From the IMG/VR virus record IMGVR_UViG_3300030329_005324, positions 1 to 47,373 of that record: DNA of 47,373 bases. One strand, written 5' to 3'. This DNA comes from a virus. The number at the start of each line of letters is the position of its first letter. Positions within the stretch are counted from its first letter, which is position 1. Of the stretch, positions 1 to 47,373 are shown in pieces. The translations under genes were made by a program, and so were the position numbers. The notes beneath the pieces were generated by a model. The model was given only the letters and a program-made list of their open reading frames with translations, was not told the origin of the DNA and searched no databases.

Positions 1-197
1 AGAAAGAACCAACAAAAAAAGAATTGAAAATAATGATATATCAAATGGGTGAGAGAATTATGACTTTACAAATGTTTTTAGATTCTATGTCAACAGAGTT
101 TGGGAAATATCTTTTATTTAAAGGAGATACAGTAGAGTTCGATAAATTTAAGAAAAAGTATGAAGAAAAGGAGAACAAGGAAAAGAAAGATGGCTAA
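1..197 (+). CDS. Partial hypothetical protein (5' end outside the window)
   Basis: An open frame runs from the left edge (first complete codon at base 3) to a TAA at 195-197. It has no stop and no convincing start with a ribosome binding site, although in-frame ATGs occur at 33, 45 and 60. The readable product is about 64 residues, with hydrophobic/amphipathic stretches in the middle and a very lysine/glutamate-rich C-terminus. Its last eight bases overlap the next gene, whose ATG lies at 190, which supports both being translated as an operon. I do not recognise the family. Confidence 0.6.
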   Translation, partial: KEPTKKELKIMIYQMGERIMTLQMFLDSMSTEFGKYLLFKGDTVEFDKFKKKYEEKENKEKKDG

Positions 198-342
198 ATT
201 TTTTAAAGTAAAAGACTTGTCGCCAGAGAGAAACTTGAAGAAATATCAATTAAAGAAATATGGTAAATGCTTTCGATGCAATGAGCCTATAGAAAAAAAT
301 TGCAAAGCAGTGTGTATTAATTGCGGATACAAAGATTCATGA
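190..342 (+). CDS. Small zinc-ribbon-like protein, 50 aa
   Basis: The product starts MAKFFKVKDL and has a C-terminal cysteine cluster (CFRC, then CKAVCINC), the usual layout of a small zinc ribbon that binds nucleic acid or a protein partner. An in-frame ATG at 160 would add ten basic residues, but it lacks a ribosome binding site. The ATG at 190 follows AAGGAAAAG and overlaps the stop of the upstream gene, so I use 190. Metal binding is inferred from cysteine spacing. The function is unknown; small zinc proteins of this kind are common in phage early regions. Confidence 0.65.
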   Translation: MAKFFKVKDLSPERNLKKYQLKKYGKCFRCNEPIEKNCKAVCINCGYKDS

Positions 343-373
343 GAGGTTATTATAACGCATCAGGATGATAGCG

Positions 374-526
374 ATGAGTAATATGCACGATAGAATACCT
401 ATAATTCTAAACAAACTAAACAAGGAGATAGAAAATGCCTGTAAAAAAAGAAAAGAAAAAAGATGTAAAGCCTGTGGAGCAAGAATCAAAAAATCTAGAA
501 ATCCACGAATTAACAATAAGGATTGA
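374..526 (+). CDS. Possible overlapping small zinc-binding ORF, 50 aa
   Basis: This is a short frame starting at ATG 374 (or 365), with product MSNMHDRIPI... and a CKACGARIKK segment that looks like half of a zinc ribbon, embedded in many lysines and arginines. It overlaps the next gene (435-647) by about 92 bases in a different frame, and both cannot be assumed real. The neighbouring ORF has the better ribosome binding site. I list this one because of the cysteine motif, which resembles that of the 190-342 protein; only conservation across relatives can settle it. Confidence 0.3.
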   Translation: MSNMHDRIPIILNKLNKEIENACKKRKEKRCKACGARIKKSRNPRINNKD

Positions 527-647
527 AAACGCTGAAAAAAAGGTAGAAGAATGTTATATTAAAATGAATGGAGCATTGGCACAGTTAACAGCATTGACTA
601 GTTTATTACCTAAAATAGATAAATGTTGTAAAAGATTAGGGATATAA
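435..647 (+). CDS. Hypothetical coiled-coil protein, 70 aa
   Basis: The ATG is preceded by AAGGAGATAGAAA, a strong ribosome binding site. The N-terminus is very lysine-rich (about residues 3-12). A predicted helical/coiled-coil segment follows from about residue 20 to 55, and there are cysteines at the end (DKCCKRLGI). I do not recognise it. It lies in the short rightward block between the zinc-ribbon gene and the nuclease gene and is probably co-transcribed with them. Confidence 0.65.
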   Translation: MPVKKEKKKDVKPVEQESKNLEIHELTIRIENAEKKVEECYIKMNGALAQLTALTSLLPKIDKCCKRLGI

Positions 648-666
648 CTATATTAAGGAGCGTTTT

Positions 667-1035
667 ATGAAAACATCATCTAAAAAAAGTAAAGGGAGAA
701 GACTCCAAAACTACGTTAGAGACAATCTCTTATCAGCTTTCCCTTCTCTTGAAGAAGATGATGTCAAGGTAGCTATTATGGGAGAAAGTGGGGAGGATAT
801 TAAGCTTTCTCCTGCTGCCAAAAAGAAAATAAGGTACAGTTTCGAATGCAAGAATGTAGAGAGATTAAACATTTGGCAAGCCATAGAGCAATCAGAAACT
901 AACTGCGAAGACAGAACGCCAGTTGTAGTATTTAAAAGAAATCGTTCAAAGACATACTTAACAATAGAGCTTGATAGCTTTATAAAACTTATAAGGGAAG
1001 AAAACAGTGGGACAAATTTATCAGAAAAGACTTAA
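667..1035 (+). CDS. PD-(D/E)XK-type endonuclease (resolvase-like), 122 aa
   Basis: A small basic protein. The active-site pattern is visible: Asp44 in SGEDIKLSP, then Glu60-Cys-Lys62 in YSFECKN on what would be the next strand, followed by a helix (LNIWQAIEQSE) and a strand pair (TPVVVFKRNRSKTYLTIEL). This is the core of the PD-(D/E)XK nuclease/Holliday-junction-resolvase-like fold often found in phages. The likely role is processing branched DNA during phage replication or packaging. The start follows AAGGAGCG. It is the last clearly real gene of the rightward block. The assignment rests on motif order; the exact substrate is inferred. Confidence 0.75.
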   Translation: MKTSSKKSKGRRLQNYVRDNLLSAFPSLEEDDVKVAIMGESGEDIKLSPAAKKKIRYSFECKNVERLNIWQAIEQSETNCEDRTPVVVFKRNRSKTYLTIELDSFIKLIREENSGTNLSEKT

Positions 1036-1147
1036 GCATAGTAACAAAATGGATTTAAGAATAGAAAAAGCTATACTAGAAGATAGTGCAAATTTATCTA
1101 AGATTGTTAAACAAAAATATTACTGTGTGAGCAAAGTTGAAGCTTAA
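1007..1147 (+). CDS. Possible small ORF, 46 aa (GTG start)
   Basis: A short frame overlapping the 3' end of the nuclease gene. GTG at 1007 is preceded by AAGGGAAG; a later in-frame ATG lies at 1049. The product is basic and then helical, ending in a tyrosine/cysteine-containing stretch. I do not recognise it. It is compatible with a translationally coupled tail-end gene, but the length and the non-ATG start make it uncertain. Confidence 0.3.
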   Translation: MGQIYQKRLKHSNKMDLRIEKAILEDSANLSKIVKQKYYCVSKVEA

Positions 1148-1253
1148 AATATTTATAACTCTAATTACAATATCTATATTCTGTATGGGTGAAATCTTCA
1201 TAGGGACAGTCTTTGCCTCTTCTTGGCTGTTTCTGTGGGGAATGATGTCTTAA
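1137..1253 (+). CDS. Possible tiny membrane protein, 38 aa (TTG start)
   Basis: Reading from TTG 1137 gives a basic start (MKLK) followed by two hydrophobic stretches, about residues 4-16 and 19-34, with tryptophans near the end (WLFLW). The composition is that of a small membrane protein, possibly a toxin-like or lysis-modulating peptide. The ribosome binding site is weak; a shorter version could start at ATG 1185. Its stop overlaps by four bases the end of the convergent late operon. Hydrophobicity is what I see; function is unknown. Confidence 0.35.
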   Translation: MKLKIFITLITISIFCMGEIFIGTVFASSWLFLWGMMS

Positions 1254-4200
1254 AAGCCTGTACTCTTTATTCCAGCACCTTGTTTTATTATAGGTCCAAA
1301 TGTACCTCTAAAAGGTATGAATGGGTCAACTATTTCATAAGCTCCATGCTTTAAATCTTCAGAGTCTCCATTTATTGCCCCAGCCATGATAGACCACAAT
1401 ATGTCAAAAGGTTTTTGAACTCCTAATCCAACAAAACTATGCCTTAATATATTAGACATAGCCCACCTAGTAGTGCTTTCATCTTCATCATCAAGTAAAG
1501 ACCTTAACAGTATCGTTAAAGGCAAGAGCATTAAACCTAATAAATCAGAACGCATCCCACCTACTGATTGTAATCCAAATTTCCTAAGAGCATATCTAAC
1601 TACACTTCCACCTACTGGTCCAAATAATATTAAGTCCATCAGTAATGTTATCGGGCCTTGCAATAATAAGAAATCTCTTAATTGAGCAAATTCATGATTA
1701 GCCATTCTTGTTTCTTTACTTGTAAAATATCTAAGCTTTCCACCTCTATAAAACTCTCTTCTAGCTTCTTTTTGAAATTGATGAACTTTTTTAAACCATA
1801 TTCTCCAAGTTTGTCTAACGTGAGGGTCCTCTATAGTAGCAATAATATCCTCATAATCAAGCATTGCATCTAATCCAGTTTGAAACATTTTCCAATCTTT
1901 AGCAAATTTTTGAACTGACCATATTTTAAATTTACCTATAATACCTCCACCAAGAGGTGAATGAAACATATTGGGCGCATCTTGAGGAGTCAATCCAAAG
2001 TTTGCTGCTCTTGAGTAAAGCCTTCCAAATTCCATAGCTAAAATTAAATCTTCACCCTTAAGGTCTTTAACTGGCTGTCTTTTAATAAGACCAGCATCAA
2101 AAGCTTTATTTACACCGATAACAAAAGATATAGTTCTTATCCACTCTTCTCCAGCAGACATAGTTAATCCTATCTCGTTAACTTTATCAGATACAAATTT
2201 AAATATCTGACCTGGACCAGATTTAATCATTTTAGGAATAAAATTCTTAACACTAACATTTTCCATAACAGGACTAAATTCCCATTCTTTAGTTATAGCC
2301 CAGTTAACATATTTTTGAGCAAACCCCTTTATCCTTCTACGCTTAACAATATTTTTTCTATTAATAACTCTTTGCTCTTCAGGAATCATATTCTTAAGTT
2401 CCCATTTCATATAATTAGGAGAGGCTGCTATAATTTCTTCTATCTGTTTTTCTAAAATTTCTTCTAAATCTTTAATACTTTTAGCCTTAGAGTAAACGCC
2501 ACGTAACTTCTTATTCTTTTTCATACTTCTTTTCATAGCATAATACCTAATTATCTCACCTAATATTTTATTATGAGTATCAAGTTCTATAGTGTCATGT
2601 ATATAATCAGATGTTAATGTTTTATTAAAAAAATCTCTAAATTCAATTACACCAGAACGCTGTATGAAATCTCTCCATCCTTCTTTATCTTCTTTATACG
2701 CAGCTAAACCTTCTGATAGAGATTTAGTCCCCCAATCTATAATATTTTGCTGTATTGCAGTCATATTTTGAAGCGTAGTGCCCATACCTGAAAGATACTG
2801 ACCACTAATGCCACTAGATATTATTCTAAACCATTCTTGCGCAACAGAAGGGTCTATTTTAATATTTAATCTACCTAATTGCCTTACAATATCTTGTGTC
2901 CCTAAATTAAAGGGGCCTATCTTTGCTTTAACATCAGTGAACCCGAAAGGAACTTTAAAATAATTAAGTATCATATCTCTGATAGTATCAGACTTAGCTC
3001 TACCCATCTGCTCAATTGTAGTAGCAATCAAATAATTTCTTTCAATAGCACTCATACTTCTTTTTAAAGATGCCTGATAGGAGCCCGAGTCTGCTCTCAT
3101 ATGCAAAGGATGTATAGTATTAGAAAGTTTTTTCATATGAACTTGATGTCTTATAAAAGGTATGCTTTCACCTTCAGCCATATAATCAATAGTTATTTCA
3201 TCTTGCCTATTTAACATATCTGTATATCTATCAGCAATTTCTAGTAAAGATTTTTTCTTAGCCTTTAGTTCAAAATATGTTTTATTCTTAAGGCCTTGAG
3301 CTTCCATTTGCATAAGAGCTGGGTCTATCCCATTTTCAATATCTTTCAGTATTGTTTTAATTTGTTTTTCAAATATCATAGGAAGCCTAATCGGGCTATA
3401 GACTGCTGGAAAGTGATTTCTCTTATGCCTCCTAGGCTCATTAGTAGTTTCCCAGTAAGGATTAATAACAGCCAGTCCAGAAATAGAATCTCTTATCTTT
3501 ACAGCTATGCTCCATTTTTCAGGACCTAATTGAGTTTTCAATTGATGCTCGTAATCAGCTATATCTTTTTTCTTCATACCCTTAGGATAAGAACCAAAAA
3601 GAACAAAATCTAAAGCCTCTCCATCTAGCTTAAATACTTTACTAAATGATTTTCTTATAGCTTCAACTGATTTTTCAGTAGCATTTTTAGTATATCTATA
3701 TAATTCATCATCTAGCTTTCTAAATCTTTCTTTAGCTTTATCTAATCCTTTTCTAACTTCTGGTAAATTAGTATTAACATAAAACTTACCTCCTTCAAAT
3801 TCTTTTAAAGGTACATATCTACCAAACATATACATAGGGCTTCCATCTTTATAAAATCTTTCAGGTGCTGGAAAATAGTCTTCAGCTATTACAAGGTCTC
3901 CCAACTCTTCATCATATTTAACTAAAGTATTGTTAAAGCTATCTCCTTTATTGCTCCATATAAATATTCTTAATAAATTTTCTTGATTTCTAGACTTATT
4001 TCCACCTAAAAAATCTGCTAATAAATGAACTTCATCTACAATATCGTCCCAACCATAATCACGCTTAGTCTTTAAAAGTTTAGGTTTTTGAAGAAAGTCT
4101 TTTATTCTGCCCATCATTTGATAAGGATATTTTTCAACAGCTTTTACAGCTAAATAGAAAGCTCCTGTTTTTTCTTTCATTGCTAAATTCTTAGGAAGCG

Positions 4201-4681
4201 TAAGGCTCACCATCCACTTACCAAAAACTCCTGTACCTAATGTCCTACCATCTCCTGCTTTAGCCCAAGAGGTTAACTGGAGAAGCATATTATTTAATGC
4301 AGATTTTGGCAACTCATCTAGCTTTGCCCCTAAATCATCTCCTTCTTTCCTAAGTACTTTAGGGTGATTTTCTATTATATATTGCCTAGCCCAATCCCAA
4401 TAAATTTCATTATTTTTAAGTATTGACTGTATTCTTATAGCAAGTTTTAGATTATTTGCTTTCTTTCCATATATAGTATCCAAAGCGCCTTCAAAATCTT
4501 CTGCAGTTAGAACAGCATCACCAAAAGTCTTTTCTAAGAAATCGTTTAAAGGCTTTAATTTATCTTCAGATATATAAGCGAATTTAACAATAGCATCATT
4601 GACATATTGAGTTCTATGTAAGTTCCCCTGCTTTATATCGTCTACTAATTTTCTTCTAATATCACATACATTATCAGCCAT
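1250..4681 (-). CDS. Large late virion protein, 1143 aa, with C-terminal membrane segments
   Basis: This is the last gene of the leftward late operon. The start is taken at ATG 4681, which overlaps the stop of the 4199-aa gene as TAATG; AAGGAG lies about 12 bases upstream. A TTG at 4690 is open but too close to that site. The protein is mostly helical and charged, with a glycine-rich segment near residue 624 (GQYLSGMGTTLQN). Hydrophobic stretches lie at about 1000-1022 (ITLLMDLILFGPVGG) and 1045-1060 (LMLLPLTILLRSLL). The C-terminus has EIVDPFIPFRG. By position and composition it is probably an internal virion protein that is ejected and inserts into the cell envelope with the giant protein. 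It could carry a C-terminal polyvalent-protein-associated domain; I cannot verify this. Confidence 0.8.
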   Translation of the reverse strand: MADNVCDIRRKLVDDIKQGNLHRTQYVNDAIVKFAYISEDKLKPLNDFLEKTFGDAVLTAEDFEGALDTIYGKKANNLKLAIRIQSILKNNEIYWDWARQYIIENHPKVLRKEGDDLGAKLDELPKSALNNMLLQLTSWAKAGDGRTLGTGVFGKWMVSLTLPKNLAMKEKTGAFYLAVKAVEKYPYQMMGRIKDFLQKPKLLKTKRDYGWDDIVDEVHLLADFLGGNKSRNQENLLRIFIWSNKGDSFNNTLVKYDEELGDLVIAEDYFPAPERFYKDGSPMYMFGRYVPLKEFEGGKFYVNTNLPEVRKGLDKAKERFRKLDDELYRYTKNATEKSVEAIRKSFSKVFKLDGEALDFVLFGSYPKGMKKKDIADYEHQLKTQLGPEKWSIAVKIRDSISGLAVINPYWETTNEPRRHKRNHFPAVYSPIRLPMIFEKQIKTILKDIENGIDPALMQMEAQGLKNKTYFELKAKKKSLLEIADRYTDMLNRQDEITIDYMAEGESIPFIRHQVHMKKLSNTIHPLHMRADSGSYQASLKRSMSAIERNYLIATTIEQMGRAKSDTIRDMILNYFKVPFGFTDVKAKIGPFNLGTQDIVRQLGRLNIKIDPSVAQEWFRIISSGISGQYLSGMGTTLQNMTAIQQNIIDWGTKSLSEGLAAYKEDKEGWRDFIQRSGVIEFRDFFNKTLTSDYIHDTIELDTHNKILGEIIRYYAMKRSMKKNKKLRGVYSKAKSIKDLEEILEKQIEEIIAASPNYMKWELKNMIPEEQRVINRKNIVKRRRIKGFAQKYVNWAITKEWEFSPVMENVSVKNFIPKMIKSGPGQIFKFVSDKVNEIGLTMSAGEEWIRTISFVIGVNKAFDAGLIKRQPVKDLKGEDLILAMEFGRLYSRAANFGLTPQDAPNMFHSPLGGGIIGKFKIWSVQKFAKDWKMFQTGLDAMLDYEDIIATIEDPHVRQTWRIWFKKVHQFQKEARREFYRGGKLRYFTSKETRMANHEFAQLRDFLLLQGPITLLMDLILFGPVGGSVVRYALRKFGLQSVGGMRSDLLGLMLLPLTILLRSLLDDEDESTTRWAMSNILRHSFVGLGVQKPFDILWSIMAGAINGDSEDLKHGAYEIVDPFIPFRGTFGPIIKQGAGIKSTGF

Positions 4682-7600
4682 TACGTGCAATCTCTCCTTA
4701 TAACATCTTCAATAGAACTGTAGTTAGCTCTAGTATCCGTAGGTTCTATAACTGTATTTCCTGGAATTTTAAGATATTTATTATAGTTATTATAATACTT
4801 TTTCAAGACTTTTTCACTTAATAATTGTCTTTCTTTTGTGCTTTCACTGGCAGGAGGTAACATTCTAAAATTCCTCATCCTACCATAACCACCTTTACCA
4901 GATTCTAATTTTTCAGAAGTTTTTATAAATCCTCTGAGATACCATATAGTACCTATAACCTTAGCAACTTCTGACAGCTCTGTATATGTATGTATTATTT
5001 CAGGAGTATTTTCTTGACGTTTCCAATATTTCTCAGTCATATCAACAACATCAGCATTTCTTTCAAGTGTTTGTGGCCCCATACTATCTAGGTCTTTCAA
5101 TGATTCCATATATGCATTCCCCATCTGTTGCCTATATAGAGTTCCTTTTTTAAATTCAGAACGATACCACTGTTCCCTGCTCATATTCTTAGGCACATTG
5201 CCTAACTTTAAATCTTTTTTATAAGCATTATCTAGCAATTTATCTAAATCCCTGTCAATAGCTTCATTAGCAAATCTATGAGCATTATTATGTAGATGTC
5301 TATTCAACTTAAATATAGTATCCTCATAGCCAACCTTATCATACTTAATCACATGCTCTCTCATAGTTCTCATAGGGGCAAGTATCAAGTCTTCCCAAGG
5401 CGAGCTCAAGACACTGTCTTCTGTAAACTCTATATCAGTTATTTCTCCCACTCTATCAGAATTCATAGTATCTAAAGCATTTCTATCTAATATCCATTTA
5501 AATCTATCTCTAACATAACTGTCAAACTCATTCGATTTATCTATAATAGTATCAGTATAAAAATTATTCCAACCCTCTCCCTGTATAAATTCACCACCTC
5601 CACGTAATCTACCTGGGTTTTTATGCATTTCCAATAGAGGGAATAAGGCTCCATAATTTCTTTCTAGGTCTATCTCATCCCATGGCCCTATTTCATTTCC
5701 TTCTTTATCTACAGTTTTAAATAACATAGCATAAAGATTTTTAACATCATAACCCCATCCTTCTAAAAGCATAAATTTAGAGTTATCTACAGCTGCTTGT
5801 ATATAGAGTCTTAAAACATCTCTTACTTTCATGTCTTCTTGAGCTGGTTCAAAAAATATTTTCTCATCAAGGCTTCTTAAAGCTACTATATCACCGTCAA
5901 TTACAAAAGATTTATAAACTCTTGAAAGTTGCCCATACACATTTAGAATATTGGCTATCTCCCCAATAGATGTTTCGCCATAAGCTAAAGCTGACATAAG
6001 TTTATATCTATCATTTTTATTAGAAAAAACTAAGTCACTTCTACCTTCTGGAACATAATCTGATAAATTTATACCCTTTATATCACCAACAGATTTTAAT
6101 GTATCCTTTATAGCAGATAAATGAGAATCTGTAAGAGCTTCTATTTGAAGTTCATCGCCATCATTATCTCCTTCAAATCTTGCATATATATCATGGGGAT
6201 GCATTTCTACCAAACCCATTCTGCTATGTATTCTTCTAATAGTTAGCACACCTACGCCACCTATATGAGGCACAGGGTATCTTGCGGCAGCAACTTCTAC
6301 ATCATTATTTTTTAGCCATTCATTTATTTTAGGAATCATTCCAGGCCTCATAGCTTCCTTAACACTGATTCCCTTGTCTAATGCATATCTTTTATAAACT
6401 ACAGCAGCATTATGCCTACCTATAGCTATTTCACCTATACCTAAGTCTCCTTTAAGGTTTCCAGTTATCTTCAATCTTGAACCCAATTGATATCCAGATT
6501 TAAGTATTTTCCTCATTCTTTTAGTATACAATATTTGATTTAAAAGAGGCTCTAATCCTTGATGCATACCAGCTCCAAGTTTTGCATGCTCTAATGCAGC
6601 TAAACTATATCCTTCTAAATCTTTAGTTTCTATTATATCTTTTAAAAATGTGAGTATTTTTTCTTCAGGACCTACATCTCTTTTTAATTTAGTATCATAG
6701 GTAGTGGTGGCGTATCCCCAAAACTTAGCTAATTGTTTGTTTATCTGACTTAAAATATCTCTTTTCCAAGCTTTAATAACTTCATTGTTATTTTCTGGAA
6801 CATATCCATACCACTGAACACCATGAGTCCCAGTCGATGTAGCTTTATCTCTATAAGTAATAAATCCTATAGATTGACCAGATATATCTTCATGCACAGT
6901 ATCTAAAGCTATATTATCATTAACCTTAACTTCGTCTCTTGTAGCAAGCACATCTATTCTATTTCCATCTGCATCTTCAATTCTTCCATTATTATCTATT
7001 CTTGCGACCAATCTTTCGTCAGGAGTTCCTTTATCATACCATATCTCCATATTCCTACTAGGTTTTATCATCTCGTGCTTCATCATTAAAGTCTTATTAT
7101 TAGGACCTCTCCAATAAACAACATTTTTATTGCTACCAGACTCTCTTAAAACACCTCCATATTTAACTAAATTACCCCACATTTGATTTCCAGCAAAACT
7201 TCCACCATCATTTATATATTTCCAACCAACTCCATCTACATATTGCATTGCAGGAGTCTCCTTTCCTGTTTCGGTATCTACAAATGTAGTTTTCTGCTCT
7301 CCTGTTTTATCATTTCCATAATCAAATATTTTTAAATTAAAACTAGGCATATCCTTACTAACAGTACTAGGTGTAAAAGGTATCTTAATACGAACCATAT
7401 TATTTGCAGCTCCTTTCGCATCTCCTAGATACCCAGGCCATATTTTTTTCATAGCTTCATGAACAGCTATATCTTTTGCATCTTTAAAACCAGCTATCAT
7501 ATCGTCTCTATCATGAGGGATAAATCCATAACTAATCTCTTTCTTTATATATGCCTTGATATCTCTAGCCTGTTCTTTAGCATAGGTTGTGATTTTAGTT

Positions 7601-10600
7601 AGCCCTATCCTACGCTTCTCGCCTCTAGTAAATACGATAGCTAAACCTAACTTTTCTAATTCTTTTTCAAGTATATCATAGTGAGATGAATTTAAAAATC
7701 CATATGTATCTTGAAGTGTATCCACTTTTCTTCTTTGTCTAGGATTCCAGATTTTTTCAATCTTATAAAAATCTCTATTAGATATCCATTTTATAAGACC
7801 TTTCCCTCCATTATATTCAAATAAAGTAATTTTTTGACCAGACACATTAGCATGTTTAGTCATCTTATTTTCTGGACCTTTTAACTCTACATCAAAATGA
7901 AGCTGATTGTCAGCTCCCATTTTAGCAACAAGAACATAACTGTCTCTCTCATTCTTTCCATTCTCACGATTTGTCCATACATAGCTATTTATTCTATAAT
8001 AAAATCTTTTAGTCATTTGCTTCTGATATTCTGTTAAGCCTTCGTAAGTTTTCTTAGTTAAACTATGCATAACTCCATCTCTTTTAACAAATTCTTCAAA
8101 TGAATCAGTTTTACGAGCTTCTTTTTTAAGCTCTACAAAATCAGATTCAGATATATATATATTTAAATGGCTTAACCAAGCACGTTCTGTCATACCTACT
8201 TCACTTTCTTTATGCTCTCCAGTTTCTCTTGAATTTCTTAACCCTTCTCTTACAACTTCACTTTCAAAATATTCAATAACTCTATCCTTAACATCATCAA
8301 GCTCAGCAATTTGTAACTTATTATCTCCTTTAATTTTATTTCTTTCTTGGACATCTTTAAAGTTCTTAAACTTGCCTTGAAACCATTCGATAAAATATTC
8401 TCTAGTAGATTCGTCATCTATTGCATTTATCATAGAATCTCTAAAATGCATATGGTCAACACCGCTAAATCCTTGATTTGCCATTATATTACCAATAGCA
8501 CTCCAAGCATCTTCAAAGATATGATTAAGCTCTGATTCCCTTGTTCTTCCTAGACCAGTTTGCTTTCTGCTTAAATCATTTGCCTTATTATAAACCTCCT
8601 CTTCTGTAGTTGGTTCATATTGCAAATCTTTTAATTCTTGAATCATAGGCTGAAATCTAGAAGGTATTAAAGCATGCCTGTCTAATATATCTACTCTAAC
8701 AAGCTCCCACTTAGACCAAGAAGGACGTTCTTTAGTTACCCTAACAATACCTTGCTTAGCAAGTTTATTCAAAGCTTTTGGAATTTGCCCTATATTACTA
8801 AATTCTATAGTATACCAACCCACTGGACCAAGCATCCCCTCTACAAAACCTCCTCTGCCTATTCTCCCAACATTAAATTCTTCTCCATCCTGAGTTTTTA
8901 TTTTAGTCTTTAAAAAAGTTTTCTTCCATTTATTTGTCATAGATGTATAGGCTTTTAAAATATGTGGATAATGGACTCTAGACTTATAAAAGATTGACTG
9001 AGCCTGAGGGTCTCTAAAATTCCAGTAATCTCTGTCAAGATTTCTTATAAAGTCTATAATTTGGGTATAATCTAACACCTCTCCTCCAGCAAAAGGATTT
9101 TCTTGATTTTCTATAGCTATTTTAAAAATATCTTCCATTACATCTAATGCTAAAGATTGTCTATCATTTAATGAAAGTATGTCTTTATCAGCAAACTTCC
9201 CATTACTGTCAAATAATTCGACAAAAGACTTCTCGTCAAAAACAAAGTCCCCTTTATTATCTTTTACTGCTTCAAGTGTTTTTTCTGCAAATTCCCATAA
9301 ACTAACTAGATTATCTGCTACCATTTCTTCTTCTGTTAAATAAATACTTCTAGCACCATCATTACCTTGTATAGGATGATTGCTATTTCCAGTCTGTATA
9401 TAAATATTTCCAGACTTTGAATTAGATGCATAACCTAATGCTGTAGGTAACAATATATCAAACCATCTCTTATAAAGATTGGCTAAATCTTCTGCTAATT
9501 GATATTGAGGGTGAGATATAGTTTGACCATCCTTGCCTCTAATAAATCCATCACCAAACTCAAGCTCTGCTGTTTCTTTATCGAACAAACCTTTGATGTC
9601 AATATATTTGTCATACATACTTTTAACAGTTGTATAAGAACGGAAATACAAATTAAGAAAATTCTTTATATAAAATTGAGCTGATTTAATATCGTATTCT
9701 ATATGACCAACATTATTTATCATATTGATAATGTTAAGCTGTTTATCAATCCTATTTTCTAGTTTTCTTATACGCTCTGAAGTGTATTTAATGCCTGGAA
9801 AAGGCTCCTCTAAATCATTATCAAGGGCTTTAGCTTTTAACATCTTTTCCAAATCACGTTGACTTTTCTCTAATTGCCTTTTCTCAAATGAGATATCACC
9901 TTCAGCATAAGATTGGTGGTCAGGATAAATATCGATTTGAGGCCTTAAAGGACTTTTTTTCTCAAACCAAGCTCTATTAAAGAAACCGTCTTTGCTAAGA
10001 TGTGATGTAAGTTTATTGCTCTCTAAAAATTCAAAAATAGCCATAGCTTCTTTATTGTTTAAAAGCTCACCCATATCCGTACGCATTAAATATAAAGGAA
10101 ATCCATTCATAAATGTATAAAATTCAATATACTTACTATCATTGAGCTTTTTATCGCTAATATTTTTATAATCAAAAGCAAGTAACTCATTCATATCCCT
10201 TTTTAAATGACCTTGATTAGTATTCCTATAAAGATTTGAAATCAATTGAAAGAATTTCTTTTTCAGCTTTTTAGCTTCAGGGGTATCTTCATAAAGAAAA
10301 TCGAAAAAGGGATTAGCACCTGGCATTTGACCTATATGAGTAATAAGGATTTGTCTATACTTAGAATAAATAACAGCTTTATCTGTAATATTTTCGATTA
10401 TATCAGAAACATCCTCACCGTTATCAACTCTTTCTCTAATTAATGCAAGTAAACTGTTATCCTTATTAAACTCTTTCATTATAATATGGCCTGGCTTAAA
10501 TGATATATCATTTTCAGTACCTGGCACACCTAATATATCTTTAGAACCTTTTTTTCCTTCAAAGAACTGGAGAACATCTTTCCATACAGGCCACTCTGAA

Positions 10601-13600
10601 TCATTATTATGCTCGATTAAACTCCTAAAAGGTTCAGCTATTAATTCTTTAGTGCTGCTACCCCAAGAAATTTCTCCAGACTTATCATTAGAAAAAACCA
10701 TCTTAGGTAAACCTCTTAAAGTAAGCTCCTCTATCCTTTTTGTGAAAATCTCAGCTTTAGCTTCAATCTCTTCAAAAGTTACTCTCCCTTGACCACTTTT
10801 CAATATGTCAACAATTTCAGGCAATAAATCAGACTGAAACTCAAATAAAAATATATCATCTCCCACAGCATTTTTATTCTCAACAAACGATACCCATCCT
10901 AAACCATTTAATTTATGCAATATTTCAGGAGTAGTTTCAACAGTATCAGTATATATGAAATTACCTTTGTCACCTCTAAATACTGATGGGAGAACGTGCC
11001 CTGGGAGGTTAGGGTCATGCTTAAAATTAGTTGTAAGCATTAATCTATAGTGGTCTACTCTTTCAGCTTCTGCTTCTTGAATAGCTAATTGCTCTACCTC
11101 TGGGTCAAGGTCCATAGCTTCAATTTCCATTTCTTGCTCAAAAGTAAGCTCTCCCTTAATGCCAGTTTTTAAAGGAATCATTATATTATGAGGATGTATA
11201 TCATGCTGCCATCCACCAACTGTAGTCATAAATAAAGCATGATTATTTTTTATATATTCTATAAATAAACTTTGAATAATTTCAGGGAACACTCTTTTAT
11301 CCGTCACTCCTCTTCTTTTTAGTTCTGGGAGCAACCATTCAGCTCTAAATCTTTCAATAATATCAGATTCAATTTTGCTTATATTAAACTTTTTATAAAT
11401 ACCTTTGTTTTGAGTTCCAAATTTATCAGTTACCAGCAACTTATCTGAGCTGAAATATGTTCTATGAGCTTCTTTATCCATAAGTAAATCATTAAACTTA
11501 TATTTAACAGGAACTACATCTATTAATCCGTTAATAATCCATTGAGTTTTTTCAGTAAAAATGTCATTTGGTCTATTGGGTAGGACCTCTAATAATGATT
11601 CGTAATCATGAATCATATCTTTATATTTCCCCCCTCTATTATCAATAATCGCCATAGACTCTGTTAAAACATTTTCTAAATGCCCTTTCATTATTTCTTT
11701 TCCGTAAATCTCAGGATATTCTTTTAATTGATTTTCATAATAGTCAGTTATAACTTCTGTATCTTTTTCCGTTAACGAATATCTATCAATTAATTTTGAC
11801 TCTATTTCCAACTTAATCTTATCAATATTTTTTTGCAGTCTACTAGAATCTAAGCTTCCATCTTTATTAAAGAAAGGCTTTACAGCTTTTAAAATTATAC
11901 CACTTACGCTATTAGCCAAGTCGCCTACAAGCAAACTTTTCTCATTCTGGATAGTATTATTTTCTTTACTTAAAGATGTTATAACACCTTGACTCTCTAA
12001 TACTATTTTCTCCATAAATTTTTCAGTTGACTTAGCGTCTAATACCTTAAATACAAAATCTGAATCATACTCAGTAAGCATCTTTGCAATATCTTCAAAA
12101 GTAGTTTTTTCGGTCACTTCATAGGCATTAACATGCTTGGCTTTACTAAAAAAGAACGATTTTACCCAGTTTAAGAGCCTTTTAACTGCCGACATAAACT
12201 TACCCTCGTCTACAGATTTTATAGCCTTAGAACGCTTTCTAGCATTTCTAGCTATAGATTCAATCATAACTTCAATTTTAAATAGCTGAGATTCTTCATC
12301 TAATTCCCATCCACCATCAATCTTTTTAGCCATTAATTCGCCCATCACTTTCTCGCCAACTTTAGTCCCAATCAATTGACTGTAAATAGAATTAAACAGC
12401 TTCCTATCTTTATGATATAACATCTCAATAAATGGATGCATTATTTCATGAAAGGGAGTAGTGCTGTCAGCAGTAGCTGTATTAATGTAAATAACTCCAT
12501 CTTTATACCAACCTCTATCAGTTGTATCTTTAAAATCTTTTACTACCCACTTAACAGGTTTTCCATCTATTATAACTTTATCTTTAATTGATGAAATAAT
12601 ATCATTTATATTTCTTTTAACAGCTTCTTTCTTACTTTCAGTCCTAGTTTGCATATATGGAGATTGTTGCTTTCTGGCACCGCCTTTTAAAGAAATAAGA
12701 TAATTGTAATTTTTTGCTTCAATATTCCTAGCATTTATTTCAAAGTTTGAAGCAGTAGTTCCTTCTCGCATCCACTTCACTTCCTCTTCTGTCCCAAATT
12801 TAGATTGAAGATTCTCTATAGCTGCTTTTTGAGTAGCTCCATTGCCAATCTCTAAGCCAGTTCTTTCATCGACTATAGACCATTGATTGTCTTCATTGTA
12901 ATAAATAAAAGTAGGTCTGAGAGTAGGTATTGCATCCTGTAAGTCTATTGATTTCCCTGATACAGCTTTAAGAGCCCAGCCGAGCTCGTTTTCAGCTCTT
13001 ACACGTACACGAAACGTACTGTATCCTTGTTTATGCTTGTCCATGGTAACGCTTATTTCAGGAAAGGTAACAAACTTTCCATCAACAGTAACACCATGAC
13101 GCATCTGAACGTTAATAGCCTTTTCTTTATTTTCCCAAGGATACTCAAAAGAATCATCTTTAAGAGAAAAATCTACAGTCTCTGTTTTTGAGGGATTAAA
13201 GCTATTTATAAAATCTTTTAAATGGATTATATAATTATCACGAAAAACAAACTTTCCATCAATTTTAGGTAATAAGACTGAATCAACAATATATCCAGTA
13301 TCTTTATCCCAAAGCTCATCCGCTACTCCAAGAATTTCCATCCCTTCAAAAATATCAATAGCCATCTTACGTAGAATTCCGTCACCTTTAAAGTCTTCGT
13401 CAAGAAATTCTTCTTCACTTATACCTAATTGTTTTGCTAACTCTTTTTCAGATATGTTTTGTATACCAGCTATTAATTCTTGCCAAGAAAATCTCAATTC
13501 TCCAGTAAGATGGCGGCCTACTTTTTTACTTTGTTCCTCAATAAGCCACTCTATACCCTTTATTAAATTATCTAAGTCACCACCCTTTTGCATTATTTTG

Positions 13601-16600
13601 TCAAATTGCTCTTGACTCATCCCCTCTTTTAATCCATATTTATTAAGAAAGGATACTAATACCTCAGAAAGCCAATCATCTGTAACATCACCTTCGTAAT
13701 ACTCATCTATTGACCCAGGCACTCGCTTAATTTTCTCTTTTCCTGTTTCAGTACTGGCATCATCTTTAACGCCCATAATTGCTTTTATTATATCTTGCAA
13801 TTGAAGTACGGATTCGTCAATCCAATCCTCACCCATCCACTCTTTAGTCTTTAACCATTTAATAAGTTTATTGATTTCTGCGGGGCCAACTACCTGCCTA
13901 ATAACATCTTCTCCGATATCTTGTATTATTGCATAAGCTTTCTCACCTTTTAAAAGATGTGTCATTATCCTAGCTATAGTTTTATTATTAAATTTCTTAA
14001 CTAGCCCTTCCATTCTCTTTTTATTGATAGCTGTTATAGTTTTTTCAACACCTTTTTTACCCTTACGCTTTTCAATCTCAGCTTTTATTTCTTTTACCCT
14101 TAAACCAGCTATTAAGCCTCTTGTTTTTTCTTCTTTTTCAAGAGCTTTTCTTAATTCAGAAAGAGACATTTTTTCATAATTATAGGAAACTTTTTTAGGA
14201 GGGTCAGGTTTTTCGTCTTTTTCAGGCTTTCTATCTTTTTCAGGAGCTTCTTGCTTTTTGTCAGGCTTGCTGTCAATTTTACTTATCTTAGAATCTATCT
14301 CTTTTAATTCTTTTTTAATTTCATCAAAACGCTTACTATCACCCTTTTTAGTCTTTTTATTATCAGCTCTTGCTTGTATTTCTTTTTGCTCTTGCTCTAA
14401 GATAGATTTTTGCTTTAATAAATCTCTTCTATTATTAGCGGTAGTTTCAAAAACATCTTTTTCATCTTTAGGTTTTTCAGGTGAAATCTCTTGTTGAGGA
14501 GCATCTTCAGGTTTATCTATTTTTAAAGCAGTCTTAGCTTCATTCTCAATATCATCCCAAGTCTCAGTAGCCATATTTAAAATATCTTCAGGCTCAACTC
14601 CAATATTTTCAACTGCTTTTGGATTAGCCATAGCTTGTAAAGCACGTTTTCTGTATTCTACAGGGTCGTCTAAATCAGAGTCTTCATCTTCTAAAATCTT
14701 ATTTTCTTCTTCAGTTAGGCTTTCTTCCATAAAACTTTTCAAGAAAGTAGTATCTTTTCTAGTTTGTTGTGAATCAGCTGAATCGCTAGACGAAAAACTG
14801 ACACTAGTATTTTCTATTTCATCTGAACCAAAATACTCAAAAGTATCATCAATATCTTTAATATTTTTCTCTATGTTGGTCTTAGCTTTTTTAGCCTCCC
14901 ATCTGTTTTCAAATTTTTCTACAGCTATTCTTTCACCCTCTGAAGAAAGTATTTCAAATTCAACTTTACCAGTTTCTTTATCAATAGTAATGTCGCCAAC
15001 TTTAGCGCCTCTATATTGACTATGCATTTTAGCTTTAACTTTTCGCTCATACTTTCTTTGTTGCTTTCTAAGTCTATTTGTAACTTTATTAGCAGCTCTT
15101 CTACTACCATATTCTTCTTTTATATTGCCTGCAAGAACTCCATCGTCCTCTTTTAACTGCTCAACCTTACCGTCAACAGTTGTAAATATACCCCATACTC
15201 CATCACGAATTTCTTTTGTAAAAAATTCTACTCCAGTTTTAGGAGGGTCTTTCATTATTTTATCATTAACTATTCTGTCAGTTCTTCCAGAAAGATAACT
15301 AGTAGTTCTAACTGTCTGAACACTCCCACCCATAAGAGCACCGCCTATAAAACTTTCAAAAGCTTCATTCCAATCATATTCAAATTCAGGTTTATATGCA
15401 GTTATTGGAAGGCCAGAATTAATTAAACTTTGAGCTGTATATTGACTAAACTCTTGAGCTCCTTCAGAACCTAATGCTGATACTATTTTAAAGAATTCAT
15501 TATCAGGGATATTATAAACCTTATTAATCCCAGGAATCCTTCTCATGAAATTTTCAACTTTATTTCTAACAAAATACTCACCACTTCCTAAGCTCTTTGG
15601 ACCCCAGTTACCAGGCATAAGTTTAAAGAAATGAGTAGCTTGCATTCTTTCTAAAAATCCAGCTATAGGAGCATAAGTTAATGCAGATAAAATAGCAGCA
15701 TCTAAAGCATCTTCAGCAGACATTCCTCTTTTCCAATACCTGCCTAATTCAAACTTATAATTTTCATTAGTAAAGTAATCAATATCGCTTTTCATCTGCT
15801 GTCTAGTTCTTATAGGTTTTTGATTTTCATCTAAAACACCTTGCCTATCAGGAAAAGTAGCTAATCCACTTCCTTCATCTACTATATAATATTTATCTAA
15901 ATAATCATCTTTAAATGCTTTGATATCAGCAAACAGTTCTTGCTCTTGGATAACTCTTTCAGCCATTAAATAGTCTACCCCAGAACTTAATTCACTAGCA
16001 CCCTCTAAAAGAAATGTAGTTGAAAACACAGCATTCTTAGCCCATAATTGAGCTACGTCATCTGCTTTACCTAAAGCTTTTGCACCTTTAAAAGCTAGTG
16101 CACCAGTACCAAAAGAGGTAATCAGTGAAGGAGCTGCTCCACTTATTATTCTCGTCCACACATTAAAATTGCCTAAATTGCTCCAAGCTGGAGTGCTTTC
16201 AACCCATTCAGCATAATGCCAGTACTCAGGGTCATATTTTTTTCTAAAATTGTCTTCATTGGCTTCTTGCTGTTTAACAGCAGCAACAAAATCTCCTGGA
16301 GCCTGCAAAGCCCAGTTAGCTTTATTCCAAAAGCCAGTGCCATAATCATCAGGAGATTTCCTATCTCCTTCAGCATAGTATTGAGCATCACTTGTAAGCC
16401 CTACTCCATGAGCAGCCCAATCTATTGTATCTACAAAACCATCCCATATAGTCGCTATGAACAAAGGAACTTCTTTAACTACATTTTCAGCAAATCCACT
16501 TAAATTTTCAGACAAGATATCTAATGTGCCTATATTATCACCTGTAACCAAAAGGTCTTTAAGCTCATCGTTTCGAAGTATTACGTCATTAAGGAATTTA

Positions 16601-17280
16601 GAATCATCCCAATATTTATAAGGAGCTTGAGAATATCTAGGTGTACTTCTTAACATAGAAATAAGTTCTGAATCTCTGTATTGAGGATAAATTAACTGCA
16701 TAGTCTCAATGTCTATAGCTCTAGCTCTTTTTAGTTCTTGATTATCTGGATATAAAATTCTTAATGCTTCTAAAGGCTCTACACCATATTCATATCTTAG
16801 CAATATTTCTTGCTTATCTCTGCCTATTTGAGCTCTAAACCATTGCTCCATTTCATCATAATCTTCATCAGATTGAGCAGGAAATATCATCGTAGCACCT
16901 CCTGGTGTAGCTTCAGCTACAGCTACATCTCTGTAAAGCGCTCCATATTCATCAGTAAAGAAAGGAACGTGTAAGTCTGGTTGCTTTGCACGAGAAGAGT
17001 CTGCAACTTTCATTCCCTCTACTATTTTATCTGGAAATAGTAAATTATGCATTTCTTGAGTATATACACCAGATATGAGTTCCCATTCACTGTCGAATGG
17101 AGCTGCTCCATGCCAAGACTCAGGCATCTTTAATTCACTTAAAATTGAATAGTAATTATAATGCTTTAATATTAATTCCTTAGAATCGAGAAGGGGAGCA
17201 CTTCTTTTTGCTCCTTCTTCATCGTACCAAGGGTCATCAAAGCGGTGAGCTATTTGAGTTTGCTTTAATTTTGTAACCAT
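4681..17280 (-). CDS. Giant virion protein, 4199 aa: zincin protease plus RNA-polymerase-like double-psi barrel
   Basis: One unbroken frame of about 480 kDa. Features by residue: hydrophobic, glycine/alanine-rich helices at about 375-405, 527-545 and 640-656, with EGAQE at 606; an acidic and lysine-rich low-complexity linker at about 830-1080; a zincin motif HEIMH (1611-1615) after a strand-like GWYKDGVIYIN, with glutamates downstream as candidate third ligand; an EFQSD motif at 2147-2151, typical of large phage polyvalent proteins; a possible first barrel around DGVGWKY (3349) to Lys3401; and RYPVPH (3667-3672) then FEGDNDGDEL with DxDGD at 3705-3709, matching the RxPxxH...NADFDGD pair of RNA polymerase beta-prime. 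The start lies three bases after the previous stop and lacks a ribosome binding site, so translation is probably coupled. Inference: a packaged, injected RNA polymerase with a protease that may process it. The motifs are seen; activity is not shown. Confidence 0.85.
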   Translation of the reverse strand: MVTKLKQTQIAHRFDDPWYDEEGAKRSAPLLDSKELILKHYNYYSILSELKMPESWHGAAPFDSEWELISGVYTQEMHNLLFPDKIVEGMKVADSSRAKQPDLHVPFFTDEYGALYRDVAVAEATPGGATMIFPAQSDEDYDEMEQWFRAQIGRDKQEILLRYEYGVEPLEALRILYPDNQELKRARAIDIETMQLIYPQYRDSELISMLRSTPRYSQAPYKYWDDSKFLNDVILRNDELKDLLVTGDNIGTLDILSENLSGFAENVVKEVPLFIATIWDGFVDTIDWAAHGVGLTSDAQYYAEGDRKSPDDYGTGFWNKANWALQAPGDFVAAVKQQEANEDNFRKKYDPEYWHYAEWVESTPAWSNLGNFNVWTRIISGAAPSLITSFGTGALAFKGAKALGKADDVAQLWAKNAVFSTTFLLEGASELSSGVDYLMAERVIQEQELFADIKAFKDDYLDKYYIVDEGSGLATFPDRQGVLDENQKPIRTRQQMKSDIDYFTNENYKFELGRYWKRGMSAEDALDAAILSALTYAPIAGFLERMQATHFFKLMPGNWGPKSLGSGEYFVRNKVENFMRRIPGINKVYNIPDNEFFKIVSALGSEGAQEFSQYTAQSLINSGLPITAYKPEFEYDWNEAFESFIGGALMGGSVQTVRTTSYLSGRTDRIVNDKIMKDPPKTGVEFFTKEIRDGVWGIFTTVDGKVEQLKEDDGVLAGNIKEEYGSRRAANKVTNRLRKQQRKYERKVKAKMHSQYRGAKVGDITIDKETGKVEFEILSSEGERIAVEKFENRWEAKKAKTNIEKNIKDIDDTFEYFGSDEIENTSVSFSSSDSADSQQTRKDTTFLKSFMEESLTEEENKILEDEDSDLDDPVEYRKRALQAMANPKAVENIGVEPEDILNMATETWDDIENEAKTALKIDKPEDAPQQEISPEKPKDEKDVFETTANNRRDLLKQKSILEQEQKEIQARADNKKTKKGDSKRFDEIKKELKEIDSKISKIDSKPDKKQEAPEKDRKPEKDEKPDPPKKVSYNYEKMSLSELRKALEKEEKTRGLIAGLRVKEIKAEIEKRKGKKGVEKTITAINKKRMEGLVKKFNNKTIARIMTHLLKGEKAYAIIQDIGEDVIRQVVGPAEINKLIKWLKTKEWMGEDWIDESVLQLQDIIKAIMGVKDDASTETGKEKIKRVPGSIDEYYEGDVTDDWLSEVLVSFLNKYGLKEGMSQEQFDKIMQKGGDLDNLIKGIEWLIEEQSKKVGRHLTGELRFSWQELIAGIQNISEKELAKQLGISEEEFLDEDFKGDGILRKMAIDIFEGMEILGVADELWDKDTGYIVDSVLLPKIDGKFVFRDNYIIHLKDFINSFNPSKTETVDFSLKDDSFEYPWENKEKAINVQMRHGVTVDGKFVTFPEISVTMDKHKQGYSTFRVRVRAENELGWALKAVSGKSIDLQDAIPTLRPTFIYYNEDNQWSIVDERTGLEIGNGATQKAAIENLQSKFGTEEEVKWMREGTTASNFEINARNIEAKNYNYLISLKGGARKQQSPYMQTRTESKKEAVKRNINDIISSIKDKVIIDGKPVKWVVKDFKDTTDRGWYKDGVIYINTATADSTTPFHEIMHPFIEMLYHKDRKLFNSIYSQLIGTKVGEKVMGELMAKKIDGGWELDEESQLFKIEVMIESIARNARKRSKAIKSVDEGKFMSAVKRLLNWVKSFFFSKAKHVNAYEVTEKTTFEDIAKMLTEYDSDFVFKVLDAKSTEKFMEKIVLESQGVITSLSKENNTIQNEKSLLVGDLANSVSGIILKAVKPFFNKDGSLDSSRLQKNIDKIKLEIESKLIDRYSLTEKDTEVITDYYENQLKEYPEIYGKEIMKGHLENVLTESMAIIDNRGGKYKDMIHDYESLLEVLPNRPNDIFTEKTQWIINGLIDVVPVKYKFNDLLMDKEAHRTYFSSDKLLVTDKFGTQNKGIYKKFNISKIESDIIERFRAEWLLPELKRRGVTDKRVFPEIIQSLFIEYIKNNHALFMTTVGGWQHDIHPHNIMIPLKTGIKGELTFEQEMEIEAMDLDPEVEQLAIQEAEAERVDHYRLMLTTNFKHDPNLPGHVLPSVFRGDKGNFIYTDTVETTPEILHKLNGLGWVSFVENKNAVGDDIFLFEFQSDLLPEIVDILKSGQGRVTFEEIEAKAEIFTKRIEELTLRGLPKMVFSNDKSGEISWGSSTKELIAEPFRSLIEHNNDSEWPVWKDVLQFFEGKKGSKDILGVPGTENDISFKPGHIIMKEFNKDNSLLALIRERVDNGEDVSDIIENITDKAVIYSKYRQILITHIGQMPGANPFFDFLYEDTPEAKKLKKKFFQLISNLYRNTNQGHLKRDMNELLAFDYKNISDKKLNDSKYIEFYTFMNGFPLYLMRTDMGELLNNKEAMAIFEFLESNKLTSHLSKDGFFNRAWFEKKSPLRPQIDIYPDHQSYAEGDISFEKRQLEKSQRDLEKMLKAKALDNDLEEPFPGIKYTSERIRKLENRIDKQLNIINMINNVGHIEYDIKSAQFYIKNFLNLYFRSYTTVKSMYDKYIDIKGLFDKETAELEFGDGFIRGKDGQTISHPQYQLAEDLANLYKRWFDILLPTALGYASNSKSGNIYIQTGNSNHPIQGNDGARSIYLTEEEMVADNLVSLWEFAEKTLEAVKDNKGDFVFDEKSFVELFDSNGKFADKDILSLNDRQSLALDVMEDIFKIAIENQENPFAGGEVLDYTQIIDFIRNLDRDYWNFRDPQAQSIFYKSRVHYPHILKAYTSMTNKWKKTFLKTKIKTQDGEEFNVGRIGRGGFVEGMLGPVGWYTIEFSNIGQIPKALNKLAKQGIVRVTKERPSWSKWELVRVDILDRHALIPSRFQPMIQELKDLQYEPTTEEEVYNKANDLSRKQTGLGRTRESELNHIFEDAWSAIGNIMANQGFSGVDHMHFRDSMINAIDDESTREYFIEWFQGKFKNFKDVQERNKIKGDNKLQIAELDDVKDRVIEYFESEVVREGLRNSRETGEHKESEVGMTERAWLSHLNIYISESDFVELKKEARKTDSFEEFVKRDGVMHSLTKKTYEGLTEYQKQMTKRFYYRINSYVWTNRENGKNERDSYVLVAKMGADNQLHFDVELKGPENKMTKHANVSGQKITLFEYNGGKGLIKWISNRDFYKIEKIWNPRQRRKVDTLQDTYGFLNSSHYDILEKELEKLGLAIVFTRGEKRRIGLTKITTYAKEQARDIKAYIKKEISYGFIPHDRDDMIAGFKDAKDIAVHEAMKKIWPGYLGDAKGAANNMVRIKIPFTPSTVSKDMPSFNLKIFDYGNDKTGEQKTTFVDTETGKETPAMQYVDGVGWKYINDGGSFAGNQMWGNLVKYGGVLRESGSNKNVVYWRGPNNKTLMMKHEMIKPSRNMEIWYDKGTPDERLVARIDNNGRIEDADGNRIDVLATRDEVKVNDNIALDTVHEDISGQSIGFITYRDKATSTGTHGVQWYGYVPENNNEVIKAWKRDILSQINKQLAKFWGYATTTYDTKLKRDVGPEEKILTFLKDIIETKDLEGYSLAALEHAKLGAGMHQGLEPLLNQILYTKRMRKILKSGYQLGSRLKITGNLKGDLGIGEIAIGRHNAAVVYKRYALDKGISVKEAMRPGMIPKINEWLKNNDVEVAAARYPVPHIGGVGVLTIRRIHSRMGLVEMHPHDIYARFEGDNDGDELQIEALTDSHLSAIKDTLKSVGDIKGINLSDYVPEGRSDLVFSNKNDRYKLMSALAYGETSIGEIANILNVYGQLSRVYKSFVIDGDIVALRSLDEKIFFEPAQEDMKVRDVLRLYIQAAVDNSKFMLLEGWGYDVKNLYAMLFKTVDKEGNEIGPWDEIDLERNYGALFPLLEMHKNPGRLRGGGEFIQGEGWNNFYTDTIIDKSNEFDSYVRDRFKWILDRNALDTMNSDRVGEITDIEFTEDSVLSSPWEDLILAPMRTMREHVIKYDKVGYEDTIFKLNRHLHNNAHRFANEAIDRDLDKLLDNAYKKDLKLGNVPKNMSREQWYRSEFKKGTLYRQQMGNAYMESLKDLDSMGPQTLERNADVVDMTEKYWKRQENTPEIIHTYTELSEVAKVIGTIWYLRGFIKTSEKLESGKGGYGRMRNFRMLPPASESTKERQLLSEKVLKKYYNNYNKYLKIPGNTVIEPTDTRANYSSIEDVIRRDCT

Positions 17281-17283
17281 TTA

Positions 17284-19200
17284 TTATTTTAAATTAAGTA
17301 TTGCTTCTTCAATATCACTGTCTACACCTATTATCCCTACTGAATCGGTAGTAGTTGAATCGAAATTTCCCAACATTTTGTCTATTTCTTCTGTAGACAT
17401 AGGGCCATCTCCAGTCTCTATTTGGTTTTCAATAATTTTTTGTTCGTCAAAATCAATACCTAAACTATCTCCTGTATCTGTATAGCTATAACCTCCGTCT
17501 CTAAGCTTAACGTCAAGGTCAAATATTCCTTCACTAGTATCAAGGTTTAAACCATATTCTTTGTCTAGTAGTTTTAAATCATCTTCATATTTTTTCGATA
17601 GATACTCAATATAATCAAAGTCAAATTGTTGATTTAAAGATACGTAGTCAAATCCTATTCCAGCTTTAATAGCCGCATTCGTAGCTTTATTACTCTGAAC
17701 CTCTGTATGAGATAAGTCGTCAAAGCCCTCATAATCTACTCTAAACAAATTATTAAAGTCCTGTAATGCTTCCACTTTTCTATAAAGTAGCATTTGCTGT
17801 ACCATAAAATCTTGAGCAACTTGACTGTCAAAATCTCCAACCTCATCATAAGGATAACTCCAAGTATCTTCATCCCAATATCTTATATGCATATTTTGAC
17901 CTTCATAACTAGCACTATTAGCACCTTTATCACCTTTCCAGCCTGAGTGAGCATCTTCAAATGTTTCACTTCCATCCCAAATTGTATAATCTATAAGAGC
18001 ATTAATATTAGAGCCAGGTCCACCAGGCATAGTGCCATCTTGAGAGCCATATATCCATTCTAAAACCTTATTATCTGTATTTTCATTAGCACCAGCTCCA
18101 TGAGCCATATTAAAAATATTATGCTTTAAATCTTCTTTTAGATTCTCTAAGTCTTCATTTGTTAAAAACTGGTCAATGCTTTTAGCTCCAGTTAAATATC
18201 TAGTGATATCTTTAAGATTACTATTATAATTGCCATAATCTCCTGCCTCAGTTACAAGAAAGTTTGAAAAACCATCAATATCAAATTGCTTTATTTCCTT
18301 TAATATCCAGTTTTGACTATCATCTATCAATTTATTAAATCCATCTACTCCATCTTCCATAGTTTCTTTAATCGACTTAGTTTCTTTTTTATATTGACTG
18401 ATAGCATTAGACTTCAATACGTTTAATCCTTTTTGTATTTCGTGCTTCTTATAAATATCAGGAGCAGCAGCTAAAGCTCCCTTAAGTCTAGGGTTAAAAC
18501 CAACCTTATCTAAAGAGCTTTTTAAAAGTGTTTCGCCTTCTTTTATTTCAGCTTCACTGTCAGAATTTAACATTCCTTGAATTTTTACCCAATCTACATC
18601 TGGATATAAATCTGTAAACTCTTCATAAAAAGCTTTAGTAACACTATCTTCATCAAAATTATCTTGCATTATATCGTAATCTTTTGAAAGGTTATCCACA
18701 TGCTGACTCATAAAATCTCTACCTTCTTTAACTTCAGCACCAATACTATTTAATATTTCAAGAACTTCTGCATTACCTTTTCTCATTGCAACAAGCTTAT
18801 CGTGAGTCTCTAAATTTGCATCTACTTCATCAATAGATATTTTTAAATCTCCAGCAGTAGTCGTGGTAATATTTTCAAACAAATTCTTACCATCTTCAGT
18901 TATTTCACTTCCTTTTAATTTTAAATGGTCTACGTTTAAAGCTCCTAGTAAATTTAAGGATTCTGAAATCTTTTCTATATCTGCATTTTGAGCACGTATT
19001 TCATCTAAAAGCAAGTTTTCTTTAACTTGCATATCTCTTTCTTCTAACCTTCTTCTATACCTAGTATCATCAATATCTTGAGCCTCATCAGCTTTCATTT
19101 CCTGCAATTGTATAGCAAGGTCTCTTTCAAGGCCTTTATTAGTAATATCGGCTACTGCATTTAAAAATTCCATTGCTACTTTAGTGCTATCAATTGACAT
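17284..19200 (-). CDS. Predicted internal virion protein, 638 aa, coiled-coil
   Basis: The start ATG follows CAGGAGTTTAGATTA, which lies inside the last codons of the upstream gene. The N-terminal region, about residues 25-80, is strongly charged and helical and is likely coiled coil. The rest is acidic and largely helical, with no cysteine or catalytic motif that I recognise. It ends three bases before the giant gene. Position between small structural proteins and the giant resembles the internal core/ejection protein series of short-tailed phages (for example T7 gp14-gp15-gp16), but there is no sequence resemblance I can claim. Virion location is inferred. Confidence 0.75.
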   Translation of the reverse strand: MSIDSTKVAMEFLNAVADITNKGLERDLAIQLQEMKADEAQDIDDTRYRRRLEERDMQVKENLLLDEIRAQNADIEKISESLNLLGALNVDHLKLKGSEITEDGKNLFENITTTTAGDLKISIDEVDANLETHDKLVAMRKGNAEVLEILNSIGAEVKEGRDFMSQHVDNLSKDYDIMQDNFDEDSVTKAFYEEFTDLYPDVDWVKIQGMLNSDSEAEIKEGETLLKSSLDKVGFNPRLKGALAAAPDIYKKHEIQKGLNVLKSNAISQYKKETKSIKETMEDGVDGFNKLIDDSQNWILKEIKQFDIDGFSNFLVTEAGDYGNYNSNLKDITRYLTGAKSIDQFLTNEDLENLKEDLKHNIFNMAHGAGANENTDNKVLEWIYGSQDGTMPGGPGSNINALIDYTIWDGSETFEDAHSGWKGDKGANSASYEGQNMHIRYWDEDTWSYPYDEVGDFDSQVAQDFMVQQMLLYRKVEALQDFNNLFRVDYEGFDDLSHTEVQSNKATNAAIKAGIGFDYVSLNQQFDFDYIEYLSKKYEDDLKLLDKEYGLNLDTSEGIFDLDVKLRDGGYSYTDTGDSLGIDFDEQKIIENQIETGDGPMSTEEIDKMLGNFDSTTTDSVGIIGVDSDIEEAILNLK

Positions 19201-19204
19201 TAAT

Positions 19205-19963
19205 CTAAACTCCTGTATTTCGTTTTTTCTTTCCAGTCATGTAATCAAATTCAAACATTTTCTCAATAACATCTTCTTTTGGCTTAGTGTAAGATTTCCC
19301 TTCAGGGTTAACAGATGTATCATATCGCTTGTTTTCAAAGTCCCAAGAAGAACCATAATCAGTAGTGTCATATACATTTTCAACGTCATCAATAGATTTC
19401 TTAATAACATCTAATTCAGAAAAAGCTGTTTCTTCTACTGTACCTAAGTCTTGTTTAAAGTCTGTAGCAATACTTCCAATATCTTTTTGAAATTTTTCAG
19501 AAAGGTCTCTTTGAGCAGATACCGTTTTTCCATGAGTAATTGCACCAGATTTATACATATTTGCTACAAATTTATCTGCCTGAGTTTCTGCTGTTTTTTG
19601 CAAATCAAATACCCTTTTTCCTCTTTCTTCTCTAGCAACATCTATTTGCTCTGCAATATTTGGCAATATAGGCAAACCTGTATCTGGGTCTAATATAAGT
19701 TTATTTATCTCATCAAGCATTGTAGCTTCTCTTTCATCCCTTAATTCTCTTCTGCTTTCTTTAACTCCTCCCCATAATGCTTCTCTACCATCTCCTCCAA
19801 AAGCTCTTAATAGCCTTTTACTACTCCACCCTGTACCTCTGCCAGCTTCTCCACGAAGAGGGGCAAAAGCTCCTCCTATAGCTTCATTCATAAACTCGCT
19901 AATAGGTTTTTTATTCCTATTTAAATGATATGGGTTTATTGATAATTCTTTATAGTCTAACAT
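19205..19963 (-). CDS. Predicted small virion/ejection protein, 252 aa
   Basis: Strong ribosome binding site (AAGGAGAAGTAAG). The N-terminus holds a glycine/arginine-rich part (about residues 30-70, with GGAFAPLRGEAGRGTGW), followed by a long, highly charged helical region (about 70-190) and a basic end. It is a plausible scaffold-like or internal core protein. I do not recognise the family. It sits in the block of presumed internal proteins immediately before the 638-aa gene and is separated from it by only four bases. Confidence 0.7.
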   Translation of the reverse strand: MLDYKELSINPYHLNRNKKPISEFMNEAIGGAFAPLRGEAGRGTGWSSKRLLRAFGGDGREALWGGVKESRRELRDEREATMLDEINKLILDPDTGLPILPNIAEQIDVAREERGKRVFDLQKTAETQADKFVANMYKSGAITHGKTVSAQRDLSEKFQKDIGSIATDFKQDLGTVEETAFSELDVIKKSIDDVENVYDTTDYGSSWDFENKRYDTSVNPEGKSYTKPKEDVIEKMFEFDYMTGKKKRNTGV

Positions 19964-19974
19964 CTTACTTCTCC

Positions 19975-20382
19975 TTAATCTACCTCTACACTTAATGTGT
20001 ATGATTTAACTCTAGTTTTAGAATTGTTATTTAATTTATTTGCTACATTATCTATTAATTTAATCCATGCTTTAGGATTCCTTTCAGTCTCAAAAATAAT
20101 CTCTTTTTTATTTAAAGCTTTAGCTAGCTTATATACATAAGAAAATTTATATTCATAATCTTTTTCTGCATATATAGAATGGATAACAAATTGATTTTTT
20201 GTAACATTAAATTGCAACCATCCATCATCCCATTCTACAATACTATATTTATTAACACCTTCATTTAAAGAAGGAGATATATTTTTAGGATGAGGTATAG
20301 AAGACTTTTCTTTAAATCTACCTTCATATTTCTCCATACTAGGAGTTATTTTATTAGGTTTATGATAAATATTCTCTATCAC
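19975..20382 (-). CDS. Hypothetical protein, 135 aa (GTG start)
   Basis: It begins with GTG overlapping the stop of the preceding gene, with no clear ribosome binding site, so coupled translation is likely. The sequence alternates strand-like segments (GWLQFNVTKNQFVIHSIYAE) and helices (YVYKLAKALNKK), then ETERNPKAWIKLIDNVANKL. The overall alpha/beta pattern recalls small acetyltransferase-like phage proteins, but I see no acyl-CoA-binding loop and do not assign this. Its location in the internal virion protein block suggests a structural or accessory role. Confidence 0.65.
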   Translation of the reverse strand: MIENIYHKPNKITPSMEKYEGRFKEKSSIPHPKNISPSLNEGVNKYSIVEWDDGWLQFNVTKNQFVIHSIYAEKDYEYKFSYVYKLAKALNKKEIIFETERNPKAWIKLIDNVANKLNNNSKTRVKSYTLSVEVD

Positions 20383-21005
20383 TAAAAGTCCAAATGATTA
20401 TCTTTTGAATCAACATCTTTAAGTTCTAAATCATAAAGTTCTAAAAAATTGTCACTATCTTCAACAGTTTCTCCTGCAACTTCTACAAGAGAAGGAAACT
20501 TATCTTTAAATTCAGGCAACCCTAAAAATGATTCTTTCCAATTTGCATCCCAATCAGCTAATTGAAACTCATCCATTTCACCTGTTAGATTACTAATCCA
20601 GTTTAAAGCATCTTCTTCACTGCCAAATCCACTTATCTCATCTTTAAACATATTGATTAATTTAGGATTTATTTGAAATCTATCTTTAACTCCTCTAAAA
20701 TCAAATAGCCTTTTAAAAGGAGAGCCAGGCAATATACCATCAACTTGTTTTGGTTTAAAAAGACTTATAGCGTGTTCAGTCTCAGAGGGTTTAAAAGTTT
20801 GTTTAAGCATATCTTTAAATCCTAATTCTTGAACCATCGATAGTCCTTTACTAACTCCACTAGCTAACTTGATGAAACTTAAAGCATTCTGCATTTGGTC
20901 AACATCGCTCTCAGCTTTAAGCTCTTTTTTATCTTTTATAGATTCAGCTGACTTTCTTCTAACTCTAGGTCTGCCCCATCTATCTACACTTAAATAATCG
21001 CTCAT
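20382..21005 (-). CDS. Hypothetical late protein, 207 aa
   Basis: It starts with ATG after TAGGAGACGTT. The N-terminus is basic (VDRWGRPRVRRKS), the middle helical with a mildly hydrophobic stretch (SFIKLASGVSKGLSMV), and the C-terminus strongly acidic. No catalytic motif is seen. It is first in the block of presumed internal virion proteins and follows a 65-base gap that holds a candidate promoter, so this block might have its own transcription start. The family is not recognised. Confidence 0.7.
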   Translation of the reverse strand: MSDYLSVDRWGRPRVRRKSAESIKDKKELKAESDVDQMQNALSFIKLASGVSKGLSMVQELGFKDMLKQTFKPSETEHAISLFKPKQVDGILPGSPFKRLFDFRGVKDRFQINPKLINMFKDEISGFGSEEDALNWISNLTGEMDEFQLADWDANWKESFLGLPEFKDKFPSLVEVAGETVEDSDNFLELYDLELKDVDSKDNHLDF

Positions 21006-21028
21006 AACGTCTCCTAATTCATCATTTT

Positions 21029-21058
21029 AATATACATACTTAGCAACGATTAATCCAA
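21029..21058 (-). promoter_or_regulatory. Candidate sigma70-type promoter for the internal-protein block
   Basis: On the minus strand, TTGGAT and TATATT are separated by 18 bases in the 65-base gap before the 207-aa gene. This is one of the few non-overlapping junctions in the late operon. The match is moderate and the region AT-rich, so chance is a real possibility. Confidence 0.3.
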
Positions 21059-21070
21059 TTAATTAATTTG

Positions 21071-21379
21071 CTAATTTTCGCCTAAATCTAATTCTATATT
21101 TAAATCATCCGTATTTGCTCCTAAAACTACCAAATTAGAGCTATCTCTAGACAGAACGGTAGTAGTATTAGGTAGCATATTAAAGCTTGCTATAATCCAA
21201 TCTAACCACTTAAATAAAGATGTACTATTCATAGTTGTTAAATCTACTGTATCATTTTTAATAGATAAATAAATAGTATCCCCTTCATTTATACTAGATA
21301 TTGAACTAAAGTCTAAAATAGCTTTGCTTTTATTATCTTCAGTAGATAAAGTAATTCCTATACTATTTACTTTTTCCAT
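21071..21379 (-). CDS. Hypothetical late protein, 102 aa
   Basis: I choose the ATG at 21379 because it overlaps the stop of the 284-aa gene as TAATG. An in-frame ATG at 21400 would add seven residues. Neither has a good ribosome binding site, so coupling is likely. The product looks beta-rich with a central aromatic helix (LFKWLDWIIASF) and an acidic end. It follows the fibre genes, so a small tail or fibre-associated protein is plausible. No family is recognised. Confidence 0.65.
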   Translation of the reverse strand: MEKVNSIGITLSTEDNKSKAILDFSSISSINEGDTIYLSIKNDTVDLTTMNSTSLFKWLDWIIASFNMLPNTTTVLSRDSSNLVVLGANTDDLNIELDLGEN

Positions 21380-22233
21380 TACGAAGGTATCCACCACCAT
21401 CTAAATAAAGGCTCATCAGCTGCATCTGTCATTCCAGTGCCACCACTTGAAGTACATGCGTGATAAGCTATAACTATTTCTTTATTTAAATTTGCATCTA
21501 AAGTAACTTCAGGGCTTCTCATCCAAAACCATTTATCGTTCATAGTGTTTTGAGGGCTACCAGAAGATTCTGTATACATATAATAATCTCCTGAAGATTG
21601 AGCTATGCTAGTAGTTCCACTACTTATTACAGAAGACTGAACTGGTATTCCGTCAGCAGCTCCTGTTCTTGTTGATGGAGTGCCAGTATTTCTCGATACA
21701 CGAGCATTAGCAGTTCCATTAACGCAAGAAGCCCAAGATTGAGATGTCGCTGCTATAATATCGCTATAATTTTCATAACCAGAATTAACCGTTTGAAGCC
21801 CTGTAACTGTAGCATAATCCCAAGCTGTATAGTCACTTAATGTTTCAAAATCCCAAGAATGATTTAGCACTGCATAATTATTACTTACTAATTGAACTGC
21901 ACCTATACATAAATCATTATAATATACAGTAGAGGCAGTTACTTTTACAGAAAAATATACTCTTCCAGTATTACCTGTCAATACAGCTGCATCCATACTT
22001 TCATGATGAACACTAAAATCATCTGCATTATCTGCCCCAGTTGTAGTCTCAATAAGTGTAACTGGTATTCTTTGGCCTCCATTATCAGGCCAGCCAACAA
22101 AAGGTTTTTGCCAATTCTCTGCATTCACATGCTGTAACTGTTCTTTTAGATTATAAACACCTCTAGACTGAGAGGCAGACTGAGTTCTGTATCTTGCAGA
22201 TGGATGTATAATACCAGATTGCCATTTACTCAT
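21379..22233 (-). CDS. Tail/fibre protein with MAM-like domain, 284 aa
   Basis: Residues 1-125 are a probable virion-attachment part. From about 126 to 284 the pattern fits a MAM/jelly-roll carbohydrate- or protein-binding domain: WDFET near 128, TGTPS near 183, DYYMYTESS at 216-224, MRSPEV at 238-243, then a strand with AYHAC at 256-260 and a C-terminal tryptophan cluster. MAM-type modules are known in marine phage tail proteins and are usually linked to surface binding. A receptor-binding role is inferred from domain type and position among tail genes. The domain call is by eye. Confidence 0.6.
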   Translation of the reverse strand: MSKWQSGIIHPSARYRTQSASQSRGVYNLKEQLQHVNAENWQKPFVGWPDNGGQRIPVTLIETTTGADNADDFSVHHESMDAAVLTGNTGRVYFSVKVTASTVYYNDLCIGAVQLVSNNYAVLNHSWDFETLSDYTAWDYATVTGLQTVNSGYENYSDIIAATSQSWASCVNGTANARVSRNTGTPSTRTGAADGIPVQSSVISSGTTSIAQSSGDYYMYTESSGSPQNTMNDKWFWMRSPEVTLDANLNKEIVIAYHACTSSGGTGMTDAADEPLFRWWWIPS

Positions 22234-22625
22234 TAAGCATCGTCAAATACTTCATATGATATAAATAAATCTAAATCACTTGCAGCACTTGCGCCTCCCT
22301 TTAAAACATCTCCTTCCATTAGGTATATAGGATTATCTAGTATTACTAAAGTTGAGTCAGCAGGAACTGAAATTGTTTTAGCTAAATATACAGTTGCATC
22401 TGCTCCAGTAGTTGTTACACCACTAGCACCTGAACCTAATCCATCTATATAAAGATTTAAGTCAGCTGCGTTAGTTCCATCTACATTAGCACAAGTAATT
22501 GTATTTATTTTAACAAGCTTATCAGCATCTACTGTTAAAAGTGTAGCTGTAAGAGTATTACTTAAATTCCATCCTGCATTACCTGCATATATAGATGTAG
22601 CTAAATTTAATTTTACATTTGCCAT
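22233..22625 (-). CDS. Small beta-rich tail/decoration protein, 130 aa
   Basis: The sequence is alanine-, threonine- and glycine-rich with regularly spaced short strands (for example KTISVPADSTLVIL, PIYLMEGDVLKGGA, LDLFISYEV). It has no cysteine pairs or catalytic motif. This looks like a single beta-sandwich domain, as in phage decoration or tail-accessory proteins. Its stop overlaps the next start. The exact place in the virion is not known; position between two fibre genes favours the tail. Confidence 0.65.
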   Translation of the reverse strand: MANVKLNLATSIYAGNAGWNLSNTLTATLLTVDADKLVKINTITCANVDGTNAADLNLYIDGLGSGASGVTTTGADATVYLAKTISVPADSTLVILDNPIYLMEGDVLKGGASAASDLDLFISYEVFDDA

Positions 22626-22628
22626 TAA

Positions 22629-23429
22629 CTATCTCCCAAATATCATAGAAGCTACTAAAGGATTTATATAATTCCCTACAGCAGTTCCAGCTTTTTTAAA
22701 TTGTATAATTCCCGTATGTGAATCTATATTTACATCACCATCAATATCAAAAGTTAAATCACCAGCTTCACCACTATCATCTGTAGTCTGTATAGTTGTA
22801 GCTGCATTAGTTGTTGTTGTAATTGTAAATGTATCTGATTCATCAGCTGAAGAATTAATAGTAAAAGTTTTCTCATGTAATCTTAACCCATTATCGTCAA
22901 ATATAGTGTGCCTAGTAATATCAGGCCTTATATGTATAGACCCCATATTTGCACTAGCACTATCAGTATTAGAAGTAAGAAAGACAGTTTCAACAGCCTT
23001 CCCTCCAGTACTATAATTCACCGATATTCGAAAGTTTTCCGTATCAGATGAACCTACTTGAAATGTTGGATTTCCATCATTAATATTTCTTTCAACCTTA
23101 GTTTGAGCTCCTTTATATTTTATTGAGTCAGTAGCAGATTGTTTAAGCTCAAATTCCTGACTTACAGGCTCAAAGCCAATTTCCCCAACATATCTTGGAG
23201 GTTTTTTACTTATAATCCTTGACGCTTTATCTCTATCTACAAACTTTTCATTTAAAGGAATAGAATACCATTTATGGTGAACTTTTACAAATAAATGAAT
23301 ACCTTTAGCTTTAATACTTCTAATAGTAATATGCCCATTCCTACCTTCATCTTTCCCAGGCATTCCTTTACCAAATGTTATGATATCGGATTTAGCTGCT
23401 ATTAATCTTTTTACGTCTTTACTTTCCAT
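22629..23429 (-). CDS. Probable tail fibre/spike protein, 266 aa
   Basis: The N-terminal part has KGMPGKDEGRNGHITIRSIK followed by LFVKVHHKWYSIPL, a layout often seen at the base of phage tail fibres. The middle and end are serine/threonine-rich beta sequence (TFTITTTTNAATTIQTTD, GDVNIDSHTGIIQF), typical of repetitive fibre shafts. It overlaps the upstream gene by 11 bases. The function is inferred from composition and neighbours; no enzymatic motif was seen. Confidence 0.65.
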   Translation of the reverse strand: MESKDVKRLIAAKSDIITFGKGMPGKDEGRNGHITIRSIKAKGIHLFVKVHHKWYSIPLNEKFVDRDKASRIISKKPPRYVGEIGFEPVSQEFELKQSATDSIKYKGAQTKVERNINDGNPTFQVGSSDTENFRISVNYSTGGKAVETVFLTSNTDSASANMGSIHIRPDITRHTIFDDNGLRLHEKTFTINSSADESDTFTITTTTNAATTIQTTDDSGEAGDLTFDIDGDVNIDSHTGIIQFKKAGTAVGNYINPLVASMIFGR

Positions 23430-23838
23430 CAGATGTAACCGCCTTTCTTCTTAAGGGCCTATATTCTATAATAATGTCATTAATATATAATTCTTCAGGA
23501 ATAAAGCCAGTTATCTTTAATTGCATGCCTTTAATACCTTCAGTTTTCATTTCAGTAAAGAATGTTTTACTTTGCTGGCTAAGCATATTAGCTGTACACG
23601 TACCATAGTTTTTCCATTCAGGTTCACCATTAGCTTCTTGCCCATCTCTATAAAGTATAGTTAAAGTTGAAAATATAGGTGCCCCTTGAACTCCTGCCAT
23701 TCTTCCAAAATTTATTCCAATTTTATAAACTTTAAACTCTATACCAGCACCAGCAAGCTCTAAATATTTGGTAGTTATACTAAAATCGCTAGAATATACA
23801 CTACTGCCATTCCATTTATATATTTGACTAGTTTTCAT
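23419..23838 (-). CDS. Hypothetical tail protein, 139 aa
   Basis: A beta-rich protein starting MKTSQIYKWNGSSVY and ending with a basic tail. It is placed directly after the 1535-aa nozzle-like gene (stop/start overlap) and before the fibre gene. The pattern of short strands (ITTKYLELAGAGIEFKVYKIG, LYINDIIIEYRP) suggests a small sandwich domain, perhaps an adaptor between nozzle and fibres. This role is inference from gene order only. Confidence 0.6.
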   Translation of the reverse strand: MKTSQIYKWNGSSVYSSDFSITTKYLELAGAGIEFKVYKIGINFGRMAGVQGAPIFSTLTILYRDGQEANGEPEWKNYGTCTANMLSQQSKTFFTEMKTEGIKGMQLKITGFIPEELYINDIIIEYRPLRRKAVTSDGK

Positions 23839-26800
23839 TAAAGAATCGGTTCCCCTCCATTCTTAATAGCTCCTCCCTGAATCTTATCATTTAACCCTGG
23901 GAAAATCTTGCCTGAATTATCATCCTGCTCTATTGAATTTATTATATATATACTGCCATCAGATAAAGTTATAGCATTTGTTTGCTTTGCATTATAAGTA
24001 GCAGCATTATTTACAAATCTTCCTCTGCCATAAGACCATCCTCCATTATCTAAATCTAATAGATATATATCTCCATTATCTTGAGCACTATTTCCAGTAG
24101 TTGATTTTTTAATTATTATTTGATTGTCATTAGGCTCATATATCAATAAAGAATTGCTAGAGAAAAATGAAGACCATTTACTTCTACTGATTTTTCTATT
24201 ACCTTCTAAATTTCCTTTTGAAAACATCATTAAATCTTGAACATCTTTTCCATTATATATATAAACAGAATATTCATTTGCCCATATAACTCCATTAGCT
24301 GTCCAAACTACATGATATGGAGAACTTACTCCTTTCCACCTATGTTCTTCTTCTAAAAATTCTTTACCGTAATCTGATATATTAATAATGTACATACAGT
24401 CTTTTTTAAACTGCAATAGTCTATCTGAAAAGTTTTCTAATGCAAGAGTTTCATCCCCATCGCTAATAACGAAATCTAGTATTCCATCTGGAATAGGAAA
24501 AGTATCCATTTTATTAATAGCAGAACCAATCACTCTATCTGGATAATGAACCTCAGAAATTCCATCATCATATTTTACATTAGCTATAAATGTTCTATTA
24601 TTAGCTATAGTAACTGCTTTATATTTAATTCCTCCAATTATATCACTGTCTTCAGGATAGAGTACTTGTTCGTCAAATCCTAATCCATATTTATCTGTAG
24701 CATACCTTACAGAACTTACTTTCGCACCATAAGTACTGCCATTTAAATTTTCCCATGCAACTCTACCTAATCCATCTCCTCTAATCAAACCATTCTTAAA
24801 ATCAACATCAAAAAAATGATATTTATTAACATATGATTCATCTTCTGATGCAATATAGACTCTAAATCCTTTCATTCTTTCATCAAATGAATACATCCCA
24901 TTGTTATTACGAGTGTCAACTTCAAAATCTAATGTAACAACTTTGCCTGTCTCTGATATATCTAAAAAATAATCTGTTCCATTAAAAAACATTAAACCTT
25001 GAGTATCTGTTTTAGCTGGAAGAGTTTCAGTTCCGTCGTCAAATAAAGCTGTTAAATAAAGTTTATATTTACCTTGTGGCCAGCCACCTTCTGTTCCAGA
25101 GAAAGCTGAAGTATCAATATTAAGTTTAAGTTTGCCAGTGTTTTGCGCAGTTTGATATATTTCTAAATTATCAATATCAATCCAATCTCCACTTGTAGAT
25201 GAACCGTTAAGAAGAACTAAATAGCTTGTTGTTCCTGTCGCAGTAAATGGAGCTGCTAATATATTACCTGTACTACTATCCGAATCTACTGTTACAGCAG
25301 CATCATTATTAGTACTTGTAGTTGTACTTAAGCTAGCTTTCATAGTTGGATTGTTCGCATGACGACCTGTAACATCAAACTTAATTTGATAAGTAGCTCC
25401 AACAACAGTAGTTAGCGCTATAGAAACAGCTCCTTGTGAAGCAGCACCATTCTGGAATCTACCTGAGCCACTACTTACATCAAATTCTCCGCTACTAGCT
25501 GCTACAAAGCCATCACTATTTAGCATATCGGCTCCACCAGTAGTATTTCCACCAAAATCAAACTTGCTATCGTCCTCATTTAATACATCTCCTAAAAATG
25601 TTCTTTGAGCTTCAGTTAACAGAGTACTTGTATTAACGGTATTCCAATTAGGCTCTATCCAATCTGTAGCATCTTTTGGTAATTTTAGCTCTTGCTCTTT
25701 TACATACCATCCTTCAATATCTACATCGGAACCAGTTCCTGTTTGGTTAAATAATGAATCTTTTTTAATATATCCTAACCAAGCAGGCTTATTGTTCTTA
25801 TTAGAAAAATTAGAATCAGAAAATCTTAATTTACCATTATAGGAATAAAATATTGGCTTTGCCCCAGAGTCAGGCCATACAAGAGTATTTGCATTATTTT
25901 CTCCACTAGCTGCTGTTTTAGTAACATAGCCTGTATCCGAAGTAATTAGAGCACTTACATAAGGTGTTGTTATTTTAAAATTAACTCCACTAGAATTTTT
26001 AATCTTCCATAGTCCATCATAATCAGCTGTACCTTGTATTACAACTAAATCATCATTTGAATATCCATGATTGACAGTAGTTGAAAATTGAGGCTCACTG
26101 CTACTATTAATTATACTTGAAAGAGCATAATGAGTATTGTTATTATTAAGCATATCCGACCAAATACCTATACTTGAATCAGCTATCCTTAAATCACTTA
26201 CACTGTCAACATAAGAAATTATTTCTGTTGGAGTCTGTAAAAATGAAAAGCCTGGAATCCTTACTATGCCTGGCTCTATTTCGAAAGGTAAATTCTGACC
26301 TAGTCCTGTTGTCTGTATTCTTAATTGTGCACCTGAAGGAACATCAGCAATTAAACCACCTACTCCAGTATTTGTCACTAAATACGCTTCAACATTATCA
26401 ATACTTCCTCTAAATGCACCTCCATAAAATCTTAATAATTCTCCATTAAAAGAAGATGGAGTTTTAATATGTAGCGTTATATTTGTACCACTTTCTTCAA
26501 TGACTTTTTTATTACCTCCAGTATTATCTCCTAAATCAACATATAGTTTTCCAGAGGTTCGATTAACATCTAAAACTATTTTCCACCACGTATTAACAGC
26601 CCAACCAGACTTGCCACTAAAATCTTGAGATAATATAGGAGCATCTCCACTACTAGAAGCAGCTACTCCACTTGATGAACTGTTTACAGCCCAACCTGTT
26701 GCAGCTGTCCAGCTACTAGCATTACTCATATTTCCATCAGCAACTACATCACTTCCATAAGTAGGATTAATAGCGTCTCTTAAAGTTGCAACAATTTCTG

Positions 26801-28445
26801 TTAATTGGTCATTTGCTGTAGCTGCATATACTTGAGACTTAGTAATAGATTCATTTACATTAATTCCAGATAATTTTATTTGATAGGATTCTCCAGCAGA
26901 AGCATTATCACCGCCATCACTCTCTTGTAATGTAGACACCCACGAAAGCGTAGTAGCATCCAAACCTGGGAGAACTCTTCTAGTTCCAGCTACTCCTGTT
27001 ACATTGGCTGAATTACCTATATCATCGTTCCATCCATGGCTACATAGTCCATCAACATGACTATTAGTTCCTATAGCTTGCTGTATTTGACTAAAGTTTG
27101 CATCAGGAAAAAGATATATAGGATGAGGTGGATAAGAAATATCTCCTGTTTGCTTAAATGCTTCTGGTATAGACAAAAAATTATAGTCATGCTCATGTCT
27201 ATCAAATATAGTCATATTACTACTATAATGAGTAGATTCCTCTAAACTTTGAACGCTAGCTCCATCTGCTATAGGCCATATATCGTCATAATTATCATTA
27301 TGAAACGTAGGTACCCATCCGCCACTAGAATGATGGTGGAAAGGTAAACTTCCATAATAATTTTCACTAGTATGTTTTCGACTAGCATAATGTCTAAACT
27401 CTACCCATATATATTTATTCGCAGGAGTAAAATCTCCAGAAAATACATCAGGATTTAAATAGACAATTAGTGATGTATAATTTCCATAAGTCCCACAAAG
27501 TTGCACTTCTGTATTTTCTTCTTTGCTCATCATAGCTGCTAAAGCCATAAGCAAATTACTTCTTCCATTTATAGTATATCCTGGGCTTAATGTATCTGAC
27601 GGAACGGACGTATCTTGTATATCAGGGTATCTATCTAACCATTCAAGACTATTATATGTCTCACTAAATTCTTGAGACCACTGACCTCCATTATGCCACT
27701 GAAATGAGTTATCTGGATTTCTTCTCATTTTACTTTGAAAATAGTGACCAATTCCTGGTCCGTCATATTGCTGAAAGTTCTTACGACACCAACCTACTCT
27801 AGTAGGCAATAATTTAAACCATTTTACCGATTGATTGTCATTAGGGTAATTTCTACTGGCATCCATAGTTTCATAACGTATAGTAGTATTGGTTCCGTTT
27901 TCATCAGTAGCAACAGCAGCCCCACCAGTATCACTTATAGTTGGATAAGATATATCAGGGAAAGCAGCACCAACAGTTCCTGATATATGTATTCTCATCC
28001 CCCAATTATCTAAAGCTGAATTTATATCTGCTATAGGAGTATGGCCAGCATTTAAAGCATCAGCCCAAGTAGTTGAGTGCTCAGTATTTGTAATAGGATG
28101 CGGATAAAAGTCTTTGACATTAATTACAAAAAAAGGTTTTTGTCCGTTACTTGCACTTGTAATAACAGGAGTTGACCAACTAGTATAGCTCCCGCTGTCT
28201 CCTTGATTTATAGAATGACTTCCTTTAAAAGAGCCTAATCCATATCCTGGAGTTGCAGAAGCATTTCCTATATCATTTAAACCTGTATCACTAGAACTAG
28301 CTCTGCCTAAAGTAGATATTTGTCCCACCTTACCAAAATAAGCATCAGTAGCATCAGATACTTGATTAGACTCTATATCTTTCGCATCAGAATTATTATT
28401 AATTCCTCCTTCAAACTTATTTAACTTATGTAAAGCTTTTGGCAT
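23838..28445 (-). CDS. Large tail protein, nozzle/beta-propeller-like with inserted binding domains, 1535 aa
   Basis: The N-terminus (KLNKFEGGINNNSDAKDIES) and the C-terminal third (LQFKKDCMYIINIS, then GVIWANEYSVYIYNG, then GGWSYGRGRF) follow the pattern of tail tubular protein B/nozzle proteins, whose core is a beta-propeller at the tip of short tails. In between lie two stretches resembling carbohydrate-binding (CBM4/9-type) domains: around DGNMSNASSWTAATGWAV, and around LNSDGFVAASSGEFDVSSG. The length is about twice that of T7 gp12 (794 aa), consistent with insertions. The likely role is the tail nozzle and fibre hub, with surface-glycan contact. The nozzle call is by eye. Confidence 0.65.
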   Translation of the reverse strand: MPKALHKLNKFEGGINNNSDAKDIESNQVSDATDAYFGKVGQISTLGRASSSDTGLNDIGNASATPGYGLGSFKGSHSINQGDSGSYTSWSTPVITSASNGQKPFFVINVKDFYPHPITNTEHSTTWADALNAGHTPIADINSALDNWGMRIHISGTVGAAFPDISYPTISDTGGAAVATDENGTNTTIRYETMDASRNYPNDNQSVKWFKLLPTRVGWCRKNFQQYDGPGIGHYFQSKMRRNPDNSFQWHNGGQWSQEFSETYNSLEWLDRYPDIQDTSVPSDTLSPGYTINGRSNLLMALAAMMSKEENTEVQLCGTYGNYTSLIVYLNPDVFSGDFTPANKYIWVEFRHYASRKHTSENYYGSLPFHHHSSGGWVPTFHNDNYDDIWPIADGASVQSLEESTHYSSNMTIFDRHEHDYNFLSIPEAFKQTGDISYPPHPIYLFPDANFSQIQQAIGTNSHVDGLCSHGWNDDIGNSANVTGVAGTRRVLPGLDATTLSWVSTLQESDGGDNASAGESYQIKLSGINVNESITKSQVYAATANDQLTEIVATLRDAINPTYGSDVVADGNMSNASSWTAATGWAVNSSSSGVAASSSGDAPILSQDFSGKSGWAVNTWWKIVLDVNRTSGKLYVDLGDNTGGNKKVIEESGTNITLHIKTPSSFNGELLRFYGGAFRGSIDNVEAYLVTNTGVGGLIADVPSGAQLRIQTTGLGQNLPFEIEPGIVRIPGFSFLQTPTEIISYVDSVSDLRIADSSIGIWSDMLNNNNTHYALSSIINSSSEPQFSTTVNHGYSNDDLVVIQGTADYDGLWKIKNSSGVNFKITTPYVSALITSDTGYVTKTAASGENNANTLVWPDSGAKPIFYSYNGKLRFSDSNFSNKNNKPAWLGYIKKDSLFNQTGTGSDVDIEGWYVKEQELKLPKDATDWIEPNWNTVNTSTLLTEAQRTFLGDVLNEDDSKFDFGGNTTGGADMLNSDGFVAASSGEFDVSSGSGRFQNGAASQGAVSIALTTVVGATYQIKFDVTGRHANNPTMKASLSTTTSTNNDAAVTVDSDSSTGNILAAPFTATGTTSYLVLLNGSSTSGDWIDIDNLEIYQTAQNTGKLKLNIDTSAFSGTEGGWPQGKYKLYLTALFDDGTETLPAKTDTQGLMFFNGTDYFLDISETGKVVTLDFEVDTRNNNGMYSFDERMKGFRVYIASEDESYVNKYHFFDVDFKNGLIRGDGLGRVAWENLNGSTYGAKVSSVRYATDKYGLGFDEQVLYPEDSDIIGGIKYKAVTIANNRTFIANVKYDDGISEVHYPDRVIGSAINKMDTFPIPDGILDFVISDGDETLALENFSDRLLQFKKDCMYIINISDYGKEFLEEEHRWKGVSSPYHVVWTANGVIWANEYSVYIYNGKDVQDLMMFSKGNLEGNRKISRSKWSSFFSSNSLLIYEPNDNQIIIKKSTTGNSAQDNGDIYLLDLDNGGWSYGRGRFVNNAATYNAKQTNAITLSDGSIYIINSIEQDDNSGKIFPGLNDKIQGGAIKNGGEPIL

Positions 28446-28604
28446 TTAGAATTTGCTTTTTACGGATGACCAAAGTTTATCATCTAACTTATTTTTAGTA
28501 GATGCTACTAATTTATCTCCTAAATACACAAAAACCTGCTTTTTCATTTCAGGTGTAATTAATGAGCTAATTAGTTTACTTAATCCTTTTAATATTACTT
28601 TCAT
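28446..28604 (-). CDS. Small hypothetical protein, 52 aa
   Basis: The start ATG at 28604 follows AAAGGAGAAATA, a strong ribosome binding site, and the stop abuts the 1535-aa gene start. The sequence is MKVILKGLSK... with an amphipathic N-terminal helix and a basic C-terminus. It is too short for family recognition. The binding site and tight packing between neighbours make it a likely real gene. Confidence 0.65.
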   Translation of the reverse strand: MKVILKGLSKLISSLITPEMKKQVFVYLGDKLVASTKNKLDDKLWSSVKSKF

Positions 28605-28618
28605 TATTTCTCCTTTGT

Positions 28619-28720
28619 TTAGTATTTAACGCTATAGCCCTTTTTAGCCTTAGCTTTTGTTTTTACTTTTTTCTTTACTACTCTTTTAGGTTTACTTGCT
28701 TTTTTAATTAACTTTTTCAT
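28619..28720 (-). CDS. Very basic 33-aa peptide
   Basis: The start follows AAAGGAGCTGAAAA. The product is almost half lysine/arginine (MKKLIKKASKPKRVVKKKVK..., ending GYSVKY). It overlaps the preceding coiled-coil ORF by 17 bases. Such peptides may bind nucleic acid (DNA condensation in the head) or membranes; neither is shown. It is noteworthy for having a good ribosome binding site despite its size. Confidence 0.55.
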   Translation of the reverse strand: MKKLIKKASKPKRVVKKKVKTKAKAKKGYSVKY

Positions 28721-28883
28721 TTTTCAGCTCCTTTACCTCATTTGATACACGAGATAACTTTGTTCTTAAACTTCTTACTTCACGCTGGAGTTTCTTAATT
28801 TCTTGATGATTAGTATCAAACCCAGCTTTATTTTTTATCCTTCTTACTATTTCGTTTATAATCTTTTCTTTGTTCAGTATCAT
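28704..28883 (-). CDS. Small coiled-coil protein, 59 aa
   Basis: The product MILNKEKIINEIVRRIKNKA... is a heptad-like helix from about residue 27 to 58. The start lacks a clear ribosome binding site and lies within another small ORF in a different frame, suggesting coupled or re-initiated translation. Charge and heptad pattern suggest oligomerisation. Placement is downstream of lysis-type genes and the metallophosphoesterase; function is unknown. Confidence 0.5.
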   Translation of the reverse strand: MILNKEKIINEIVRRIKNKAGFDTNHQEIKKLQREVRSLRTKLSRVSNEVKELKNEKVN

Positions 28884-28977
28884 AATCTATATGTATATGC
28901 TCAACAGCACATTGAGGCGGACAAGGATTCTTTGACTCATAGTCTTCTAAAAAAACCCCTAGCCCTACAGCTATCAC
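28828..28977 (-). CDS. Possible small membrane-anchored cysteine-containing peptide, 49 aa (GTG start)
   Basis: Reading from GTG 28977 gives a hydrophobic N-terminus (about residues 1-10; the open frame extends it upstream by further hydrophobic codons), then an acidic/polar stretch with NPCPPQC and a basic C-terminus. It overlaps the 59-aa ORF in another frame, the arrangement seen for some nested spanin pairs, but no lipobox is evident. The start codon is uncertain, with a GGGG-containing sequence upstream. I treat it as a candidate only. Confidence 0.35.
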   Translation of the reverse strand: MIAVGLGVFLEDYESKNPCPPQCAVEHIHIDYDTEQRKDYKRNSKKDKK

Positions 28978-28998
28978 TATTAATACAACGTCCCCATA

Positions 28999-29649
28999 TC
29001 ATTCTTTTGTAGGTGGTTTAGGTTTGTCTACTATAGTTAAGAGACCTGCATCTATATCATCTTTAAACCTTTTTATTAATGCTTTCTCAGCGTTTTCAAT
29101 ATCGAATAAACTAACAGCGCTCCCAAAGGATTCATCGGCAGCTTCTTTTAATAAATCAGGATATATGTTTTCTTTGTATATACTATGTAATTTATAAGGA
29201 CTAGCAATCGTGCCATTTTTAGTTTTAAACATAAGTCCTTTATTGTCAATTAACATTAATTGGTCCATTAACATATCTGAGCTAGCAGCATAAGGGCTTC
29301 CTATCTCTGAATTAAAGCGATGTATTGCCATTATATCATCAGCACCTTCAGCAGCTTTCATTGCAAAACCTGATTTTAAAAATCTGTAATGTTGGCCTCT
29401 ACTCCAAGGACCTCCATCAAAAATCCAATTCTCTTTACCGTATTTTTCTTTTCCTTGAGCTATAAAATCAACATCAAAATCTCCACTTTCATAATCAAAC
29501 ATTGGAACCCCTGGAAGTGATTCGTGAAACTCTCCTTTAAAATCTATGTTTTCAGCGTGCCATAAACTATCTGCATTTGCATACACTTTATTCTTATAGT
29601 CGCTAATCGAATTCCCACGCTCTAAATATTTAAATACTTCATCACTCAT
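28999..29649 (-). CDS. Hypothetical late protein, 216 aa
   Basis: The start follows GGAGGAAAAAG. It is an acidic, aromatic-rich globular protein with no motif I recognise; segments include FDVDFIAQGKEKYGKENW and HRFNSEIGSPYAASSDMLMD, and it ends with PKPPTKE. It overlaps the end of the metallophosphoesterase gene by four bases, so the two are translated together. Function is unknown. Confidence 0.7.
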   Translation of the reverse strand: MSDEVFKYLERGNSISDYKNKVYANADSLWHAENIDFKGEFHESLPGVPMFDYESGDFDVDFIAQGKEKYGKENWIFDGGPWSRGQHYRFLKSGFAMKAAEGADDIMAIHRFNSEIGSPYAASSDMLMDQLMLIDNKGLMFKTKNGTIASPYKLHSIYKENIYPDLLKEAADESFGSAVSLFDIENAEKALIKRFKDDIDAGLLTIVDKPKPPTKE

Positions 29650-30434
29650 CTTTTTCCTCCATTAATATACTGGCCCCAGACACTTGTTTCTCCGTTTATT
29701 ATCTCTACTACATTAACAGTATAGTTTCCACCTTTATACCAATCTATAATAGCAAAGGCATGATTCCAATTTGTCAATCTACCTCCAAGCCAGTCTTCAT
29801 CTTTTTCTATATCTTTTAAGCAGCCTAAACTCCATGCACTTATAGTTCCGCCTGCAAATGTTTTTGTATGTCGCTGTAAATCATGCGTATGTCCATACAT
29901 TATACTTTGCCCATATACATCTAAATGTTTAAAAGAATGATACTTAGATGTAAACTTGCCATGAGTAAAATTTATCTTACCAATTTTTAAACACTTTTTA
30001 CGGTTATAAGGATGAAACTTATACCCTCTTTTATCTAATTTTAAAGCGTTCTGCGTTAAATAATGCGATAAATAGGGGTATCTGGTCACAAACTTATCTA
30101 ACCATACCTCATGGTTACCTTGAACAAAATGTCGCTCTAAACAGCCGATTTTGTTTAAAGACTTATCTATTAAGTCCATTCCTTTATTAACATTTTTAAC
30201 ATCTTTGTCAAGCAAAGGTATTAAATCTTCCATTGGTTTAGCATTTCTACCTTTCCAATAGTGGGTACTAAAATGTTCCCATTCTCCTGTATCGCCTAAA
30301 TCTATATAAATATCAGGCTTAACTAATTCTATCGCTTTGCACACCACATTAATAGCTTTTTTATCATGTAGTGGAAAATGCTTGTCAGGAGTAACGATAG
30401 CTCTTTTTATAACGCCATCATTGCTTTTTGACAT
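29646..30434 (-). CDS. Calcineurin-like metallophosphoesterase, 262 aa
   Basis: All motifs of the family are visible in order: DxH (Asp17, His19), GD (47-48, LGDTGEW), GNHE (106-109), His158 in FTHG, and GHTH (181-184). These coordinate two metal ions for hydrolysis of phosphodiester or phosphomonoester bonds. The substrate cannot be read from sequence. The start follows TAGGAGAGTAT. Its placement in a late lysis/tail block, not with replication genes, is unusual and may point to a role at the end of infection or in the particle. The family call is strong; the role is open. Confidence 0.9.
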   Translation of the reverse strand: MSKSNDGVIKRAIVTPDKHFPLHDKKAINVVCKAIELVKPDIYIDLGDTGEWEHFSTHYWKGRNAKPMEDLIPLLDKDVKNVNKGMDLIDKSLNKIGCLERHFVQGNHEVWLDKFVTRYPYLSHYLTQNALKLDKRGYKFHPYNRKKCLKIGKINFTHGKFTSKYHSFKHLDVYGQSIMYGHTHDLQRHTKTFAGGTISAWSLGCLKDIEKDEDWLGGRLTNWNHAFAIIDWYKGGNYTVNVVEIINGETSVWGQYINGGKR

Positions 30435-30442
30435 ATACTCTC

Positions 30443-30679
30443 CTATTTATTAAATAACCATGCTATGAATCCAGAAAATAAAGCAAAACCTACACTCATT
30501 ATTCCTTGTATCCAACTTATAGAGCTTTCAGCTTTTCTAACTCTTCCATTTTGCTCTCTTAATAAAGACCTTAATTCAATAAGTGTTTCCTTCATATGAC
30601 GGTTATCTGATTTCAATACAGCTAAAGTAGTAATTACTTCTTCTCTGTATTTATCTATATCAAAGTTTCTATCCGACAT
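30443..30679 (-). CDS. Holin-like/XhlA-type small membrane protein, 78 aa
   Basis: A charged coiled-coil N-terminus (about residues 8-52) is followed by one hydrophobic segment at 56-76 (WIQGIMSVGFALFSGFIAWLF) and a short NK tail. This architecture is that of XhlA/hemolysin-type or class III-like holin accessory proteins. Directly upstream in the operon is the endolysin, with which it overlaps by 11 bases. Together they form a probable lysis cassette. The assignment is from topology and context, not residue signature. Confidence 0.65.
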   Translation of the reverse strand: MSDRNFDIDKYREEVITTLAVLKSDNRHMKETLIELRSLLREQNGRVRKAESSISWIQGIMSVGFALFSGFIAWLFNK

Positions 30680-31076
30680 TTTTTATAATATCCGATAATT
30701 TCTTTGCACGATTAGGTGTTTGTTTTGCCCAACGACTATCGAGCATCTCTAAACTACAAGCACTATAATTACCTAATCTTAAAAACTGTATTGTCTTTTT
30801 AAATTTAGAAAATCCACCAAGACCTAATTGATAGCACATTTCATACACTACCTCTTGAGCTTCTTCAGGCAAGTCTTCTACAAAAGGAAACTTACTATGA
30901 ACTCTTTTTATTAAAGAACTTAGCTTTCTCTCCAATATTATATCGCAAATATCTTCTTCTAGAACTAAATCTTTAATTGCAAATCCATATCCTATTGTAT
31001 CATATCCTTCAGTGCATTTATATACTTTATCTCTAAATCCTTCTGAAAGCTTTACTGATTTTTTTAAATTTTTCAT
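30669..31076 (-). CDS. Endolysin, T4-type lysozyme (GH24), 135 aa
   Basis: The N-terminus has the catalytic signature of phage lysozymes: Glu12 in SEGFRDKVYK, Cys21 and Thr27 in TEGYDTIGYG, spaced exactly as the E-8aa-(D/C)-5aa-T triad. It cleaves the glycan chains of peptidoglycan at lysis. There is no signal peptide, so export would need a holin; the adjacent 78-aa membrane protein is the candidate. It is shorter than T4 lysozyme (164 aa). The start overlaps the upstream stop as ATGA. Confidence 0.88.
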   Translation of the reverse strand: MKNLKKSVKLSEGFRDKVYKCTEGYDTIGYGFAIKDLVLEEDICDIILERKLSSLIKRVHSKFPFVEDLPEEAQEVVYEMCYQLGLGGFSKFKKTIQFLRLGNYSACSLEMLDSRWAKQTPNRAKKLSDIIKNVG

Positions 31077-31318
31077 TCTGGAACCTCTAATTTCTTAGTC
31101 CAATCTTCACCTGCTAAAATAGTTAAAATTTCACTATGTGAATATTTAGTTAAACCGTTATAACAAGTTTCATCTGGATTTTCTGTTTTAATTAAAATTT
31201 TAACCCCATCTAAAGACTTTCTCATATAATGCTGATTAATTGCCTTAGAGTGACTTAATTGCTCAGAAGTTAAATCTTCCGTATTAACTATCATAAAAGT
31301 AAAAGGATAATTAGACAA
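31073..31318 (-). CDS. Hypothetical protein, 81 aa, TTG start set by AAAGGAGG
   Basis: The start is read as TTG at 31318 because AAAGGAGGTAAAC lies immediately before it, inside the last codons of the LamG gene. A longer open frame has no ribosome binding site, and a later ATG at 31294 is less well placed. The product (MSNYPFTFMIVNTEDL...) is a small alpha/beta protein ending EDWTKKLEVPE. I do not recognise it. It precedes the endolysin with a four-base overlap. Confidence 0.65.
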   Translation of the reverse strand: MSNYPFTFMIVNTEDLTSEQLSHSKAINQHYMRKSLDGVKILIKTENPDETCYNGLTKYSHSEILTILAGEDWTKKLEVPE

Positions 31319-32624
31319 GTTTACCTCCTTTAAGTCTAGTTCTAGCAAAAGCTGAAGCTGCAAAGTTCACTGGAATTATTCCTTGAACGGGATATTCTAA
31401 AATAGAAATATTATCTATAGCAATTGTATTATCGGCAGCTAATTTAATTGCCCTAAATTTTATAACACCTCCAGTTTCCTTTGCTCTTAGTGTTTCTGTT
31501 TTTGTTACTGGAAAACTTACTTCCATTGTACCAGTCCTGGTACCTATATAAGGCTGAACGTAACATGCAGAACCTTCAATTCTGCTAGCAGTATAAGTTA
31601 TATCATATATATACCCAGCATTTGTCGTTTCTCCAGATAATGTTATATCTTTTAAATGTTCATCACAAATAGCTTTACCACTACTCTGCTCCCATTCAGA
31701 GCCACTCACAGTCCATCCTGATAAGTCGGAGTCAAAAGTTCCATTAGTAACTAATTCTGTGCCCACTAAAGATACAGAGCTAAATAAAGAATTTGTTGTT
31801 TGCTGCATAACAGGTCTAGTTAAGAATCCTTGTTTCTGAGTATCATCTTTAGACACTCTATTAAATTCATTTCCTTTTCTTCTGTCCCATCTATCGCCAA
31901 AATTATATTGGTCTTTTAAATTATCAATTAATCCACCAGCATTTGCACCTTCAGTAAAACTTGTTTTATATAAATCCCTTATTTCTGCACTAGTTAAAAC
32001 TCTATCATACCACCTTTGTTCAGCCAATCTAACACCATTAGCAGTTCTTACTGTACTAGCTACACTATAGCCTGAAGAATATAATCCTGCAACATCTAAA
32101 TTGCCTGCTGCCGCAGTATTTCCAGCTACAGTAGCATTTTGCTGAATTCCATTAATCCAAGCAGTAAAACCTGAGTCTCTATCTTGTGTTAAAACTACAT
32201 GCATCCAACCATATCCTAAAGAAGACCTATCCGCTCCCAAAGCTACAAAACTTCCTCCTGCATTACCTGTGTTACCTATTCTGCTTCCAAAGTTAAAAAC
32301 AGGAACATCGCTTGAAAACCATAAATCATAATACCAATAATTCCCAGAATCTGCATATTTTCCAGCTACATTCATAGTTGACGCACTCGACATATAAATC
32401 CATGAAGAAATGGTAAAATCTCCAGTACCAAATTTCATATCATCAGGGCCACCTTCTAATACAGAGTCAGTACCATCAAATTCTATATAACTTTTAGACT
32501 CCATTGCCTTTAAAACGACATTTATTCCCTTTACTGGCTTTATACCTTTTCCATTATCTTCTTCTTGAACAATAGAGGTATCTAACTTTAAAGCACCTTT
32601 AGTTATTTTATCTTTTAAAAACAT
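31311..32624 (-). CDS. LamG/concanavalin-like tail protein with second carbohydrate-binding-type domain, 437 aa
   Basis: Residues about 45-222 fit a LamG-like jelly roll: YIEFDG near 46, FGTGDFTISSWIYM at 65-78, a GYGWMHVVLTQD strand, WINGIQQ, and a closing RLAEQRWYDRVLTSAEIRDL. Residues about 288-415 resemble a CBM4/9-type domain (TNGTFDSDLSGWTV... ending IDNISILEY). Both folds bind glycans. The protein is most likely a tail or head-surface protein for host recognition. Its last codons contain the ribosome binding site of the next gene. Confidence 0.75.
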   Translation of the reverse strand: MFLKDKITKGALKLDTSIVQEEDNGKGIKPVKGINVVLKAMESKSYIEFDGTDSVLEGGPDDMKFGTGDFTISSWIYMSSASTMNVAGKYADSGNYWYYDLWFSSDVPVFNFGSRIGNTGNAGGSFVALGADRSSLGYGWMHVVLTQDRDSGFTAWINGIQQNATVAGNTAAAGNLDVAGLYSSGYSVASTVRTANGVRLAEQRWYDRVLTSAEIRDLYKTSFTEGANAGGLIDNLKDQYNFGDRWDRRKGNEFNRVSKDDTQKQGFLTRPVMQQTTNSLFSSVSLVGTELVTNGTFDSDLSGWTVSGSEWEQSSGKAICDEHLKDITLSGETTNAGYIYDITYTASRIEGSACYVQPYIGTRTGTMEVSFPVTKTETLRAKETGGVIKFRAIKLAADNTIAIDNISILEYPVQGIIPVNFAASAFARTRLKGGKLV

Positions 32625-33184
32625 TAATCTTTTACAAAACCTAGTTTAATTTCAAATACAGCATTAGGTGTTGTTGATGTGCTACCTGCTAAAGCCCATA
32701 AATAAAGGCTAGTACTTCCAGATGCTGCTTTAACAGGAGCACCTATGGAACTAACAAAGCTAAGATTATCAGCATTTCCTACTTCTTGACCTGTGCCTGT
32801 ACTGAAAAAGCACTGTATCCCTTTAAATAAAGTTTCAACATTACCCGCAGTATCCATTAATGCATCTGCTTGCATATCTGTAGAAGCTGTAGCGGTTCCA
32901 ACTGAAGCCGAATGCCAGGTGCTACCACTCACACCATCATTAGTATCAGATATAAAAACATCTAAAGGCATATCATTTGTAGTTGGATTATATACTAAAC
33001 AAGTTTGAAGTATCGCTGTTCCGCCAGGAACTGAAACTGCATTAGGTATTTCCAATGGTATTATTGCAATTTTACCTGCGGTATCTACATTTACAGCAGT
33101 AGGCGTAGTTATCGAAATAACATCTAAATCCATTTTGTTAAGTTTTTCCTGAACGGAATAATTATGTAATTCTGTTTTTGCCAT
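32624..33184 (-). CDS. Beta-rich virion protein, 186 aa
   Basis: A strong ribosome binding site (AAAAAGGAGGATAAACT). The first 25 residues are polar/helical; the rest is serine/threonine/glycine-rich beta sequence without cysteine pairs or catalytic motif. It is similar in style to the 188-aa protein next to the capsid gene, so the two may be related decoration-type proteins; this is an impression and not an alignment. It lies between the neck genes and the LamG gene. Confidence 0.65.
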   Translation of the reverse strand: MAKTELHNYSVQEKLNKMDLDVISITTPTAVNVDTAGKIAIIPLEIPNAVSVPGGTAILQTCLVYNPTTNDMPLDVFISDTNDGVSGSTWHSASVGTATASTDMQADALMDTAGNVETLFKGIQCFFSTGTGQEVGNADNLSFVSSIGAPVKAASGSTSLYLWALAGSTSTTPNAVFEIKLGFVKD

Positions 33185-33214
33185 AGTTTATCCTCCTTTT
33201 TGAGTGTATTTAAA

Positions 33215-33230
33215 GGTCTTTGGTGAGACC
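33215..33230 (-). other. Short intergenic hairpin
   Basis: On the minus strand GGTCT and AGACC flank a six-base loop, followed by TTTAAATA, in the 55-base gap before the 186-aa gene. It is small for a terminator but lies at one of the few real gaps in the operon. It may attenuate transcription or shape mRNA ends. Confidence 0.35.
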
Positions 33231-33239
33231 ATGAACATA

Positions 33240-33953
33240 CTATCTAACTGCGTACGGTCCAGGAGTAGCCATTATTCTAGCTCCTGATTTTAACGAACTA
33301 TCGTACTTTTCTGTAATTTTTCTATATTCTCTCATGAAATATTCTTTAGACTCAAATTCTCCTTGGTCTTCTGCTAATTTAGCTTTAACATAATATACTA
33401 AAGCTTTTTCTAGATAAGAAGGAATAGGTAATTCATCATCTTCATCATTCAATATGTCTACAGAATAATAAAGAGTAGGAGTTCCTGAAAAATCTTGAAA
33501 CGTAGCAGAGCCACTATATTTAGTTTCTAATATTATAACATTATTAGTCCCTGTAGCGCTTGAAAAATTACGTATCTTATGAAGACCGTTCCATCTATCT
33601 GCATTGCCTAGTACTATATAGCTCCCAACAGCAATATAATCAGTATCAAGAGTTGCATAATTTGTATATGAACTTGTATTATCAGCTACTTCTAAAAACC
33701 CCGAATTGCTTCTAAATTGAGTTAAATTTGTGTCAGTATAGTGACTTGTGCTTTTTAAAAAATAATCAGGAGTATGGGTATATTGTAACTCTAGTCCTAC
33801 ATCAACTGTAGACTTTGGAGACCTCCATTGAGTCCTATGTACTCCTGGTCCATAATCTCTAGAATTAACATCATTATCAAATTGTGTATCTCTTTCAACA
33901 ATGCACAACTTTCTACCTTCTATATAAAATCCGTATTCTTTTACATTAGCCAT
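33240..33953 (-). CDS. Neck/tail structural protein, 237 aa
   Basis: The C-terminal third is helical (PSYLEKALVYYVKAKLAEDQ... EYFMREYRKITEKY), a pattern common in head-tail connector or tail-adaptor proteins of marine phages. The middle is beta-rich. Its start overlaps the stop of the 93-aa gene. Gene order (capsid, decoration, connector-like, this gene) supports a head-tail joining role. No precise family is recognised. Confidence 0.65.
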   Translation of the reverse strand: MANVKEYGFYIEGRKLCIVERDTQFDNDVNSRDYGPGVHRTQWRSPKSTVDVGLELQYTHTPDYFLKSTSHYTDTNLTQFRSNSGFLEVADNTSSYTNYATLDTDYIAVGSYIVLGNADRWNGLHKIRNFSSATGTNNVIILETKYSGSATFQDFSGTPTLYYSVDILNDEDDELPIPSYLEKALVYYVKAKLAEDQGEFESKEYFMREYRKITEKYDSSLKSGARIMATPGPYAVR

Positions 33954-34234
33954 TAAACATCATCTCCATCTGGAACCCAAGGCTTATTAACTAATCTTGG
34001 GATTCTTCTATATTCATCTTTACTATTCAAATGATTCAAAGCTCTAACTTCTAAAATCTTTATTACATTATCGGGTATATCATAAAATCTTTGGTCTTTT
34101 ACTATATCTAATTTTTGCAACATGATATGAGTTTCAAAGTTCATATTTAAATCTTCTAAACCATCTTTTATATATGCAATAATTCTTCCTGTTTCAAAAT
34201 TATTAACTCTCTCCATTAACTGTTGAACTTTCAT
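33953..34234 (-). CDS. Small neck-type protein, 93 aa
   Basis: A compact helical protein with IIAYIKDGLEDLNMNFETH followed by DIVKDQRFYDIPDNVIKILEV, a layout shared by short head-tail connector proteins. Its ribosome binding site (AGAAGGAGGAGGAGATA) is formed entirely by the arginine codons at the end of the upstream gene, and start and stop overlap as TAATG. The connector role is inferred from size and position. Confidence 0.65.
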   Translation of the reverse strand: MKVQQLMERVNNFETGRIIAYIKDGLEDLNMNFETHIMLQKLDIVKDQRFYDIPDNVIKILEVRALNHLNSKDEYRRIPRLVNKPWVPDGDDV

Positions 34235-34947
34235 TATCTCCTCCTCCTTCTACGTCTTCTTCTAGGCCTATCCTCATCACTATCATCGCTCCTATTCATT
34301 AAAAGTTCTTTAGTGAGAAACATTTGAGCATATTCACTATTCATTGTTTCTATAATTTTTTTATAAGATTCTACAAGCTCTACATCTTCGTCCGCAGAAA
34401 GCATATTATTAATATGAAAAGTTATCCCTTTTATAGATAAATTTAAAATCAAATGTGGATAAAATTGCTTTGGAAAATTCCTTATTCCTGTACTATCTAA
34501 ATCTGTTGAAGGACTAAGAGATACTCCATCAAAATCTAACGTAGGATATTCTATGTAATTTAATTTATATGTTTCATTGCTACTTGAAGGAACTGGATAT
34601 ACATAAATTTGATTATCCTTATCTCTTATAAATGCAGGATTATACTTAGATGCATATGAAAAACTATTCACATCCGTTACTAAGTATTCTTTAGATTTAT
34701 CTATTTCCTTGCAAGCTCTCCATTGATTATCTGTGCCATCTTCTCTCATAACGGTAAAAATAATTCCACTATCAACTTTAAAGCCATTTGTATCTTGCTC
34801 ATCTGACTCGTGCGCAAACAGAAGGCCCGCAGCAGGATTAAGTTTCATAACCCCTGCGATTACCTCTATTATTCCTTGCAGAATTCCTTCCGTACTTACA
34901 CTAACTGGAAAGCCTACTTTACTTGTTACATATTCATTTATAGTCAT
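34234..34947 (-). CDS. Head-tail connector-like protein with nine-arginine tail, 237 aa
   Basis: The body alternates helix and strand with DNQIYVYPVPSSSNETYKLNYIEYP and a late helical region (VELVESYKKIIETMNSEYA), typical of neck/adaptor proteins in short-tailed phages. It ends with an acidic patch (DDSDED) and then RP followed by nine arginines. Such a tail could contact packaged DNA or RNA, or simply exist because those codons form the next gene's ribosome binding site. The start follows TAGGAAAAA. The connector call is moderate. Confidence 0.65.
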   Translation of the reverse strand: MTINEYVTSKVGFPVSVSTEGILQGIIEVIAGVMKLNPAAGLLFAHESDEQDTNGFKVDSGIIFTVMREDGTDNQWRACKEIDKSKEYLVTDVNSFSYASKYNPAFIRDKDNQIYVYPVPSSSNETYKLNYIEYPTLDFDGVSLSPSTDLDSTGIRNFPKQFYPHLILNLSIKGITFHINNMLSADEDVELVESYKKIIETMNSEYAQMFLTKELLMNRSDDSDEDRPRRRRRRRRR

Positions 34948-34963
34948 TTTTTCCTATTTGGTA

Positions 34964-35000
34964 GCCCCCCTCGACAAGAGAGAATCAAGTCGAAGAGGGC
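34964..35000 (-). terminator. Intergenic stem-loop, possible transcription attenuator
   Basis: In the 74-base gap between the 127-aa and 237-aa genes, CCCTC plus GAC pair with GTC plus GAGGG around a 13-base loop, with a three-base bulge. On the minus strand no T-run follows, so it is not a classical intrinsic terminator. It may set a 3' end, protect mRNA or reduce read-through from the capsid/decoration genes. Confidence 0.4.
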
Positions 35001-35021
35001 ACCATTTTTATTTACTACCTA

Positions 35022-35405
35022 TTAAGCACCAGCATCGGTCATACCAGAAATATACCAATTAGTACCGTCTGAAATAAGCTCAATAAAATCGCCTATTGCT
35101 CCAGCCGCTAAAGTATATCCACTAGCTGCATTTATACGTTCAGGCGTAGTGCCTGCATCGACAATTGTGCCATATACCTTACTGGCACCACCATCAACTA
35201 CATGCTCGCTAGCATCACCAGATATTAGTTTTACACAAAATCCAGCACTGATGTCGCTTAATGAAGGCAGAGTCACTGTTACAGAAGCATCTTTCAAGAT
35301 GAAGACCTTACCTGAATCGCCAACCTCTAAACTAAAACTAGCAGTTGCTGATTCAACGTAATTATAGTTCCATCCTGCAGAACTTCCCATTTTTGCTCTA
35401 GCCAT
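35022..35405 (-). CDS. Small beta-rich virion protein, 127 aa
   Basis: Strong ribosome binding site (AAATAGGAGGTAGA). The sequence resembles the repeating strand pattern of phage decoration or fibre-hub domains (VFILKDASVTVTLPSLSD, GDFIELISDGTNWYISG). This last motif is commonly found at the ends of phage head/tail surface domains. It follows the capsid and 188-aa genes, so a capsid-surface role is the better guess. Confidence 0.65.
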   Translation of the reverse strand: MARAKMGSSAGWNYNYVESATASFSLEVGDSGKVFILKDASVTVTLPSLSDISAGFCVKLISGDASEHVVDGGASKVYGTIVDAGTTPERINAASGYTLAAGAIGDFIELISDGTNWYISGMTDAGA

Positions 35406-35413
35406 TCTACCTC

Positions 35414-35980
35414 CTATTTATAGTGTTGAAAAACAACACCTATTTTAACATTACCAGTTGCACTACTTAAGTTGGCATCAATAACGTCAAATCTAACATG
35501 GATTTCTCTAGCTGAAGAACCACTATCTAATAAACCAGCAACAAGTGTTCCTGTTGTAGCTTCGCTAGTAGCAGTATCAGGAGCAGCCCAGTTAGCAGGT
35601 TGACCATGGCAATTTTCAATAACATACAATGGAGTATTTGCTTGCAAAGAAACAGCAGAGCCCCCATCATCTAGTATCTCAGTTAATGCCATTATTTGTG
35701 CTCCACCAGCAGCAGTACCAATACTCATATCCATACCATCACCATTGTCACCTGATGTTGATATTATTGAATCAGCAACTACAAATAAGTCTTTAATAAC
35801 TGTATTTGCAGGCTGTGATATAGCGGGTACGTCTGTAGTTCCATGAGCAACTGGAATATTAATCCAGTCAGACTCAACATAAGAAGTTCTGCCAGCTTTA
35901 GTATCAGTAAATAATCCTGAATCTGTTACATTATCAAGAATATTATCTGACGTATTCTGTCCATACATTGGATTAGCCAT
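35414..35980 (-). CDS. Probable head decoration protein, 188 aa
   Basis: It lies 11 bases after the major capsid gene with its own AAGGAGG site. It is beta-rich and acidic with many small residues (IPVAHGTTDVPAISQPANTV, GMDMSIGTAAGGAQ). Decoration/cement proteins are commonly encoded immediately next to the major capsid protein in tailed phages. The call rests on position and composition; no specific family is recognised. Confidence 0.65.
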   Translation of the reverse strand: MANPMYGQNTSDNILDNVTDSGLFTDTKAGRTSYVESDWINIPVAHGTTDVPAISQPANTVIKDLFVVADSIISTSGDNGDGMDMSIGTAAGGAQIMALTEILDDGGSAVSLQANTPLYVIENCHGQPANWAAPDTATSEATTGTLVAGLLDSGSSAREIHVRFDVIDANLSSATGNVKIGVVFQHYK

Positions 35981-35991
35981 TTATAACCTCC

Positions 35992-37536
35992 TTATTTCCA
36001 GACAGCATGAGTTTCAGGACAACACCACTCCATGCCAGCTTCTGTTAAGATTAAGTCCACTCTTCTATCAATACCAGAGTTTTCAAGAGTTTGGACACCA
36101 ACATACACCGATGTATCTCTGTTAACACCGTTACCAACTAGCGGTCGGTAAGCGCAGTACTTCATATTAATACCTAACATTTTAATATTAGTACCATCTA
36201 AGTGAATATTTCTAGCCACATTCATATCACCATAAGGTGTTGAGAATGTTGTAATATCTACACCAAGAATCTTCTTTTTGCCAGTCATAGCAAAATCAGC
36301 TCTAAAGTTTGAAGATATTTCTAGATTATTTTTAAAGTATCCACCTAGTTTATGCATCCAGTTATATACGGCAGTATTTACAAAAAATAATGTAGCTGCA
36401 CCGTTATTATAACGTGGGTCTAAGTAGCTAGACATGTCGTCTAAGAAATCATCAGCAGTTTTAGTTGCTGTATCTAAGCTAAATTGATTTCCATAACTAA
36501 GAACATAATCTACAGCACCTTGAGTGTAATTTACACCATTAGTGTTATCTGCATATTGAGAGCCAAATAATAAAGATTGCTCAATATCCCATTTATGTTC
36601 AACTAGCTTTTCTTTCCACACACGTGCCCACTCATTAGGTTCGTATTTCAGAACAGTAGCACGAGAAGTGTTAGTCATCGCCATTGAAGTTTTGAATATT
36701 TGAGTCAATCCATAAGATTGGCTATATGGTTGGTCTTTCCAAGTTTCTGGATAACCAGTACCTTCACCATGCGCAGAACCAACAACATAACATCTCATAG
36801 GCTCTAAAGCACTATGTATTACATCATCAGCTGGAGTTACAGTAGATATATCATCTATATTAGCAGATGCAGTAAGGTACTGAGTACCTGTCTTAACTAC
36901 TTTAGTATGAAGCTCTACCATATCGGGGTTAGCACTTAACCCAGTAGCGTCATTTCCGCCACCTGCCATAGCGTGTTCAGTTACTGAGACTATTCTAGCA
37001 ACTATATAATCACTAGGGTCGCCAGCAGCAGCTGATGCACAAGGTATTTTAATTAATGAATCTGGTAAAAAGAATTTAGGCATAGTACCATCAGCACCGA
37101 TTTTAATTTCGTTACTAGTGTTGCCATAAACATTTTGTTGCAGACCATCGTTTTTATAATCTGTTATCATACGCACATATAAATTGTCGCCTTGACCAGG
37201 AGAAGCGCCTAAGTCAGATGTTGTTACCCAAACACCTGAGTTATTTTTTGCCGCTCCAACATATGCGTATCTTTTGTGAAAAGAAGACCTTTTTTCAGTA
37301 AATTTGAAAGTAGGGTCATCCGTAGGTTTTTTTCCGACTTTACTTACAAAACGGAAGAATGGGTCTTGTGCTATAGAAAGCTCAGAAACTCTGTCACCAA
37401 AGTTATAACGTCTCCGTAAATCACCAGTATCAGCATTTGCTGCGATATTAGCTGTTGATACAGGACCTAAGTTCGCTACAGGACTTGAACCCAAACCACT
37501 CGTTTGGAAGAAGTCTGATTTGCCACTTACAGCCAT
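35992..37536 (-). CDS. Major capsid protein (predicted HK97-fold), 514 aa
   Basis: Length, position after the scaffold gene, and strong AAGGAGGTTAAC ribosome binding site fit the major capsid protein. Recognisable segments include RYNFGDRVSELSIAQDPFFRFVSKVG near residue 45 onward, the long helical EPNEWARVWKEKLVEHKWDIEQSLLFG, and FFVNTAVYNWMHKLGGYFKN, followed by a domain ending with ILTEAGMEWCCPETHAVWK. These resemble capsid proteins of uncultured marine podovirus-like phages (DUF5309-type). The fold is inferred from family resemblance. It is likely among the most highly expressed late genes. Confidence 0.85.
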   Translation of the reverse strand: MAVSGKSDFFQTSGLGSSPVANLGPVSTANIAANADTGDLRRRYNFGDRVSELSIAQDPFFRFVSKVGKKPTDDPTFKFTEKRSSFHKRYAYVGAAKNNSGVWVTTSDLGASPGQGDNLYVRMITDYKNDGLQQNVYGNTSNEIKIGADGTMPKFFLPDSLIKIPCASAAAGDPSDYIVARIVSVTEHAMAGGGNDATGLSANPDMVELHTKVVKTGTQYLTASANIDDISTVTPADDVIHSALEPMRCYVVGSAHGEGTGYPETWKDQPYSQSYGLTQIFKTSMAMTNTSRATVLKYEPNEWARVWKEKLVEHKWDIEQSLLFGSQYADNTNGVNYTQGAVDYVLSYGNQFSLDTATKTADDFLDDMSSYLDPRYNNGAATLFFVNTAVYNWMHKLGGYFKNNLEISSNFRADFAMTGKKKILGVDITTFSTPYGDMNVARNIHLDGTNIKMLGINMKYCAYRPLVGNGVNRDTSVYVGVQTLENSGIDRRVDLILTEAGMEWCCPETHAVWK

Positions 37537-37571
37537 GAGTTAACCTCCTTAAGGTTATAGTTTAAGTTAAA

Positions 37572-37604
37572 GGCTATCTCACAACACTATGTTGAGATTT
37601 AGCC
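37572..37604 (-). promoter_or_regulatory. Stem-loop between scaffold and capsid genes
   Basis: On the minus strand GGCTA, TCTCA and ACA pair with their complements in an interrupted stem with a small loop. The hairpin starts inside the scaffold stop region (GGC TAA) and ends about 35 bases before the capsid start; TTTAACTT follows. It could be a partial terminator or an RNA processing/stabilising element that lets capsid mRNA accumulate above scaffold mRNA. Confidence 0.45.
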
Positions 37605-38525
37605 AAACATATTATCAACACCAGAATCAAAGTCTAATAAAGCCTCAAACATTTTATCGCCTGCGGATTTATTACTTGTTCCAGCATTATTAACACCAGC
37701 TTGACTAGTAGGCATATTACGAACATTTTTCATTTGCTTCATCATATCATTCTTAGTATTTGCAGCAACATTTTTATTAACCTTATCACGATTAACTAAA
37801 TGATACATATCATCTAAAGATAAACTACCTTTTATTTTACCTTGAGCTTCATCAACGAATGCAAGAAATTCTTCCTGATTCATACCACGCTCTTCCATAA
37901 ATTGTTTAGCCTGGTTTTGATACTCAATGTTTTGTCTAGTTTCAGTAGCTTTAGCTTCTTCTTGCTGCAATATTTCACCTGCCTTTTTATTGACAACTTT
38001 ATTTACCATAGAATGAAATACTTTAGCTGAATCAGATTTAGGGTCATTGACCATATCATCGACATCGAATTCAAAGTCTTCTCCTAATTTTAATTCATCT
38101 TTAACGTTCGTAGGTACATCTCCGCCATTTTTTAAATAGCTTCTCATGTGGTCTACCAGTCCACTGTCTTTTTTCATCGCATCTAGCACTGGTATAAAAG
38201 GTTTCAATTCATCTAATTGAGCTTTCATTCTTTGTGCTTCACGACTGGAGTCGCTGTATCTCTTCTTCATTTGGGTGAGTTCATCACCTGTATTACTCTG
38301 AGGTTCGCTTAACACCGTTGTTTCTCTTGTTTGATTAGCTTCAATATTAGGGTCCGACTGTGTCGGAGTTACTTCAGAAACATCATCAACTATAGCGCTA
38401 TTAACGCTATGTTCAAGTGCGCTAAAGAAGTCCTCTGAGGAGCCTTGGGGTTGTTCAGCAGATTCTAAAGAATCACTGCTCATACCTATAGCAGGGTTGC
38501 CTTCTTGAGTTATTTCTTTATCCAT
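37599..38525 (-). CDS. Scaffolding protein, 308 aa
   Basis: An acidic, disordered N-terminal third (about residues 1-80) is followed by a charged coiled-coil centre (DELTQMKKRYSDSSREAQRMKAQLDELKP begins near 81), further helices to about 240, and a basic/asparagine-rich C-terminus. This composition, and placement between portal and major capsid genes, is typical of scaffolds that guide procapsid assembly and then leave. No protease motif is visible. The start follows AAGGAGAATAATA. Confidence 0.8.
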   Translation of the reverse strand: MDKEITQEGNPAIGMSSDSLESAEQPQGSSEDFFSALEHSVNSAIVDDVSEVTPTQSDPNIEANQTRETTVLSEPQSNTGDELTQMKKRYSDSSREAQRMKAQLDELKPFIPVLDAMKKDSGLVDHMRSYLKNGGDVPTNVKDELKLGEDFEFDVDDMVNDPKSDSAKVFHSMVNKVVNKKAGEILQQEEAKATETRQNIEYQNQAKQFMEERGMNQEEFLAFVDEAQGKIKGSLSLDDMYHLVNRDKVNKNVAANTKNDMMKQMKNVRNMPTSQAGVNNAGTSNKSAGDKMFEALLDFDSGVDNMFG

Positions 38526-38572
38526 TATTATTCTCCTTGTTTATTATAATTCATAAATTACAAAATTTTTAT

Positions 38573-40852
38573 CTATTCTTCCAAGTTATTTAACGCTATA
38601 GCTGTTCGGCTTTTTATTTCTTCTTGAGCTTTAGATACAGCATTCTTGGTTTCAGTAAGTTTTTTCTCTTTCATCATTCTATCCATAGCATCTCTTTCAT
38701 GCTTACTTCTTTCTAAATCACTTTTGACTTGCTCTGTCTTTTTATTCACCTCAACAGAACCTTTCATTATCTGATTTTTAATACCAGCTTGAACAAGTTG
38801 CCTTTCAAGAGTTTCAATAGTTCCTTCTTTATCTGAGAGACTATCCTCTAATTGACCTATTTGAGATTGTAATTGAGAGTATAAAGATTTTCGCTGAGCT
38901 ATCTTTTCTTTATTTCTAATATCTGTCTCAGCTAATACAGCCATATCATCAATTACACCCATACTCATCAATTGTTTTAATTCTTCTAAGTAAGCCCATC
39001 TATTAATAGGTAGGGTAGAACCTGCAACTATTTTAATATCAAATTTAGCTGCTCCATAATCTCTCCATTTATTTATAGCCTCTCCAAAGCTATTATACAT
39101 AGGTACATTAATTTCTACTTCAGAAGCTTGGTTATTAGGCTCTATTATTCTAAATACTTTATGAGCTGTATAAACTGCTTGAGAAAGTTCTTTAACTACT
39201 TCACCTACATGTTGCAATGCTGGTTCAATAGCGTGTTTTAACCAATATTTAATTCTTCGAGTTCCATACTCATCCATTGCCAACATACCACGATAAGGCA
39301 TATCAGCAGTAGTTCCTGTATCTCCTTGCATAGAACTATATATACCAGCTAGATATTCCATATCTTGCTTTCCAGCTTGAGTTAATGAGAAGAAAGCATT
39401 ATTTAATTGAAAAGGCATTACAGGAGTAGGGTATTCATATCCAGCTCTCTTAGGCAACAATGCCCCAGGAGCTGATGCAAATTTTTCCCAATAATCAGTA
39501 TCTATGGAACCTTCTTCATACATCCATCTTAAACTGCTACCTAAAGATGCATTATGCACCATTAATTGGTGAGCTTTATTTAATTCTCTTTGTTTTCCTA
39601 TTAAAGGAGAAACAGCAGATATTGGAAATGGTGTTCCAGTCCACTTATAATGTATAGGTACTATTGGATATTGTTTTATAGGAAGATATTTTTCATATAA
39701 TGTTTTATCTCCAACAACACAAGTTTGTTTTATTATATCATCGTGAAACCTAACAGAATCTACTAAATTTTTAGTAAACTCTTCACTTTTAGAAAGTAAA
39801 ATAAATTCTTTTTCAGTTATAACTTTATTATCTACCTGAGATGCTTCTTCTTGCAATCTATGGCGTATTTCAATCTGAGCATTTTCAATTTGAGCCGCCA
39901 TCTCATCTTGCATTTTCTTTAATTCAAGCTCAGCTCTTTCTGGTAAAAGTTTACCTTCCTTAACTAACCCCTCTAACTCTTTTTGTTTTTCAAGTAAAGA
40001 AACTTGCATTTCTTCTTGCATAGCCACAACTTGTTTTTCAGCTTCCTTGGCAATCTGCTCCAATACTTTTTTGTCAGGAGGTATCCTATAGAAAACATTC
40101 ATATAAGCAATTTTTTCTTTCTCATATACCTCAAAAAATTCAATTAAATCTTTATCTTCTTCATCCTCTATACCAGTTGAAGACATATCTTTATAATGAA
40201 AATCTTTTTGGTCTGCATCCCTCGCTTTTTCAGAATAAGAAATATAAGAATCGTTATCAGAAGATGCCGCCTTTATTTTGCGTTTCATGTCAGGGAAGAT
40301 ATTGATAAGGTGCGATTTGGGAAGAATCTTACGTATCATTATGAAGGCAGCATCTCTGAATAATAAATCTCTAGATTTGTGGTCAATATAAACATCGAAA
40401 GGGTCAGGCTGTTGTATTATAACTTCACCCATCCCTCTATCAGCATCAGGGTCAACAGTTACTAATAAAAATCCTAACGACTTTGTTATAGCGTCATTAA
40501 TTGCATTTGAATATAAGCTTTGACCATTTGAGTTATGCCATATATAATCAGCTATATTAGAATATACAGAAGCAATATCAGCGTCAGAGCCTTCAGCTCC
40601 AACAGCTTGCCATCTAGGAGTATTGGCTGTAGCATAAAAATTTAACATCTCTACAACAGGAAGTATCCTATTAATTGTAAATGTAGGCATACCTTGCTCT
40701 TCTAAAGCAAGTTTCTCATCATGGCTTAATTGATTGTCGTGAGCAAAGTCATAACCTTTTTGGTTAATATATTCCCATTGACCTCTCTCTTCAGTACTGA
40801 CCGACTCAAATAATTGTTTTACTCTCTCTGCTTTTTTATCTACTTTTGCCAT
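38573..40852 (-). CDS. Portal protein, P22-like, 759 aa
   Basis: The N-terminal region has the P22-type portal pattern: EERGQWEYINQKGYDF, then LEEQGMPTFTINRILPVVEM (residues 50-69), and QQPDPFDVYIDHKS (147-160), where a phage portal typically reads the clip/wing region. A highly charged coiled-coil insertion spans about 260-338, and a long coiled-coil C-terminus about 650-759. The dodecameric ring forms the DNA entry pore. Order terminase-portal-scaffold-capsid supports the call. Start overlaps the previous stop as TAATG. Confidence 0.88.
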   Translation of the reverse strand: MAKVDKKAERVKQLFESVSTEERGQWEYINQKGYDFAHDNQLSHDEKLALEEQGMPTFTINRILPVVEMLNFYATANTPRWQAVGAEGSDADIASVYSNIADYIWHNSNGQSLYSNAINDAITKSLGFLLVTVDPDADRGMGEVIIQQPDPFDVYIDHKSRDLLFRDAAFIMIRKILPKSHLINIFPDMKRKIKAASSDNDSYISYSEKARDADQKDFHYKDMSSTGIEDEEDKDLIEFFEVYEKEKIAYMNVFYRIPPDKKVLEQIAKEAEKQVVAMQEEMQVSLLEKQKELEGLVKEGKLLPERAELELKKMQDEMAAQIENAQIEIRHRLQEEASQVDNKVITEKEFILLSKSEEFTKNLVDSVRFHDDIIKQTCVVGDKTLYEKYLPIKQYPIVPIHYKWTGTPFPISAVSPLIGKQRELNKAHQLMVHNASLGSSLRWMYEEGSIDTDYWEKFASAPGALLPKRAGYEYPTPVMPFQLNNAFFSLTQAGKQDMEYLAGIYSSMQGDTGTTADMPYRGMLAMDEYGTRRIKYWLKHAIEPALQHVGEVVKELSQAVYTAHKVFRIIEPNNQASEVEINVPMYNSFGEAINKWRDYGAAKFDIKIVAGSTLPINRWAYLEELKQLMSMGVIDDMAVLAETDIRNKEKIAQRKSLYSQLQSQIGQLEDSLSDKEGTIETLERQLVQAGIKNQIMKGSVEVNKKTEQVKSDLERSKHERDAMDRMMKEKKLTETKNAVSKAQEEIKSRTAIALNNLEE

Positions 40853-41148
40853 TAATTTTTATCCTTTAGCATATTTAAAAATTTATGTTTTAAACCATTA
40901 CCACTAAGTTTTGCTATAATCTCTACTAAAGCCTTATAGCTTTTTTCTATACCTTTTTGCTCTATTTGCATTTTCTTTTGCTGGTCAATTAATTTTATTA
41001 AAATGCCTTCTAACCTTTTAAAGCGCTCATCTAATTCTTCCATTAATTCTTTTTGAATAAATGCATTCTGTTTCCAAATAAAGTATCCGAATGCTATTGC
41101 TACAACTACAGGGATTCCGTAGTTTTCCAACAAAACCATAAAATCCAT
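40852..41148 (-). CDS. Small membrane protein with coiled coil, holin-like, 98 aa
   Basis: One hydrophobic segment (about residues 8-26, NYGIPVVVAIAFGYFIW) is followed by a long charged helix (about 30-75) and a basic end. The topology resembles BhlA/UviB- or YvrJ-type phage holin-like proteins. It sits between terminase and portal, away from the endolysin. It could be a second holin or an antiholin, but a virion-assembly role cannot be excluded. Confidence 0.6.
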   Translation of the reverse strand: MDFMVLLENYGIPVVVAIAFGYFIWKQNAFIQKELMEELDERFKRLEGILIKLIDQQKKMQIEQKGIEKSYKALVEIIAKLSGNGLKHKFLNMLKDKN

Positions 41149-41456
41149 TATGCAAAATCATCCTGTATTTCACCTTCTTTATCCATTGCATTAAAAGCCT
41201 CTACTATAGCATCTTCCATTGTAGCTTTTGGCCCATCTCCTGAAACATTAAATGTTTTTCCTCTATGAACAAATGTAGGTGAGTGACCTCCTGCTAAATT
41301 AAAAGCTTCTTCAAAAGTAAGTGAATCTAAATATTCTTGTAACTGAGGGTCTCTTGAATGCATCCCAGACTTTCTTCCAAGTTTAGAAGGCTGCCTCTCA
41401 GACATCATTTTTTTAAAAGCTGGCGTTTCTTGTATTGCTTTTTTAATATCCTCCAC
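41148..41456 (-). CDS. Hypothetical late protein, 102 aa (GTG start)
   Basis: The start is placed at GTG 41456, preceded by GGTGGAG six bases upstream; a longer frame to TTG 41498 would add 14 basic residues but lies inside the upstream gene without a binding site. The product has KSGMHSRDPQLQEYLDSLTFEEAFNLAGGHSPTFVHRGKTF, followed by an acidic end. It is not recognised. It lies in the small-gene trio between terminase and portal. Confidence 0.6.
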   Translation of the reverse strand: MEDIKKAIQETPAFKKMMSERQPSKLGRKSGMHSRDPQLQEYLDSLTFEEAFNLAGGHSPTFVHRGKTFNVSGDGPKATMEDAIVEAFNAMDKEGEIQDDFA

Positions 41457-41811
41457 TTTTCGCTCCACCTTCTTTAGCACCTTTTTCCGCACCTTCAAAT
41501 AAATCTACCTTTTCACTTTTATCTACATAATCAAAAACATCTACATCTCTAAAAGGCTTTTCGCTTATAAGTCCAGCTAATCCTCCAACACCTAGGTTCC
41601 CAGCTGTTTGAATAAATCCGTTTATAAAATTTTGAGTCCAACTTCTTTGTGGGCCTTCTGGTTGAGCTGCTGCCGCTGCGCTAACGCCTTTCAATATACT
41701 TTTTTGCATTTGCTCGCTAATGGCTACTGCATCTCTTACGTCAATTTTACCTTGTTCAACTAATTCCATTAATCTATTAGTGCCTGCAACACCTGCTGAT
41801 TTTTCTTTCAT
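41443..41811 (-). CDS. Hypothetical late protein, 122 aa
   Basis: The start has AAGGAGAAAAG. The N-terminal half is helical with an alanine run (VSAAAAAQPEGP), the middle is glycine-rich and mildly hydrophobic (FIQTAGNLGVGGLAGLI), and the C-terminus is charged with repeated GA-K/E-G units. It might associate with membranes or the portal. No family is recognised. Confidence 0.65.
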   Translation of the reverse strand: MKEKSAGVAGTNRLMELVEQGKIDVRDAVAISEQMQKSILKGVSAAAAAQPEGPQRSWTQNFINGFIQTAGNLGVGGLAGLISEKPFRDVDVFDYVDKSEKVDLFEGAEKGAKEGGAKSGGY

Positions 41812-41820
41812 CTTTTCTCC

Positions 41821-43386
41821 TTAAGCAATTACCCAATTTTTAGGTTTAGGTACATTTCTATAATAACTATATAAATCTTTACTCTTGTCTTCTTGTAATC
41901 CAGCTAGAGGGCCAGAGTATTTACACGCATATGCTAAAGCATCTATGGTATCATCGTGTCCCATCCTTGGTCCAAATGTAATGATTTCTCTAAACAAATC
42001 ATACTGTTCTTTTTTCAAATGTATTTGACCAATTGCAAATCTTTGTGCCAAGACTTCTTGTATCCTATCTCTTTTAGACAACCTGTTACCAGGTTTTTCC
42101 TCCTTAAATGGAACTGTAAAATCGTTCCTTCTTCTCATCTCGGCACGTAGTGCTTGAAAAATAGGTTTAGACATTGCAGTATCTTCAATGCAAAATAGTT
42201 GAGGAGAATACTTCTTTGCATATTCAAACATGTAATCTACTATACCTTTTTTTGGCTCTCCAGGAATTCCCAATACAGGAATACCTCGTCTTCTCTCGTA
42301 GTCAAGCACATAAATATTATTATCTAAATCAACAGCAATAGCAAGAATTACGCTAAAGTCTGCATCTCTTCTGGCAGAATCAGTTGCTGGGTCAACTCCA
42401 ACGTACACACTGACTGGCTTGGGGTCTTCCCCATCCAGTATGATATAACCCAATCCACTTTCATGTTCATAGGTGTAACTTCCTTTCCAATCTTTAATGT
42501 GGTCTCTTGTGAACATTGCGTCGTCTTCATTTTGTACCTCCATCATATATTCTTGATAAAACTTTTGTGGCTGTCCAGAGTCTGCATAGAATTTCTTTTT
42601 TCTTTCCATCTCTTTCTTGCCGAACCAACTGTCCCATAAAATAGTTCCTTTATCGTCTATTGCTTTTTTGAGAACAATGTCCCAACTAAAATCTTGCTCT
42701 TCCTCAACACTTCTTTCATAATTGACAATAAGGTTATTAATAAAACTGTCGAAATGAACAGGAGTCCCGTTAATACGTAAGCGACCAGTATGGGGCTCAA
42801 GCGCAGGGAATACCACAGCAGTAATAAGGTTGGAGTTTTTTGCTCTAGCTTCAGGAGTAACGGTATTGTTTTCATCTTCAAAGTCATCAAGAATAATAAG
42901 GTCATATCTTTTATGTAGTTTCGCACCACCACGTATACCTGATATATTCGATTTACTAATAAGTTTACAGCCATTCGAAAGCTCAACATCTGTTTCTGTC
43001 CATTTCTTCCCCTTCAATTCTCCAAAATAATATCTTATTCTATCATTAAACTCTAAATGATATTTAACATAATCCATATTACCAGTAGCTAATTTAGCTG
43101 TCGCTGACACCCATCCATAAAATAATGGGTCTTTTGCAAAGCAAAAGTTCCGTAAAATATCACATTTAGTTAATACGGTTTTTCCATGCCCTCTAGGTAA
43201 TATAATAGCAACCTGCTTATTGTCCATATTAGTAATAGTATCCGCTACTTCGTAATGAAATGCAGGAGTCTCAGAACGAAGATAATCATCAGGTAAAAAC
43301 AATTTACCAAAAGATATCATATCATTCTTAGCTAGCAATAGAGCTTCTTCTGCCTTAGATACATTATTGAAATTTACATTAGCCAC
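41821..43386 (-). CDS. terL: Terminase large subunit, 521 aa (GTG start)
   Basis: DNA-packaging motor ATPase and nuclease. Walker A is LPRGHGKT (63-70); Walker B with catalytic acid is LIILDDFED (163-171). The C-terminal RNase H-like nuclease shows Asp332 in VGVDPATDS, Glu401 in FCIEDTAMS, and the DD pair 478-479 with Asp482 in HDDTIDAL. The GTG start at 43386 lies within the last codons of the upstream gene; AAGGAA lies about 14 bases before it, so coupling is likely. Full-length, with all catalytic residues present. Confidence 0.95.
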   Translation of the reverse strand: MANVNFNNVSKAEEALLLAKNDMISFGKLFLPDDYLRSETPAFHYEVADTITNMDNKQVAIILPRGHGKTVLTKCDILRNFCFAKDPLFYGWVSATAKLATGNMDYVKYHLEFNDRIRYYFGELKGKKWTETDVELSNGCKLISKSNISGIRGGAKLHKRYDLIILDDFEDENNTVTPEARAKNSNLITAVVFPALEPHTGRLRINGTPVHFDSFINNLIVNYERSVEEEQDFSWDIVLKKAIDDKGTILWDSWFGKKEMERKKKFYADSGQPQKFYQEYMMEVQNEDDAMFTRDHIKDWKGSYTYEHESGLGYIILDGEDPKPVSVYVGVDPATDSARRDADFSVILAIAVDLDNNIYVLDYERRRGIPVLGIPGEPKKGIVDYMFEYAKKYSPQLFCIEDTAMSKPIFQALRAEMRRRNDFTVPFKEEKPGNRLSKRDRIQEVLAQRFAIGQIHLKKEQYDLFREIITFGPRMGHDDTIDALAYACKYSGPLAGLQEDKSKDLYSYYRNVPKPKNWVIA

Positions 43387-43783
43387 CTGTTACTTTATTC
43401 TTCCTTTCCTTCTGTTCTTCAATAAACTTTTTTCGTAACCAATTCTTACTATATGTGTGAGATATAGCTTTTTTCCCATCTTTTCTAACATCTTTAAAAA
43501 ACTCATCTACGTACTCATTAGGACTTCTTCTTAGAAGTTTAGCCTCACGACTACCAAAAACATCTAACCAAGCTCCTCTAAATGACTTTAATTTTTTAAA
43601 ATAGAAATCCTGCATTGCTTTAGGAATAGCCATTCTTTCAGCATAAGACATATTAGCTAAAGGAGTATTTCCAAATACTTCATTAAACTTAGGATTATGC
43701 TTACTAACCATTCCTTTTCTAAGCTTATCAAATATATTTTTGCTTAAGCCTGAGAGTTCTTTTTTTAAATTTTTATCAATCAT
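43379..43783 (-). CDS. Hypothetical protein between terminase genes, 134 aa
   Basis: A basic, helical protein (many Lys/Arg) with conserved-looking AERMAIPKAMQDFYFKKLKSFR. Its position immediately before terminase large subunit, with an eight-base overlap, suggests a role in packaging, perhaps DNA binding. It has no terminase-small-type helix-turn-helix that I can see; that motif is found in the 239-aa protein. No clear ribosome binding site at the ATG. Confidence 0.65.
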   Translation of the reverse strand: MIDKNLKKELSGLSKNIFDKLRKGMVSKHNPKFNEVFGNTPLANMSYAERMAIPKAMQDFYFKKLKSFRGAWLDVFGSREAKLLRRSPNEYVDEFFKDVRKDGKKAISHTYSKNWLRKKFIEEQKERKNKVTGG

Positions 43784-43784
43784 T

Positions 43785-44261
43785 TTATGCAGCAGACGCT
43801 ATAAATACTTCTATAGTTGCATTGCTACTAGCTGAATCTGCTATTATACTTTCTAAATCATGCAAGGTTTCTATAATTGATGCATTACCATCAAAGCAAG
43901 CAACACTATCGTGGGGGCTTCCCATTATAAAAGTTGAATTATTATCATTTAACTGTATTACAAATGATTCATCTGCATCGGTATCATCCTCACCTGCATC
44001 TATTTGAAATGAAAGATTAACTGTAACACCTGTAGCACTTAAGTTAGTAATTCTTATATATTTTACCTTATCTATATCTAGAGCTCCATCTGCTACCCCT
44101 ACAGTACTCTTAAATACAGCTACAGTAGTATCTACTCCAGAAGGAACTGCTACAGTTCTTCTAAAAAGTGAGGCTACCCCTATAGTTTTAGTAACAACAC
44201 GATGAATCTTTTCTCCATTTAAGGTTAAAGACTCAATTACTTTTGTGGTCATATTTCCCAT
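43785..44261 (-). CDS. Beta-rich putative virion protein, 158 aa
   Basis: The product is valine/threonine-rich with alternating strands (TTKVIESLTLNGEKIHRVV, VKYIRITNLSATGVTVNLSF) and an acidic loop (DAGEDDTDADES). It appears as a single sandwich-type domain. It lies between the terminase subunit genes; start follows TTGGAGAAATAA. A surface or decoration function is likelier than a packaging one, based on composition. Confidence 0.65.
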   Translation of the reverse strand: MGNMTTKVIESLTLNGEKIHRVVTKTIGVASLFRRTVAVPSGVDTTVAVFKSTVGVADGALDIDKVKYIRITNLSATGVTVNLSFQIDAGEDDTDADESFVIQLNDNNSTFIMGSPHDSVACFDGNASIIETLHDLESIIADSASSNATIEVFIASAA

Positions 44262-44981
44262 TTATTTCTCCAATTTTTTTCTTTCTGCACTTTCAATCAT
44301 ATCTTCAGTAAATCCTTGAAACTGAACCCCTGTAATCTGTTGAACCTTTGCAGCGTTCTTATCTTCTAAGTCCATTATATCTGAAAGCTTAAATAATGCT
44401 TTAAGTCTTGTTTCTTCTCTCTCGCCCATAGTAGCAATAGTATTAATATCTCTAAGTATCGTATTCTCACTGATACCTAATTCTTCTAATACTGGTTTTA
44501 ATTCTTCCTTCATAGCTGTATGTACTCTCTCCGTTTTAATTAAACTAACTGCCTTACCTCTAGCATAAGACCTATTATTAGTAGGATATGCTCTGATATA
44601 TGCTTCATCAGGAGGAAAGCCTTTTGATAAATAATTAATAAATAATTTCTCATTTGCTGTTAAATCTCTCCTATTCTGAACAACTTCATTAGGAGACGAA
44701 TACCCACTAAATGAGTATATATTCGGTCTTCTATCAGCGTCCATCTTTATAGTCTTACTAACAGGAAACGTTCCTGTGCAAGTACCTATATAATATTGGG
44801 TACCCTTTTTTCTTAACATCTTGCCTCGTCGTAAAACTTGAATGATGCAGCCATCATCTGTTTGTACCCAATCGCCCACCTGCCCTGCTCGCCAATCAAC
44901 TTTCACCTTGATTGTCTTAGGAGCTTCAGATATGTCATCATATACAAGATGCTTTATTTTATTAACTATATATTCTCTCAT
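44262..44981 (-). CDS. terS: Terminase small subunit with N-terminal extension, 239 aa
   Basis: Residues about 107-160 match the terminase small-subunit DNA-binding helix-turn-helix: LTANEKLFINYLSKGFPPDEAYIRAYP, then RGKAVSLIKTERVHTAM. The C-terminal helices likely form the oligomeric core that recognises DNA and hands it to terminase large. The first 105 residues form an extra, beta-rich domain (VGDWVQTDDGCIIQVLRRG... GTCTGTF), uncommon for the family. Start overlaps the previous stop as ATGA. Confidence 0.82.
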   Translation of the reverse strand: MREYIVNKIKHLVYDDISEAPKTIKVKVDWRAGQVGDWVQTDDGCIIQVLRRGKMLRKKGTQYYIGTCTGTFPVSKTIKMDADRRPNIYSFSGYSSPNEVVQNRRDLTANEKLFINYLSKGFPPDEAYIRAYPTNNRSYARGKAVSLIKTERVHTAMKEELKPVLEELGISENTILRDINTIATMGEREETRLKALFKLSDIMDLEDKNAAKVQQITGVQFQGFTEDMIESAERKKLEK

Positions 44982-45166
44982 GCTTCACCTATTTCTGTTA
45001 TATCAGGTAAAATCTCTAAATACTCATCTAACTCTTCTACATACTTACTTTCATATAAATTATCTGGTAACTCGCCTTCCCTCTCTATAGTCTCGTGTAT
45101 ATATTCAACACTTCCTTCATTTTCATCAAAGCATATAACTAAAGTATATATTTTTTTATTAGCCAT
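44978..45166 (-). CDS. Acidic small protein, 62 aa, first gene of the late operon
   Basis: The first leftward gene, starting 529 bases from the divergent rightward gene. The product is very acidic, with an initial strand (KKIYTLVICFDENE) and a C-terminal run of glutamates. No ribosome binding site is apparent. Very acidic small phage proteins sometimes mimic DNA, but nothing specific supports this here; function is unknown. Confidence 0.6.
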   Translation of the reverse strand: MANKKIYTLVICFDENEGSVEYIHETIEREGELPDNLYESKYVEELDEYLEILPDITEIGEA

Positions 45167-45437
45167 ATCAAAATTTAATCAAACGCAATTTATTTCCCTA
45201 GAAATTAATTGTGCAGCTACGTCAAGATAGAGAAAGCCCCTGAGAAGTCAATCTTTATTTTTGAATTTCATCTTTAGCCAGTACCCTCTATCTTTGGCAG
45301 TCTTCGGTTCCTTAAGCTTAATTAGTCTATTTAGACAATCTCAATCTCATCTTAATTTCCTAGGACCTGTAGATTTTCGACCCATACAAAAGATTTATAT
45401 CAAAAAAATTTTTGGAGCTATCGGGGACAATCCTTAA

Positions 45438-45518
45438 ACCTCTATTTGAGGTGGCAACCCAACTTCTGACCCTTTACTTGTGTGCGAGACCCTCAAGGGT
45501 GATAACCAAATGGTTGCT
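45438..45518 (+). ncRNA. Candidate structured RNA
   Basis: A hairpin ACCTC-TATTT-GAGGT (45438-45452) is followed directly by GGCAACC (45453-45459), which can pair with GGTTGCT (45512-45518). Inside, ACCCTT (45469-45474) can pair with AAGGGT (45495-45500). The nested arrangement suggests a folded RNA or 5' leader of the rightward transcript. No known riboswitch consensus is recognised, and no tRNA T-arm is present. Confidence 0.4.
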
Positions 45519-45533
45519 CCGCTTGTAATATAC

Positions 45534-45549
45534 TGTGACACGTATCACA
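45534..45549. promoter_or_regulatory. CRP/FNR-type palindrome TGTGA-N6-TCACA
   Basis: TGTGACACGTATCACA matches the two half sites of the enteric cyclic-AMP receptor protein consensus exactly, with the correct six-base spacer. It lies in the divergent control region, about 80 bases before a possible -10 (TATAAG, 45611) of the rightward block. It may be a host-regulator operator, or alternatively an RNA hairpin. Confidence 0.45.
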
Positions 45550-45695
45550 TATCCAAACAATAAATCAAGGTTTCAAAAATTGTAGGATTTTAGTACTTGG
45601 CTTGCAGTTGTATAAGTGCCCCTTGATATCGCTTTTTTTTATATAGATTTGCGTTATCTTTCGTTTTTTTAACTAACTAATAGGAGATATTCATT

Positions 45696-46097
45696 ATGGA
45701 TATTAACAAACTAATCTCAAAGCTTACACTTCGCAAGGTCAATGCAGTTAGGCTAGACTTACAAGTACTAGAATGCAAGGACGGTTCCAAGTCTCTTGTT
45801 TATTCTACTTACAAGAAATCCAACACTATCAAGCTATTCGGTACTGATAGAGTTATTACTACTTCATCTATTGATACATCTGTTCCCAAATCTACTTCTG
45901 GCAAATGGATACATACAGCTTGGGTTTCTGACGATATTTCAGAATACAAAGCTATTGCCGATGAATTTGGCGAGGTTGCAGTTGGTATTATTACCGAGGG
46001 AGTTCTAGTTCCTCACACTTTACAACAAGCAGAACAACTTCTTGCAGACGATTCTACATCTGTTGATGTTTCTGACTCAGCTTCAGCACCTTTCTAG
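45696..46097 (+). CDS. First rightward gene, hypothetical protein, 133 aa
   Basis: Start ATG follows TAGGAGATATTC. The protein has a basic N-terminus (LRKVNAVRLDLQVLECKDGS), a beta-type middle, and FGEVAVGIITEGVLVPHTL, ending with an acidic serine-rich tail; such acidic tails occur on single-strand DNA-binding and related phage proteins, but no OB-fold signature is certain. Codon use differs from neighbours: AAG and C-ending codons are frequent, suggesting high expression or a different origin. A terminator-like hairpin follows. Confidence 0.7.
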   Translation: MDINKLISKLTLRKVNAVRLDLQVLECKDGSKSLVYSTYKKSNTIKLFGTDRVITTSSIDTSVPKSTSGKWIHTAWVSDDISEYKAIADEFGEVAVGIITEGVLVPHTLQQAEQLLADDSTSVDVSDSASAPF

Positions 46098-46113
46098 CCT
46101 TCCTTACATCCTT

Positions 46114-46163
46114 GTACGAGCTCTGATGATTATTATCGTTGGAGCTCTACATCCTTTTATTAT
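46114..46163 (+). terminator. Intrinsic terminator-like hairpin after the 133-aa gene
   Basis: GTA plus GAGCTC pair with GAGCTC plus TAC (46114-46150), with one bulged base, followed by ATCCTTTTATTATTAT. Stem plus a T-rich tract soon after the 133-aa gene's stop fits a rho-independent terminator, making this gene its own transcript. Confidence 0.5.
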
Positions 46164-46172
46164 TATATAAAC

Positions 46173-46204
46173 AGCCCTTAAACATTCTATTAAAGGTTTA
46201 GGCT
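46173..46204 (+). other. Hairpin in the rightward leader
   Basis: AGCC and TAAAC pair with GTTTA and GGCT across a 12-base loop, with a two-base bulge. It lies between the terminator-like hairpin and the three-way-junction element and may belong to the same structured leader. Confidence 0.4.
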
Positions 46205-46212
46205 AACATAAC

Positions 46213-46282
46213 GACTAGGTTACCATATGAATGGTTATAAAGATGAGACGAGCGAAAGCTTAATTGCGTCTTGCACCTAGTC
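46213..46282 (+). ncRNA. Three-way-junction RNA leader
   Basis: A perfect 8-base closing stem (GACTAGGT 46213-46220 with ACCTAGTC 46275-46282) encloses two hairpins: ACCAT-ATGA-ATGGT (46222-46235), and AGACG/CGTCT (46246-46250 with 46267-46271) topped by AGC-GAAA-GCT, a GNRA tetraloop. It ends a few bases before the AAAAGGAGG site of the 22-aa peptide. This looks like a riboswitch-like or otherwise regulatory 5' leader. No known class matched from memory. Confidence 0.6.
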
Positions 46283-46301
46283 CATTGCAAAAGGAGGACA
46301 T

Positions 46302-46370
46302 ATGTCTGAAGAAACTAAGTGTAGTATTTATTTTGTATTATTGTTATTAACATTATTCTACCTCATATAA
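46302..46370 (+). CDS. 22-aa single-pass membrane peptide
   Basis: The ATG follows a near-perfect AAAAGGAGGACAT. The product is a polar start (MSEETKCS) followed by a hydrophobic helix (IYFVLLLLTLFYLI) to the end. Size and composition fit a small membrane peptide, for example a toxin-like or host-membrane-modulating protein; no family is known to me. It lies directly after the three-way-junction RNA, and the next gene begins 13 bases later with its own binding site. Confidence 0.6.
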   Translation: MSEETKCSIYFVLLLLTLFYLI

Positions 46371-46383
46371 AAAGGAGACAGAT

Positions 46384-46563
46384 ATGAAGACGTATTATAA
46401 ACTGTTAGATAAAATAAGATTGTGGTTATGTGGTAGTTGTGATAATGGTATTGAATGGGAGCACGATGGCACAAGTACTATGTGTTATTGTAATAGTGCT
46501 AATTGGTCTTACTTAGTAAAGTTTTACATTAAAAGAAAGAGACCACGTAAAAAGATTATGTAA
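46384..46563 (+). CDS. Small cysteine-rich, zinc-finger-like protein, 59 aa
   Basis: Start follows AAAAAGGAGACAGAT. Cysteines at WLCGSCDN and MCYCNS form a CxxC...CxC arrangement that may bind one zinc ion. The C-terminus is strongly basic (KFYIKRKRPRKKIM), compatible with nucleic-acid binding. Part of the rightward block. The role is inferred from composition; no family is recognised. Confidence 0.65.
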   Translation: MKTYYKLLDKIRLWLCGSCDNGIEWEHDGTSTMCYCNSANWSYLVKFYIKRKRPRKKIM

Positions 46564-46665
46564 GTACGTTATTGTCGTAAAGATAATAATTGGGGATAGG
46601 TTGGTGGGCGAAATTATTTATAAACTGATTAAAAGAAAGACAAAATAAAAAATAAAGGAGATAAG

Positions 46666-47274
46666 ATGAAAGCTAAAACCATTACAATGAATAAAGAAAT
46701 AGATTTAAGAGACGTATTTGAGCAAATGGGAGTATTTGAGAAATATTACGAAAATGACCATCAATTTGTCTATTATCAAGAAGATAGAGATGTCTTAATG
46801 CAAAGATATAAGAAAACATTTTCTCATCTTACTAATCTATGGTGTACAGGAAGACCAGATGGTTATAATTGTCCTACTTGTCAAGAGTATATCGATATAT
46901 TATTACCTGTATTTGAATTAATAAGATTAAGGAGTAGTAGAGGTGATAATCTTGCTAAAACTGATTTTGTTGATATTAGCAATGAAAAAGACTCAACAGA
47001 TGAAAGGTCTGACTTATTCTATAAAGATGAAATAGTAGAGTTAGAGAATGAAATAGACGACTTAAAATTTAGCAATTCCAAATTAAAAACACACTGGAAA
47101 AATGCTATTAAGGAAAGAGATGACAATAAGGATGAAATATTAGAGTTAAAAGAGAAGATGGATAAATTAGATGGTCTTCTGAAAATAGAAAAAGCTAAGA
47201 ATAAACAACTTCTTGATATTCTTCAAGGTAGGCCATCTAAGGTAAAGAAAGTAATTGCTGAAAAGACTAAATAA
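46666..47274 (+). CDS. Hypothetical coiled-coil protein, 202 aa
   Basis: Start follows AAAGGAGATAAG. The N-terminal half is globular with an NCPTC motif (residues 69-73) and a second cysteine nearby (WCTGRPDGYN). The C-terminal half, from about residue 120 to 190, is a long charged coiled coil. It ends with a basic stretch (GRPSKVKKVIAEKTK). An oligomeric regulatory or scaffold role is possible; I do not recognise the family. A strong hairpin follows at 47298. Confidence 0.7.
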   Translation: MKAKTITMNKEIDLRDVFEQMGVFEKYYENDHQFVYYQEDRDVLMQRYKKTFSHLTNLWCTGRPDGYNCPTCQEYIDILLPVFELIRLRSSRGDNLAKTDFVDISNEKDSTDERSDLFYKDEIVELENEIDDLKFSNSKLKTHWKNAIKERDDNKDEILELKEKMDKLDGLLKIEKAKNKQLLDILQGRPSKVKKVIAEKTK

Positions 47275-47297
47275 TTCGTTTATAGGTCGTTATTATT

Positions 47298-47329
47298 CCT
47301 CTGTTAATACAATTATAATTAACTAGAGG
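47298..47329 (+). other. Strong hairpin downstream of the 202-aa gene
   Basis: CCTCT plus GTTAAT pair with ATTAAC plus AGAGG: 11 pairs with one bulged T and a nine-base loop. No T-run follows on the plus strand, so it is a terminator without tail, a processing site, or part of a leader for a gene beyond the window. Confidence 0.45.
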
Positions 47330-47373
47330 TAGCCTATGAATGAGTAGGTGTTTTAGGATAGTTTTGCACCGTA

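Follow-up and report, generated by a model that had tools for sequence, protein, structure and literature searches.

The arginine-run end of a phage neck gene most likely carries the Shine-Dalgarno site of the following gene

Shine-Dalgarno (SD) motifs within the 3' end of an upstream gene, overlapping gene pairs, and the coupling of their translation by termination-reinitiation are already known, as described in passages of PMC6728339 and PMC10666635. A literature search found no report of a version in which the intragenic SD lies in a run of arginine codons, which is weak evidence of absence. We analyzed such a case in a 47,373-base virus record, IMGVR_UViG_3300030329_005324, positions 1 to 47,373; this whole stretch is referred to as the window. 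Pfam matches in its virion block are to a P22-like portal (192.5 bits) and to an SU10 major capsid protein (83.6 bits); the three genes that come next are here named A, B, and C. Elsewhere in the window, positions 4681 to 17280 hold one minus-strand ORF of 4,199 aa, which is very large for a 47-kb phage record. The features around the junction of genes A and B are as follows.

34234 to 34947, minus strand: gene A, 237 aa, neck protein with a predicted adaptor fold, C-terminal end ...NRSDDSDEDRPRRRRRRRRR (ORF, Pfam, AlphaFold2, Foldseek, and VIA-align)
33953 to 34234, minus strand: gene B, 93 aa, beginning MKVQQLMERVN, conserved small protein of the virion block (ORF)
33240 to 33953, minus strand: gene C, 237 aa, following B with the same TAATG overlap (ORF)
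34232 to 34236, minus strand: TAATG, stop of A and start of B, 1-nt overlap (sequence)
34237 to 34263, minus strand: nine terminal arginine codons of gene A, AGA AGA AGA CGT AGA AGG AGG AGG AGA (sequence)
34240 to 34249, minus strand: putative SD site of gene B within gene A, AAGGAGGAGG, two overlapping registers, 8 and 5 nt before the ATG (duplex energy and retention in relatives)
34250 to 34263, minus strand: outer arginine run outside the SD duplex, AGA AGA AGA CGT and the start of AGA (sequence)

On the minus strand, the nine arginine codons are preceded by GAT GAG GAT AGG CCT and followed by TAA, the last A of which is shared with the ATG of gene B. AAGGAGG at 34243 to 34249 lies 8 nt before this ATG, and an overlapping AGGAGG at 34240 to 34245 lies 5 nt before it. 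The last four arginine codons of A together with the preceding A read AAGGAGGAGGAGA, and the duplex of this stretch with the assumed 16S 3' end has an energy of -12.1 kcal/mol; all SD energies were scored against this assumed anti-SD, from which that of the host may differ. Only 2 of the 41 ORF starts listed in the window, which were mechanically chosen, have a stronger SD (-12.8 for the gene starting at 37536 and -12.9 for the gene starting at 35980). The 20-nt junction of A and B occurs a single time in the record. The initial annotation, made from the window alone, had read the codons of the nine-arginine tail as the ribosome binding site of the next gene; the nine terminal arginines, the TAATG overlap, and the -12.1 kcal/mol site, as scored with the assumed anti-SD, confirm this. 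Its term dual coding applies to the junction in the ordinary sense that an upstream gene contains an SD: the coding sequence of A holds an SD motif at a fitting distance from the start of B, and the stop and start of the codirectional genes overlap. The A-B pair is an ordinary kind of compact gene overlap.

Arginine accounts for just 4.2% of the codons of the whole contig, and therefore the run of nine is no background event. The contig uses AGA 424 times, AGG 104 times, and CGN codons 97 times. When nine arginine codons were drawn with this usage (5,000 draws, in a test made after seeing the case), 1.3% of the draws gave an SD at least as strong as the observed one, and 2.8% gave a triple AGG. 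The rarity of an equally strong SD indicates that the placement of AGG reflects more than arginine usage. Only four of the nine arginines lie within the SD duplex; five are outside it, and one of these is written CGT. Positions 34264 to 34302, directly before the run, encode an acidic tail (SDDSDED), so that gene A ends in an acid-then-base block.

Gene A scored 24.5 bits against the Pfam family SU10_adaptor (PF24175), below the cut-off of 27, and was therefore not assigned to this family by sequence. The homolog in its nearest relative (L085) scored 21.1 bits, and the N-terminal part of gene B gave a weak match of 18 bits, both under the same cut-off. The AlphaFold2 model of A had a pLDDT of 89.2 and a pTM of 0.79, with the arginine tail as its least certain part (59 and 58 in the last two blocks). 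A Foldseek search with this model retrieved cyanophage A4 (9k09_d, E 1.9e-6), phicrAss001 (2.0e-5), and the SU10 tail (7z47_B, E 1.9e-4). VIA-align gave a Z of 10.7 for cyanophage A4 over 188 residues at 4.2 A, 9.4 for SU10 over 193 residues at 6.0 A, 9.2 for phicrAss001, and 6.5 for T7 gp11 (7box_N). The TM-scores against solved adaptors were only 0.40 to 0.57, and by the program's own note a Z of this size can mean a common arrangement only. We accepted an adaptor fold because adaptors top the list and cover most of the model; gene A is thus predicted to have the fold of the SU10, T7 gp11, and cyanophage A4 adaptors. A comparison of the A sequence profile with PDB chains gave two weak adenylate cyclase matches (E 0.003 and 0.006), which were taken as chance. 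Homologs of A range from about 215 to 975 aa, since they differ in the extra sequence that surrounds a profile-matched core of about 160 residues (for example, in L027, L115, L052, and L087).

Gene B is conserved across the group, with a mean column identity of 58% among 40 aligned homologs. Its model was poor and unusable (pLDDT 64.7, pTM 0.30). B and C are fused as one ORF in two relatives (L040, positions 11756 to 12958, 401 aa; L210, positions 2501 to 3775, 425 aa), which suggests that the two products act together or that one connector protein has been split or fused. The fused ORFs had no Pfam match at E 0.1. Descent of A, B, and C from one another as paralogs was unsupported by profile comparison (probabilities 2.95, 0.28, and 0.15). 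In two homologs of B, a long insertion separates the N-terminal helix region from the remaining conserved domain (L102, positions 3091 to 4173, 360 aa; L100, positions 648 to 1961, 437 aa). The only cellular-genome match for B was a 9,350-base contig of a Flavobacteriales MAG (L212). Bacteroidetes reportedly make little use of SD motifs, according to a passage of PMC6728339; the strong SDs seen here fit poorly with this, and the contig may therefore be a mis-binned phage.

A conserved-fragment scan with A alone gave one relative, and relatives were therefore gathered by way of the capsid protein, from which 80 of 480 were retained, a sub-alignment of A, which contributed 80 of 93, gene B, and the junction pattern. 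Gene B as the query gave 46 relatives in viral contigs and 1 in genome contigs, and the junction pattern gave 2 stretches, one of them on an already included contig. A tblastn search with gene A in the named phage collection had no match, and the A homolog of L085 as the query returned its own contig alone. This set of relatives, drawn by capped scans, is a sample, not a census; its loci contain 141 B-homologous ORFs, with repeats of one contig counted. As several loci were the same contig twice, near-duplicates (at least 85% identity over the last 45 nt of A) were dropped. The 159 A-homologous ORFs gave 101 distinct tails, of which 4 were without a callable next start and 97, the window included, were kept. 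Seven of these 97 tails were left out for a next start more than 3 nt away, and in the remaining 90 usable junctions the next start lies between -11 and +3 nt from the end of A. This start was assigned by a homology-like rule, with 6 misfits among 83 in an earlier set, and one start of B (in L170) was mis-called.

The SD is retained at this junction beyond what the protein sequence dictates. An SD of -6 or stronger was found in 71 of the 90 junctions, compared with 46% under a synonymous null and 12% under a permutation null, while 19 of the 90 were weaker than -6. The mean SD energy over the 90 junctions was -8.08; the mean under synonymous resampling was -5.59 (lowest of 200 replicate means, -6.40), and permutation of the tail codons gave a mean of -2.65 (lowest, -3.50). 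Codon choice points in the same direction: with the window left out, AGG made up 32 of 101 arginine codons in the SD region compared with 112 of 772 in gene bodies (p = 5e-5), and CGN made up 1 of 101 compared with 41 of 772 (p = 0.08). The 165 other abutting junctions in the loci of the earlier set had a mean SD of -4.31 compared with -2.53 when permuted, much weaker than at A, although their starts were mechanically set at the ATG or GTG lying furthest upstream, and the SD figure is probably lowered as a result. At these junctions, arginine made up 5.1% of the residues in the SD region and 4.0% in gene bodies.

The frame in which the SD core is written differs among the relatives. By a longest-match rule for matches of at least 4 nt, with labels that name the frame and not the exact residues, the core was in the glycine-glycine frame (GGA GGx) in 43 of the 90 junctions, in the arginine-arginine frame (AGG AGG) in 28, in the lysine/glutamine-glutamate frame (AAG/CAG GAG) in 14, and in none in 5. 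With matches of at least 5 nt only, the numbers were 39 for glycine, 19 for arginine, and 9 for glutamate/lysine, and arginine made up 49% of SD-region residues in the arginine-frame class, 10% in the glycine class, and 6% in the glutamate class. On a quick tree of the A core with many weak branches (last 25 residues omitted), the frame class changed at least 20 times over 67 labelled rows. This is fewer than in all 300 label shuffles (21 to 28), and the frame class is therefore partly inherited.

Tandem AGG codons are slip-prone in E. coli, and slippage of ribosomes at this site could fuse the products of A and B into a single chain. Reading in the frame of B meets no stop over the five codons that separate an upstream TAG from the ATG of B. 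However, no standard slippery heptamer was seen at the junction, and relatives with the SD in the glycine or glutamate frame need no tandem AGG there. Linkage of A and B by frameshifting is highly improbable.

Arginine itself is not retained. The terminal residue is not arginine in 66 of the 97 tails, and 26 of the 97 have no arginine in the last ten residues, so that the conservation of arginine at the C terminus that would mark a nucleic-acid-binding tail was not found among the homologs. With the window left out, arginine made up 101 of 529 residues in the SD region, 69 of 1,696 just upstream, and 772 of 31,156 in gene bodies. The initial annotation had proposed to compare whether arginine or the AGG triplets are kept in relatives, and it had considered that the arginines either are needed by the protein for DNA contact in the neck or exist to drive translation of gene B. 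In the comparison, the SD was kept in three frames, those of glycine, arginine, and glutamate/lysine, and arginine was not kept. The translation part of that proposal stands for the last four codons; DNA contact is unsupported by conservation, with the five arginines outside the SD duplex left as candidates for it.

It is accordingly unlikely that the arginine run serves the adaptor as a functional basic tail in contact with DNA or with an acidic portal patch, with the SD as a convenient by-product. Five of the nine arginines lie beyond the duplex, one of them written CGT, and the last 12 residues carry a net positive charge in 60 of the 97 tails. Arginine is modestly raised upstream of the SD region compared with gene bodies (p = 2e-4 for the counts given above), and lysine is mildly raised there as well. 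The C-terminal embracing loop of the SU10 adaptor runs between portal subunits, as stated in a passage of PMC9509320. However, lysine is not enriched in the SD region compared with the upstream tail (34 of 535 and 119 of 1,715, p = 0.69), which would not be expected from a need for charge alone, and the confidence of the A model drops to 58 to 59 in the last residues. The nearest relatives differ in this respect. L085, in which A is 58% identical over 153 columns and B is 90% identical, ends in GRRGRR written with AGA codons, with arginine in four of the last five residues (RRGRR), and its SD is weaker and shifted (GAGGT, -7.1). From its sequence, this tail resembles the retention of arginine more than that of an AGG run. 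L166, the next relative in closeness, ends in APQRQAQQ with AAAGGCAGG and an SD of -7.5.

An arginine-rich end is thus common to two of the three in this group, and the full run of nine is found only in the window. Among the other 96 distinct tails, the longest terminal arginine runs were six (L095, written CGT AGA AGA AGG AGA AGA) and then three (three tails). The window has about five arginines more than the SD needs, and the SD gives no explanation for these outer five. A charge role of the outer arginines is possible in view of the SU10 adaptor loop described above. They may instead have arisen by expansion of an AGA repeat, or may form a purine-rich, unstructured stretch through which the start of B stays accessible, with the SD accounting for the last four arginines; we consider this combination somewhat unlikely. 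The SD is predicted to be unpaired in the folded junction of the window, and the region from -20 to +3 was more open than with codons from the gene's own body, both over the 90 junctions (0.61 compared with 0.49, p = 6e-12) and in the window (0.74 compared with 0.44). However, synonymous recoding was no lower (0.61 compared with 0.62), which indicates that the openness comes from residue composition and not from codon choice, and a disordered tail may produce it incidentally. In addition, part of the B start codon is base-paired in the predicted window fold, to sequence of A lying further upstream, and the whole junction folds like its shuffles (z 0.48). Such pairing would be compatible with a start of B that becomes available only once ribosomes have finished A, which is speculation at this z value.

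A further comparison concerned gene B behind genes other than A, using 80 distinct starts of B with an upstream gene. With A upstream at a gap of at most 3 nt (51 cases), the SD was -6 or stronger in 41, and arginine made up 61 of the 306 last-six residues. With another gene ending 7 to 12 nt before B (17 cases), the SD was -6 or stronger in 14; 13 of these SDs were at or after the upstream gene's stop codon, typically as TAGGAG with the stop codon within the SD, and 1 was inside the gene. Arginine made up 0 of the 102 last-six residues of these genes. When a gene other than A overlapped or abutted B, the SD was -6 or stronger in 0 of 12 cases, of which that in L170 is the mis-called start whereas the start appears correctly called in the other eleven. 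B therefore does not always require a strong SD, and we infer that one is kept where a loose tail like that of A can host it.

Taken together, the AGG AGG AGG AGA end of gene A is very probably the SD of gene B, with the nine-arginine end largely a by-product of carrying it, and the AGG triplets most likely serve B. Comparison among the relatives indicates that the SD is kept at the junction while its frame switches, that arginine follows the SD, and that AGG is preferred over AGA there. A ribosome that terminates A at the TAA would be positioned on sequence that can pair with the 16S 3' end in two registers, and would restart at the overlapping ATG by termination-reinitiation; alternatively, a free 30S subunit may start B at the site. 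Gene B is presumably translated by coupling to A in a host with a standard anti-SD. Since the C-terminal tail of the adaptor tolerates change, each lineage may write the SD in whatever residues its frame gives, namely, glycine-glycine, arginine-arginine, or lysine/glutamine-glutamate, with this phage using the arginine frame. More tentatively, and at somewhat less than even probability, the adaptor tail of this phage group may be an RNA-first peptide, whose glutamine, arginine, glycine, and glutamate are set mainly by the needs of the SD and of an unstructured start region; the nine-arginine tail would then be the extreme case of an SD that hopped among three frames at least 20 times.

The junction is a warning that an arginine-rich end of a phage protein may mostly carry a translation signal, and function should not be read into it. 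With one signal in three frames, and with the SD at the stop codon when the neighboring gene of B changes, it also provides a clean comparative example of how demands at the RNA level shape the end of a protein. Gene A is similar to the adaptors of SU10, T7 (gp11), and cyanophage A4 in its predicted fold and also in a gene block with a portal and a major capsid protein. In contrast, its identity to the solved chains is about 7 to 15%, and the C-terminal part is very variable among the relatives of A. In comparison with known intragenic-SD pairs, the A-B pair differs in having its SD in the arginine frame within a run of nine arginines. It is similar to them in being a codirectional pair, here of the virion block, with a 1-nt stop/start overlap and the SD in the upstream coding sequence.

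Follow-up and report, generated by a model that had tools for sequence, protein, structure and literature searches.

A three-way-junction RNA (3WJ), defined by folding and by a homologue in a second phage, lies at 46213..46282 on the plus strand of an uncultured marine tailed phage. Sequence comparison shows this element to be a genuine structured RNA, a three-stem junction held by compensatory change. We propose that it may be a cis-acting structured leader at the 5' end of the second early transcription/translation unit, a reading to which we give about an even chance.

The window, which is the whole stretch of DNA analysed here, is a 47,373-base IMG/VR contig. Its minus strand carries terminase, P22-type portal and SU10-type capsid genes, and its plus strand from 45696 to the right contig end carries small early genes, the labels early and late following from gene content and orientation. 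TerL relatives are very common, being encoded by 598 of the 600 viral-contig stretches scanned, of which 80 were kept. The nearest isolates share less than 30% TerL identity, and a search of bacterial genomes with TerL and the element pattern returned no match and no relative. Two relatives matter most here: L002 (TerL 94% identical) and the more distant G002 (IMGVR_UViG_3300030098_005107, 54.5 kb, TerL 91% identical). The first early gene, upstream of the leader (45696..46097, plus strand), encodes a 133-aa protein of unknown function that has homologues in L002 (36% identity) and G002 (29%; alignment A5) and no Pfam or PHROG match. Viral-contig scans with the 133-, 202- and 59-aa neighbour proteins found no relatives, and searches with the 133-aa family alignment and a 60-aa protein returned only G002 and L002 again. 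On the minus strand, a 4199-aa protein (4681-17280) contains HEIMH and FEGDNDGDELQ motifs that resemble a metalloprotease and the DGD loop of double-barrel RNA polymerases, a resemblance that is unproven. A virion RNA polymerase, suspected from the DGD-type motif, was dropped after no Pfam, PHROG or PDB match was found.

The element is closed by P1, an 8-bp perfect stem (GACUAGGU/ACCUAGUC, 46213-46220 / 46275-46282), as an earlier note on this DNA had claimed. Within P1, J1/2 (U, 46221) precedes the P2 hairpin ACCAU-AUGA-AUGGU (46222-46235, stem 46222-46226/46231-46235), J2/3 (UAUAAAGAU, 46236-46244) precedes P3 (46245-46250/46267-46272) and J3/1 (GC, 46273-46274) returns to the closing stem. 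The third arm includes the apical arm AGC-GAAA-GCU (46251-46260, GAAA tetraloop 46254-46257) and a 3' bulge (46261-46266). In strand order, the copy in the window reads GACUAGGU U ACCAU AUGA AUGGU UAUAAAGAU GAGACG AGCGAAAGCU UAAUUG CGUCUU GC ACCUAGUC, all on the plus strand. The near-perfect ribosome binding site that the same note placed just after the fold is confirmed as AGGAGG (46292-46297, plus strand), 9 nt from the 3' end of the 3WJ and 4 nt before the ATG at 46302. This ATG opens a 22-aa ORF (MSEETKCSIYFVLLLLTLFYLI, 46302..46370, plus strand) with a predicted single membrane helix.

BLAST and a single-sequence covariance model, run on the fetched pieces, found no homologue. A scan of the whole records behind the loci with model R1 gave one match, full length and with an E value of 1.2e-11, in G002. 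The G002 homologue spans 72 nt (43116-43187, minus strand) at a site equivalent to that in the window and reads, in strand order, AACGAGGU U GCCAU ACAA AUGGC UAUAAAGAU GACAUG (arm UAUCU-AUU-AGAUA) CGUGUU GC ACCUCGUU. All 19 helix pairs form in both phages despite nine helix substitutions, and none is broken. Two-sided changes affect four pairs (P1 has two of them, P2 and P3 one each) and one pair is changed on one side (C-G to U-G), in what is a single comparison because there are only two examples in all, with P3 picked partly with that comparison in view. The compensatory changes that the earlier note had proposed to look for are thus present in the homologous leader of G002. Sliding the structure by 1-3 columns drops pairing to 32-41% of cells, and nine random helix substitutions leave all pairs intact in 33 of 1,000,000 trials (~3e-5). 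The junction changes at 0 of 12 nucleotides, against 20 of 58 at the remaining aligned positions, and the loops change freely. Read on the plus strand, the C-G to U-G change and a G-U pair common to both copies point to the plus strand as the RNA strand, given that G-U pairs are tolerated in that reading.

Beyond this pair, model R2 found no further copy in 72 records besides one chance match, in G008 (E 0.225), discarded as falling within a 592-aa gene. At the DNA level, the region had no match in the phage collection. All 17 matches to the closing-stem pattern were chance matches, and the 14 matches to the arm 16-mer contained no 3WJ, the only partial match being in L105 (E 0.1).

Could fold energy alone have established the element? 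The 96-nt region folds at -23.2 kcal/mol, whereas dinucleotide shuffles give -15.3 +- 3.0 kcal/mol (z -2.68) and 2 of 200 do as well. This value is only moderately above chance and is not decisive because other windows of the contig fold equally well: 44 of 18,922 70-nt windows on both strands do so at least as well, a count that includes overlapping windows and the element itself. The claim of a compact fold unlikely by chance stands on the comparative evidence, which is strong, and not on energy, which by itself reaches only z -2.7. The 174-nt leader plus coding sequence of the window is unexceptional in overall stability (z -0.5), and the G002 homologue folded alone gives z -1.8. In the ensemble, P1 and P2 are both well determined (mean pair probability 0.97 and 0.93, respectively). 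The third stem of the window has two competing registers, of which the energy model prefers AAGAUG/CGUCUU (0.86). However, that register is broken in G002 by a G-G mismatch, leaving the homologue without a second P3 register, whereas GAGACG/CGUCUU persists there with a compensatory change from G-C to C-G. Because the energy-preferred register breaks in G002, P3 is most likely GAGACG/CGUCUU, though energy calculations on the window sequence continue to favour the other. Both internal hairpins described by the earlier note, one with a GNRA loop, are present in the window, but the GNRA loop is not conserved and the pairing of the third stem is revised here. The GNRA loop was rejected as a key feature, given that in the G002 homologue its place is taken by an AUU loop on a 5-bp arm.

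The element fits no RNA class against which it was compared. With Rfam 15, the whole window gave no match at the gathering threshold and the element nothing at E<=10; the G002 homologue region gave only scattered chance matches far below threshold. The view that it matches no known riboswitch class is thus borne out, and that of a phage-specific RNA holds as far as the searches reached. ARAGORN found no tRNA and no tmRNA in the window, and the element fails the tRNA/tmRNA test. Two relatives have tRNA-Met genes in their early regions (L118:1913-1983 and L017:2133-2208, both minus strand), whereas the window has none; the tRNA-Met of G002 is separate and away from the element. A hammerhead ribozyme was rejected: the window has GAUGAG...CGAAA with C3-U4 replaced, G002 has GAUGAC without GAAA, and Rfam gives no match. 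The marine phage RNA motifs manA, wcaG and PhotoRC-II of Rfam are likewise known only by comparison and occupy presumed cis-regulatory positions (PMC2864571). Unlike the present element, which has no Rfam match, these motifs are tied to metabolic, exopolysaccharide or photosynthesis genes in cyanophages.

As judged from sequence, the element is a cassette that sits between the ribosome site and a TATAAACAGC-type motif conserved in the clade. The distance from this motif to the ribosome site is 18-34 nt in relatives without the element and ~120 nt in both carriers. In the window, a conserved element at 46160..46186 (plus strand) with TATAAACAGCCCTTAAACATT (46166-46186) is a candidate promoter or transcript start region; it is identical in G002, has one change in L002 and is unique in the window. 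Related motifs (TAAACAGC.C) occur in L005, L008, L009, L013 and L017, and TAAACAGC has 11 early-sense occurrences in 34 early regions versus none antisense. From this conservation and position, we infer a candidate promoter at the motif. The P0 hairpin, closed by AGCC/GGCU (46173..46204, plus strand), lies at the presumed 5' end of the leader. P0 occurs in the window and G002 and is missing, together with the 3WJ, from L002, which is closer to the window than G002 is and retains the motif, the ribosome site and a 60-aa-type membrane gene without the cassette. In G002, the cassette precedes that same type of gene, which encodes a 60-aa two-helix membrane protein; in the window, it precedes the unrelated 22-aa ORF, which has no relative in G002 or L002. 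The downstream genes are unrelated, and therefore the RNA is not tied to one gene. The suggestion that the RNA is a leader devoted to controlling a toxic 22-aa peptide is consequently unsupported, and a type I toxin-antitoxin arrangement fares no better, there being no consistent link to one small membrane peptide. Temperature sensing or masking of the ribosome site finds no indication either: the site lies outside the 3WJ, its core GGAG is mostly unpaired (0.70 in the window model) and the listed suboptimal folds retain the 3WJ without pulling the site into it.

What does the element do? Of the features of a structured 5' leader, covarying structure and position were found, and promoter and transcript are inferred. 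In the cis-acting leader that we favour, transcription would start at a promoter by the conserved motif, and the transcript would comprise the 5' hairpin P0 and the junction domain, acting in cis on whichever gene follows. Its likeliest action would be to shield the early mRNA or determine how long it lasts, and to set its access to ribosomes, by keeping the 5' region folded as far as the ribosome site. In bacteria, 5' secondary structure stabilises mRNA, since RppH and RNase E require a single-stranded 5' end, and in ompA-type leaders, folding of the 5' UTR ahead of the ribosome site slows mRNA decay (PMC3997798). Protection of this kind would be the most ordinary mechanism and would need no partner. 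Like these leaders, the element would be a folded 5' UTR before the ribosome site, but it differs in its invariant junction. The ompA-type stabilising leaders are simple hairpins without an invariant junction, and a simple stabiliser would indeed need none, which is a counterpoint to the leader reading. The invariant junction can be argued to mean that something also recognises the element, and hints at a host or phage protein, or RNA polymerase. A bolder and unlikely version is a new small RNA class of this marine phage clade, in which the invariant junction would bind one particular partner (a ligand, a host factor or RNA polymerase) and the RNA would be a portable leader that phages swap before early genes, one of a set of structured early-spacer RNAs with rapid turnover.

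The modularity of the cassette also bears on a stand-alone or processed trans-acting small RNA, such as a decoy or an antisense to a host function or defence, whose position at early genes would be incidental. Early phage regions commonly carry accessory genes, and unrelated downstream genes and a presence/absence cassette would suit such an RNA. Yet each copy is followed at a distance of 9-15 nt by a ribosome site, P1 is not trailed by a terminator-like U-run, and the leader placement is kept while the genes change, so that we regard this alternative as rather unlikely. The early location also recalls the putRNA of phage HK022, an RNA of ~70 nt that acts independently of protein just downstream of early promoters and consists of two side-by-side stem-loops with an RNA triplex (PMC9378689). 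A put-like nascent fold that binds RNA polymerase could allow read-through of early-operon hairpins, and the element, at 70-72 nt in an early phage leader ~40 nt after the presumed start and with hairpin-rich spacers downstream, resembles putRNA in size and place. The likeness rests on these two features, however: both copies form one enclosed three-way junction rather than two adjacent stem-loops, the phages are unrelated, and nearly all relatives have the same hairpin-rich early region without the element. Antitermination is thus an explanation to which we would assign a low probability.

An invariant junction with variable loops and covarying stems is also what a metabolite- or ion-sensing riboswitch would present if the junction were its binding pocket. 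Purine-class three-way-junction riboswitches have ~70 nt, three stems, a conserved junction and a ribosome site nearby. The element matches this outline, its ribosome site being 9 nt away, and its two P3 registers in the window could provide an alternative fold. It nevertheless matches no Rfam class or model, its hairpin loops are unconserved, the downstream genes share no metabolic theme, the G002 homologue lacks the second register and no structure masking the ribosome site was found, which together make a riboswitch improbable. T7 early genes are separated by RNase III processing sites, and the element likewise separates small early genes in a clade whose early spacers are full of long-stem structures. 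For RNase III, however, an 8-bp closing stem plus junction seems short, and a cleavage site should need no invariant 9-nt junction strand; we consider a processing site of this type quite improbable. That the fold is a chance feature of a spacer, devoid of RNA function, would accord with a z of only -2.7, the many equally stable windows of the contig and the absence of the element from most relatives, but hardly with nine helix substitutions that break no pair and include four compensatory changes, and this explanation is very improbable.

The proposed cis-acting leader lies in a region rich in RNA structure. A strong hairpin follows the stop of the first early gene (46113..46151, plus strand), and the spacer at 46098-46212 folds with z -4.71 (0 of 200 shuffles as good); L002 and G002 have another, different hairpin in its place. 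Across 73 distinct early spacers in the clade that are 60 nt or longer (figures indicative, as they depend on simple gene calls), the summed fold is -3509 kcal/mol; shuffles reach -2831 +- 32 and the antisense strand -3063, and z is below -2 in 45 of the 73 spacers. Closing stems of at least 9 bp number 27, against 8.5 +- 2.7. Sliding windows give a smaller sense excess (5.6% vs 4.3% below z -3). Some spacers are very like the element in size and placement, though not in sequence; that of L064, for instance, has 70 nt and two hairpins and lies 8 nt from the ribosome site. The element is best regarded as a well-supported representative of the structured early leaders and spacers, which form a hypervariable set.

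Other structured sequences were observed in the same phages. In G002, ~260 nt of structured non-coding sequence (L118:3230-3490, minus strand) extends from the first early gene to the leader, far longer than in the window, a difference that suggests fast turnover of structured spacers. A clade-wide conserved structured RNA occupies 45385-45530 on the minus strand, in the 5' region of the terminase operon. This block is found by nhmmer with E below 1e-3 in 26 of 81 fetched phage pieces, has no Rfam match and is more conserved than the 3WJ element. Among 22 phages, nearly all form its minus-strand pairs UCACCC/GGGUCAGA and GUUGGG/UCCCCGAU, with changes that are compensatory or yield G-U pairs; an apparent plus-strand consensus was dropped in favour of the minus strand, where the G-U pairs appear. 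AAGGTTTCAAAAATTGTAGGATTTTAG (45567-45600, plus strand), which precedes the first early gene and is strongly conserved across the clade, is a candidate early promoter. Near the contig end, a long hairpin directly follows the stop of the 202-aa gene (47274-47346, plus strand; z -3.6, 0 of 200 shuffles), and a strong hairpin lies in a late-gene gap (34948-35021, minus strand; z -5.9).

For a large group of uncultured marine phages, the present analysis adds an RNA motif that compensatory change supports and that Rfam lacks. The early gene spacers of this clade are systematically structured as RNA on the transcribed strand and turn over very fast. Should the leader prove to be a recognised module, it would offer a testable case of early-gene control by interchangeable RNA leaders, as opposed to gene-specific switches.
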